Part shown: piece after piece, positions 1-64,000 of the stretch
How positions within the stretch are numbered: position 1 is the stretch's first letter
Layout: the number at the start of each line of letters is the position of its first letter
From: Sanderia malayensis
Lineage: Eukaryota > Cnidaria > Scyphozoa > Semaeostomeae > Pelagiidae
Length of the DNA stretch: 64,000 nucleotides
Direction of reading: 5' to 3'
Assembly: GCA_013076295.1 (NCBI GenBank)
Contig: RQOL01000730.1
Span: 186,001-250,000 of the forward strand
Notes under the pieces: model-generated
What the model saw: only the letters and a program-made list of their open reading frames with translations
What the model was told of the DNA's origin: nothing
Databases searched by the model: none
Position numbers and translations under genes: made by a program

Positions 1-517
1 AGTTAAGTTCTTCTTTGAAGTACTTTGCACCACAATGAATACATGTTCTCTTCATTTTATTCAAGTGGTGTGGTAATAGGGAGAAGGGGATGAGGTTTTC
101 AGCTTGATGGTTCTCAGGGACAGGGTTGTCAACCTGCATTTGCTGTTCTTCAACGGGTTCTGGTACCTGATTTTCATCAGGTACTGGAACTGTATCGTGC
201 ATCTCGATGTCTGCAGGCTGTTCTGCTGCTGGAAGCTCTTGGTTCTGAATAGGAAGCTCTGGTTCCATGTCCATCTGCATTGGCTGTATCTGTGGAAGGG
301 GATACTGTGCTGGAAATGGCTGATATTCAGGGGCTTCAAGCTGACGGTTTTCGAGCTGCAGTTGTTGAAGATCGTTGATTGCTGCAAGTGGGTTATCCGC
401 ATTTCCCATCTGTTAAGGATGAAGCTGTTGGTTGATGTGTCTCCTATGCTGCACATTCTCCCGCACTTGATTTCTACGTCTGTCACCGGTTATACTTCTC
501 CTGGACTTGCGCGGCAT
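1..517 (-). pseudogene. RepHel N-terminal part, broken
   Basis: Reading on the minus strand from the ATG at 515-517, the start MPRKSRRSIT matches the N-termini of the Helitron proteins at 43110 and 59345. The Gln/Pro-rich segment, a short LPIQNQ-type repeat and the conserved CIHCG cysteine pair near the window edge follow. An in-frame TAA lies near 415, where the copy at 59.2 kb has CAA, so this copy is inactive. It has only one or two of the 21-bp heptad units that are more numerous in the other copies. Confidence 0.7.
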
Positions 518-1020
518 GGTGCAAGTTGTGATATGAAGAAGAAGTATAAAGTACAATTAGGCAATCCTATTGTAAATGTTATCGCTTGTAGACAATGGCC
601 TTAATAGCAAGAACAATGAAAATAATTATAGCCTTGTGTAAAGCTGCAACACAAAGAAGTAAATATTGTGTATTTAAAGAGTATGGTAGTGTTATGTATA
701 ATTTTGTAAATAAGTTATTATGATAAAAGTAATGCTATTTAATATAATGTAAATTTTATGAAAACCCTCACGTTAAACTGCACTCGTTTCTGTAATGTAA
801 ACAGCTACTAAAATGGAAGAAAGTAAATTGAAATCAAAATTATTGTTGACATGAATAAACGAATCATAAAAAGAGGCTCCGAAAACCTGTACGTAATGAA
901 AATTAACTTGTTGAACCCAGTGCCGTTATCAAGAATTCAACAAATTTTGTTACAGGGTAAATTTGTTAAAAACGGCGCCATAAATGCTTGTTCATAATAT
1001 TCCAGATGCATAAGACAAAA
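1..1020 (-). mobile_element. Helitron 5' fragment, cut by window edge
   Basis: This is the 5' part of the same Helitron family as the copies at 41894-50168 and 51725-61671, on the minus strand. The match covers the N-terminal coding part (1-517) and much of the 5' non-coding leader (518 to about 1020). The remainder of the element (Rep, helicase, 3' end) would lie to the left of position 1. The right border is approximate because similarity to the 60.7-61.0 kb leader fades rather than stopping at a clean terminus. Confidence 0.7.
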
Positions 1021-1061
1021 ATGATGTTTTTATCCGTGGTAAAGAGTAGCTCGCTGCACAT

Positions 1062-1480
1062 AGGCAACACAGTCTCCTAATGGAATTTGCCAGTATGCGG
1101 CATATATCTATTTGATGTGTTTATGCCAACCTGTTGTCATATTTGTGCACTTACTGTTATGGGCTACCATGACCATTGGGATACCGTTCTCATCAAAATG
1201 GCGGACAATTCAGGTAGCTGGGAACAATTTGAACAACCTGGTTTCTTGGCGACTGTCTCAAATGCAACGTCAGGTAGTTTATGAATACTAGATAATCATC
1301 TGAATATACTGATGGAATCGTTAGAATGAATTGTTCGGTGCCTTCATGCCCCGGAATCTATGATACATGATATGTTTGTCCTTTCGATAGCACAAATAGT
1401 AGGTACGTTTAGGCCCACGCCCAGTAAATGGTCTCCGCGTGGTTTACCTGCGTAGCTACTTTGCATAGAAAGGGACTGAC
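1062..1480. repeat. Dispersed repeat, inverted copy at 34.8-35.26 kb
   Basis: About 420 bp are closely similar to the reverse complement of 34800-35255. Both contain a 65-codon open frame beginning MPVCGIYLFDVFMPT, which resembles no protein family I know and is probably incidental. In both places the segment abuts Helitron 5' leader sequence, so it may belong to a variant of that element, but the orientation relative to the Helitron differs between the two sites. Confidence 0.6.
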
Positions 1481-2034
1481 TTTTGTTGATAATATAATGT
1501 GATAATGTTACCGCAAGTGTTTGTTGATAAGCCTCAGTACATGGCGATTTAAGTTAACCATCTATGACCCTATATTTCATTTAAAAGTTGCCTCTCCTCT
1601 ACCCCTATACCCATAATATTACTATGAACATTATAACGCCACACCTCGGCTTGCAACTGGAACTGCGAGTGAAGATAGAAATGCACACGTGTTTGTTGGT
1701 AGGTAGTTTGTTGAGGTTTTTGGTGACTTATTGAGCTATTTGTCAAAACTCAATATATAGTAGACGTTAATTTCCAAATTAATATTATTTTTCCTATGTT
1801 TTTTTATCAATGTTTAGACATTAAAAAGCCTCCCCAGAAGGTAAAATATTGATGCCTAAAATTTATACATTGCAGTAAACATTTTTACATACATACTTCA
1901 ACATATTGAAATCAAGAAATACTAGTATTCCTGTCTCCAGTCTCCAGAATCCTTTAGCAATAGATGTTAATAAGATACTACTATTAACGTAGTAAATGTC
2001 ATTCAGCTCAAGCATTACTGTTGTTAAATTACAG
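1481..2034. other. No recognisable gene
   Basis: AT-rich sequence before the first visible exon of the chromodomain gene. I see no exon with clear splice signals here. It may be intron or upstream DNA of that gene. Confidence 0.4.
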
Positions 2035-2181
2035 ATTCGCCAAAAATGTGGAAAATCATTCCACATTGCCACAAAAAAATGCAGTTGTGGAGAAGACCTT
2101 GTGACCAAGAAGGTCTACAAACAGCTCAATTCTGGACATCCCCGCAAAATTAACGGGGAAAAGTTTGCGTTACAGCAGAAG
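2035..2181 (+). CDS. Microexon/chromodomain gene, Cys-rich exon
   Basis: An internal exon of 147 nt (49 codons, phase 0 at both ends) is bounded by a TTACAG acceptor and an AAG|GTGAGC donor. It encodes a short basic segment with cysteines and a histidine spaced KCGKSFHIATKKCSCGEDL, which looks like a small zinc-binding knuckle; this is inference from spacing only. The frame is open upstream of the acceptor, but there is no convincing start codon, so the first exon probably lies further left and may be hidden by the repeats at 1-1480. It joins in frame to the exon at 2373. Confidence 0.6.
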
Positions 2182-2372
2182 GTGAGCTTCAAGTTTTGAA
2201 TTATCATATTACTTTGGTGGTAAATAGAATGAATTATCCCAAAAGCCATTCATGCTCCTTTGCACTGCCATAATTCATTGCAAAGTAGTGATAAATGCTG
2301 TTAAACAATTGAATTTTTATGATGTGGTTTTGAGGTTTTCAAGGTTTTGAGAAAAAACTATTGTATCTATAG

Positions 2373-2562
2373 GCAATGAATCTCCATTACTGCAATGGCT
2401 ATGAGGTCATTGTTTTGTATGCCAAACCCCACAAAAATGGTGCTCTTGGCATGTCAACATTTGCCACACCAGGAGCACTTCCGTTTCTCGGAACTGGACC
2501 ATTTGCGAGTAGACCTGAGGGAGGAAGGCTTTGCTGTCAATTGTTTGAACGCTTTATGAAAG
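2373..2562 (+). CDS. Microexon/chromodomain gene, 190-nt exon
   Basis: The exon runs from a CTATAG acceptor to an AAAG|GTAATT donor, enters in phase 0 and leaves in phase 1. It encodes about 63 residues, starting AMNLHYCNGYEVIVLYAKP and ending in CCQLFERFMK, with a Gly/Pro-rich middle. I do not recognise the domain. The shift to phase 1 here matters because every following microexon begins and ends in phase 1, so any of them can be skipped without breaking the frame. Confidence 0.65.
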
Positions 2563-2668
2563 GTAATTATGTCAAACAATGTTTTTTAATTAAGACACAT
2601 CTGTGATTTTTCTGGAAGAGAAGCCTAGTGTTTGGATTATTTGTCATTACTTTCATTTGCTTTTGCAG

Positions 2669-4269
2669 ATAACAAGGATCAACCATCACAACAAAACTGT
2701 AAGTTCCCAATTTGAGTATGTAATTGCCAGTGGAACATCTTCCAAATTCTCTTGCAATTACAGCCTACACATTTAATTTTTGTTTTCTCAAATTCACAAA
2801 TTTATGCCTGAAAGGTAGCCTCTTGCATTCAACTAAGAATGGAATATACAATATTTATGTAATGTATTTTTAACTGTGCATCAGAATTTGCAATGAGATT
2901 GGCATATATATTTTGGCATAGGTTATTGCTCTGTACTCTTGTAAATTGAGCACTGTGATGCCAGTGCAGTGTAGACAATAGAAATCTATATATATATATA
3001 TATATATGTTTATATATAATTTTTGTATATCTCCTCATGAGTGGGAAACCACGAAACAGGCTTCTAGGGATACAGATCTTATATATATTATGAATATTCA
3101 ACAAATATTTGTACAATTATTTTATTTTTCTTTCTCATTAGCTTGGGATGCTGCTGAACCAAATGGTATATCTTAGATTTTTGAAATGTGTTCATTATTT
3201 CCCATAACCCTATTACTTTGTATTTCAATGATGTCTGAAGGTTTAATTAATTTCTGTCCATAATTTATTTGCTTCTGTAATTGATGTCTAAGAGTTGTTA
3301 TGTTTATTTATACTAACTGTATTTACAATTTTATAAATCACATTGTGGCTAAATTTGATTTAATTTTAATGCAGATGTAGACACACCTGATATTATAGAG
3401 CCTGGTAAGTGGGTTTTGAAATTTTTCACAACCCAACTGTTCTCATCAATACCAAGATAATTCTTTTCTTACTGAAAGAAAATTGAAAGTCACCCTTCTT
3501 CAAATGAATTTACTCTGGGTAATGTGCTTACCAGTTTGGCCTGAATACTAAATCCTGTAAACATTTTTGTTTGTTTATTGAGATATATAGTATCTGCCTT
3601 TCTGTTATTTATTTTCTTTCTCCTTGTAGTTGAAAATGACCTTCCTGGCTCTGAACCTGGTATGTTGATTAATTTGTTACAAATCACAATTTTATTCTGC
3701 AAAGCTTAGTTTTATTGTGTATCCAGGCATTATCCATATTTCTGATTGTTTTATCTTTTTCCCATGACAACATTATCTCTATATGTGCTATTTTTTCTTC
3801 AGCTGAACACCATCCTGTTTTGCCTGGAACAAGTAAGAAAGTCTGAATATACCAATAACACTGGCTACTAAAGTCTTTAGGAATTGAATTTCATTTAATT
3901 AAATATTTTCTATGTTTTTAATTATATTCTGTTTCCTTGTAGTGGAAATTGACCTTCCTGGCTCTGAACCTGGTATGTTGATAACACAATTTTATTTTGC
4001 AAGGCTTACCTCTATTGCATATTCGGGCATTATCCATATCTTGATTGATTTATCTTTTTTCCATGAAAACATTAACTATATATGTGATTTTTTCCTTAGC
4101 TGAAAATGATTCTGTTTTGCCTAAAACGCGTAAGAAAGACTGAATATGCCAATAACACTGCTTACTAAAGTCTTCAGAAATTGAATTTCATTTAATTAAG
4201 TATCTTCTCGGTTTTTAATTGTATTTTTTTTCCTTGTAGTGGAAATTGACCTTCCCGGCTCTGAACCTG
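2669..4269 (+). CDS. Microexon series of the chromodomain gene
   Basis: Nine tiny exons lie between good acceptor and donor signals, all phase 1 to phase 1: 2669-2698 (30 nt), 3142-3165 (24), 3375-3404 (30), 3630-3659 (30), 3803-3832 (30), 3943-3972 (30), 4100-4129 (30), 4240-4269 (30), and the series resumes after the inserted transposon. Two types alternate: type A (for example VENDLPGSEP, MEIDLPGSEP) and type B (AEHHPVLPGT, AENDSVLPKT). A plus B with their introns form a ~300-bp unit repeated in tandem (A starts at 3630, 3943, 4240; B starts at 3803, 4100). The encoded linker is acidic and Pro-rich and joins the Cys-rich start to the C-terminal chromodomain. Introns contain a (TA)n run at about 2987-3008. 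The eight exons listed are the ones I can place; micro-exons without similarity to these could be missed. Confidence 0.7.
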
Positions 4270-4333
4270 GTATGTTGATCAATTTGTCAACAATCACGTT
4301 TTATTCTGTAAGGCTTAGTTTTATTGCATAGTC

Positions 4334-4349
4334 AGCCATTTTCCATTAT
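4334..4349. repeat. Left target-site duplication, 16 bp
   Basis: AGCCATTTTCCATTAT directly precedes the left inverted terminus and recurs at 9832-9847 after the right one. A 17-bp reading is equally possible, since both copies are followed by T. Sister introns in the tandem unit read GCATTATCC at this place, so the shared GCCATTTTCC variant shows that both flanks came from a single intron split by the insertion. Confidence 0.8.
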
Positions 4350-4404
4350 TACCGTGGCTGATTCGGAAAACTTAACCTTTTAACTTCTCAAGGTTAAGAC
4401 TCGC

Positions 4405-4860
4405 AGCAAGATACGTGGCCGCGTGTCTTGAAGCGCGGCCGCGCCTCTTGGATGTGCGGCCGCGTGTTTAACAACACCACCTTAAGGGACGCGGCCCCAC
4501 GTTTCAGACATGCGGCCGCACGTCTCAGATATGCGGCCGCGTGTTTTAAGACTCCACTTTATTTTATGTCAAATGTGCGGCCGCATACCTTGGATCATAG
4601 AAGGGGTAAGACGTGCGGCCGCACATTTATGATGTGCGGCCGCGCGTTCTGAGAGCATATTTTTGGTCTGGTCTGCAATTTGAACACGAAATCGAAAATC
4701 GGTTCCATGAATTATTGCCTATGACACGTGTCTTGTCAGATTTTGTGCCCCGAAAAGTGTGGCCGCTACTTTCAATTGCGCGGCCGCTGGTTTCAGACGT
4801 GCGGCCACGCATCTTATTGTGCGGCCGCGTGTTTTTGTATCTGTTGCCGCGTGTCCTCAA
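4405..4860. repeat. Left subterminal GCGGCCGC array
   Basis: About thirteen copies of a GC-rich motif (nine exact GCGGCCGC near 4435, 4457, 4512, 4533, 4578, 4616, 4637, 4780 and 4821, plus variants such as GTGGCCGC) are spaced mostly 20-40 bp apart, often as TGCGGCCGCGTGTCTT. The block sits between the inverted terminus and the HECT start codon, so it could be a transposase-binding array and could also act as promoter. The surrounding DNA is AT-rich. Confidence 0.85.
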
Positions 4861-4896
4861 AGACGCATCTTAGGCCTAAGTCGATTTGGCATCGTC

Positions 4897-7434
4897 ATGG
4901 AGGGCATGGCAGGATATGCACAGGTTTGTCGATATTTTCATCCATTTATATTAACAGAACGTAAAGTTATTCGAAAGGTTTACATAAATAATGAGAATAT
5001 CTGTGTCGTGATACAATTTTCATGCAACCAAAAGGGCAAATTACCTTGAAGAAAGAGTGAGCACAGAAAGAAACTTGACCTATTATAGGCCTAATTTAGA
5101 TTGGCCTAGGTGGCATTACACAGTTAAATTATGAAAATTTTCTGTTTTCATATAGTTTCCTATGGTAGACAAAATTTATTGTACATGATGTTTCCAAGTG
5201 AATTTTTCATCAGTTGGCATTAGGAGTACTTATAAACAAGGTTTTCAATGATAGAGTGATGGCTGAAACCCCTTATAAACCCTTAGTTTTATACTTATCA
5301 TGTTATTTCATCTGGATTTCTTTCAGATTCAACAGTTTCTAGAGTCAAGAAAAATTGATTACTTGCTGCCAGCTTTCCAGGTAAACAAAATTGATGATGA
5401 TGTGGCAACAAGTTGTTCAGATGCAAAGTTGCTGGAAATTGGATTGGTGTATGGAGATATTCTATCATTCAGGAAAAAATTCAACCAAGACAACAAGGAT
5501 GGCAATATTGGCAATCAGAAAGCCAAAACATATGAAGAACGTGCTGAAGAATTAAGAAAACGGATCAAGAAAACTCATACTAATCGACTTGATGCAAACA
5601 ATCGTGCTGTTATGGTGAAACCAACATATCACGTTTCATTTGGATTGAAATGTTTAGAGAAAAAAAAGTACACATTGAAACTAAATCAAAGTTTTTCTGA
5701 AGAAGTACAACGTCAAGCAAGTTATGATGACATCCACACCCTTTGTAGAAACAACTTTGATATCCCACCATACACAGCAACTTACCTGGCTCACTACAAT
5801 GGCGTCAAGATTGATGGCAGTTTCACCACAGTTGAAAATTTTGCTTATCAGCAAAGAGACAAGAAGAAATCACTCCATCTTTACTTGTATTACCCACATT
5901 CATACAACAGCATAAAGTTTAAGACACTGCTGCATGAAATGAAAGAAGCAACCTCTGACCTTAAAGAAGAAAGTGACCTTGATGACAAAAATGCAGAAGT
6001 TTCCACTGATGATTTCAAAGAAGGCAGTGTCTCCTTCCGGGCAAATATGGTCCACACAACTGATACCAATTCTTCCTCAAGTTCTCCAATCTATATTGAC
6101 ATCACAAATGAGAAACCAAAAGAATCAAACATCTCATCTGCAGTGAGGGTGCAAACTGAAGCTCAGGAATTTCCCACTGTTCATTTGACAAGAAATTGTG
6201 ATCGCCCTTTGAGATATCGACATTCAATAGGCTCCCCAAGTTTATCTTTTGGCTCCAGAATGGTTGATATTGACATTACAGCAACAAATGATGCAGCTAC
6301 ACTTTATGGTGATGAAGAAGTTGATCGGTTTTTTGAAGCTAATGATGTGGATTTATCTCCGAAACCAGTCACAGTATCAAAGAATGTAGCAGATGAGGAT
6401 GTCATCTCTCTGCTCCAAGATGTGACAGCTCGATTCAGATGGCACGACGGACTGACAATCTCAAGCATGTTATTGTGCAGCAAGATGAGAATCGCTTTTG
6501 GAGCATCCTTTTCAAGCAAAAATTTGATTTTCGAAATGAAGACATCATCATCCGTTTTGCAGGTGAATCAGGTGCAGATGCAGGAGGCTTGCTCAGAGAA
6601 TTTCTAACATTGGCAATGAGGAATTTTCGTCATATTCCAGGAATCACCATTGGGAGCAACGATATTTGGTTGAAGATGGTGCCAGAATACCTTGTCAAGA
6701 ACCGTTACTACATGTTGGGACAGTTGACGGGAATGGCCATCATAACAATTGGGAGGGGCCCCGAATGTTTCAACCTGATGCTTGTTCAGGCACTGCTTGG
6801 TGTATCCCATGATGAGGTGTTACCAAATGTTGATGATGGCGAGTTGAATGCAATGATGTCACAGATTGCAAGTGGTGATACAGATCCTTTGTTGGAAAAT
6901 GACATAATGGTGACAAGTGATGTTAATGCCTGTACACGACTCCTAGTTATCAGTCACATCATACTCCGAAACTCTGGTGCGATTGAGCAATTTGCCAAAG
7001 GTCTCCAGAGCATTGATGAAGCACTAACGGCAAGTGAAAATTTTGAAGCCATGAAGCAATTTTTGATGGAAGGCAAGACAGTCCTCACTCTTGATGAATT
7101 CCTGAAGATTTTGGAGTTCAAGAAGGACTGTGATGACAACTCAAATACAGGAAGAGCAATTGCTGATGCAGTTTGCGATGTGGAACTGTTTATTGCATCT
7201 CTCGCCAACAATGAGGTGGAAGGAGCCAAATTGTCAGATTTGCTTTATTTGTTAACTGGATTGGATAGGGTGCCACCATTTGGCCTTCACAAGAAGATTG
7301 AGGTGTCATTCAGTGAAGAGGAAAAGTTTGCAAAAATTTCTACCTGTGCTTACACAGTGGTACTGCCTATGAAGGACATTGAAAAGGTACTGAAGATTTC
7401 TTTGGAATGTGGTGGTGGATTTGGCTGTGTGTAA
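4897..7434 (+). CDS. Transposon-borne SAM-like/HECT E3 ubiquitin ligase
   Basis: Exon 1 (4897-4923) encodes MEGMAGYAQ and ends at CAG|GTTTGT; exon 2 begins after TTTCAG at 5327 in phase 0. The first ~55 residues of exon 2 resemble a SAM domain (helical, ending LLEIGLVYGDILSFRKKF). A charged, Ser-rich middle follows, then a HECT domain from about 6490: GESGADAGGLLREFL in the N-lobe and, near the C-terminus, STCAYTVVLP with the expected catalytic cysteine, so the ligase could be active. The frame shifts by one between the middle and the HECT part. Either a 65-bp GT-AG intron (6374-6438, phase 0 on both sides) is spliced, or a one-base lesion lies near 6436. HECT ligases transfer ubiquitin through that cysteine. 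A role in transposition or in altering host proteins is inference. Similar G2E3-like HECT proteins are abundant in cnidarian and fish genomes. Confidence 0.75.
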
Positions 7435-8344
7435 GGCAGTTTGTCAATGATTAGTTTCAGATTAGTTTGATTAGAGTAATATTCTCGTTATGTTTTGACA
7501 TGTTATGTTTGATTTTGGGTGACCCAAAAACTTCGCGAGCTACTTCATGCAATCAAAAATACGCAATCTTTGTAACCAAACAACAATGCAAATTATGAGC
7601 AGGGCATTGCAAGAACCTTATCACCTGATTATAATCTTGGTCGTTAAATTTTTGAGTCACCTACTACATTATTTTATTGACGCTGTTGAGACTGTTTCCT
7701 GGTGTTTGCTGATGCTGTTATGTCATGTCCCTTGGGGGACAGGGGGGTGACTTAACAATTAAATGGGAGTTGAGTGGGGATGTGCCATTTTTGGGTAAGT
7801 GTTATAGACAAATAAGATATTGGAGAAACATTGACAAAGACTTTACTAATATCTATGAATTTCAAGCAAATTGATAACTCTGTCCATTTTACACAATACT
7901 ATGTTTGTCATCAGTGACTCTGTCTTGGTTCAAAGATTCATTGCCTTTAAACATTCTATTTGGCGCTAGTTTGTTCTCGGGCTCAGTGACACGGCATGAT
8001 GGGGTATTTCTTCAATGGCCTGGAATTACATGTGGTCCCAATTTTTATCTAAGAATGGCACATCCCCATCATTTTAACCCCAAAGATACCCCTTACGTTA
8101 CGCTGCGTTTAGTTGATGTACAATTGATTATACTAACGTGAACATTGAGAACTCTTCTTGCTGATATCATGTTCTGTTTTATTGAATGTGTTTTTGGTAC
8201 GTTTTTAAACATGCTTTAATGAAGTTTTATCAATTTTTTTTCATGGCGGCCGGTGTTCTTGTCTTCAGAAAGGTTTTCCTTCGACAATTTTACTTTCTCA
8301 TGATGTCACGCAAAGAAGTAGTGAAAAGAAAGACAAAAAGGAGA
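7435..8344. other. Spacer between the two transposon genes
   Basis: Non-coding DNA between convergent gene ends. A short inverted pair, GGGGATGTGCCATT near 7776 and its complement near 8055, suggests a small hairpin or a relic insertion. No gene is visible. Confidence 0.4.
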
Positions 8345-9490
8345 TTACACTGCAAAATTGTCATTCTCGAATAGAGATAAAATTTTTACATATAAATTAC
8401 ATGCCCCTTCGGCATCTATTGGAACATCTAAATTATGGATATGAAGATAGCAAGTAATTAGTTCGTGAATGTCTTTGTCTATCCACACTGGATGCTTCTT
8501 TATACCTAATACATCTTCTGCGACTCTGATATCATTCGGGTTGACTTGAATACCTTGGTCTTCAAAGCCGAATGCCCTTGGCATTGTGAAAAGAATGTTT
8601 GCCTTTCCACCTGGTGCAGATGCAGATTGTCTAACTCTCCTTGCATTCCAAGTTGCCATAAATTCATTTAGTTCCCTCTGAATCACTGGCATGAAGCAGA
8701 ATAGCAATGCTTCTTTGTGAGTAGGCAAATATGGCTTGTATAACCCCAGCTGAAACATATCAGTAAAGTACTGAATCCACCAATAGAAGCAGAATTTCTT
8801 TAACCTCGACCAGTATGCTTCGATTCTTTGGTTAGCAGTGGACCTTCCATATCTGAAACTATCAGCATCATTTGTAAAAAAGACTTGCAGATCTTCACAA
8901 TAGATATTTTCCGTCCCAAAATCCATTTTTATTTGTCTTGGTGCAAATCCACTTTTCTTTACACAATCGAGAAAATAATTAGCGATAACGATTTGGTCGC
9001 TGTTAGTCGATGATACTATCATCCAAAGGACCTTACGGCTGAATCCGTCGACTCCTGAGTGAATATAGAAGCCCCATTGTTTAAGCTTGTCATTTCCATC
9101 AATGTGATAAACATCATTGGGACCATTCGTTTCGTAAATTTTTCTCTTCAGCACCCTTCCACGACGCTCTTCCACGCCATCAGGATCAACCTCTTTCAGG
9201 GCTTTCCTGACTGACTCTTTGGATATCCTTGTACTATACCTCAAATTTACAATCTCGCTCATTTGCCTGTAGCCTACTTTTCTTCGACAAGTATCTAGCT
9301 CATTTGACACCATTTCTTTGATTAGATTTGATTCGATATTCCAGTGCTTCGACAAACCTTCTTTTTGGCAAATGTACTTGAGCTGTCGTTCTGTTATATC
9401 CACGCCATGGTATTTTCTCAACAGGATGCATATTTCTCTTTTCGTGTACTTCGGTGATACTGCATGATAGCAAATGGCACCACAAGCCAT
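8345..9490 (-). CDS. DDE integrase-type transposase
   Basis: An uninterrupted 381-residue frame. The N-terminal ~60 residues look like a helix-turn-helix region (YTKREICILLRKYHGVDITE). The catalytic core has the three acidic motifs of an rve/RNase H-like integrase: HIDGNDKL, KMDFGTEN and NQRIEAYWS, with 33 residues between the second Asp and the Glu. The WWIQYF and CFMPVIQRELN segments after the Glu are typical of a group annotated as integrase core domain proteins in fish and cnidarians. The start at 9488-9490 is the first ATG of the frame, but it is preceded by an AG that could be a splice acceptor, so an upstream exon is possible. It faces the right terminus and converges with the HECT gene. 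Confidence 0.8.
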   Translation of the reverse strand: MACGAICYHAVSPKYTKREICILLRKYHGVDITERQLKYICQKEGLSKHWNIESNLIKEMVSNELDTCRRKVGYRQMSEIVNLRYSTRISKESVRKALKEVDPDGVEERRGRVLKRKIYETNGPNDVYHIDGNDKLKQWGFYIHSGVDGFSRKVLWMIVSSTNSDQIVIANYFLDCVKKSGFAPRQIKMDFGTENIYCEDLQVFFTNDADSFRYGRSTANQRIEAYWSRLKKFCFYWWIQYFTDMFQLGLYKPYLPTHKEALLFCFMPVIQRELNEFMATWNARRVRQSASAPGGKANILFTMPRAFGFEDQGIQVNPNDIRVAEDVLGIKKHPVWIDKDIHELITCYLHIHNLDVPIDAEGACNLYVKILSLFENDNFAV

Positions 9491-9599
9491 CTGGCATGAA
9501 CATTCTGATGGTGGACTGCATTAAATGATGGGCCGCTTTCAAGCTGGTAATCTGCCTTTTTTGTTAATACACGGACCAGAACAAGAAAGCATAAATGCT

Positions 9600-9780
9600 A
9601 AAACATGCGGCCGCGTATCTGAGACGTGCGGCCGCGTCTCTCAAGGTTGCGTTCTAAAACACGCGGCCGCACATCTAAGAGGCGCGGCCGCACTTCAAGA
9701 CACGTGACCGCGTCCCTTAAGGTTGTGTTGTAAAACACGCGGCCGCGCTTCAAGATACGCGGCCGCGTGTCTTGCCGCGA
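9600..9780. repeat. Right subterminal GCGGCCGC array
   Basis: Six exact GCGGCCGC copies (near 9607, 9628, 9664, 9682, 9740, 9760) and one variant (GTGACCGC, 9705) mirror the left array, with the same flanks (CGTGTCTT, CTTCAAGA). The last two form the inner part of the inverted terminus. Confidence 0.85.
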
Positions 9781-9831
9781 GTCTTAACCTTGAGAAGTTA
9801 AAAGGTTAAGTTGTCCGAATCAGCCACGGTA

Positions 9832-9847
9832 AGCCATTTTCCATTAT
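9832..9847. repeat. Right target-site duplication, 16 bp
   Basis: An exact repeat of 4334-4349, followed by the remainder of the split intron (ATGATTGTTTTATC), which matches the sister introns at about 3745 and 4040. Confidence 0.8.
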
Positions 9848-9904
9848 TATGATTGTTTTATCTTTATCCCATCACAACATTAACTATATCTGTGAGATAT
9901 TTTT

Positions 9905-10290
9905 TCTTGCCTGAAAGCCATTCTGTTGTGCCATTTTATAAATCTCTTATTTTTATTTTTATCTTGTGGGGTTCTGAGTAGCATGGGTCTGTTTTTGTAA
10001 TTTACTTGTTATTTTTGTATAGGGGTAAATGTCTCATAATGCACCCCTACACATCACACACCACACATTAAAATAAACAATGACAAAAAGCAAGCACTGT
10101 CATCCTCTTATAAATGGTGAAAAATCCTATTCTATTGTGCCTGAAACATGTATTAAAGTCTAAATATACTAATAACACTGGCTGCTTTAGGAATTTAATT
10201 TCGTTAACTTAAATATATTTTGCGTTTATAATCATATTCTGTTTCCTTGTAGTAGAAAATGGCCTTTCTTTTTCATCCTGCAAGCGTTAG
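9905..10290 (+). pseudogene. Decayed microexon copies
   Basis: Three remnants of the A/B microexon unit. A type-B copy at about 9911-9937 (CCTGAAAGCCATTCTGTTGTGCC) has lost its AG acceptor. A second type-B copy at about 10122-10151 has a poor donor. A type-A copy at 10253 keeps its TTGTAG acceptor but begins with TAG-like sequence and runs by deletion straight into intron sequence. They are not expected to be used and show that the tandem unit expanded further and then eroded. Confidence 0.55.
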
Positions 10291-10342
10291 TTTTATTGTG
10301 TATTCAGGCATTACGCATATATATTATTGCTTTTTTCTATAG

Positions 10343-11666
10343 CAACAATTGGTTTTGCAGATTGTGCAATAGGTATGTAAATGAATCCACAATAAAAGAC
10401 ATCATTTTTTCACGATTTTCTGATAATGACTGCTTTATAATAAAAAGCTCTCCTTTTATTTGTTAAAGGATTGCGCTTTTCTCTGATTATTTTCTTTTTT
10501 TTCTTCAGCCACCACTCGTCCTGCTAGCAGTAAAACTGGTATATCAATTGTTGCATCTTGTCATTTGAGATTGTTTCCACCTTTGCAATATTTTGATAAT
10601 TATTCTTATAATTAGTTATTTGAGACAGAACAAATTCGCAGTTGGGGAGCTTGACCTGGGTGGAGTGGCACGGACATGATCTTCGGTGGATGAATATTAT
10701 TCAATGTTTTCTGAATGATGACTATTTCGTTGGCGGACATTTTATATCTTGCTATTTTATTCTCACTTTCTGATTGATTGTTATCTCCCTTGCTAAAGCC
10801 AGGAATCACACGCTTGTATTTTTATTGTTCACACTGCTTGTACTGTTAGTTTAATATCTGTAGTTTTTTACTTTCTGTTTTAGTCCAATCTGCTGCATCT
10901 TTAAAGCGTTGCCAAGGTAAATTCATAGCTTTATTTTATCTTCAAATGGCGCGGTATTGTAATTTCGAAAATTGTTGTTACGAACAGTTTTGAAAATTAT
11001 CGCTACAGAAGTTGCGAAATGATATATCTGTTAACATTTTCACAGAACTAATTCGACCGAATACTTGGTGAGAGGATTTGCATATATCAACATTTACTGT
11101 TTACGTTTTTACTTTTTGGCTTCCAAGATGTGTACTAAACCAACAAAAAGTATGGTTATTTATTGACACATTTTTAATAAAAGAGTTTTTATAATAAACC
11201 TGCACTTGGGATCTCAAATTGTTCTGAGAGTTTAATACTGGATTTTGATGTTAGATTTTAGTTTCAACGTATTACAATTGTTGGTAACATCTAACATTTT
11301 ATAAAATTTAGATGTTTTTTGTGACATGCCATTGCACTCAATAACGAATGTTAGACATTTTTTTATTTGCTACTAAGAGAGCTTTTAGAAAGATTCAGTA
11401 CTGAAAGGAAATTTTAGTACTGTTGTAAAAATGTTTCCGTTAAATCACATGTACCCCAGAATACTGATTTTTGCAATTATACATCTAAGACAATGTGTAA
11501 TTATAAGCGTTTGTTAAGAGTGTCTTCACTGATGATTGTTCTGCCGAAACTGATCGCGTAATAAATCAAGCATGGAGTAAATTATGATTAATATAATCTT
11601 GATAATAATGGTGAAGTTGTATTCTTCCATTTTTAGGGTCAAAAAAAGCAAATAATGTTGGCAAAG
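10343..11666 (+). CDS. Distal microexons of the chromodomain gene
   Basis: Four further in-frame phase-1 microexons: 10343-10372 (30 nt, ATIGFADCAI), 10509-10538 (30 nt, ATTRPASSKT), 10884-10916 (33 nt, VQSAASLKRCQ) and 11637-11666 (30 nt, GSKKANNVGK). Each has a pyrimidine-rich AG acceptor and a GTAT/GTAA donor, and they stay in frame across the inserted transposon. The 720-nt stretch 10917-11636 seems to be intron. The encoded linker becomes Ser/Thr/Lys-rich towards the chromodomain. Confidence 0.6.
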
Positions 11667-11791
11667 GTATACATATATGGAAGCTGTTGTTCTTTTATTC
11701 TTATAAATCATTGAATGCATTGTAAAATGGGAATTAATTGCAAGATTGCCTCAAAGAACATGTATAGATAGATTTATTTAATTTATTCTAG

Positions 11792-11973
11792 GAAGTACTC
11801 AGAAGTTCTGGGAAGTAGAGAAAGTGGTACAGATAAGAAAAAATGAAAAGGGCAAATTGGAATTTTTTATAAAATGGAAGGACTGGGAAGAATGCCACAA
11901 TTCTTGGGAGCCACAAGAAAATCTCTTGCCAGAACTGGTGCTGTCTGCACTTTCTAAAATAATGGTGGAATAA
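11792..11973 (+). CDS. Terminal chromodomain exon
   Basis: After a TTATTCTAG acceptor this exon enters in phase 1 and runs 60 codons to a TAA stop. It encodes a chromodomain: FWEVEKVVQIR, then FFIKWKDWEECHNSWEP and QENLLPEL. The aromatic positions of the methyl-lysine cage (start of the first strand, IKWKDW, SWEP) are present, so binding to methylated histone tails is plausible. Such domains occur both in host chromatin proteins and in some transposon proteins; the spliced microexon structure favours a host gene. The stop lies only 82 bp from the stop codon of the convergent kinase gene. Confidence 0.8.
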
Positions 11974-12055
11974 CTACTGAACATGTTTAGTTTGTTAAAA
12001 AAAACGTTATTACTTTTTATTATTTACTATTATTGCCAACTAATAATGCTCGTTT

Positions 12056-13247
12056 TCACTTAAGTTTTAATATCATTTCAAACAATTGTTTAGAATTTGG
12101 TCTGGTTGTGCTTGCTGTGCCTTGCTTTGCTATCTCGAAAAGATCTGTTTTAATCTTTCCATCAATCTGGGTATGCTGGACAACCTTTTTTATTAACATA
12201 CACAAGGAGAAAACATCTGATTCCACTGAAGGTGCATCTCCAGCCAGAATGTTGGGTGCAAGATAGTCATGCTGATGCCTATATGTTCTTGCAGAAACAG
12301 TTTTTGTCTTGCCACTTTCACTAAAGTCAATTAGTACAAGGATCCATCTTTTGGCCTTACTGTACATAAAAACCGCATTATCACTCTTGATGTCATTGTG
12401 AAGAAAGCCAGCACTATGTACATGATGAAGAGCAGAAGTCAACAATTGAAATATTTGAATCCAATCTTCACCTTTAAAATAGCTTGGATTTTTCTGCAAC
12501 AACTTGAGCAGGGTGATACATTTCCCATGGTAGCAGCATAGCTGTGTGACTAGCCTGTATGGTTTTTGAGCCATTGATACACCAAGGAAAAGGGGAATAC
12601 CTTCATGTGCTGGAATGTTCAGCAATGTTGTGGCTTCATTTAATATCCGCTTTCTCAATGATAACAAAGAGTAGTGACTGCCTTCTTTGAATTCTTTGAC
12701 AGCCACCTCCATCCCTTTAAATTTCATCAGTTTTACCACACCAAATGTGCCTTCTCCAAGAATCACCTCTTTGCTAGCATCCAATAGATCTGAGTTGATG
12801 AAGAACTGTCTTGGTAGATGCTGGATAAATTCTTGGGGAATATCACAAACTTCTAAATCTGTTTGAATGCTTCTTGACACTGCATTCCATTGTGTTTGTG
12901 TAGATGTAGTTGCTTTATCAAAATGCTCCAATTCATATGGTCTTTTCCTGAAATTGTTAGAAGGCCCACTTTCTTGGCTTACAGAATTTGCTCGACTTTC
13001 AGCATCACCAGTAGGTTCTATAATTTGTTCAATTATGGCTCTTCTTTGAAGTCCAAAGTAATGACTTCTCCCTCTGTATTTCATTACTTTGCAATTAATG
13101 AATTGTTTTTTTATAGTCTCACTAATTTTCTTCTTTGATAAACCACTGAAATGAAGTAATACTTCAATGTGAACTTCCTCCGTGGGTATTGAAAACTTCC
13201 ACATGTCGCCAAATCTTTCTGTATTCTCACTGAATTGACTGACAAGC
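12056..13247 (-). CDS. Protein kinase-like protein (3' exon)
   Basis: A single long exon follows a TTCATTCACAG acceptor at 13248 and ends in TGA at 12056-12058. The frame is open from the acceptor, ahead of the first ATG at 13202-13204, so the true start is in an upstream exon that I cannot place surely (a candidate lies at 13345-13450). The N-terminal ~140 residues are not recognised. The C-terminal half is a kinase fold: GEGTFGVV glycine loop, VAVKEF lysine, HNDIKSDN catalytic loop (HRD changed to HND but Asp, Lys and Asn kept) and LIDFSESG (DFG changed to DFS). The core residues for catalysis remain, so activity is possible. Substrate and pathway are unknown. Confidence 0.75.
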
Positions 13248-13455
13248 CTGTGAATGAAAAGGAAATACTATAATGTAGCTGCTTTATAAAAACATATTTT
13301 TCTTGTCCATGGAAATCTGCTACCATCTGCATTATAATCTTTAACTTCAAAAAAGTTTACACCATACAGTAATATGAAATTACAGAGTGATGACGTGACG
13401 TGCGCAAAAAGGCCTTCTTTCGGTCGAAACAATTTGGCATTAAATGGCATTCTTA

Positions 13456-14006
13456 GAGGCCCTTTACATGAAAAATTTCAGCCGTGTTGAGCTTAACACG
13501 GGCTAAAATCGGGCTTAAATTATTCATGTAAACCGAAAATATTTCAGCCCGGGCGTGTTGAAATGAAAACAACGCATGCCGGACTGTGGAAAAGCCCCCC
13601 CCCCCACCAACACACACACACACACACACACCTTCCCCAGATTTTTACAATGATAGTGACAAGATGGGATGGCAGAAGGAAAGAAAAGACATTCATTCAA
13701 ACATTCAGTAGTTGAGATTAAAAACCCAACATAAGACTTGTGAGAAGAACTTCAAAACTGATTATAAGTTGTTGGACTTTCATCTTGAATTGGCCCTGTT
13801 GGGCCTTGGGCGGGTGATTTTCGAAAACAACCGCCAAAATACATATATTCCTTCCCCGACCTAACCATAGCAACATTGTCAGGTGACCATATATATTATT
13901 GGCCGTGTTGAGATTTCATGCAAAAGCAAAGCAAAATAAGCCAATTGAGTGAACTCAGACCGTGTTGAACTCAACACGGGCTGAGATTTCTCATGTAAAG
14001 GGCCTC
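13456..14006. mobile_element. PIF/Harbinger-like MITE
   Basis: A 551-bp element with inverted ends GAGGCCCTTTACATGA on both sides and flanking TTA duplications (13453-13455, 14007-14009), the pattern of PIF/Harbinger non-autonomous elements. It has no coding capacity, holds a C-run plus (CA)n microsatellite at about 13597-13631, and sits just upstream of the visible kinase exon. Confidence 0.75.
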
Positions 14007-14441
14007 TTAAGGACCCCCATATTTTTTCGTACAAGTTTTGAAGAAATGCATTACTTTGTGGTTGTATTAAATTTCATAAAAAACGCGACTGTGTGGTCCA
14101 AGTTAGGTATACTTTAACGTAAAAATGTGAAATTTGCGCATGAACACATATGATGGTAACCCCCGAAGTCAAGAAATGGCCAGGAAAATTATAGTTCTTG
14201 AAATTTTTGCAACCTACCTAAACCTATTGACCCCTTTTAGAATGCACGGCAAACTCAAATAACGGATCTTTTGATCATGATGTGTTACAATTTGTATCCA
14301 AAGAAATATCTGTTACCCCACCCTGTCTGTTCATACATGGCACAGACTAAAGATAATATCGTGACATGAATAACATAAACTGTACCCACCATGAGTCGAG
14401 GTCATCCATCGCATTTTCTACATTTGCCTCAGCCATCTTGA
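14007..14441. other. No recognisable gene
   Basis: Intergenic sequence between the MITE and the Helitron. I see no exon, repeat or RNA gene. Confidence 0.4.
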
Positions 14442-16731
14442 TCTAATATATATATTCTACGGAGTCACGTGACGGTGGCGAAACTCTGCCAAAAACAATA
14501 GATTCGACCCGAAACAATAGGTCGAACGCCCAAAAACAATGGGCCGAAATGGCGAATCGGTGATCAATAAGGCTCTTTTGAATGGGGTTGCAAAAGGTTG
14601 AGACTTGCATGGAAAGGCTCCATTTCTAGAGTAGGCAAAAGTTATCTATTTTTGGAAGCCTATTTTAAAAGAATTTATGATTTATTCCATTAATTGTTCC
14701 ACTAATTCTGCTATCACGAAAAAACGACGGTTTACGCTGGCGAAACTTCCAAATTAGCGTCCCCAACTCCATTTTCGAAAAGAGTATTCGCTGTTCACGT
14801 GATTCGTTTCGCCTTTTCCTGCAATTGGATTGGCTCTTTCGCAACTTCACGTGAACAGTGACGCGTTTTTCGTTACCATGCAAATTTGCCCTCGGCAGGC
14901 AGCAGGTACTTTTGGAGAAGACGCGTGTTTTTGTTTTGTACACAAAAAGTGAGGTGGGCGCCTTTCAAAGTGTTTTACCAGCTGAATTATCTTTGTAAAG
15001 AGCTCTTAATTGTTTGAAAGACCCCTTGAGAGTTGCAGGAAACAATAGAGAACACAGGTGATAGCTTTGTTTTGTTTTTTGAATGAAATAGTTGTAGGTT
15101 TTGTAACAGGCAACCGCCATTGTTGCTTCGGCATGCTTACAACGCTTAGGCCATGGTTAAGGTTTTGAATTTTTCCGGCCCTATTTGCACGATTTTCCCC
15201 ATTTAAATTTTTGACAAGTGTTGTCTGATAACACAACTAAAATAATGTGTTGTTTTTTTTCGTTTCGTTGTTGTTTTTTTTACGATTTCCAACAAAGTTG
15301 CTTTTCACTCGGGAAGAAGCAATTTTTCACGCAACACGCATTGTTTTTGCATTTGCGAAAATTCAATTTTAGCCTGCCACAATTGATTATTTTTTACCCC
15401 AACACTTTCGATAATTGTTCCCCAACATATTACCTTCATGTTGGTGTTTTTTCAGTTCAACTGGGTCACTATTTGCCACGGTAAATACTATTCCTACTTG
15501 CTAAAGTGTGTTCAGAGGTTTTGCTTTTTGCACGGCTCCGAAATTTCATTCAAACCACTTCCACTAAATGGTCTCTAAGAATTCAGTATTACTTATTTAA
15601 GAGATGAGACTATTTGCAACGTATTCGCTGTTTCCTTAGCTACAGTGTGGTATATTTTTTATTACAGATTGAGTTCAAATTTTTCAGGATGGATTAGGTT
15701 TTTGAAAGTGACTATTTTTTTCCGAACTTCACACTAAAATTATCAACTTTCAGAAACGGCTTTCAAGGTGCAGCGTGGGCGCGGGGCAGTCGCTTGCTAG
15801 GGGGGAAGATTCGACCTCCCACCTTTACTTTCTTTAGAAATGTTACGTCGTAGTATGTATAGTAAGGTATGTATAGTAGGGTATGTATGGTAGGGTATGT
15901 ATAGTAGGCTATGTATTGTAGGGTATGTATTGTAGGGTATGTATTGTAGGGTATGTATTGTGGGGGTATGTATTGTAGGGTATGTTTTGTATTGTATGTA
16001 TTATAGGGTATGTATTGTGGGGTATGTATTGTAGGGTATGTATTGTATTGTATGTATTGTAGGGTATGTATTGTAGGGTGTGAATTGTAGGGTATGTATT
16101 GTAGGGCATGTATTGTAGGGTATGTATTGTAGGGTGTGTATTGTAGGGTATGTATTGTAGGGTATGTATTGTATTGTATGTATTGTAGGGTATGTGTTGT
16201 AGGGTATGTATTGTAGGGTATGTAGGGTATGTATTGTAGGGTAGATATTGTAGGGTGCGTATGGTAGGGTATGTATTGTAGGGTATGTAGGGTATGCATT
16301 GTAGGATATGTATTGTAGGGTATGTATTGTAGGGCATGTATTGTGGGGTATGTATTGTAGGGTATGTATTGTATTGTATGTATTGTAGGGTATGTATTGT
16401 AGGATATGTATTGTATGGTATGTATTGTAGGGTATGTATTGTAGGGTATGTATGTAGTATGTATGTATGTATGTATGTATGTATGGGCATGAGCGGCAGC
16501 GAATGCAGCACGCGGAGCGCGCCAACCAGATTAAGCATTGTTTACTTGAGGGGCTCCAGGGAGGGAGCGAAGCGACCGAACCCTGCTCATGTATGTATGT
16601 ATGTATGTAGGTATGTATGTATGTATAGGCATGAGCGGGAGCGAATGCAGCGCGCGAAGCACGCCGACCAGATTAACCTTTTTTTACTTGACGGACTGGG
16701 GCGAACGAGCGAAGCGAGTGATGACCCCTAG
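14442..16731 (+). mobile_element. Non-autonomous Helitron with minisatellite
   Basis: It starts TCTAATATATATATTC after an A and ends GACCCCTAG before a T, as Helitrons do (TC...CTAG, inserted between A and T). The 3' end carries a GC-rich stem: GGGGCGAACGAGCGA paired by the GTGATGACCCC side. The 5' ~600 bp are shared with the elements at 38731, 51576, 59570 and 62906. The interior has no protein frame; open frames across the array are translations of repeats. It ends with two tandem copies of the ~105-bp 3' module (16485-16590 and 16629-16731). Confidence 0.8.
15855..16484. repeat. Minisatellite (GTATTGTAGGGTAT) and (GTAT)n
   Basis: Roughly forty imperfect copies of a 14-bp unit, TGTAGGGTATGTAT and variants, followed by a pure (GTAT)n run at 16447-16484. 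The same array, reversed, is present in the element at 63070-63240. Confidence 0.9.
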
Positions 16732-16907
16732 TAGAAATATATACTATTATATTGTAGTAAATCTGTAAACCAAGTATGTCAACCCAAAATATCACAAGAT
16801 ACAAGCAAGTGAAAGCGTGATGAATATAAATGCGAGAAAACCAAACACAACAATAACAAATTTTAAGCGAGGAGCGACTACATAGTGCGGTTCGCTTGGT
16901 ATGGTAG

Positions 16908-17250
16908 CAGGGCTGTCAGATTGAAATGTTCAAAATTCCCAAGTTGAGGCTCAAAAAATCCCGATATCTATTGTTTTAAAAATAAAATTCCCAAGGCTCA
17001 ATTTTTCTATGGAAATGACGTATCCGTTTCCTTTAATTGTTCTTATTTTCCAGTAGTGACATCAAGCATCAACGACGGAATAATCAGTTTGAATGAAAAT
17101 ATGACTAGTTTTGTGAATGTTGAAGCAAAGTGGGAAATTTCCGATACACTTCTGAAATTCCCAAGATTTTTCCCATGGTTATTTTTTCGATAAAATAATT
17201 CCCAAGAAAAATCCCACCAGCCCCAAGGAACCCAAAGTCTGACAGCCCTT
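16908..17250. mobile_element. hAT-like MITE
   Basis: A 343-bp element with ends CAGGGCTGTCAGA and TCTGACAGCCCTT, in an 8-bp flank that matches at seven positions (TATGGTAG and TTTGGTAG). The terminal consensus and 8-bp duplication are typical of hAT. There is no coding capacity. Confidence 0.6.
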
Positions 17251-18110
17251 TTTGGTAGTGTGAAAGTGAAATACTGATCTCTGACATAATGACATGTTGT
17301 TGTGAGGTGGGGTCTCGGAGACAATCCTCTGTGTCTGGCTGTGATCTCGCTGGGAGATGCGACAATTGTCGTTTGTGACATGCCCATGCGCAAAGACACA
17401 TTACATTCATATGCAAATATACCTAGATGCATTCTATTCATATGCTAATATACTTAGTTACTTCACTTCGTAGCAAATTCACAGTTACCACCAGTTGGAC
17501 TCTGGAAAGTAAGTTGTCTGAGCAGAAAGTCATTTCATGACTGGACAATGTTTTGTTACTTAGTGTGAAGTGTAAGAAACTTTGCAAATTTGTTTCTGAA
17601 AAATGACTAAACAATAGTTTTCCGTCCAATATGATAGTCTGATATTTTTCAGCATGAAATTTAATAGTGTTGAGGCAAGGCTCATTATTCGTGAACACAG
17701 AACCTTTTTGGCATGAAGAGCAAAATCTTCTTCTTGATTAGTTCTCAATAACTATGAACCAGCAAAGTTTAAATTGAACCCCCTCATGGATATTTTGATT
17801 TATAATGAGAGTATAGGCAAAGATTAATTGACCAGCGTCGATGTTATATTTGTATTAGTTACATTTTTCTATTGATTTACGCTTACGTTGCTCAATGGGG
17901 CACTGGCACTGGACTCGAAAACCGATATGGTTTATTCCACTGTCCTGGACAACATTTATCTTAATTAATTCAAAATATTGTAGTCATGTTATTGTTAATA
18001 TTTTACGTTGATTTTTAAATTCATGTTACATATGTCACACTATAAATGATGCTGTCGAATTACATTAAATTGAAATTGCAGTTGAAATTGTTAAAGCTTG
18101 GGTTGGAGCA
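17251..18110. other. No recognisable gene
   Basis: Intergenic AT-rich sequence. Short open frames have no recognisable domains and no splice context. Confidence 0.4.
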
Positions 18111-18940
18111 AGAGTAAGGGTTTAAGTAAGGGTTAGGGTTAAAGCTAGGATTATTTTTTGAATTAGCGATCAACATCAATTCTATTATTAATCCTTATTC
18201 TAAATATCAGCAACAACTTCAGGATCATGCATTTTAAATTATGTATCAACAACAATTTCAGAATTGTGCTTTCTACTCGTGTTTCGTTATGATTGAACCG
18301 AGGGAGATGGATATAAAATACACAGATATAAAATCTCAACTTGTCATTTTCTGCTTCTTCAATCTGCACAACTATGTGCCAACAACAACAACAATAATAA
18401 TCCATGACGTAACATCCCCATCGAATTAAAGATAAAAAAAAGGTGTTGGCAGTTGTTGTTGGCACAACTATGTGCCAACAACAACAACAATAATAATCCA
18501 TGACGTAACAACTCAGATAAGGGTTACGGCTAGGGTTAGTGTTTGAGGTAGGGTTAGGATTAACAGGGTTAGGGTTAGGATTAGGGCTAGGGTTGGGGTT
18601 AAGACTAGAAGTATTTTTCGAATTAGCAATGACCATCAACTCCATTATTAATCCTTATACAAAATATCAACAACAACTTCACAATCATCTATTTTAAACT
18701 TTCTCTCCAGCTGAATTAGGGTTAGGGCTAGGGTTAGTTTTTGAGGTAGGGTTAGGGTTAGGGTTAAAACTAGGATTATTTTTGGAATTAGCAATCAACA
18801 TCAATTCCATTATTAATCCTTATACCAATTAACAAAAACAACTTCAGGATCGTACATTTCAAACTATGTCTCCAGCCGAATTAGGGTTAGGGCTAGGGTT
18901 AGTGTTTGAGGTAGGGTTAGGGTTATGGCTAAGGATAGCC
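18110..18940. repeat. Interstitial TTAGGG-like repeat blocks
   Basis: Four blocks of degenerate GGGTTA/GGGCTA repeats (near 18120, 18530, 18720 and 18885) are separated by copies of a spacer containing TCAACATCAATTCCATTATTA and CAACAACTTCAGGATC. The whole is a tandem repeat of about 170-200 bp units plus one larger step. A direct repeat containing ACTATGTGCCAACAACAAC is at 18372 and 18466. This is internal telomere-like DNA, not a chromosome end. Confidence 0.75.
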
Positions 18941-19324
18941 TTGGCCATAACCTTTTTTGGATTGTAATAAACAATAACGTTAATATTGAGTTGATATATC
19001 AATGTTGTTACAACGTTGAATAGTCGCTGATCAACGGGCTAATAGAATTTCAACCGCATATCTACATTGATTCGACAACGTATTGCGTACTGGGTAGCCC
19101 TCAACTTCGACTTCACCACAAGCTCTACAACTAAATATTAACACCAACCCTAGAATTGTGTAATTTAAACTCTCTCTTGCCGATTTAGATTAGTTCGTTA
19201 GCTAGATGTAGAGTTGCTGTTTATACTAAATGTAGCTTTTATTTGTTTTGCTGTATGTTCAGTTTTGTCAATCGAATAATATTATCTACCTTTTAATTAC
19301 AGTCTAGCTCTATCGGTTTTAATA

Positions 19325-19504
19325 CAGTCAAATCTGCATATTTCGAACTTGTGTAATTCCAACTCTATTCGAACAAACTTCTCTGTCCCTTCAAGGATCA
19401 CTACTGAACCAACTCTTATGAAACAAACCTCTATAATTTGAGCGTTTTGTAATTCAAACATTTTAATGCTTCCCCAGGGTTTTCGAATTAGACAAAGTTG
19501 ACTG
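19325..19504. mobile_element. pogo/Tigger-like MITE
   Basis: A 180-bp element between TA dinucleotides, with inverted ends CAGTCAAATCTGCATATTTCGAA and, from the right, CAGTCAACTTTGTCTAATTCG. The terminus and TA target fit pogo/Tigger-type Tc1/mariner elements. Confidence 0.55.
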
Positions 19505-22500
19505 TAAGTAGTAAAGGCAGAATTCGCAACAACAATATGCAATAGTGAGACTCTTAGAAGCAGCTTTTTGCAAGTAATAAACCAATCATGGAATTTAAAG
19601 AGCCACTTACCGAGGCATATCTAACAACAACAATCACTCGTTATCAACAACCTATTCCTAATCATATTAGTAATCCGCTTTCAGATCAAAGGTCTCTCTA
19701 AATATAAATAAGAGTTGTTGAGTAATTTTTGCTTCGTTTCTGGCAACTCCGAACTTTTGAAGAAAAGCTACCTCATCCGTAAAACATTACTTATCTTGTC
19801 AACTCGCACACAAGCAACAAACAACAGTGAACAAATACAAAGTAATTGCGCAACAATATAGTGCAGTAACTCAAATTTCTATATGACTATAAATTTGCTA
19901 AAAAAACTAACAAACACTTCTGGAAAAGGTGAAAAATAACAAAAACATTGTATTGAAAAATAATAAAAGAATGTATAGCAAAGAGACAATTAAAAATGTT
20001 AACTGAATTAATTTACAAAAACAAAAAATATAAAGACATTGTCAAACTAAATATTCATTGTCACTGTCTGAGTATGATAAATCAGAGGGTGTAGTAATCT
20101 CTGTCACATCTGAAATATTTTCGCCAAACTCCGAGTCTTCCTCAGAATTCGGTATGTCAACAGCAACAGAGGAAATTGGAGCTATTTCCACATCTGGTAC
20201 TGCATTTTCGGTGATCCATTTACCAAAGGTATCACATGCAAACTGCAGCTGCAATTTGCAATAGTTGATGCCTCTATTTATTAAGGCAATTTTCCCTTTG
20301 ATGATGTCATCAGTTTTCTTTGATGTTTCATATCGACTCTACAACAGAGCAGGGTTGACAGTAAAACATAAAGTACAAAACAAGTACTTATCTTAAATTA
20401 CATTATTTAAGTTGGTAAAGAAAGATATAAATTATACGTACATTTCCATCTTGTTCTTGTTCTTCAAAGAGAACATCCGATCATTCGCTAGAAAAATCTG
20501 AAAAAGGATAATGGGACATGTAAAACATTCAGATATGCATGTTAACTAGCAGTAAATCTGGTGAGCTACTGAAACACTTTTAGATCTTCACTACAATCCC
20601 TAATGACAACTACTGGTAGTGAAGTGAGTTGTAATGACACAAAATACACAAAAAGAACAAATGGCATTGCATTACCAGAAAGTTCCTTCAAACGGTTTTC
20701 GAGGTCTCGCATTTTCCTATCTCTGAAGAACAAAATAAAGTTCTTCATTTCGGACTTGAGGATGGTCAACTCTTCCATTAGTCTTTCACTAGTCAAGTTC
20801 AAGACAAGCAAGTTGTGTTTTAGTTCCGAGGATACTGTAAAGAACCAAATTACCACAATTAAAGGTGAAAAAATAAATAACAAGTTGCAGCATATATTCA
20901 TATACAGATTTATTTCTGTCAATGGAGATAAATAAGTTAATACTGATGAAACAGGGAAATATAAAAAGGAAGCTGTTACAAAGTTACGACACGTAAATGG
21001 ATATCATCACAATGGTTATCATTACGAAGGTCATTACCAATTGCTTCATTTGATGGTATTTGCCTCCAGGGGAAACTATCTCGCAGACACGAAAGCAATG
21101 ATATTTTGGCAATTTCAAGGGACGTTGGTTGCCCGACATTTTCATTGTAGACAGAAACCAGAGTCTTCAGTAATTCGGATTGCCTTGAAATCTTGGCTCG
21201 AATCTTCTTCCGCTTTTTGCTGCTATCTACAAAAAATCTTTTACAGAAACCGCTTCCTTTACATTATCCAGAACATCGTTTTCGTTGCGGAGATATTTTT
21301 GGTTTAAGGTGCAGTACCTTCTTTGCAAAAAATCGATGCTCTTGGCAAAAAACTTAATCCGAAGGATCGAAAGCTTTAAACAACAAATTTCTTCATTATT
21401 GCAGAAGTGCTCTTCAACATCAGGCAATTCATCCTTCTCCTTCAATATCATATACAGCATGAAAATCTCTTCTTCTTTAGCAATGTGTACTGATATTGTT
21501 GAATTTTGTGCAACTACAACCACAACAAAACACTGGCATTGCTGATACGAGGAACAACACTTGAAAGTTTTACTTGATCAAGTTAGTTATAGGGAATCAG
21601 CTAGATATCTCTTAAGAAGTACCTTCAGCATTTAAGACTGCCTCTTCCCTCCAATTCTCATACATCTCAGGAGTAACAGGAAATGGACATTTGGCCAGCT
21701 GCTGCCTCATTTCATCCTTTATCTTCACTTGTTTCTGAAGAGTCTGGGGAAAAGAAATACTGTTAGCAAAATAATTCTTAAGATCTTTATCATTTCCAGA
21801 TGACAGAAACCTCACACTTAATATTACAAGCTGTAATTAGAGCCAAACCTAATATAAAGTTTTAGTATAAAAATATATGTCAAAAAACAGTAGAAAAATT
21901 ACATTTGTGTATCTTTTATGCAAATCTGAAACAAAATTAGTCAACTTGCGCTTATTCCAAGCAGCAGCATGCTCAGTTATAGTTTCTTCTCTTCCTAAAA
22001 ACCAGAAAATGTATATTTCTATTCTAAATAAGTAAATTTAAAAACAAATTGAAACATAACTAAAGCAACAAATGATTGGTTTGAATGCTTTCAGTAAAAG
22101 TCAATGCATGTAAAGTTATGTACTTACGCTCTGGTAGCATGTATTTTGTTGTGACCCCTATTCTTGACAAATAACTAAAAATTTGTTCATCTTCTTCCCC
22201 TGGTGTAAAACCGGAGTTCTGAAATACAAAATTAGAAACCAATAGAAATTGAATAGTCTAATTAATTAAAGATTTACAAATTATAGACTTTAAAGTTACT
22301 CATACCTCACAATGTGCAGGGTGTCCTTTGACATGCATCATCCCAATGGCATACCTGCAATGCTCATATAGCTCTGGATCAGCCTTCTTTAGCCATTTCG
22401 AATACTTGCAAGCAACATCAGTATACAAAACTGATAATCCTACTTCTGTCAAATAGTTTTTTTGCAAAGAATAGCTGTAGCCAAACAATTCACCCCTAAA

Positions 22501-24718
22501 CATATTGAGGGCCTTTTGTGCTATGCGATGACGACAGCATATCATAACAATTCCAGTTTCATCAAGTTTGGCAAACTTCTGTGACTGATTCTGAGCAGCT
22601 TTCCAGAATGTTGAGCCACAAAGACCATTTTTAGTTGCCTGTAAAAGATAAATAAATGATGAAAGAATGAAATGAGGAAAAAATGGGCCAATTCAGCTGT
22701 TATGATAAAATGCATTTGAAATCACTTGTGCAATGCTATCAAACAACACCACCAGTGTAACAAAAGCACATTGCACTGAACAACATTAGGAGATGTTTAA
22801 ATGCATGGTACTATTTGGAAGCCAAGCTCTTAATATGGCCATCATATTCATAACATGACTCACTGGCATTCTACCAATCTGTGGGTCATCATACAGTGTC
22901 TGCAAGGCATTGTCAACCAATTCATTATCGCAAAAGAACATGTTTCCATAATAGGATGACCTGCTTCTTCTAAAAAAGAAATGAATTCTGTCAAGTATAG
23001 AGAAACTGGTTGATGACAAAGTTAGAGTTAAACTGTAATTTTTAAGCCTCACATAGTCAAAAGGAAATGTTGAAGATGAAAATGTGTCCAACAAGTAGAT
23101 CATGATAGCACAACTGATTTTGGCAAGAAAACGCAAAGTCACTTACTTTCCTGACCCCTTATATCGGTATAATTTGCAGTTTCCATCAACATGACTTGCA
23201 TGCTGCTCAATACTGCAACTAGGGCATTGAAATTGATCCTTCATTTGCAGTTCGTCACAAAATTTCCACTCTTTGAAACATTTTGCAAATGCAGTCGTGT
23301 TAATTGTTCCTTGCTACAAAAGTAAAAACATTTATGCAAAAGCCTTGAAAATGTTACAACGGTGCAGATGTGATAAAACCTGAATCATCCAAGCATGTAA
23401 TGAAGTATGATATAACTACTTACCCTATTTCTCTCCTTTGATAAGTCCTCCAAACTTCTTAAAAATGCAGATTCTGAGGTTCCTGGCATGAACGATTTCA
23501 ATTTATCCCCGAATACCAACAACTCTTCATCAAAAATATAAGAAACATTGCCCATGCTTCCTGGCCAGTAATGTGACTCCAAAAGTGAAGTTGGTGTAAA
23601 AGGGTCAACATCTTCCATACAATAATCACACCGATATTTATGTTTTAGAAAATCATAGCCGCCTGAAAATAAAAGCTTCACATTAAGGCAAATCAATGAT
23701 GTTTATCAAAAGCAAATTGGAAGAAAACAACACACTACCACCAATAATGTTACATAATGCTACCCTGTGAGAACAATTTATGAAAGTATCAATAAACTTG
23801 TTAACATGTTAACATCAGATAGAGCTGAAATGACAAACAAATAAGTGGACAAACTACCTTGTAAATTAACCACAATGCATCTCTGGCTTGTTGATTCAAT
23901 TGAAAATTCATCTACCACATTACAACATCTTTTACAAACAGGTACCCTGAGGTCAGCAAACTTCTCTGAAAAAATATATAACATTCACTGTTAATCACAT
24001 ATACTTCTTCATTATTAAGTAAAAATCTAAAAGGTTGACAAAACTTGCAGCATACTTATTTCAGTGACTTTTCCAATATCATTTACTGACTGCAATGAAG
24101 GAATATAGGCAAAAGTACCATTCTGCCAGACTTGGCGGTCATGAAATGGTTGCTTTTTGTGCAATAGCTTGTCACAAGCTCCACAAATAGGACCTGAAGA
24201 TTTGCAATTAAAGCAATTCAAGAAAGCAGGACAGTTCTTGCAGTTACTGCACAGAGACTCATCAAGAAACTGCTGCTTGAGCAATGCCTCCACCATTAGC
24301 TTTCTATTTTCTTCCCATTTTGCATGTGACAACTGCTGTCTCTCAGACCATTTGGAACATTCAGGCACTCCAATTACTTGTCTGCATTCTGCAATCACTT
24401 CACTCAGCTCTGTTGGAATGTGTATGATATGCATAATATACTATATAAAGATACATGAACAAAAACGTAACAAATGCAAAACAATAAAAATATCAACAGA
24501 ATATAATAACCAACCTTGGTCTGGATCATCAATCTAAGCACCAGTCTGGACATCATAATCACAATCAATATCTGTTGATTCCAATCCTGCAAAATTCCAA
24601 AACGAAGAATGAAAATATCACTCAACGTCAAGACTTCCTCAATAAAGATTACACTTAATGGCCTAAATTTACTTAGATTAATTAGATTAGCAATCATTGC
24701 TTTACTTGCAAAAGTATA

Positions 24719-27700
24719 CACTTAGGTATCAAAAGTATTCGAACGCCTGATGAAAAATGGCGTCTAGAAGTGGCCCTAGGCCTGAGCAAGAAAATTTACA
24801 TAACAATGTAATACTACCAAACGGGTTTCAATAGCGAATTTCTTTAGCATAAATATACTCAAAATTTCATACATTTTCAAATGAAAACATAATTTAAACT
24901 ATATCGTATTGTTTTACAATGATATTAAAAGAAAACTGTGAAGAGGTCCCTCAAAACATTTTTACGACGACTTATCGAAGTGGAGTAATTAAATCGCGAA
25001 TAATTATAATTTCTTTCACTCAAAGCCACGCAAATTCTCTCTCATTTAAAAGAGAATGTTTCAAAATTTTGAAAAATAATAAAACTTTTTCATGTAACTG
25101 TCTTGACCTTTTAGAATTCAAGTTTAAGTCTTTGTTTATCATTTTAGGAATGTGATTCGACAAAACCTATTTTTCCATAATTTTTTTCAGAGTAAAAAAA
25201 AGAAGGTTAAGCGCCATAAAAAAAAATCTGACATGGATATTCCTATAATTTGTTTCAAATATTATAATTTGATATAACTTTTAAGAGCTTAAAGGGCTAC
25301 TCCCACCATATTTTTTTATTGCATTTCTGGGTAGTTTTTGGCGTAAAAACAGGTACTGCTGTTTTTAAATTTTTAAATTCGCTCATTAACACCCTTTTTT
25401 ACGCCTCCAAACATGCACATTCCAGAAAAAAGTCGGGCAAAAAGAAAACTGGGGCGAGGCCGGTGTGACGCAGATGCCGGAACGCAGAAAATTTACTTTA
25501 TTGTGTTCAGTACCAAAGCTCGCACGAAAACGTTTTGCATGTCTATAGTCAAAACCAAGTTGTATTTAAAAAATTAAACCCTGCCACGCACTAGTTCAGG
25601 ATCTAAGGAATCTGTTGATGCCTCGTTTATCATGAAAAGCGTGAGTTTTTTACACAAATGAGGATGATTTGCTCACGCTTACGCTGCAAGCCGGCATGTT
25701 TTTCGACCTCAACGTCGCAGTCTCGAGCGAGCTTCACATACAATCTTCAGTGGTGCGGGATGGTTTTAAATAACAATATGAATTCGAAATCTATTCAATT
25801 AAAGAGGAGGAAGCTCTCTTTCAACAATTTTTCGATAGAATTGATAGTATGGAAAATTTGTGAGCTCTTATCTACGCATTTATAAGATTTAAACCAAATC
25901 GGGTCAGTCAAAAATTTGCAAAATCGCTAGGCCGAGCAGGTCCTGGCACGGGTAAAGTAGAATAATGCTATTTTGGACTAATAATGCATGCAAATAACCT
26001 CATTTGTTTTATCTGGTGTGTATTTGAAGCAGCAGCTTATATTTTGGTAATATTTCAAGTGTAGTTATGGTCATAACTGTGTGGAAAAACTCGAAAATCC
26101 CTTCCAGGAGTGTAAACATTAATGCCCAGAGATCGAAGATTTCACAAGTTCAATGTGAACTCGAAGAAAAACTTTCCAGCACAATGTTGGGCTTCATACT
26201 GGTGTGCTGGTTTTGGTTATATTGTCTGACTTTGTCAACAATATACACCTTTACTTTGCCTTAGGTTTCAATGTAATCACCAAGATATATATATAATTTA
26301 TAACAAGAACTCCATGGATATGTCAGCCAAACAATTTCAATTTGAGCAACTTTTTAACAGCGCATATCACTTTAGCATTTCAATATCTTTGACAAAAACC
26401 CAAGTAGTAAATACAAAAATAATCCACAATTATCTTGCTAAAACCAAGCACACGGCAAAACTTGATAAAATAGAGTATAGAACTGATGGAAACGATAAAC
26501 AAACTTATTATATCACGATTCACGAACGTTTGCTGGTTGTTTTATCACGCAAAATGAAAGGAAGGAAGAGGTTGAGTGATGAACACATAATCACGTGAGG
26601 CGTGTGAATACTGGAAAAATCCATTCTCACTGCATCAGCTTTGGGGTCAATTTTCAGCCCTTAACAATGCCGAAAATTAAAAAAAAACACACGGGGAGAT
26701 GTCAATAAGCTTTTTAATGATGGTGTTGAAGTGGTTTGAAAAAACATTTGTGTTTATCATTGAAAACAAGGGAGAAAACCGGACGCGACGTTGATTTTTC
26801 CATACTGAAGCCAAAGAGAGAAGTTTTTTTGCGTTCCGGCATCTACGTCACACAACCTCGGCCCAGATCGTTTCATGTTGCGCGACATTTTCAGAAATGG
26901 CCTGAAAATCGCACTTTTGGAGCCGTGAAAAGAGGTATTAATGAGCGAATTTCGAAATTTAAAAAGTGCAGTACCTGTTTTTCCGTCAAAAACTACCCAG
27001 AAATGAAATAAAAAAATATGGTGGGAGTAGCCCTTTAATATTTTCTGAAGTGAACGAAAATTCAATTTTCTAAAACCCACTCTGAAATTTGAAAAACAAA
27101 ACATGTGGTTCTCAAGTTGTAAACAAAGACTTACTCACAAAAAGATGATAGACCCTGTGCTGGTCATCTTCATCTTCCTCCTCCTCTTCCTTCCCCCCTC
27201 CCCCTCATCTTCATCGTCTGCGTCATACTCATCATCATCAAATTCTACTTGAAACATAAAAAATGGTTTGGGATTATTTTCCACGTTCATTTGAAAAACA
27301 AAGTTTTGGGATCATCTACATTCATGTAGATGATCCCAAAACATAAAAAATGGTTTGGGATCATCTATCAAAGACTTAAACTTGAATTCTAAAAGGTCAA
27401 GACAGTTACATGAAAAAGTTTTATTATTTTTCAAAATTTTGAAACATTCTCTTTTAAATGAGAGAGAATTTGCGTGGCTTTGAGTGAAAGAAATTATAAT
27501 TATTCGCGATTTAATTACTCCACTTCGATAAATTGTCGTAAACATTTTTTGAGGGACCTCTTCGCAGTTTTCTTTTAATATTATTGTAAAACAATACGAT
27601 ACAGTGTAAATTATAATTATATTTGAAAATGTATGAAATTTTGAGTATATTTATGCTAAAGAAATTCGCTATTGAAACCCGTTTGGTAGTATTACATTGT

Positions 27701-27784
27701 GATGTAAATTTTCTTGCTCAGGCCTAGGGCCACTTCTAGACGCCATTTTTCATCAGGCGTTCGAATACTTTTAATACCTGAGTG
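24719..27784. mobile_element. TA-flanked element with ~415-bp inverted ends
   Basis: The ends CACTTAGGTATCAAAAG and, from the right, CACTCAGGTATTAAAAG lie between TA dinucleotides, suggesting a Tc1/mariner-type target. The inverted repeats are long, about 415 bp (24719-25134 and 27369-27784), and nearly identical; matching 78-codon open frames in the two arms are a by-product. No transposase is visible. A purine-rich stretch at about 27165-27262 encodes an acidic run on the minus strand (DDDEYDADDEDE) and could be a captured exon. A second element is nested at 25293-27034. Confidence 0.65.
25293..27034. mobile_element. TTAA-flanked non-autonomous element
   Basis: A 1,742-bp element nested in the preceding one. 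Both ends read AGGGCTACTCCCACCATA inward, and both are flanked by TTAA (25289-25292, 27035-27038), the target of piggyBac and Kolobok transposons. The inverted ends extend about 200 bp. It has no coding region that I can recognise. Confidence 0.7.
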
Positions 27785-28318
27785 TACTTGTATCTACTAA
27801 TCTTACTGCATTTTCCCAAACAATTATGAAATGAAAAATGAAAACCAACAATGGTCAATTCTTGTATAGGTTTTCTAACTTTTAAATTGACTTACTGTTT
27901 TCATTGGAAGCAACACCAAGGGACTTTTCCTTATCTTTCCTTACCTTATCTTTTCCTTATCTTTGGTTTACGCTTCTTGTTTTGCTTCAGTAGACCTTGA
28001 GCTTCACCAACAAGGTCAGCCATTGACTTCTTTTTTCTTCTCCGTGTAACTGATCTTTGGGTACCTAAGAAAAAAGTTTATAAAAAATAATTATCAAATT
28101 CAAAAATATTCTCAACCGATTTGGGGTGGGATTTGCTTGCTATTAAAAAATAATCTTTGAAATCTCAAGTTTGTGGGCCTAGTTGAGTGTGGGTCAGTCA
28201 AATAACATGACAAAGCAGAGGCAAATAACAACAGAATAGGAAAACATAAGAATATACCAGATGTAACATTTGTAGCCACAGCATCAATCCTATCATCTTC
28301 TTCTTCAACATCAGCCAT

Positions 28319-29527
28319 TATTTCTCAAGTTTTGCCAGGTATCCGAATCCTATCCGAAAACGCGCCTGTCGCTATAGGCCAAGTCACTCAACTCACAGAT
28401 ACAGTTTGTGTTGTTCGCCCTCGCCGACTCTTCTTAACCACAACAACTCAACTGAAAGTCGATCCAACGAACGGGTTTTTAAAGGAAAAAGAAGCAAACA
28501 GAATGATAGAATCGGATAACATCTATTTAAAGCGAAAACAATTGCAATTATTTACCATTGATTCAAGTTTAACCGCCGGTGCCGGATTATAACCATTGTT
28601 GGGGAGATGACTCCCGCGGGAGGGAACGTGGGTGGGAGGGAATGCATGGACACAGAATGAAGAATGGAGAACTTCTGCGGCACAGCCGCTCAAAGAGAAC
28701 TGTTAAAAGCCCACCGCATCATTAAAGGAGGGACGCCTTGGAAGCCCAGATTAATCTTGTTCATGTTTACCCGCCCTTGGCGGTGCTTCGAGCAAGCGCC
28801 ACGCAATTAAGCAAAGCGAGAAAACAAATACTTAGTGCGGCGCTTGTAGGAGCGGTGAACTTTAAAGCAATTTCTTCTCAAATTCGGAGCTCAAAATTGC
28901 TCCCAAGGTACAACTGAATAAAATCACACGAAATGAGAGCAAAAGACCCGCAAAAGATTTCTCAACTGGTTGCATAAAACTGTATAAGTATAAAACTTTG
29001 TAATTTAGGTTATTTTTCAACCAAACTTCAAAATAGCCGTATTTTTTAATAACTAAGAGGGGTTAAGGATGAATGTATTGAAACTTGAGTACTCAAAATT
29101 CCTTACTAATTCTGTAAACTGCCTTAAAACTGGGGTAAGGTGCAAGGAGCATTCTAACAAAGTGCATGAAATAAAATGCGTGCATTTAATTTTGTTAGTG
29201 AATCCAACCAGAACACGGCAACCGAAACAACCAAAACACCCAAAAAGTCACAAAAGCTAAATGATTGTGAAGTCAACTAAAAAACAGACAAAACAGGCAA
29301 AACACGTTGTTCAGAAATTGTTAATAAAATGACTCAAATGGTCAGTTTCATAGGTACACTTTGGAAATTGTGGCAATATTGTAAAACCAAGCACGAATTT
29401 TTAATATCAAGAAGTTAACACAATATGTTCAAGATTTGAATGTTTCTTTGAGGTTTTTGACGAAAAGAATCCATCACTTGAATTGTTCAGTAGGTTAAGT
29501 AGTTAGTGCAGATAAGTTATAAAATAA
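28319..29527. other. No recognisable gene
   Basis: The region upstream of the KDZ start codon, between it and the MULE. It could hold the KDZ promoter. I see no exon with convincing splice signals or known domain. Confidence 0.4.
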
Positions 29528-29845
29528 TGGTTCAATTGGGCATTACTAAACAGTGCAACCAGCCCCAATCAGCCCCAACCACCCCCAACCACCACCAACC
29601 ACCCCCAATCAGCCCCAACTACCCCCAATCAGCCCCAACCACCCAAAAAGAGAATAAGTCGAAGAAGTTCATAATGTTTAAAAATATCAAAGAACATAGA
29701 AACAAAACAATAAATTTAACAACAAAACGTGATATATATAAAAGAGCTCATGTGGGAGCCCACAACGTGATATAAGAGGAGTTATAATTAAAAAGCAAAG
29801 ATTATATTATTATTATACGAGTTAATATAAAGTTTTTATAAACAG

Positions 29846-32221
29846 TTACAACCCAACACCCAAGCTTTTTAAAAAGTCCTTTTCTGCATTTCGCAAAAGG
29901 CGCAGTGTTCCACTGTTAACTTTGATTTTGCTATAGTCAAAACTTTCATTGGCGCCATAAAAGTTTTCACTATTAAATTTCTTCAGGCAAGTATCTTTAA
30001 AGTGGATATACATCGGCCCAAATTTTGACTGTTCCTTCCCTGTCTTTCTGTCTGTCCAAGTACTTGTTCCATAAGATTTGACGACGATGGAATCATCTGA
30101 TGAAATTTTTTTCCCACAGTTACCTTGGCATTTTGAAACTGATTGTGGTAACGTGCTTCGAAGATTCAACTCAAATTCTTTAGGTTGATCAACACGTGGG
30201 TCCGCAAATCTTAAGTTTCCTGGGGAAGAATCACTCTTTTGCACGTTATCTGCTTGTTTCTGTCTCCACTGCTGTGACGTAGGTGATTTACTTAAATGGA
30301 TGGTGAGGCTTTCATGAGGACTTTCTTTTTCTGCATTTCTGTCAATCACCATATAAGGCTCATCATGATTCCTTCTGCAGGTGTTGTATCCAGGTTTTCT
30401 CCCTGCATTCCTTGCCTTATGAAATGAATCACTTGGTCCAATCCTGTAATCTCTGAAAGCTTTGATGTGATCCTCTTTTCTTTTTGTTGACCATGAGTGC
30501 CAGAGTGCACTGTCCACAGAAAACTTCTTGTACTCTGTGGATAAAACATATCTTCCAGCTCCATAAATGGCTCTTATCTCATCAGAATCTTGTCGATCGT
30601 GCATTTTCTTCATGTACGATATTACTTTCAGTGTGCTCAATTTTCCAAAAGACTGATTATGTTTTTCCACAAAGTGAAGCGATTCAATGTCATTCTGGTA
30701 GTACAAGCCAACAGTGTCAGTGCCAGTCCGTGCTGACTGAATTACACTTTCAATGAGCTTTGCCTTTCTTTTTCTTACAAACCACTCATGAAATCCAGGA
30801 CACAGTTTTTCCCACTTTTCTTCCAATGAGCCTAATTTGACATTGAAATCTTCATTATCAAAGGAGTCAGCCAGACCATACTCGTACACATTACCTTTTC
30901 TTTCACCATAAATGTCTTTTATAATTTCACTTTTGGCATGATTTCCTTGAGCTTGGTTTATCTTTAACACCTGGAGAAGTTTCAATAGCTTTTCTTCATC
31001 TCTGGAACTCAAATGATGAACGCAAAGCAAATGCTTTAAATCAGGAATATGGTGCTTGAATCCTGAAAAAATAGCTTCCTCCATATCAACACCGACCTTT
31101 TTGAGATTTCGAAGTCCAGGATCAGCAGCAATAAGCTCCAGTGCAAGACGAGAAAAGGAATCAGGTCCCTTTGTAAAGTGGAACATTGCTGGTCCCAGAA
31201 AAACTGGATGCTTTCCACTTGATGAATGCACAATGCGTTTGTTTCTGTAGCAAGTATCAGTTACCCAAAGATCACATAAGTTGAATGTTGTATCTACTCC
31301 AAGAACAGAGACTGCCTCTACTTCATCACAACAGAACTGCTTAATGTCATCTATTTGCTTTGGAGAATACACAAAAAAGAAGTATGCAGACCTAGTTGCT
31401 ACAATGGTTTGAATGAAATCACAGGTCTTTTGCTCATGGATTATCTGCAACATTTCATCAGATGCAGCTGACACTCTTTGATCACCACTTTCTTTCTTCT
31501 TTTTCAACTGTGACTTACGATTATAAATCTGCTTCATGTCTCTTGGCTCTTGTGATTGTGAGAGGGACTTCAAAGGTCCACCTGAATTTTCAAGAACATG
31601 ATCGTAGGCTTCAAAAGGATTTTTGCCATTCATAAGCAGAATATCTTCAGCTTGTAGTGTACTGATGGCAGTCTTGTAATATGATCTTTGCATATTGTTG
31701 CCAGCTTTACAATTCCCGTGGGGAAGTATTTGAATATCATCATCTTCATCCAAGAGCTGTTCTGTACACGAGTAAACCACACACATATAATCCTCATAGT
31801 TTTGTTTGCTGTTTGCCTTAATCCTGACAATCATTCTTCTGAGGCTGGGTATGCTTTTATTTTGACGATAGTAGCGCTCAATACTATAGACATCGCTTTC
31901 ACAAACAAGCACATTTTCGTAAGCTCTCCCATTACGCTGTTTATAGTAGAATCCTTTACTGCTTTTGTGCACTTTGAAAGCCCTAGCATTGTCCTTTTTT
32001 CATTGATCTGCACATAATAGTGTGATGTTACTTTGTTTGAATTAATGTACGCACCATTGTCATCGCTTGTAATATCATCTACAGAGTAGTTCTTAATGGT
32101 GTACATGTAATCTCTTCTCACACCTTTAACTGGATATCGCTCTTCATATTGTTCAGGATTGAGCAACAGCACATAAAGAAGCTGTTCTGCTGTTGGATTT
32201 TCAAATGTAAAGCTGCCAAAC
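29846..32221 (-). pseudogene. MULE transposase, single frameshift
   Basis: The exon begins after TGTTTCAG at 32221 and starts FGSFTFENPTAEQ. Near 31985 the frame changes by one base within the CTAGGGCTTTC stretch; downstream the frame (AFKVHKSSKGFYYK onward) stays open for about 700 residues to 29846. The core has GVDTTFNLCD and KKVGVDMEEAIFSGF with the two expected aspartates, then CVHHLSSRDEEK. C-terminal cysteines (CQGNCGKKI, DTCLKKF) may bind zinc. One lesion in so long a frame suggests recent inactivation; a sequencing error is the main alternative. Confidence 0.75.
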
Positions 32222-32377
32222 CTGAAACACAAAAAGCAAAACATTTTCAGGTGTATGAAGAGAACAGGAGATCAACTGAATAATGATCAGGGATAACAAT
32301 TACAATTCTTAAAAAGTGGTTTGTTAAAAGTAGGATTCTTATAAGATATGATTCCTACTGTTAATTGCACTACTAAC

Positions 32378-32640
32378 CTTTGACGAAATTTTGAGTCATC
32401 TGTTTTCTCCAGTGTTTCTTCATAAAATACTTCAATAAGGTCGAAATGACAACGTGCTCTTCTGAGCAAAATCTCGTTGGGATACTTCTCACCAATTATC
32501 CCAATTGGTTCCTCATTGATGTTACTGTAAATAAATAGCCTGCACTTGTAAACATTTGCAAATGCTTCTAATATCAAATCGACGGTCCCAGAACAGTACA
32601 CTCTCTGATTTGTGTATTCTGATAGTTCTGCTAACAAATT
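32378..32640 (-). pseudogene. OTU-like protease C-terminal half in MULE
   Basis: About 86 residues ending at a donor G|GTTAGT at 32377 join to the transposase exon. The segment TVDLILEAFANVYKCRLFIYS and the later RRARCHFDLIEV, with the candidate active-site histidine, resemble the C-terminal half of OTU cysteine proteases, which many MULEs carry. Only about 100 bp separate it from the element end, so the N-terminal half with the catalytic cysteine is missing or was lost by internal deletion. Confidence 0.5.
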
Positions 32641-32754
32641 ATCTTCAGTGACGTCGCTGAACTTACTGTAAAGTGCGATATTTCCGATAATCGTTGGGGC
32701 TGGTTGGGGGTGGTTGGGGGTGGTTGCACTGTTTAGTAATGCCCTGGTTCAATT

Positions 32755-34195
32755 CAATTCATTCATTTCTTGAATACGGCTGTAAGAAACTGTCTATAAG
32801 AAACGAGTGCTAAAAATTAGAAAAAGTTAAGAAACTGCAGTACTAGAAGCAAAAAGATAAGAAACAGATTTAATTATGGGAAATATACAAAAACTCTGAA
32901 CTTGTATTGTTCATTAGAATTTTAGCTGGGTGAGTGAGTCATATTCATGTTCTACTGTCATGTCAATAGCTTGTTCACACAACGCTCCTGTTATCATCTT
33001 CTTCATGTGTCATTTCCGATAAAATTATAAAAAAATCACAAGAAACTCTTAGAAATTAAAACTGATGACACAAAGAAGAGTTTCAAAATTTTAATGAATA
33101 CCACATAGGGTTAAAGTAGTAACCTATTGACTCCTTTGTTTAGAACACCCTCACAATGCACAAACAATTAAGTACCAAGGAGCAAATGATTTATCTTTAC
33201 TTTATCGACAATAATCCATAACAGAGATATGGTTCATAAGATTTGCCTAATCTTACCATAAATAACCTAATCATATTAACTTAGCATAAGCAAAATGATA
33301 AGTAAAATAATAGACAACTGCATCATTCATTCTACAACAGAGTATGCATGAGTGGAAAGCATGAGCTAGATAGAACTGCAGGATGGGTCACAAGATATCC
33401 CTAATAAGTGGATATGCAAGTTTGCCTTATCCTACATATCCTGTAATTTCTCTTATATTAGATCTACCCTCCTAACCCAGTTCAAGCCACTCCTGCATAC
33501 TCGTGTCATTAATTTTGATTTATATTGTTCATTAATTTTTCCATAACCTAAAAACCTTCAAATGCTTTACTCTTTTCCTCTTAGTTCCTAACATACTAGC
33601 AAACACTATACACAAACCCAATAACTGCATATCTGTAGTAATATTAAGATAGGTAGATAGACAATTGCTTTTGAAATCAAAGAAAAACATAAGACACCCC
33701 ACAAACCACTATTGTCACCATACATGACAACAAAGAAAGCCAACCACAAAAATGTAGAAATAGGATTTCCTTGATTAATCCTTTGCATAAGGATAACTCT
33801 TAATTAGCCAATTTTAAATTTAATTCAGATTAATAACACAGGAGTTGTTATCACTCAAAAGAAATTTTCCTTACTTATAGTAACTTGGATAGATGGGTAG
33901 GTAGATTGCAAACAATTGAATACTTTGGATCCAAACTTTGGAATACTCTCCCATTATCTATACTTGTTGCCAGCACAGTCACAATTTAAAGATATATTTT
34001 ATAAATTCATAATCAAATTTGTTGACTCTGTTTGAGCCATGAAGCCTAATGTAAATCTGGGTATGGTTACTCTTTCCTTTATAAAAATTTTTGTCTAGTT
34101 TATTATTTCGTTTTCACATTTAGAGAGCTCGTCCTTGGTCAATTAATAAAGTCTCTTTTCTATTTTTGCATATGTTGTACTTAATGTTAATGTAC
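32755..34195. other. No recognisable gene
   Basis: AT-rich intergenic sequence, apart from the MULE flank. No coding signature or clear repeat boundary. Confidence 0.4.
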
Positions 34196-34198
34196 ACG

Positions 34199-34563
34199 CA
34201 TTTTGTTTTATAAGCAACTGCTTTATAAGCAAGGCAGCACTCGGCAAGGCAAAAAGTTAAGCAATTTTAGTACTGGATTGAAGACTGCTAAGCAATTTGA
34301 AAAATTGTATTTTCAGTACTTAACAGGAAATGTGAGCTGACACCATCTTATTAACAGGAATAACCTGTGCAAGCTTTATCTGCCCTCAATACTTGTTGAC
34401 TATCAATACTTATACCTGTATTTACCTTTTTCTAATCTCTTTTCAAAAAACACGAACAAAAAGTTAAGCAATTGCTAAGCAATTTTGAGTGCTCAAATTT
34501 GCCTTCCAGCTAAGCAATTTTTAGTACTGAGCCCGAGTTGAAATTGCTTATAAAACAAATGCT
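34199..34563. mobile_element. Possible MITE
   Basis: Inverted ends containing TTGTTTTATAAGCAA (left) and TTGCTTATAAAACAA (right) enclose about 365 bp with internal TAAGCAATTT repeats. I could not fix a target duplication, so the family is unknown. Confidence 0.4.
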
Positions 34564-34799
34564 TTGTATTAAATGTAGTGTTATAAAAACTAATTGATAA
34601 TCAATAAAGAGGTAAAAAACTGAAACTGTAGACAGGTTGTTATCAGTAGTCTATCTATCTACCTATCCATAAATTCACTGCACAGAAACCTACAATTAGG
34701 TTTAAGTAGATTAGATGTAGTACAATCAGTAGTCATAGACGTCCTCTCGGGAATTACTAGCAACAGGATAACCAAACAAGATAGCAGCCAAAATGACAA

Positions 34800-35255
34800 A
34801 AATTAACACCAAAGTAGATATTAATACTTGCGCAGAATTAAAGTCACTTTCTCTGCAAAGTAGCTGTGCGGGTAAACCACGAGGAGACAATTTAATTGGC
34901 CTAAATATTATTCGTGCCATCGAAAGGACAAACATATCATGTATGTATCATAGATTCCGGGAAATGAAGGCACCAAACAATTCATTCTAACGCTTCCATC
35001 AGTATATTCAGATGATTATCTAGTATTCATAAGTAACTTGACGTTGCATTTGAGACAGTCGCCAAGAAACCAGGCTGTTCAAATTGTTCGCAGCTACCTG
35101 AATTGTCCGCCATTTTGATGAGAACGGTATCCCAATTGTCACGGTAGCCCATAACAGTAAGTGCACAAATATGACAACTGGTTGGCATAAACACATCAAA
35201 TAGATATATGCCGCATACTGGCATATTCCATTAGTAGACTGTGTTGACATAGGTT
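34800..35255. repeat. Inverted copy of repeat at 1062-1480
   Basis: The reverse complement of 1062-1480 with small indels. It directly adjoins Helitron leader sequence at 35310. Confidence 0.6.
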
Positions 35256-35309
35256 ACATTTAAAAATCATAGGTAACGAAAATATCATTTCATAATTATT
35301 GAAAGAAGT

Positions 35310-35910
35310 TTGTAAAAGAGAGGTGTCCGTTATTTGAAAATAGACCAAAGTGGGCCTCTTTTTATAAAGTAAACAAATAATGAAAGAGGTATACTGAGAA
35401 GGAAAAACTGCAATGAATAAATTCATTTCTTACCGAGCCTTGTGTCTTTCAAAACTATGGTAAGAAAAGAAAGATAATAGTTATTAATAAACTTGAAATA
35501 GATATTTAATAAAAAAATTATGCCTGAACAACACGTAACCTGTTCTTGCCATGAAATGCATAGAAAGAAGAGCAAAAATTATTGATATTATTAAGGGAAA
35601 AATAGCGATGAAGAAGCTTTTTAGGTTATAATGCTGGCTTGTTAGAAAAAACAATATTCATAATACTTACTCAGCGATAAATAATTCCATATAATTATAT
35701 CCTATCGATTATTTGGACAACTAAATTAAATTAGGCAAAATCTAATTGTGCGAATAATCAGAGGCGGGATTTCTATTGTACTATACAGCTCCCACGATTG
35801 GTTTATACATGTCACATGCTTAAAAAGGCGGGAAACTTGTTAGTGAAAAGGGAATTCCCCTTCGTCCCTCAGAGTGGTTAAAAAGGTAGGAGGGAGAAAT
35901 TGCACGTAAA
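35310..35910 (-). mobile_element. Helitron 5' leader fragment
   Basis: Similar to 61080-61640, the 5' leader of the right Helitron: shared stretches include CTTACCGAGCC, CACGTAACCTGTT, ACTCAGCGATAAATAA and TTCCCCTTCGTCC. Similarity stops near 35910, before the TC terminus, so this is a truncated 5' end without coding sequence. Confidence 0.65.
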
Positions 35911-36540
35911 ATTGAATGACATCATTACATCATGGCAATGGCATGCCAAGTATAGTTTGATGAGGAAGAAACGCATGGTGAGAATCCAACTGCATCTTCT
36001 TAAATCATTTCCATCTGAAGAGTATGTATAAAGTATTTTGACTCACTGTTCAAAATGTCTTAACTCCAGTTTCATTTTCTGAGTTTAGATTGCAAAAATC
36101 GCTTAAAAAAGAATCATACTGGGAATAAATGACCACTGTTACCTGTACTGGTGCAACTGCAACATCGCATTCATGAAAGTGAATAGTACCATGCATTGGG
36201 TAAGTTATTAAGTGAAGGTTTTGCAAGGAAATAATGTAAACATTTATAACTGATAAAGCTTTCTGAATTATTAAAAATGTGATTGAAAGATTAAAAATAC
36301 TGGAACATATAATTTGGAACATATGGAACATATAAAATAAGAACATTTGGAACATATAATATGAACAAATATATTAGGAATAAAACTTTGACCATGCATG
36401 AACAAAAAATGTGAAATCTTTTGAAAATTTTTTATATGGAAAAGTGGATAGTTTTACTTTATATTTTGCGTTAATGTAGTGGTTTTGATTTTATGATTGT
36501 CTCTTTCATGCATGGTCAAAAACAGGACATGTGTAAATTA
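35911..36540. other. No recognisable gene
   Basis: AT-rich sequence with ACATATAAAATAAGAACAT-type short direct repeats near 36310-36360. Nothing else is seen. Confidence 0.4.
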
Positions 36541-36549
36541 GTTAAGAAA

Positions 36550-37102
36550 CTATTTACACATGTCCTGCATAATTTTTATAGCCCTTTGGGTGGGCATGGC
36601 CATCATCAAAGTTCTAGAAAATTCTTGGGTGGCCTTCCCACCCTTTTTCTTGTGTTTTGCCTTTCTTTGGCCTTTGCCAATTTCAATAAAGACCTCCTTC
36701 TGTGATCTGTGAATACACAATTATGTTACAGGTTGTTTTTTGGTGGAAGGATATTATACAATATTTGGAAGATATCAATAGAACAACTGAGCTTCAAATA
36801 CAGAAGGTATACTTACACTATATCTTTTGTGGGGAGTCTCCTCCTCTCCTTGTCAACCAAGGAGAACTTTTTGTTCCTGCCCAATTCTTCGAATTGGGCA
36901 GCACACTCCCTTTTCGGACTAAAAATGTCTCTGTATGTTATTTCCTAGGATACAAAAGTAAAGATATGAATTAATTATAGTGAAGTGCTTAAAAACTGAT
37001 GAAATATGAATTAATATATTAGCTATAATTACTTTGACTTGATCACCAAGCCATATAACTATTTTTTTCTGGCTCAGGCTTTCTTTTGGCACTTGTAGCC
37101 AT
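36550..37102 (-). CDS. Possible small basic protein gene
   Basis: Three candidate exons on the minus strand. A possible first exon starts with ATG at 37100-37102 (MATSAKRKPEPEKN) but has no clean in-frame donor. The exon 36817-36944 (after ATCCTAG, ending at T|GTAAGT) encodes EITYRDIFSPKRECAAQF and a basic tail. The exon 36550-36706 (after TTCACAG) stays in frame and ends at TAG, rich in Lys/Gly. The second and third exons join in phase 2. I do not recognise the protein; the first exon may be broken. Confidence 0.35.
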
Positions 37103-37189
37103 AGCGAACCTTAAAGCAAACAAATAAAAGTTGTTTTTCTTTAATAAGAATCATTGATATGTGAAAAACAAAATATATTTAGATGAAGC

Positions 37190-38050
37190 AGTACTGATGC
37201 AAAATAATATAATATCATACAGAATCAAAGGACTGTTGCCAAACTGCAAATACTGGAAAAGCAATAAGAGAATAGTGATTCAAATCGTAAGTAGTAAGTT
37301 ATACATGTGCTTTGTGAACATAATATTAATGGAGAATCTCATTATGTAAGTGACATTGAAAGAAAAGTACATACCAAAATATGAACAAAGTAGAAATCAA
37401 AGGCCAAACTGGAAATGGTGGAAAAAGAATACGACAATTGTGGTTGAAATGGTAAGTAGTAAGTTATACCTATGCTTGGCGAAGATAATAGTAATGGAGA
37501 ATCTCATTATCTTATTAACATGGAAATGAAAGCACATACCGAAAATCTGAAGAAAATTAAAAATAAAGGGCAACTGCCAAACTGCAAATACTGGAAAAAG
37601 AAATTTTGGATTGAAATGGTAAGTAATAATTTATACATATAGTTGGTGATCATAATAGTAATGGAGAATCTCATTATCTAATTAACATTGAAGTGAAAGT
37701 ACATACCGAAAATCTGAACGAAATAAAAATGACAGGGCAACTGCCAAACTGCAAATACTGGAAAAAGAAGAATATAATTGTGATTTAAATGGTAAGTAGT
37801 AATTTATACATATGGTTGGTGATCATAATAGTAATGGAGAATCTCATTATCTAATTAACATTAAAGTGAAAGTACATACCAAAAATCTGAACGAATTAAA
37901 AATGACAGGGCAACTGCCAAACTGCAAATACTGGAAAAAGAAGAATATGATTGTGATTTAAATGGTAAGTAGTAAGTTATACATATGGTTGGTGATCATA
38001 ATAGTAAAGGAGAATGTAATTATCTAAGTAACATTGAAAAAAACTACATA
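37190..38050. repeat. ~170-bp tandem array
   Basis: About five units of 165-171 bp, each with GAAAGTACATACCGAAAATCTGAAC, GGCAACTGCCAAACTGCAAATACTGG and AATGGTAAGTAGTAA; the first of these recurs at 37363, 37528, 37697 and 37868. On the minus strand several units show a TTTTTCCAG acceptor and a TTCG|GTATGT donor 51 nt apart enclosing an open frame (YLQFGSCP...). Confidence 0.7.
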
Positions 38051-38730
38051 CCGAAATCTTTCTTTCTTCGAGAAAGGTTGAATGTATAATTGGAAAACTG
38101 AACGAAGACTGGAAAAGGAATATCAGTGATTAAATACATGGAAATAGTTATACATGTAATAAAAAACTCGGGTATTATTTTTAATTGTCTTTATTAATAT
38201 GTCAAGGTATAAAGTATTAGTAATAAGGTAAAAAAATTAACCTGTTGACTGTGGCTCTGCTTTTGACAATGGACGAAACAAACAGAAAATATTTTTGGTG
38301 CGTTGCGTGCGATGTGAAGAAAATTTTGAATATGAACGCCATAGCAACAGAATGAAGATGGCCTCGTAGAATGAAATATAGAGAACTGAAATCGAGGCCA
38401 CCTGGAAATGTCACAGAAAGCGTAAATGTGGTTAGTATGTGGGTGGAAACACCCTGGTAGTGGCCTCATAGTCTGAAATTTAGTTATGAGAAATGACTAC
38501 AGAAAATGAAGACTTTCCAAAATAAGCATATGTAATGTTGCACGCCTCACTGGTAAATGATATTCAGGTAAATAGTACATTTATATTGTAAGATATACAG
38601 TTTTTGTTGCAACTATAAGTTATAAATTCAAGTCATCTCTTTTCAACCTTTGTTGTGTGTTCTTAATTCTATCAACAATCATGCATCTTCTTCATTCTCT
38701 GTGTATTTATCAATGAAGGGTACTACAAAG

Positions 38731-40640
38731 TCTAATATATATATTCTGTGATGTCACGTGCCAAGGCTCGAAACTACGCTGAGACAATAGATTCCACCCG
38801 AAACAAGAGGTCGAACACCCCAAAACAATGGGCCGAAACGGCGAACAAGGTATCAATAAAGGCTTTTTTTTGAGGCCCTCAATCTGCCCTATTTTAAAGT
38901 GAGTTGTTCTTTGCCGGCTGAGCCAAAAAGTTATCTATATGAGAGCTCACAGTTTCGACTAAAAGGTTGGAAAATTCTTTGTTTTTGTTCGCCTAATTGG
39001 CTATCATGAATAAACCACCGTTTACGCTGGCGAAACATCCAAATTCGCGTCACAAACTCAATTTTCGAACAAAGTGTTTGCTGTTCACGTGACCCGTTTC
39101 CCGTTTTCCTGCAATTTGACTGGCTCTTTTCGCGCGACCCACGTGCGTTGTCGATCGTTTTTCGTTATTAGCCCTCGGCTTGCAGGCGACGCACGTGAAT
39201 TTTCGGTTGTTTTTCGTCCTTGGTTGCGGCTGGTACTTTTGGAGAAGACAGACGCGTGTTTTTGTTTTTGCACACAAACTGTTTTACGAGCTGAATTATC
39301 GATTCACTGAATTATCTTTGTAAAGAGCTGCTAATTGTTTGAAAGACCCCTGGAGAGTTGCAGGAAACAATTGGGAATACAGGTGATAGCTTTGTTTTGA
39401 ATTTTGAGTTGAAATAGTTATAGTTTTTGCAGTAGGGTTGCTTCGGCATGCTTGCAATGCTTAGGACCAATGAAAACAAAGTCAAAGTTATGAATTTTTC
39501 AGGCCCTATTTGCACGATTTTCCTCATGTAAACTTTCGACAAGTGTTTGTATATTTTTATAGTAGTTATGTATGTTTTATAGTAGGTATATAGTATGTTG
39601 GTATAGTATGTAGGTATAGTATGATTTTATAGTAGGTATAGTATGTTTGTATAGTAGGTATAGTATGTAGGTATAGTAGGTATAGTATGTAGGCATAGTA
39701 TATTGGTACAGTATGTACGTATAGTAGGTATAGTATGTTGGTATAGTATGTAGGTAAAGTATGTGGGTATAGTATGTAGGTAAAGTATGTATGTATGTAT
39801 GTATGTATGTATGGGCATCAGCGGAAGCGAATGCAGTGCGCGAAGCGCGCCAACCACACTAAGCTTCTCTTACTTCATGGGCTCCGGGGAAGGAGCGAAG
39901 CGACCGAACCCAGCTCATGTATGTATGTATGTATGTATGTATGTATGTATGTATGTAGGTATGTATGTATGTATGTATGTATGTAGGTATGTAGGTATGT
40001 AGGTATGTAGGTATGTAGGTATATAGGTATGTATGTAGGTATGTATTTATGTATGTATGTATAGTATATGTTTTTATAGTAGGCATAGTAGGTATAGTAT
40101 ATTTTTATAGCAGGTATAGTATGTTTTTATAGTAGGTAGAGTATGTTTGTATAGTAGGTATAGTAGGTATGGTATGTTTTTATAGTAGGTATAGTTTATT
40201 TTTATGGTAGGTATAGTATGTTTTTATAGTAGGTAGAGTAGGTATAGTATGTTTGCAAAGTAGGTATGGTATATTTTTATGGTAGGTATAGTATGTTTTT
40301 ATAGTAGGTAGACTAGGTATAGTATGTTTGTATAGTAGGTATAGTAGGTATAGAATATTTTTATAGTAGGTATAGTAGGTATAGTATGTCTGCATAGTAG
40401 GTATAGTAAGTATAGTATGTTTGTATAGTAGGTATAGAATATTTTTATAGTAGGTATAGTAGGTATAGTATGTCTGTATAGTAGGTATAGTATATTTTTA
40501 TAGTAGGTATAGTGGGTATAGGATCTTTTTATAATATTTGTATGGTAATGTATAGTATGTATAGTAATGTATAGTATAGCATAGTATAGTATAGTATAGT
40601 ATAGTATAGTATGTATATTAATTTATAGTAATGTATAGCA
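38731..40640 (+). mobile_element. Non-autonomous Helitron, 3' end unclear
   Basis: It begins TCTAATATATATATTCTG and follows the 5' module of the other copies for about 800 bp, but the base before TC is G rather than A. From about 39550 it becomes tandem repeats (TAGTAGGTATAGTATG units, (GTAT)n). A 3'-type module, GGGCATCAGCGGAAGCGAATG to GACCGAACCC, lies inside the array at 39816-39913. No CTAG end follows, so the 3' end is truncated or has been overrun by repeat expansion. Confidence 0.65.
39550..40640. repeat. GTATAGTAGGTATAGTATG minisatellite and (GTAT)n
   Basis: Variable 15-20 bp units interrupted by TTTTTATAGTAGG, (GTAT)n/(GTAG)n runs at about 39785-39812 and 39918-40060, and a GTATAGTATA run at about 40575-40610. 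Reversed relatives occur at 50580-50810. Confidence 0.9.
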
Positions 40641-41893
40641 TAATGAAATTTATAGTATGGTACAGTAGAGAACAGACAAGTTATATACCTTGCAGAAAAC
40701 TGCCACATTCAAAACAGTGTTTGAGAAAATATTGCATTTTGTTGACATAATAAAGAAAGACAATCAAATAACAATCCATCAAACAATAAATAATATATAA
40801 TAAGGTCAGAAATATATTATAATTTCTAGCATGTGAATTTTGATACTAAATAGCGTTGTAATTTCATAGCGATTTGTAGGAAAATGAAAGAAGTTTACTG
40901 AATCATCACAGCATTATTTAAGGGTGGGAGTCAACTGCAATTTTACCCCAATTTATGGCTACTTATGCCATTCGTTACTATTATTCAACTTAACATACCC
41001 TCTATATTTTTACACCAATTCGTAGTTCACTCTATTCTATAGTCCTTGCCATTCTTACTTTGGCTATGCCGAATTATTGCAACATCACAATTGAAATTGC
41101 AATAATTGAATTGAAAAAATTAAATTAAATTAAATTAAATTAAATTGAATTAAATTGAATTAAATTGAAAAAATTGTTTGGAATTGATGTTCAGAAAAGT
41201 TTTTTGGAAAACGCGAATTTTCTTTTCCAATTCGGAAATGCAAAAACATTGCAGTTAAGTTTCTTCCTGCAAAAGTTTCTTTTCCAGAAGCAATTGGTAT
41301 TGGTTTTATGCAAGCTGTTTGACTTTGATATGGTAGAGCTGGGTGTGGCTGTTTTAAAGACTTGGTTAATTATATACAATATCACTTTTGTGAAATAGCA
41401 TATATTCTTGAAATGTTGGCTCCTTTGTTATGTTACCCCCTTAGCAGGTGATAAAAGCCCCATAGTTGATTATTTATTAATAATTTGAATTAGGAACATC
41501 TATATTCGACTTCAGCATGTCGATTTCCATAGAAATCAATATTTTGAAATTATTTTTTAAAAAAGTTCTTTTTGCAACCCGCTGGGGCAATTGCACCCCC
41601 TGTCTGAAAAGGTGCAGATAAAAGAGGTTGAAAAGGTTATAAATAACTGAAATGACATCATAACCTACGTTTTGAACATTGATATGCACAATGGTGGCAA
41701 TGCAGCATATTTCACTCAAAGTTTCAATTTTCCCTATTTTAGGGGGGTAAATGACCCATATCTCGAAAACGCCCCCCAACCTGATTAAAGAACATCGATA
41801 TTCGGATTCTACGCCCCAGAATTGACCAAAATAGTCTTGTCTCGCAAATTACCTCTCTTGGTGGTAATACCCCCCCTTCTGCTACCGGACTAA
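40641..41893. other. No recognisable gene; AATTA microsatellite
   Basis: Intergenic DNA. It contains a (TTAAA)n-type microsatellite at about 41108-41168. No gene is visible. Confidence 0.45.
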
Positions 41894-43109
41894 TCCTATC
41901 TCTTTCAGCCCAACAAGTTTGTCACCTGCTAATCTTCTCCTTCCCACCTTTAAAAGTCTGAAGTACGCAGGGGAAATCCCTTCACACGAAAATTTTCCCT
42001 CCTTTTTTGTCACGTGACGCGTATAAACCAATAACGAAAGCGATATAGTACAATAAAAGTCCCGCCTCTGATAATTTGCACAATTAGATTTTGTCTATTT
42101 TTAACCGGCCAAATTTTCTAAAGGCTATAATTATAGTTAATCTTATCCGAATTATCGCTGAGTAAGTACCTACTTTCAACATGTTTTACTAACTACAAGC
42201 TTTGTTACTACAAGCTAGCCAGATTATTTATCACTACTTCGCCTCATAAGACAACAGTTATTGTTTTTCTTGGTATGCTTTTTATTATAAAAACAGGTTA
42301 CGTGTTGTGCAGGTATCATTTCTTTATCAAATATTTTAAATTTACAACTATTCTGATTTCTCTTTTGTTTCTACCCATAGATTTGAAAGACACCTGGCTC
42401 TGTAAGAAATTTATTGTTTGACTACAATTTTCCTTGCTCACTGATCTATATTACTCTTTAATTGTGTGTTTTTCTTATAAATAAAGGCCCAGCTAAATCT
42501 ATTTTCAAATAACGGACACTTCTCTCTCGCAAACTCATCTCCATAATAAACTTATATTTTTGTTTTTTTTTATTTCTCTCTTTTCTAAATGAGCCTCTGT
42601 ACAACAAACTATTTCGCTAATTCTATGTTTCTTTCATGGATAGTAAGTATATTAACAACGATTTCTCAAATCGTGTTTCAACAAATTATTAAAAACTGCT
42701 GCACTTGATTCAAATTGATTCTTATTTATTCAGGTATTCTGAGTTTTGTCCATTATTCATTTTATTTTACTACTTATGTTTGAACTATAAATTTACTCTA
42801 TTCCATTTTAGTGACTGTTTACCCAACAGAAACGATCACAGTTTAAACATAAGTATATTCATTTAACATAAATAATATTATATAACAATACTTTTCCATT
42901 TACTTCATTACCAGTTTTAACTTATCATTATGGAACCCTTGAAATATATCATATTTATTTCTTTTTTTTTTCAGCTTTACACAAGGCCATAATTATTACC
43001 ATTGTTGTTGCTATTAAGACCATTGTGAACAAGCAATAACATTTACAATAATTTCGCCTAATTGTATATCTCACACTTTATACTTCTTTTTTACATTACA
43101 ACTTGCACC

Positions 43110-45784
43110 ATGCCGCGCAAGGTCAAGAGAAGTATCACAAGAGAGGGACGTAGAAATGAGATGAGGCTGTATCGTCAGCATCAAAGACAGCAGAACGAAC
43201 AACCTCAGCTTCCGGAGGCAGAGTCCATCAATGCAGAACTTGCAGCAGTCAACGATCTTCAGCAATTGCAGCTCGCAAACCGTCAGCTAGAAGCCCCTGA
43301 ATATCAACCATTTCCTGCACAGTATCCCCTCCTACAGTTACAGCCAATGCAGATGGGCATGGAACCACAGCTTCCCGCTCAGATCCCATGGCTCCCCATT
43401 CTGAACCAACAGCTTCCCATTCTAAACCAACAGCTTCCTATTCTGAACCAAGAGCTTCCTATTCTGAACCAAGAGCTTCAAATTGAGAACCAAGAGCTTC
43501 CTATTCAGAACCAAGAGCTTCAAGCAGCAGAACAACCTACACACATCGAGATGCAAGATGCAGTTCCAGTACCTGATGAAAATCAGATACCAGAACCCAT
43601 TGAAGATCAGCAAATGCAAGTTGACAACCCTGTCCCTGAGAACAATGAAGCTGAAAACCTCATCCCCTTCTCCCCATTACCACACCACTTGAATAAAATG
43701 AACAGAACATGTATTCATTGTGGTGTAAAGTACTTCAAAGAAGAACTTAACTCCCGAAAACAATACAACAAGTGTTGCATGGGAGGTTTAATCACTCTGG
43801 ATCCAGTTCAACCACCTCCAAACAGTGTCATGCATTTATACACGGGTGATACTGCCGAATCAAAGTATTTCTTAAAGCACTTCCGCCAATACAACTCAAT
43901 ATTGGCCATGGCATCATGGAAGGCTAATATGACACTTATCGAGGCCTGATGGATCATCTCCACAGAAGAGCTGAAATCGAAAACCAGATGGCCTGGGCTA
44001 ACAATCTGAATCAGCCCATCCATATCGATGTTGGCCGTGTTATCATTCTACCATCATCCTTTCCAGGCAGCCAAAGAAACATGTATCAACATTTTCAAGA
44101 TGCAATGACAATCGTAAGGAAGTATGGCAAGCCAGACATCTTCCTCACAATGACTGCCAATCCTAAATGGAAGGAGATTGAAGAAAATATTCATCAGCAT
44201 CAGACGGCCAGTGATCGACCAGACATTGTCACAAGAGTATTTCAACTCAAACTCAAAGAACTACTCGAAGACATACTACACAACCACATTCTTGGACATG
44301 TCACTGCACATGTGTATGTCAGAGAATTTCAGAAGAGAGGACTATCACACTTTTCACACGTAGTAATAATTCTTACTCACATAGTTGCATTTACATCCAA
44401 TGCAGATTTTATGATGATTCACATTTGGTTAACTACAACTATTCTGTAGGTAATTTCTATTATAAAATTGTTAATTATCATATTCATTATCAGGTGGATC
44501 AACTGATATCAGCAGAGATTCCAGACCCACAGGATGCCAAACACCACAAGTTGGTCCTAAAGCACATGGCACATGGACCCTGTGGTGTATTAAATCCTCA
44601 TTGCGTGTGCATGGAAAATAACAAATGCAAAAAACACTTTCCGAAAGAACAAGTTGCTGAAACTCAAATTAATGTTAACGGCTATCCTCTCCACAGACGA
44701 CGCTGTCTCCATCCAGTCAATGTACATGATCGCATTTTGGATGATACATGGGTAGTGCCACACAACAGACACCTACTAATCAAATATCAGTGTCATATCA
44801 ACGTGGATATATGCAGTACAGTAAAAAGTTTCAAGTACATCTTCAAATATATCCACAAAGGACATGATATGGCACATGTTGAATTTCTTGAAGAAAATCA
44901 ACAACAAGAACCTCAAGATATTGAACACGGCAAGGTGCGCCAATGCATCAACGCAAATATATTGGACCACATGAAGCTGTCTATCGGCTTATGCAGTTCC
45001 CCATGCACGACAAAAGCCACATAGTTAAACGGCTTTCTGTTCACCTACCATTTGAGCAACAAGTCATCTTTCAGGACAATGATGACGAACAAAGGCTCAA
45101 CAACATTGGTGATAGAACAACACTTACAGCATGGTTTGAACTCAACCAGCAAGATCCAGCTGCACGTCAGTACCTCTACCATGAGATACCAGAGCACTAT
45201 GTTTTCCAGGAGCGTTCAAAAACATGGACAGCCAGACAACGTAAAACAATGCCAATCATTGGTAGAGTAACTCAAGTGCAGCCTAGACCTTGCGAGCAAA
45301 AATTGGCCCTCAGACTTTTGCTGTTGCATTAACGAGGAGCTACATCATTTGAAGACCTTCGAATGGTAGAAGGTAATCTATGGACTCCTTCAAAGATGCA
45401 GCACTAGCTTTAGGGCTTTTAGAAGATGATGCCGAAATCACACGCTGTTTACACGATGCAGTCATCTTTAATATGCCACCACAACTTAGACAGTTGTTTG
45501 CCACATTGCTACTCTTTCAAACGCCTTCAGACATAAGAACACTCTTCGACACCTTCAAAGAAGCCTTGAGTGAAGATTTTGTCAGACGTGATCAAATCAA
45601 CAATCCAGACATAGCCTTGCATGACAGACACATGTATCAATGTCTACTTGATATTGACAACAATTTGAAGGTCCATGGTTTGTCAATCACCAACTACGAT
45701 CACCTTCCTCAGCTACCGGCCGACTTTGTCATTCCAGAACAAGGTGATTTACAGCTTAACATGATGATCTTCACTGTAATTACT
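43110..45784 (+). pseudogene. Helitron RepHel, N-terminal and Rep part, left copy
   Basis: It starts MPRKVKRSIT, followed by a Gln-rich region with about eight LPILNQ-type heptads encoded by 21-bp repeats, then a zinc-binding CIHCG...CC segment as in many Helitron proteins. A ~0.9-kb deletion near 43935 removes part of the Rep region and shifts the frame. The Rep section then resumes: KPDIFLTMTANPKWKEI, a degraded HUH site (HFSH where the right copy has PHAH) and KYIFKYIHKGHD with the tyrosine motif intact. An intron ends at TTATCAG before 44493. Other lesions are a TAA near 45331 and a one-base loss near 45390. Rep nicks and joins DNA strands in rolling-circle transposition; this copy cannot do so. 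Confidence 0.8.
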
Positions 45785-45821
45785 TACAATATACTGTAAT
45801 GACTATTGTTTATGTTTTCAG

Positions 45822-47413
45822 AGGAGGATCACATGGATGTTGAAAACGGAAGAGAGCAAGGAGAACAAATGCGTGCTGCATTGAATCGAGAACAACAAGT
45901 GGTATACACAGCCATTATTCAAGCATTTGAGGTGCAATCAGAACAGAACTGTCACTTTCTCGACGGACCAGCTGGCACAGGAAAAACATTTCTCTACAAC
46001 ACGTTGGTTCGCAACCTCAATGCTTCTGAACACAAAGTTCAGTGTATGGCTTGGTCAGGAATTGCAGCAACACTGCTTATCAATGGCAGAACATCGCATT
46101 CACAATTCCAAATTCCAATACCATTGAAGCTAGAATCAACATGCAATGTCAAAAGACAGAGCCGAAGAGCGCAACTGTTGCGTGAGACAACCCTGTTTAT
46201 ATGGGATGAAGCTTCAATGATACCAGCATTGGCATTACAAGCAGTTGACAGATTGCTTCGGGATATCACAAGAGTTGACAAGCCATTTGGTGGCAAATTC
46301 ATGTTACTTGGTGGCGATTTTAGACAAGTTCTACCGGTTGTTCCCAAGGCAGGAAGAGAGCAAATCTTATCAGAGAGTCTTAACTCATATCAAATCAGTG
46401 ATTTGTGGGCACAGTTTCAACAACATCGCCTGCACACAAACATGAGAGCTGTTCAAGATCAATCGTACAGAGAATTCTCAGAATGGCTCCTAAGACTCGG
46501 CAACAAACAAGAACCACATGATGCACTTGACAATATCACTTTGCCACATCAAATATGCACATCTTCGCAAGAGGAAATGCTCAACTTCATATATCCCGAG
46601 CCTAATACACCACAGTCCCACCTCATGCTGGATCCGGTAACCATGTCAGAACGTTGTTGTCTTACCCCAAAGAATGACTTCTCACATCAAATCAATGACA
46701 TCATTCTGGAAAGACTGCAAACCCCTGAAAGAACATACTACAGCACAGACAGTGTGATAACAGAAGATCCAGATGAGGAGGCGGCATATCCAATTGAGTT
46801 TATCAACAATCTAACTCCTAATGGATTGCCGTTACACCGACTTAGACTCAAGGTATAATCTTCCTATGTAATAATTACGTATACATGAATTGAAGTCCAC
46901 ACTAATGGCACTTTTTTAAGCCTGATTATCCTTCCTTATCACAGTACTATAATGCAAAATACACATTGTTATTTGCAACTCTCTTTGTTTAAGGTTGGTG
47001 CAACAATCATTCTTCTGAGGAATCTAAATCCAAGGAAAGGTCTTTGCAATGGCACAAGACTCATTGTACGCCATCTCTGATGTAACGTCATCACAGCAGA
47101 GATCATCACGAGGGAACACATAGGCCAGCAGATCATGATTCCAAGAATAACATTTTCAACACAAGACACTGAGATGCCGTTCAACATCAAGCGACGGCAA
47201 TTTCCAGTCAGACTAGCATACTGCCTTACTATCAACAAGGCACAGGGACAATCTCTGAGGTATGTTGGTTTGTATTTACCTGAGCCCGTGTTCACACATG
47301 GTCAGTTATATGTGGCCATGTCAAGAGCAACATCATTTGACGGGCTCAAAGTATTCCTCCCAGAGGAAACACACATGAAGACAAAAAATATTGTCTTCCA
47401 AGAAGTCCTGTAA
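45822..47413 (+). pseudogene. Helitron Pif1-like helicase part, left copy
   Basis: Two exons, 45822-46852 and 46994-47413. The first has Walker A GPAGTGKT, Walker B WDEAS and GGDFRQVLPVVP, all typical of the Pif1-like helicase domain of RepHel. The second ends with the conserved AYCLTINKAQGQSL and QLYVAMSRATSFDGLKVF. One TGA at about 47079-47081 replaces the CGA of the right copy, a C-to-T change in a CpG. Apart from that stop, this is the best preserved helicase of the two copies. Confidence 0.8.
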
Positions 47414-50062
47414 AGGTCTTCACAAAGGTCTTTTGAGGTCTTTTGAGCATAAATCGCGTTGCTCTCAAGGGCGTCTACCAAAATACACACACACCAAACA
47501 CGAGGGCTCAGATTGTGGTTCTACCGGATCGGCTTTGTTGCACTTTATAGTGTGATGAACATTCATTTCTGGTTTGCCACCCCACTCCAGTCAATAAGAG
47601 CCACCAAGAACGATCCGGACACTTTCACAACACTCCAGTGTCCAGGGGTGTTTATCAACAACAACACGATCTGGGTCCTGCGTAGCGCCTGTATCAAAAG
47701 AGATATGCTTTGCCATGCTCTCCGATATTGCCTATGGGAGTATGGCTTTCCTTTTCTCTGTGAAAACTGCAATCTGTCCATTGACAATAGTTTTTTCGGA
47801 TAAGAAATTGCATACAACATTAAGATTACCCCTCTCTCATCCCAATAACTAATGATAACTAATGCACTTACTAAATTTAACTCTTGAATATGTAGTATTA
47901 CATATTCCAAATTAAAATTGCAGTTTTCATGAACACCAAGGAAACCTCGAACAAAGGTTGCCCCTTGAAGTTGGTGTTCGAGCTTTAAACTTATGTAATC
48001 GGCAATCTTCTTTTTTTACTATGACCAAACTTAATCGTGAGAACGCACGAAGCATCGAGAGAACAGATATCCGTGTCGTTGATTTGTGCCACGCGGGTGT
48101 GAACTTGATATTGAACAATGCTGTCAACATCGCTGGACATTCCACAAATTGAGACTAATGAAGACATTAATACAATCCACATACGGGACCAATGATCTCT
48201 CATTCATCTTCACCATCCATTGATAACTGTCAAGAATAATAATTAATTAATTACTATTTTTTTTACTAATGTATCATATACAAAAAAGTGCAGGATTAAT
48301 CTACTCTCTGTTTTAGTATCTAATAACCTTCATCAATGTTAATTTTTAATGAGATGCATTTCTGTAGTTCATCTTAACCAATGATAGCAGTTTATTGGAC
48401 ATTTAAACGAGGCCATTATATTACATTTAAAAAGACTGTGGCCTCAATTCCATCAATGGCACCCCTAACTTTGGAAATGCCTTATTATGAAATATGAACT
48501 TGATTCATGAAACAGCTTATAACTTTGCCATCACAAAAAGTTATCAAGAGGACAACTTTAAGTTTGAAAACTATCTCCAGATTTACAGAGAGCATTTTCA
48601 ATGTGTCTTACAGGTAGGTGAATACATTTAGATATCATATTTAACTATTTGCAATTCAATCACCAGCTTAATTTTGGTTAGGCCATCCAAACTTCACTGA
48701 TTGCCCCAACACACGACACAACAGTTCCTTCGGTTAGGCCATGCAAACCTCAACAATTATTTTACAACTTTACAGTTTCGCTGTTTCAAAAATAAATTTC
48801 TGGTGGCCTGACTATATGTGCCTATGAGTACAAGCTTTGACTCAAAATAATTCTTCCAGTTTTATGGATTCCTTTGTGTTCATTGGCTGGCTTTATGTGT
48901 TACATACATCAACATCTTGAAACTAAAGTTTTTTCCCAATAGTAATGATGAATGACCTAAAAATCATCTTAAAAGGCTTTTCCTGTTTAGTTTCATTGTT
49001 GTATGTTAAGGAAACTATACTGTAATGATGTTTACAGTAATAATTGTATTAAGCTCTTCTAGGAAAACTAACCTCCATGTTACATACACACACTGTAAGG
49101 TCATCTAATTAATAATTCATGCATTACATGAACACTTAACAATTGACATTTACCAACCTCTTAATGCACAAGTGCATAAAGCCAATGAAAATATATTACA
49201 ACAACATGAAAGTTTGTTTCCACTAACTGATAAACAATCTCTATCTACCTCTTTCTATTAAGACATGAAGTTATGTAGGAAAACAAAGATAATTTTCACA
49301 GATTTGGAATTTCAAACATGTTTTTCAAGTAATCCACAAGGGGAATCAATCAATACGGCTTCACAACTATAATATTGTTCTATTGTCCTGTATTATTTGG
49401 CACTATTAATTATTTCTTTTTTCCCATATGATACTTAGTGAAACAAATGCTGAAGTGCTGAACCAAAGCTGTCAATGTCACTAATGTTTGCTATTCACAC
49501 AATGCAATTGTCAAATGGCTGAAGCAAACATTTACTACAACATATATGAAAAGTCAATGGAATCCTTAACAAAGTCACGGAAAAAGAATTCTGTCTAGGT
49601 AAGTTTCAATCACATTTTAATTCCACTAGCCTTTTGTGACAGGCTATTGCCTCATAATAATTGACTGAAATGGGAAACTGCTAAAATGACAATGTATTAC
49701 CTACATCATTGTGATTCAAATGAGATTCTTGCCCAATATCAAACCTCATCTGTTTGACCTATGTATATTAGTCAAATTTAAGTTAACTTACGATTTACAT
49801 TAATTAGCTTTTCACTAACCTTTCACCAAAAGTATTGTGTTTTCAGAGGTTTATTGCCACCATATGATCATTTTGCCTGTCCACCAATACGAGGCTACAT
49901 TTCTCAAAACGAGGCTAATCTGTCAATCTCTATTCATACACCCTCAAAAATGTCCTGTACTACTGGAAGCAAAAGCGAATAGAACACGCGCATGCATACC
50001 AACCAGCTAACTAATCTCAACAACAGACTATCATGCGAGCGCAGCAAACCAATCAATTGGAC

Positions 50063-50168
50063 GGGGCATGAGCGTTAGCGAATGCAGCGGGCGAAGCGCG
50101 CCAACCAGATTAACCTTTTTTTACTTGACGGGCTGGGGCGAACGAGCGAAGCGAGTGATGACCCCTAG
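50063..50168 (+). repeat. Helitron 3' terminal module
   Basis: About 105 bp from GGGGCATGAGCG through ACCAGATTAACC and TTTACTTGACGGGC to the terminal stem and CTAG. The same module ends the elements at 16731, 51725 (reverse) and 62907 (reverse), and is duplicated inside several of them. It is probably the 3' recognition and termination region for the Helitron machinery. Confidence 0.8.
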
Positions 50169-50173
50169 TCTAG

Positions 50174-50547
50174 TATATAATATAATGTTGTATATTAGGA
50201 AGAAACATTGACTGATAGGGCGCACTTTGTGCGCTGCATTCGCTTATGCCCATGCCCCTTTAAACCCCAGATACAATGGGTTAGCTCGCTGCGCTCGCCT
50301 GTCCATCTATTATCAAGAAACATTGGCTGATAGGGCGCACTTTGTGCACTGCATTCGCTAACGCTCATGCCCCTTTCAACCCCACGTACAATGGGTTAGC
50401 TCGCTGCGCTCGGCTGTCCATCTATTATCAAGAAACATTGGCTATACATACATACATACATACTACCGACATACATACATACCCACCTACATACATACAT
50501 ACATACATACATACCGACATACATACATACCTACATACATACATACA

Positions 50548-50579
<32 letters not shown>

Positions 50580-51576
50580 AACCTACTATATACCTACTAT
50601 ACCAACATACTATACCTACTATACCTATTATGCAAACATACTATACTTACTATACCTACTATACAAACATGCTATGCCTACTATAAAAAGATACTATACC
50701 TACTATACCTACTATAAAATCATACTATACCTACTATAAAAACATACTATACCCACAATGCCTACTAAAAAAACATACTATGCATACTATACCTACTATA
50801 CAAACATACAAACACTTTGCAAAAGTTTAAATGAAGAAAATCGTGCAATTAGCGCCTGAAAAATTCATAACTTTGACTTTGTTTTCATTGGGCCTAAGCG
50901 TTGCAAGCATGCTGAAGCAACGCTTACTACAAAAACAACAACTATTTCAACTTAAAATACAAAACAAAGCTATCACCTGTGTTTTTTATTGTCTTGTGCA
51001 ACTCTCCAGGGTCTTTGAAATAAATAGCAGTTTTTTGCAAAGATAATTCAGGCGGTAAGACACTTTGAAAGGCCCCTTTGTGTGCAAAACAAAAACACGC
51101 GTCCTCTTCTCCAAAAGTACCTGCTGCAACCGAGGGCGAAAAACGAAAAACGATCGACAACGCACGTGGGTCGCGCGAAAAGAGCCAATCAAATTGCAGG
51201 AAAAGGCGAAACGGGTCACGTGAAGAGCGAATACTCTGTTCGAAAATAGAGTTTGCGACGCGAATTTGGAAGTTTCGCCGGCATAAACCGTAGTTTTTTC
51301 GTGATAGCACAATTAGCAGAATAATTAATGGAATAATTCAATAATTTGGGGGAAAATCGAAAAACAAAATCCATTACCCTGGTTAAAATAATAAACTAAA
51401 CATTAAGTGTGAATTTCATTGCCATATACCCACATACAAAAAAGCCTTTGTGATTACACGGTTCGCCGTTTAGGCCCATTGTTTTTGGACGTTCGACCTA
51501 TTGTTTCGGGTCGAATCTATTGTTTTTGGCAGGGAAAGTGCGTCGTCACGTGACATCACAGAATATATATATTAGA
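50174..51576 (-). mobile_element. Non-autonomous Helitron between the two large copies
   Basis: On the minus strand it starts TCTAATATATATATTCTG at 51576, preceded by A. It has the shared 5' module (to about 50830), a CTATACCTACTATA minisatellite (50580-50810), a (CATA)n run (50443-50576) and two copies of a 3'-type module (50210-50440). A CTAG at 50170-50173 may be its end, but the next base on that strand is A, not T, so the 3' border is uncertain. Confidence 0.65.
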
Positions 51577-51724
51577 TATATTAGTGAGATTAACAGTTCT
51601 ATTCTGAGCCTGCATTATGCTTATTAGAATTATTTTTTTTAAATAATTTTACTATTGTCTACTATTTTTAATACTCAAAATAAAACCTGATATGTTCCCT
51701 AAAATAGGAGAATTTTTAAAACAA
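51577..51724. other. Short unique spacer
   Basis: 148 bp of AT-rich DNA between two Helitron termini; probably original host sequence. Confidence 0.5.
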
Positions 51725-54172
51725 CTAGGGGTCATCACTCGCTTCGGTCGTTCGCCCCAGCCCGTCAAGTAAAAAAAGCTTAATCTGGTTGGCGGGCTTC
51801 GCACGCTGCATTCGCTCACGCTCATGCCCCATTCAATCGATTGGTTTGCTGCACTTGCCTGATAGTATGTTGTTGAGGTTAGTTAACTGGTTGGTACGCA
51901 TGCGCGTGTTCCATTTGCTTTCACTTATGCTTCCAGTAGTACAGCACACTTTTGGAGTTTTGTGAATGGAGCTTGGCAGATTGGCCACGTTTTGAGAAAA
52001 GTAGTCTCGTATTGGTGGACAGGTAAAAATGGATTATAAAGTGGCAATACACCTCTAAAAACACAATATTTTTGGTGAAATGTTAATGAAAAGCTAATTA
52101 ATGTAAGTGGTAAGTTCAATTAAACTTGACTAATATACATATGTCATAACAACGAGGTTTGCTATTGTGCAAGTATTTCATTTGAATCAAAATGATGTAG
52201 GTAATACATTGTCATTTTAGCAGTTTCCCATTTCAGTCAATTATTATGAGGCAATAGCCTGTGACAAAATGCTAGTCAAATTAAAATGTGATTGAAACTT
52301 ACCTAGGCAAAATTCTCTTTCCATGAGTATGTTAAGGATTCCATTGAAAGAGGTAGATAGAGATTGTTTATCAATTAGTGGAAACAAACTTTCATGTTGT
52401 TGCATTATATTTTCATTGGCTTTCTGCACTTGTGCAGTAAGAGGTTGGTAAATGTCAATTGTTAAGTGTTCATGTAATGCATGAAATATTAATTAGATGA
52501 CCTGACAGTGTGTGTATGCAACATCCAGGTTAGTTTTCCTAGAGCTCAATACAATTATTACTGTACATATCGTTATATTAGTTTCTTTGACATACAACAA
52601 TGAAACTAAACAGGAAAAGCCTTTGAAGATGATTTTTAGGTCATTCATCATTAATATTGGGAAAACTTTAGTTTAAAGAAGATGTTGATGTATGTAACAC
52701 ATAGAGGAGGCAATGAACACAAAGGAATCCATAAAGTGGCAAATACTGGAAGAATTATTTTGAGTCCAAGCTTGCACTCGTAGGCACATATAGTCAGGGC
52801 ACCAGAAATTTATTTTTGAATCAGCGAAAAGGTGAAGATGTAAAACAATTGTTGACGTTTGCATGGCCTGACCGAAGAAACTGTCGTGTTGTGTCGGGGC
52901 AATCAGTGAAGTTTGGATGGCCTAACAAAAATTTAGCTAGTGATTGAATTGCAAATAGTTAAATATAAGATGTAAATGTATTCACTTACCTGTAAGACAC
53001 GTTGAAAATGTTCTCTGTAAATCTGGAGATAGTTTTCGAACTTTAAATTGTCCTCTTGATAAACTTTGGTGATGGCAAAGTTCAGCTGTTTCTTGAATCA
53101 AATTCATGTTTCATAATGGAGCATTTCAAAAGTTAGCGGTGCCATTGATGGAAATGAGGCCAACGCCAAAGTCTTTTTCAATATAATACAATGGCCTCGT
53201 TTCAATGTCATATAAACTGCTATTATTGGTCAAAATAAACTACAGAAATGCATCTTATTAAAGATGAACATTGATGAAGCTTATTAGATACTAACAGAGA
53301 GTAGATTAATCCTGCAATTTTGTTATATATGATACATTAGTACAAAAACAGTAAACAATTAATTACTATTCTTGACAGTTATCAATAGATGGTGAAGATG
53401 AATGAGAGATAATTGGTGCCGTCTGTAGATTGTACTAATGTCTTCATTCATCATGTGGAGTGTTCGGCGACGTTGACAGCATTGTTCAATATCAAATTCA
53501 CACTCGCATGGCACAAATCAACGACACGGATGTCTCTTCTCTTGATGCTTCGTGCATTCTCACCAAAAAGTTTGGTCATGGTAAAAAAAAAGATTGCCGG
53601 TTACATTAGTTTAAAGCTCGAACACCAACTTCAAGGGGTAACCCTTGTTCGAGGTTTCCTTGGTGTTCATGAAAACTGCAATTTTAATTTGGAATATGTA
53701 ATACTACATATTCAAGAGTTAAGTTTAATAAGTACATTAATTATCATTAGTTGTTGGGATGAGAGAGTCATAATCTTAATGTTATATGCAATTTCTTGTC
53801 AAAAACAGCTATGGTTAATGGAGAGATTGCAGTTTTCACAGAGAAAAGGAAAGCCTTACTCCCATAGGCAATATCGGAGAGCATGGCAAAGCATATCTCT
53901 TTTGATACAGGGGCTACGCAGGACCCGGATCGTGTTGTTGTTGATAAACACCCCCGGACACTGGAGTGTTGTGAAAGTGTCCAGATCGTTCTTGGTGGAT
54001 CTTAATAACTGGCGTGGCATGGGAAACCAGGAATGAATGTTCATCACACTATAAAGTTCAACAAAGCCGATCCGGTAGAACCACAATCTGAGCCCTTGTG
54101 TTTGGTGTGTGTGTATTTTGGTAGACGCCCATGAGAGCAACGCGATTTTTGCTCTATGGTTTGTGAAGACCT

Positions 54173-55741
54173 TTACAGGACTTCTTGGAAGACAATATTT
54201 TTTGTCTTCTTGTGTGACTTCTCTGGGAGGAATACTTTGAGCCCTTCAAATGATGTTGCTCTTGACATGGCCACATATAACTGACCATGTGTGAACACGG
54301 GCTCTGGTAAATACAAACCAGCATACCTCAGAGATTGTCCCTGTGCCTAGTTGATAGTAAGGCAGTATGCTAGTCTGACAGGAAATTGGCATCGCTTGAT
54401 GTTGAACGGTATTTCAGTGTCTTGTGTTGACATTGTTATTCTGGGAATCATGACTGCTGGCCTCTGTGTTCCTTCGTGATGATCTCTGCTGTGATGACGT
54501 TACGTCGGAGATGGCGTACAATGAGTCTTGTGCCTTTGCAAAGACCTTTCTTTGGACTTAGATTCCTCAGAAGAATCATTGTTGCACCAACCTTAAACAC
54601 AGTGAATTGTAAATTACTATTGCATAATATTAGAACATGACTAAAGGATAATGTTGCTTTGTCTAGAATTCATGTCATGTATTATTATTACATAGGAAGA
54701 AAGATTATACCCTTAGTCTAAGTCGGTGTAACGGCAATCCATTAGGAGTTATATTGTTGATAAACTCAATTGGATATGCCGCCTCCTCATCTGGATCCTC
54801 TGTTATCACACTGTCTGTGCTGTAGTATGTTCTTTCAGGGGTTTGCAGTCTTTGCAGAATGATGTCATTGATTTGATGTGAGAAGGCATTCTTTGGGGTA
54901 AGACAACAACGTTCTGACATGGTTACCGGATCCAGCATGAGGTGGGACTGTGGTGTATTAGGCTCGGGATATATGAAGTTGAGCATTTCCTCTCACGAAT
55001 ATGTGGATATTTGATGTGGCAAAGTGATATTGTCAAGTGCATCATGTGGTTCTTGTTTGTTGCCGAGTCTTAGGAGCCATTCTGAGAATTCTCTGTACGA
55101 TTCATCTTGAACAGCTCTCATGTTTGTGTGCAGGCAATGTTGTCGAAACTGTGCCCACAAATCACTGATTTGATATGATTTAAGACTCTCTGATACGATT
55201 TGCTCTCTTCCTGCCTTGGGAACAACCGGTAGAACTTGTCTAAAATCGCCACCAAGTAACATGAATTTGCCACCAAATGGCTTGTCAACTCTTGTGATAT
55301 CCCGAAGCAGTCTGTCAACTGCTTGTAATGCCAATGCTGTTATCATTGAAGCTTCATCCCATATAGATAGGGTTGTCTCACGCAACAGTTGCGCTCTTTG
55401 GCTCTGTCTCTTAACATTGCATGTTGATTCCAGCTTCAATGGTATTGGAATTTGGAATTGTGAATGCGATGTTCTGCCATTGATAAGCAGTGTTGCTGCA
55501 ATTCCTGACCAAGCCATACACTGAACTTTGGGCCCAGAAGCATTGAGGTTGCGAACCAAAGTGTTGTAGAGAAATGCTTTCCCTGTGCCAGCTGGTCCGT
55601 CAAGAAAGTGACAGTTTTGTTCTGATTGCACCTCAATTGCTTCAATAATGGCTGTGTAAACAACTCGTTGTTCTGGATTCAATGCAGCTCGCATTTGTTC
55701 TCCTTGCTCTCTTTCAATTTCAACATCCATATGATCTTCCT
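54173..55741 (-). pseudogene. Helitron Pif1-like helicase part, right copy
   Basis: Exons 54711-55741 and 54173-54591. Walker A reads GPAGTGKA, so the Thr that binds Mg-ATP is lost; WDEAS and GGDFRQVLP remain. A TGA near 54994 replaces CAA of the left copy, and the final exon has a TAG where the left copy has AAG of INKAQGQ, as well as other stops. This copy is more decayed than the left helicase. Confidence 0.8.
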
Positions 55742-55791
55742 CTGAAAACATAAACAATTGTTAATTTGGTAGAAAAAGAAGTATATATTGG

Positions 55792-58700
55792 CTAAATTAT
55801 TACAGTGAATATCATCATGTTAAGTTGTAAATCGCCTTGTTCTGGAATGACAAAGTCGGCCGGTAGCTGAGGAAGGTGATCGTAATTCGTGATGGACAAA
55901 CCATGAACCTTCAAATTGTTGTCAATATCATGTAGACATTGATACATGTGTCTGTCTTGGAAGGATATGTCTGGATTGTTGAGTTGATCACGTCTGACAA
56001 AGTCTTCACTCATCGCTTCTTTGAAGGTGTCAAAGAGTGTTCTGATGTCTGAAGGCGTTTGAAAGAGTAGCAATGTCGCAAACAACTGCCTGAGTTGTGG
56101 TGGCATATTAAAGATGACTGCGTCTTGTAAACAGCGTGTGATTTTGGCATCATCTTCCAATAGGCCAAGAGCTAATGCCGCATCTTTGAAGGAGTCACAT
56201 AGATGTCCTTGTACCTTTCGAAGGTCTTCAAATGACGTAGCTCCTCGTTTATGCAATAGCAAGAGTCTTAAAGCGAATTTTTGCTCGCAAGGTCTAGGCT
56301 GCACTGGAGTTATTCTACCAATGATGGGCATTGTTCTTCTTTGTCAGGCAGTCCATGTTTTTAAACGCTCCTGGAAGTCATAGTGCTCTGGTATCTCATG
56401 GTAGAGGTACTGATGTGCAGCTGGATCTTGCTGGTTGAGTTCAAACCATGCTGTGAGTGTTGTTGTATCACTAATGTTGGTGAGTCTTTGTTCGTCATCG
56501 TTGTCATGAAAGATGGCTTGTTGCTCAAAAGGTAGATGAACAGAAAGCCGTTTGATTACGTGGCTTTTGTCGTGCATGGGGAACTGCAGAAGCTGATGGA
56601 CAGCTTCATGTGGTCCAACATATCTTGCGTTGATGTATTGGCGCACCTCGTCGTGTTCAATGTCTTGAGGTACTTGCTGTTGATTTTTTTCAAGAATTTC
56701 AACATTTGCCACATCATGTCCTTTGTGGATATATTTGAAAATGTCCTTGACACTTTTTACTGTACTGCATATTTCCACGTTGATATGGCACTGATATTTG
56801 ATGAGTAGGTGTCTGTTGTGTGGCACTACCCAGGTATAATTCAAAATGCGATTATTTAGATTGACTGGATGAAGACAGCGTAGTCTATAGAGAGGATAGC
56901 CGTTGACATTGATTTGAGTTTCAGCAACTTGTTTTTTTGGAAAATGCTTTTTGCATTTGTTATTTTCCATGCACATGCATTGAGGATTTAAAATTCCACA
57001 GGGTCCATGTGTCGGGTGTTTTAGGACCAACTTGTGATATTTTGCATCCTGTGGGTCTGGAATCTCTGCTGATATCAGTTGATCCACCTGATAATGAATA
57101 TGACAATTTGATAATAGAAATGACGTACAGAATAGTTAAGCTGTGCATTGCGTATAAATGTCACAATAGCAGAAAGAATTATTAGTACATGTAGTGGATA
57201 CATTACCTGTTGTGGTGTTCGTGGTTTATCAGCTTGCGAAAGAAACAGGATCATGTGTGCGTGTGGTAGTCTTCTCTTTTGAAATTCTATGACATACACA
57301 TGTGCTGTGACATGTCCAAGAATGTTGTTGTGTAGTATGTCTTCGAGTAGTTCTTTGAGTTTGAGTTGAAATACTCGTGTGACAGTCGATCAATGGCCGT
57401 CTGATATGGATGAATGTTTTCTTCTATCTCCTTCCATTTAGGATTGGCAGTCATTGTGAGGAAGATGTCTGGCTTGCCATACTTCCTGACGATTGTCATT
57501 GCATCTTGAAAATGTTGGTACATGTTTCTTTGGCTGCCTGGAAAAGATGATGGTAGAATGATAATACGGCCAACATCAATATGTATGGGCTGATTCGGAT
57601 TATTAGCCCTGGCCATCTGGTTCTCAATTTCAGCTCTTCTGTTGAGATGATCCATCAGGCCTCGATAAGTTTCAACACGAAGCTGAGGTTGATTGTTCAT
57701 AATCCAGCTCAGTTTATTGCCTTCTACTTTTGTATATGCATCTACCAGATACTGTTGAAATAGAAGTGATGCTATGTGGATGGTTGAGAATGCATCCCTG
57801 ACCTGGATTCTGTATGAGTAGTATTCGGTGAGGGTTTTGGTACGGCGCTGACAATTGTTATTTTGTTGACCTCTTACATTTGCAGTAGGCATTCGTTGAA
57901 GGTCCAAACCGTATCCTCTATCACCATGAAAGAACATCAATGGATACTTCAGAGGATCGGCAATGGGATTAGTTGCGTAAATCTTCATGAGATTACCCCG
58001 TCTTATTTGAACTTGTAATTCCCTATCATCAGGATTTGGTGCACCTCCATTCTGTGCTGTGTATATAGCTGCAATTTCTCTGGCAGTAGGATTATCGTAT
58101 CTGCGATCTTGCTGTGGGCGACCTGTTATGACCATTTTGAATGTCGGAACTGGCTGAATGTTTGCAATAGCTTGCTGCCGTTGTTCCTCCAATATTTCAC
58201 CCATGCTTCGATAATGTTGTGCAAATCGATTGACTGCCATCAATTCATTCTGTAGGAGTGCAACAATGTCCAAATCAAGTTGTCGTTCTCTTGCAGTGTT
58301 TTGCCGTTCTTGTAATGCTTGTTGCGTATCCAGGATGTAGAGTTCAGGGTATTTTCTGGATCTGTCTGTTTCTGTTACACCTGTTAACAATCCAACAAAG
58401 CATAAGTTTGGGAATTAGAAATTACACTTGATCAATGATGAGGGAATTGATATTTAACGTATTATGGAATTATGGTAAGTGTAAGCATATTCTATCAATT
58501 ACCTGTCATGTGATATGCCTTTCCATGATTTGTGATAACTGGTGGTCCAGCTCTAGCATGACGTACAATATTAGCCTTCCATGATGACATGGCCATTAAT
58601 GAATTGTATTGGCGGAAGTGCTTTAAGAAATATTTTGATTCGGCGGTATCACCAGTGTATAAGTGCATGACACTGTTTGGAGGTGGTCGAATTAGATCCA

Positions 58701-59345
58701 GAGTGATTAAACCTCCTATGCAACATTTGTTGTACTGTTTTTTGTGTTAAGTTCTTCTTTGAAGTACTTTGCACCACAATGAATGCATGTTCTGGTCATT
58801 TTATTCAAGTGGTGTGGTAATGGGGAGAAGGGGGTGAGGTTTTCAGCTCCATTGTTCTTGGGGACAGGGTTGGGAACTTGCATTTGCTGATCTTCAATGG
58901 GTTCTGGTATCTGATTTTCATCAGGTACTGGAACTGCAACGAGCATCTCGATGTCTGCAGGTTGTTCTCCTGCTTGAAGCTCTTGGTTCAGAATGGAAAG
59001 CTCTTGGTTCTGAATGGGAAGCTCTTGGTTCAGAATGGGAAGCTGTTGGTTCTGAATGGGAAGCTCTTGGTTCAGAATGGGAAGCTCTGGTTCCATGTCC
59101 ATCTCCATTGGCTGTATATCTGGAAGAGGATACTGTGCTGGAAATGGCTGATATTCAGGGGCTTTTAGCTGACGGTTCTCGAGCTGCAATTGTTGAAGAT
59201 CGTTGACGGCTGCAAGTGGGTTATCCACATTTCCTGTCTGTTGAGGCTGAAGTTGTTGATTGATCTGTCTGTGATGCTGTACATTCTCCCGCACTTGATT
59301 TCTACGCCTGGTGCCGGTTATACTTCTCTTGGCCTTGCGCGGCAT
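55792..59345 (-). pseudogene. Helitron RepHel, N-terminal and Rep part, right copy
   Basis: It starts MPRKAKRSIT at 59345, with six LPI(L/Q)NQ heptads and the CIHCG zinc segment, where a one-base loss near 58745 shifts the frame. An intron (donor near 58505, GTAATTG; acceptor before 58384) leads to the Rep exon VTETDRSRKYPELY, with PDIFLTMTANPKWKEI. A 7-bp loss near 57385 shifts the frame again, before the intact HUH site LPHAHMILF (about 57255). An intron follows CCACAACAG|GTAATG. The tyrosine motif reads KDIFKYIHKG, so one of the paired tyrosines is lost. It then continues to 55792 with a further frame change near 56340. Confidence 0.8.
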
Positions 59346-59569
59346 GGTGCACGTTGTTGTTTGAAAGAGAAATATGAACTATGAGATATACAACTATTAA
59401 GCCAAATTAGTGTAAATGTTATTGCTTGTTGACAATGGTCTTAATAGCAACAACAATGGTAATAATTAAAGCCTTGTGTAAAGCTGAAACACAAAGAAGT
59501 AAAGAATAATATTTTTCAAGGGTTCCACAATGATAAGTTGAAATTGGTAAAGAAGAAAATGGAAAAGTA

Positions 59570-60703
59570 TCTAATATATATATTCTACGGAGTCACGTGA
59601 TGACGCACTTTCCCTGCCCAAAACAATAGATTCGACCCGAAACAATAGGTCGAACGCCCCAAAACAATGGGCCGAAACGGCGAACCGTGTAATCACAAAG
59701 GCTTTTTTGTATGTGGGTATATGGCAATGAAATTCACACTGAATGTTTAGTTTATTATTTTAACCAGGGTAATGGATTTTGTTTTTCGATTTTCTCCTGA
59801 AATTTTGAATTATTCCATTAATTATTCTGCTAATTGTGCTATCACGAAAAAACTACAGTTTACGGTGGCGAAAATTCCAAATTCGCGTCCCGAACTCCAT
59901 TTTCGAACAGAGTATTCGCTCTTCACGTGACCCGTTTCGCCTTTTCCTGCAATTTGATTGGCTCTTTCGCGACTTCACGAGAACAGTTGAGATGCTTAGG
60001 CCTAATGTAAACAAGCCCAAAGTGCTGTAAAAGGAGTAGGCAGAGGCATGAGCCTAAGCGAATGCAGCGCACGAAGTGCGCCCTATCAGTCAATGTGTCT
60101 TGATAATAGATAGACAGGCGAGCGCAGCGAGCTAACCCATTGTAAGTGGGTTTGACAGGGGCATGAGCGTAAGCGAATGCAGTGCACGAAGTGCGCCAGC
60201 CACAGGCGAGCGTAGCGAGCTAATCCATTGTACGTGGGTTTGACAGGGGCATGAGCGGAAGCGAATGCAGCGCACGAAGTGCGCCAGCCACAGGCGAGCG
60301 TAGCGAGCTAATCCATTGTACGTGGGGTTGAAAGGGGCATGAGCGTATGCGAATGCAGCGCACGAAGTGCGCCAACCACAGGCGAGCGCAGCGAGCTATC
60401 CCATTCTAAGTGGGTTTGACAGGGGCATGAGCGTAAGCGAATGCAGCACACGAAGTGCGCCAGCCACAGGCGAGCGTAGCGAGCTAATCCATTGTACGTG
60501 GGGTTGAAAGGGGCATGAGCGTATGCGAATGCAGCGCACGAAGTGCGCCGACCACAGGCGAGCGCAGCGAGCTATCCCATTCTAAGTGGGGTTGAAAGGG
60601 GCATGAGCGCATGCGAATGCAGCGCACGAAGTGCGCCGACCACATTAAGTTTTTTCCCTTGCCCCCCTCCGGGAAGCGAGCGAACGCGAGCGCCCCCGGC
60701 TAG
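59570..60703 (+). mobile_element. Nested non-autonomous Helitron (1,134 bp)
   Basis: It starts TCTAATATATATATTCTACG after GGAAAAGTA and ends GCGCCCCCGGCTAG before TTGCTATATAAT. The left large copy has the uninterrupted site (complement of 42881-42900: GGAAAAGTA joined to TTGTTATATAAT), so the insertion is exactly between A and T with no duplication. The 5' module covers about 59570-59990 and the rest is a tandem array of 3' modules. Confidence 0.9.
60045..60703. repeat. Seven tandem Helitron 3' modules
   Basis: Units beginning GGCATGAGC at about 60045, 60160, 60248, 60335, 60423, 60510 and 60598. After the first (115 bp) the period is 87-88 bp. Each unit contains GCGAATGCAGCGCACGAAGTGCGCC and, except the last, CAGGCGAGCGTAGCGAGCTAA. 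Only the last unit continues into the terminal stem and CTAG. Confidence 0.85.
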
Positions 60704-61671
60704 TTGCTATATAATCTATTTAATGTTAAATGAATATACTTACGTTTAAATTGTGGTCGTTTCTGTTAGGTAAACAGTCACTAAAATGGAATAGAGTAAA
60801 TTTATAGTTAAAATATAAGTAGTAAAAGGAAATGAATAATGGACAAAGCTCAGAATACCTGAATAAATAAAAATGAACCGGTTGAATTGTGTGCAGCAGT
60901 TTTTAATAATTTGTTGAAACACGATTTGAGAAATTGTTGTTAATACACTTATTATGCATGAAGGAAACACTGAATTAAGAAAATAGTTTGTTGTACAGAG
61001 GCTTATTTGGAAAGAGAGAAATAAAAAAACAAAAAAATAAGTTTATTGTGGAAATGAGTTTGTGAAAGAGAAGTGTTCGTTATTTTAAAATAGATTTAGG
61101 CGGGCCTTTATTTAGAAGAAAAACACACAATTAAAGAGGTAAATAGATCAGCGAGGTAGGAAAACTGTAGTGAAATAATAAATTTCTTACCGAGCCTAGC
61201 CTTGTGTCTTTCAAATCTATGGGTAGAAAGAAATAAGAAATCAGAACAGTTGTAAACTTAAAATTTTGATAAAGAAGTTACCTGCACAGCACGTAACCTG
61301 TTGTTGTAATTAAAAGTATACCAAGAAAAACAATCATTTTTGTCTTACGAGGCAAAGTTGCGATAAGTAATCTGGCTAGCTTGTAGTAATTAAAACATGT
61401 TGAAAGTAGGTATACTTACTCAGCGATAAATAAGATGAGATAATTATAGCCTTTAGAAAATTTGGCCGGTTAAAAATAGACAAAGTCTAATTTCAGAGGG
61501 GGGATTTCTATTGTACTACATTGCCTCGTGATTGGTTTATACGTGTCACGTGATGAAAAAGGAGGGAAAATTCTCGTGGAAAGGGATTTCCCCTTCGTCC
61601 TTCTGACTTTTATAGGTGGGAAGGAGAAGATTAGCACGTGACAGACTGGTTGGGCTCAAAGAGATAGGAGA

Positions 61672-62480
61672 TAAGATAAGAAACATTATAAACTTAAAAA
61701 TGTTATGTTATGTTCATTTTACTGAATATTTACAGTTGGTTTAACAATATTAATACTTTTTAAACAATATATTATCGTTCAATTGGGCAAGTTGATGGAG
61801 ATCACAGGGTTCTGATGCATCAAGTTGAAAAAAGTGGCCGATAGCATCTGAAGTGTAAGTGTCGTTAACACTATGGGGCAGGCACGTGTGCATGTCTCGT
61901 CTGTCTCTGCAAGAAGAAGACAAAGGAAAAGAACAAAGACAAATGAAACAAAGGAAACGTTGTAACAGACTCTCACGTGCGGGAATTTTATTTGCGAAAT
62001 TCTTATTATTACACTGTAAAGAAAAAGAAGCCTCGGCCTCGGCAGATAGCCTGACGATGAAGAAAGCCGATCAAATTGGAGGAATAAGATATGGTAATAA
62101 TATAATTTGATCTTTGTCAATCTTTTCAATCAAATACTATTAAGCAAACTATAATGAGTTATGGTGTGTTTAACTTTAATTGTTATCTATCAATTATAGA
62201 ATTTGGACATATTGGAAGAGAATATGCATCCTTTCATTAAAAATAGTCAACATGCATGGCAGGCCTGGGTAAGTTTGTTACTCTAGTTGTTGTATGAAAT
62301 AATAAAAGAAGCAAATTCAGAGCAGTTGGAAAGGAATAAAAAAATCAAAAATGTGCTCTGCTTCTTTGTTTTGGTGGGCTAGCTGACCCTGATATAAGCA
62401 ATGAATTTGCATTGCTGTAACCTGGAAAGTATTCAAAATTATTGACACTGTTTGTTTGGTTAATGGTTTCACATAATGTT
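61672..62480. other. Intergenic, possible isolated exon
   Basis: No certain gene. A segment at 62201-62270 (after AATTATAG, before GG|GTAAGT) has an open frame, NLDILEENMHPFIKNSQHAW, and could be an exon, but the basic open stretch upstream (61859-62100) does not join it in frame. Confidence 0.3.
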
Positions 62481-62484
62481 ATTG

Positions 62485-62906
62485 TTGCAGGTGTTGTTTG
62501 CTGAACAGAAAAAGGAAAGCGAAAGGCGCAGGCGAGCGAAACGGGTCGCGTGAACAGCGAATACGTGGTTTGAAAATGCAGTTCGCAACGCGAATTTGGA
62601 ATTTTTGCCACCGTAAACTGTAGCTTTTTCATGATAGCACAATTAGCAGAATAATTAATGGAATAATTCAAAATTTCAGGAGAAAAGCGAAAAACAAAAT
62701 CCATCACCCTGGTTAAATTAATAAAGTAAACATTCAGTTTGAATTTCATTGCCATATACCCACATACAAAGAAGCCTTTGTGATCACACGGTTTGCCGTT
62801 TTGGGCCATTGTTTTGGGGCGTTCGACCTATTTTTTCAGGTCGAATCTATTGTTTTTGGCAGGTAAAATGTGTCATCACGTGACTCCGTAGAATATATAT
62901 ATTAGA
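62485..62906 (-). mobile_element. Truncated non-autonomous Helitron 5' module
   Basis: On the minus strand it starts TCTAATATATATATTCTACG at 62906 and matches about 420 bp of the shared 5' module. Similarity ends near 62485 without a 3' module or CTAG end in a suitable place. Confidence 0.7.
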
Positions 62907-64000
62907 CTAGGGGTCATCACTCGCTTCGTTCGTTCGCCCCAGCCCGTCAAGTAAAAAAAGCTTAATCTGGTTGGCGGGCTTCGCACGCTGCATTCGCTCC
63001 CGCTCATGCCCATACATACATACATGCATACATACATACATACATACATACATACATACATACATACATACTTACCCATTACATACCCCACAATACATAC
63101 CCTACAATACATACCCTACAATACATACCCTACAATACATACCCTACAATACATACCCTACAATACACACCCTACAATACATACCCTACAATACCTACCC
63201 TACAATACATACCCTACTATGCATACCTTACTATACATACTACGACGTAACATTTCTAAAGAAAGTAAAGGTGGGAGGTCAAATCTTCCCCCCTAGCAAG
63301 CGACATCCCCGCGCCCACGCTGCTCCCTGAAAGCCATTTCTGAAAGTTGATAATTCCAGTGTAAAGTTTGAAAGAAAATAGTTACTTTCAAAAACCTAAC
63401 CCATCCTGGAAATTTTAAACTCAATCTGTAATAAAAAATATATCAAACTGTAGCTAAAGAAACAGCGAACACGTTGCAAATAGTCTCATCTCTTAACTAA
63501 ATAATACTGAATTCTTAGAGACCATTTAGTGGAAGTGGTTTGAATGAAATTTCGGAGCCGTGCAAAAAGCAAAACCTCTGAACACACTTTAGCAAGTAAA
63601 AATAGTATTTAACATGGCAAATAGTGACCCAGTTGAACTAAAAAAAACCAACATGAAGGTAATATGTTGGGGAACAATTATCGAAAGTGTTTGGGTAAAA
63701 AATAATCAATTATGGCAGGCTAAAATTGAATTTTCGCAAATGCAAAAATTGCTCCTTCCCGAGTGAAAAGCAACTTTGTTGGAAATCGTAAAAAAAAACA
63801 AAAAAAGGAAAAAAAAACACATTATTTTAGTTGTGTTATCAGACAGCACTTGTCAAAAATTTAAATGGGGAAAATCGTGCAAATAGGGCCGGAAAAATTC
63901 AAAACTTTGACCATGGCCTAAACGTTGCTAGCATGCCGAAGCAACAATGGCGGTCGCCTACTACAACAAAACCTACAACTATTTCATTAAAAAAAAAACA
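62907..64000 (-). mobile_element. Non-autonomous Helitron, cut by window end
   Basis: The 3' end (CTAG, 62907-62910, with the terminal stem) is followed by the 3' module to about 63010, (CATA)n, the ACCCTACAATACAT minisatellite (63075-63240), then the complement of 15050-15850 of the element at 14442. It belongs to that subfamily. Its 5' end lies beyond 64000. Confidence 0.8.
63011..63242. repeat. (CATA)n and ACCCTACAATACAT minisatellite
   Basis: The reverse-complement counterpart of the array at 15855-16484, but much shorter (about a dozen units), so copy number differs strongly between members of one subfamily. Confidence 0.9.

Follow-up and report, generated by a model that had tools for sequence, protein, structure and literature searches.

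A jellyfish DNA transposon carrying a HECT gene, predicted to encode an active ubiquitin ligase, alongside an integrase-type transposase

Positions 4350-9831 of the window, by which we mean the whole 64,000-nucleotide stretch of Sanderia malayensis DNA analysed here, hold both a DDE transposase gene and a gene for a HECT-type ubiquitin ligase. This raises the question of whether the ligase gene is part of a transposon or a host gene that happens to lie beside one and, if it is part of a transposon, what it does there. The first-pass annotation had proposed a single mobile element, with both genes enclosed by inverted ends of about 95 bp and a matching target duplication. We find that 4350-9831 is indeed one DNA transposon copy, with TA..TA ends and two genes arranged tail to tail. 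Its inverted arms (4349-4443 and 9738-9832) are 95 nt long and 95% complementary, an exact 16-bp duplication lies on both sides, and the HECT gene and the DDE frame both have Pfam matches between the arms. The features of the ends are as follows.

4334..4349, no strand: left target-site duplication, AGCCATTTTCCATTAT, 16 bp, identical to 9832-9847
9832..9847, no strand: right target-site duplication, the 16-bp copy directly outside TACCGTGG..CCACGGTA
4350..4443, + strand: left terminal inverted repeat, starting TACCGTGGCTGATTCGG, defined by arm complementarity to the right end
9738..9831, - strand: right terminal inverted repeat, finishing CCACGGTA, defined by arm complementarity
4407..4854, no strand: left subterminal array of ~20-bp units around GCGGCCGC, with direct repeats D1-D3; 9 of the 15 GCGGCCGC sites in the window
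9599..9770, no strand: right subterminal array of GCGGCCGC units and repeats; 6 of the 15 GCGGCCGC sites in the window

The ends also fit a Mariner-type TA duplication followed by CCGTGG; we dropped this reading, since the sequence match outside TACCGTGG..CCACGGTA runs to 16 bp in all. The 15 GCGGCCGC sites compare with 0.07 expected for the whole window, and we regard the two arrays, on sequence grounds, as putative transposase-binding sites. An Rfam scan of the window gave zero matches.

The transposase gene is intact, and the earlier description of an open DD33E integrase-type frame was correct.

8345..9490, - strand: transposase gene, intact open frame of 381 aa, DD33E, Pfam rva_4 E 5.1e-31
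9098-9100, 8921-8923 and 8819-8821, - strand: codons of the DDE triad, D131, D190 and E224

The protein has the RNase H-like core and D-D-E triad of the rve/DDE integrase fold, with a D190-E224 spacing of 33 residues. Across 52 aligned sequences, the query included, D131 and D190 are each retained in 52 and E224 in 51, the one miss being a gap. NCBIfam models give weak similarity to IS481 (2.9e-6) and IS3 (0.009), both far below cut-offs, while a sequence comparison of the transposase profile with solved protein chains returned nothing at E 0.001. The Pfam scan, which covers Pfam domains only, lists no zinc domain for the window transposase; transposases of the IS3EU/GingerRoot type are defined in part by lacking an HHCC motif ahead of the core. 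A protein search with the transposase found 97 matches, Clytia relatives among them, all protein records without genomic context.

On the opposite strand, the HECT gene of this copy is broken.

4897..4923, + strand: predicted first HECT exon, ATG..CAG|GT, read by eye with donor GT at 4924, acceptor AG ending at 5326 and phase 0; a prediction only
5327..6469, + strand: main exon of the HECT gene, first frame; open reading frame for the N-terminal half of the protein
6442..7434, + strand: HECT domain, second frame to the stop, Pfam HECT E 5.4e-9 (match 6442-7431), above cut-off
7345..7347, + strand: catalytic-type cysteine codon (STC), residue 302 of the 330-aa piece

The first-pass annotation was right about the catalytic STC codon, but missed a frameshift near 6.44 kb that splits the gene of the window copy into two frames. 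The relatives P0002 and P0008 run in a single frame across this place, as does the sibling copy L012, whose HECT match contains two stops. The N-terminal half has zero Pfam matches up to E 0.1, and is 87% identical to P0008 and 38% identical to a distant family in L048.

A profile of 13 HECT sequences aligns to E6AP over positions 7-337 of 338 (E 2.8e-27), which spans the whole HECT domain with both its N- and C-lobe, and the TC motifs of profile and E6AP fall on each other. All 13 aligned domains retain the catalytic cysteine, as do all 32 C-terminal stretches read. The Pfam HECT model scores above its cut-off in the window, L049, L056, L057 and L058 and slightly below it in L048, and gives no match for L047 alone. 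No domain besides HECT rises above the Pfam cut-off in the seven HECT genes scanned, nor in P0008; a CUE-like stretch in L049 lies slightly below it. These ligases share with E6AP, RSP5, AREL1 and HUWE1 a whole bilobal HECT domain and the catalytic TC motif, and differ from them in being transposon-encoded and very divergent. A structure model built from nine HECT sequences reached a pLDDT of 44, too poor for use. Searches of protein records, which carry no genomic context, gave 9 matches with the HECT protein and 2 with that of family F1, among its best 7991 candidates. We predict that the transposon ligase works as an active E3.

The four sibling copies of the window's family, L009, L011, L012 and L014, share one left 30-bp flank and so count as a single insertion, ruling out the idea that every same-family copy is a separate event. 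Both ends are found in the window copy only, the others being one-ended or partial (L010, L013 and L015); L010 retains the transposase and has no HECT. The 16-bp duplication describes a single measurable insertion, since the siblings are one-ended. Four further families with defined ends (F1, F3, F4 and F6, making five with the window's) supply independent sites. Their target duplications are 6 bp at eight of nine sites and 10 bp at one, and in three families duplications lie, at different sites, outside ends that enclose both genes. F1 is young: its four sites have a separate target duplication each, and the ligase domain is identical in all of them. For F3, the right flank alone was seen in C769 and neither end in C761, and no inverted ends were found in the L048 stretch (9.9 kb) or the L057 stretch (7.3 kb).

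The genome as a whole gives the same picture, with the pair present in a numerous and diverse set of elements. An rva_4 transposase lies no more than 6 kb from 55 of the 93 Pfam-HECT clusters, against ∼1.4 by chance if placement is assumed to be uniform, and in 53 of those 55 the two genes are tail to tail. Counting all HECT clusters within 6 kb of a transposase, 115 of 121 are convergent. Kinase genes subjected to the same 6 kb test gave 1 of 116, an imperfect control given that kinase genes may sit in DNA less repeat-rich than HECT matches; the orientation bias is independent of this control, and hence unaffected by its flaw. The alternative that a host HECT gene is flanked by a transposon by chance, or that the assembly is at fault, could appeal to the HECT genes of several exon-like pieces that exist in this genome away from any transposase found, and to the shared flank that reduces four sibling copies to one insertion. 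Pairing far above both chance and the kinase control, together with insertions at several sites with target duplications, rules this alternative out for practical purposes, and we give it almost no weight. The first-pass annotation had held that HECT-less copies, combined with a HECT gene fixed in the host, would speak against a single element. Some copies and clades do lack a detected HECT, yet one lies no further than 6 kb away at 48 of the 65 transposase loci whose frames are long and open. Our conclusion is that a single mobile element carrying transposase and HECT is supported, by independent families, at several sites, with both genes inside the same ends.

Because 17 of these 65 intact loci show no HECT within 6 kb, the ligase is perhaps dispensable for the element; two of the 17, at C777:2586980 and C781:1044585, have weak HECT in L025/L026. 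Such loci, with the HECT-less clades and L010, are what would be seen if HECT were a captured passenger, carried between the ends with no part in transposition. In keeping with this, the HECT dN/dS in the window's family is near 0.9 (0.75-1.30 in six comparisons of the window copy with its siblings, on three contigs and from one insertion), values that decaying copies are expected to give. In other families, four pairs that differ by few changes give 0.28-0.48, one pair with saturated synonymous change gives 0.07, and in three pairs with zero synonymous change the ratio is undefined. It would be surprising for a passenger to hold one orientation in 115 of 121 pairs and to retain its cysteine in all 32 stretches read, from families whose ligases mostly share 18-22% identity with that of the window. 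Long open HECT frames (734, 654 and 642 aa, for example) also exist, and we consider this explanation improbable.

We prefer, at a probability of roughly 0.6, the reading that this is a transposon with a DDE transposase and a HECT ligase, the latter a predicted active E3 that probably tags some host protein to be removed, to the element's benefit. Against it count the broken HECT gene of the window copy with the dN/dS of its family, the 17 loci without HECT, and the HECT-free short flanks of three sponge-associated contigs described below. The transposase would bring the ends together by way of the subterminal repeat arrays, and strand transfer into the target would leave the duplication, which is 16 bp for the window copy and mostly 6 bp for F1, F3, F4 and F6. 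Encoded on the opposite strand, the ligase would load its cysteine with ubiquitin from a host E2 and transfer this to a substrate. That substrate would most likely be a host factor for silencing, repair or restriction, and less likely the element's own transposase. Were the transposase the target, the ligase of the same element would set its level, as a brake on over-activity. Partners that must fit each other should have correlated trees, and those of ligase and transposase do: over 16 loci the Mantel r is 0.58, with 1 of 9999 permutations as high; over 13 loci left after dereplication it is 0.42 (15 of 9999), and over 11 loci with the window pair set aside it is 0.34 (184 of 9999). However, shared descent alone also produces such correlation, and F1 combines a transposase from one clade with a ligase from another, yet has four copies with an identical ligase domain at different sites. 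We think a self-directed ligase unlikely, if somewhat less so than a passenger.

How the element relates to known systems depends on the family. IS3EU transposons have TA..TA termini, in rust fungi TAYGG..CCRTA, and usually, not absolutely, a 6-bp target duplication; their extra genes include an alpha-kinase opposite to the transposase and, in fungi, TET/JBP (IS3EU sources including PMC12730594, as far as their available text goes). The TA..TA ends of all five families, the TATGG..CCATA ends of F1, F4 and F6, the 6-bp duplications at eight of nine sites of F1, F3, F4 and F6, and the weak IS3/IS481 similarity of the DDE transposase are all like IS3EU. The HECT ligase is not: 'HECT' and 'ubiquitin' have 0 occurrences in the available main text of both IS3EU papers (including PMC12730594). 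The ends of F3 read TATACCCC..GGGGTATA. Judged by these descriptions, four of the five families look like IS3EU. The window's family has TACCG ends and, because its target duplication is 16 bp and not 6 bp, we call its element IS3EU-like, not proven IS3EU. The IS481EU elements of parabasalids also have an integrase-like DDE transposase related to IS481, and their target duplications fall in discrete sizes of about 4, 15 or 25 bp (PMC10045372), the ∼15-bp class being close in number to the 16 bp of the single insertion of the window's family that could be measured. Their termini are TG..CA, however, and their autonomous families encode a single protein (PMC10045372), in contrast to the TA..TA ends and two genes described here.

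Among the open-access papers searched, none has both 'IS3EU' and 'HECT', and the available parts of PMC4255032 and PMC8195603 have no bearing on HECT in transposons. A scan of contigs from other genomes matched 136 stretches. Three of these are relatives with an rva_4 transposase, and all three come from a sponge-symbiont assembly; their contigs are probably sponge DNA, and the short flanks of the transposases contain no HECT. Among viral contigs, a first pattern scan gave no match and another gave 55 pattern matches, none a relative; a phage search gave no match.

It was already known that transposons can carry deubiquitinase-type domains (VTD and OTU in Helitrons) or DNA demethylases (TET/JBP in fungi). 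In the available text of PMC9741609, Helitrons and Helentrons carry VTD or OTU domains, with the catalytic residues of VTD conserved. They resemble the present element in bringing their own ubiquitin-system enzyme, and differ in that the enzyme removes ubiquitin and forms a domain within the frame of another transposon class (PMC9741609, same text), whereas here a separate, convergent gene would attach it. A ubiquitin ligase as a frequent companion of an integrase-type lineage would extend the transposon repertoire to the enzymes that attach ubiquitin. We suggest, tentatively and with more doubt than conviction, that there is a long-lived animal integrase-type branch in which HECT is the standard second gene, serving as a counter-defence that degrades a host silencing or restriction factor, in which ligases swap between lineages, and which has seeded lineage-specific HECT families in animals. 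The first-pass annotation, too, had proposed that G2E3-like HECT expansions could originate in them. With HECT-bearing transposons, one could test which host factors hold DNA transposons in check in early-branching animals. They also carry a warning for annotation: many of the HECT genes found in such genomes belong to transposons and not to host expansions; here, 55 of the 93 Pfam-HECT clusters have a transposase no more than 6 kb away.

A first-pass annotation of the window (C688:186001-250000, in an assembly of 184 Mb and 918 contigs) had proposed a DNA transposon with matching inverted ends and target duplication, enclosing both a DDE transposase and a HECT ubiquitin ligase gene. Each of these features is present. 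An inverted-repeat search of the window gave arms of 95 nt that are 95% complementary (4349-4443 and 9738-9832), and an exact 16-bp duplication, AGCCATTTTCCATTAT (4334-4349 and 9832-9847), abuts the termini TACCGTGG..CCACGGTA on the outside. Between these ends, on opposite strands, lie:

6442-7431, plus strand, HECT domain of the ligase gene (Pfam HECT, E 5.4e-9)
8345-9490, minus strand, DDE transposase gene, 381 aa (Pfam rva_4, E 5.1e-31)

The site GCGGCCGC, expected 0.07 times in the whole window, occurs 15 times, always inside two subterminal arrays (nine left, six right). We regard this anatomy as almost certainly correct.

The DNA around the transposon is repeated and intron-like, with repeats at 3900-4280 and 10210-10292 in which a splice-acceptor-like TTTCCTTGTAG is followed by TGGAAATTGACCTTCC. 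Elsewhere in the window are a long simple repeat with overlapping open frames rich in HTLQYIPYNTYPTI (15763-16538); a 708-aa open frame (29846-31972, minus strand) with no Pfam match at E 0.01, whose appearance suggests another transposon protein; and two mutually inverted Helitron-like gene sets, at 43062-46858 (plus strand; PIF1 helicase, E 2e-60) and 54993-59345 (minus strand; Helitron_like_N domain, E 6.8e-36).

In a genome search, the left 151 bases of the element matched at full length at six other places, with further matches to its own right end and to fragments in C629. Since four of the six (C767:117695, C203, C372 and C704) have a common 30-bp left flank, we treat these as one insertion in several contigs; the flanks differ at C767:91445 and C303:3861351. 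Among copies of this family, both ends are visible only in that of the window.

Movement of the gene pair can be followed in four related families with defined ends (the names F1 to F6 are our own):

F1, locus L047, 4,760 bp, ends TATGGCACGCC..GGCGTGCCATA; four sites, duplications CATTAG, ATTTGG and GAGATG (6 bp each) and CAACAGTAAC (10 bp)
F3, locus L049; duplication GATATG
F4, locus L056; two sites, duplications GATTGC and TGTTGC
F6, locus L058; two sites, duplications GTTTGG and GAAATT

The duplications at the four named loci were found by script; visual inspection of the flanks gave the other five. In F1 the HECT-type protein is 734 aa long and the rva_4 transposase 481 aa, counted from the first ATG; at the four places of this family the HECT domain is 100% identical and the transposase scores are equal, while each place has different flanks and its own target duplication. 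Both genes are also present in F3, F4 and F6 at sites with duplications, the transposase frame being partial or in pieces in F3 and F4. The ligase gene therefore moves with the transposase, and the two genes form one mobile unit, as the annotation had supposed. Together with the window's element, these related elements have duplication sizes of 6, 10 and 16 bp, with 6 bp at three of the four F1 insertions.

The pairing extends across the genome. Matches to transposase and HECT queries were merged into clusters, later extended by two more HECT queries; the searches score the best candidates only, so cluster totals are lower bounds. There are at least 223 transposase clusters. Using the Pfam HECT query alone, which was not specially built on transposons, 55 of 93 HECT clusters have one no more than 6 kb away (about 1.4 expected, assuming uniform placement), and 53 of these pairs are convergent, one tandem and one divergent. 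With all HECT queries the figure is 121 of 218 (about 3.4 expected; 115 convergent, four divergent, two tandem), or, seen from the other side, 121 of the 223 transposase clusters. With protein kinases as a control, the figure was 1 of 116, against about 1.8 expected; by its coordinates, the one kinase is a kinase-like open frame at window 12056-13204 (minus strand; Pkinase E 1.5e-23), 2.2 kb past the element. Among 65 transposase clusters picked by hand for a stop-free open frame of 400 aa or more, 48 have HECT within 6 kb and 17 have none detected at that distance, although two of the latter (C777:2586980 and C781:1044585) contain a weak HECT in the individually examined stretches L025 and L026. 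The group of loci L031, L032 and L039 has no HECT within 1.5 kb, nor within 6 kb at the search sensitivity used; the partnership is thus frequent, not universal. Paired CxxC motifs with a zinc-ribbon-like look open the transposases of L057, L033 and L041, and were not seen in that of the window. Transposases resembling rva_4 also occur on contigs L099-L101 of an assembly made for a bacterial symbiont of a poecilosclerid sponge; because of these and of retrotransposon-like frames (L100), the contigs are probably sponge DNA.

The catalytic-type cysteine reported for the HECT gene holds up. A profile was built from 13 HECT domains, three of them from database proteins and the other ten encoded in this genome. 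Its positions 7-337 of 338 matched E6AP (E 2.8e-27), and its TC aligned, in an FNVLLLP context, with the TC of E6AP that holds the catalytic cysteine. The residue is kept in 13/13 sequences of the profile. It also precedes an L/I/V-P motif, read by eye from translations, in 32/32 C-terminal stretches drawn from 82 HECT clusters within 10 kb of a transposase; these were selected because their Pfam match reached close to the C-terminus, so that intact C-lobes may be over-represented, and include seven near-duplicates and one with an in-frame stop (L089). The F1 HECT protein (L047) by itself has no Pfam match, its assignment resting on the family alignment, and the AlphaFold model of the window's HECT is poor (pLDDT 44). 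In F3, the HECT protein (L049:2022-3422) has a CUE-like, ubiquitin-binding stretch at 20.0 bits, just below the Pfam cut-off of 21.1.

The transposase and HECT trees, the latter rough because some rows are short, are correlated (Mantel r 0.58, 16 loci, 1/9999 permutations as high; r 0.42 for 13 dereplicated loci, 15/9999; r 0.34 for 11 loci without the window pair, 184/9999). The clear discordance is F1: its transposase groups with L049, L056 and L058 (support 1.00), its HECT with L036, L057, L040 and L045 (0.94). We read the trees as shared ancestry of long standing, with one or more exchanges of ligase.

F1, F3, F4 and F6 match the general description of IS3EU/GingerRoot elements, which have TA..TA termini and duplications usually of 6 bp (PMC10045372); in fungi, some members end in TAYGG..CCRTA, with TET/JBP and alpha-kinase genes among their cargo (PMC12730594). 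The window's family differs in its 16-bp duplication, about one helical turn above 6, which recalls the discrete duplication sizes of IS481EU, but unlike IS481EU its termini are not TG..CA. In the open-access literature searched we found no paper with both IS3EU and HECT, although a database entry without such a paper may exist; among the matches listed, judged by title and the start of the abstract, none treated a transposon-encoded HECT ligase.

We predict that the ligase is active on behalf of the element (a probability of roughly 0.75). The transposase would act on the element ends, and the HECT protein would transfer ubiquitin in an E2-dependent manner, with a host protein as the putative target. 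We tentatively favour a host silencing, repair or restriction factor in this role; the element's own transposase is a less likely target. When the HECT proteins of the window group and of the F1/F3/F4/F6 group were compared by hhalign over their N-terminal halves, no relation was detectable (E 0.48 and, out of 100, a probability of 0.12, from thin profiles), which fits different substrates without proving them. The nearest functional parallel is Helitrons with deubiquitinase domains (PMC9741609).
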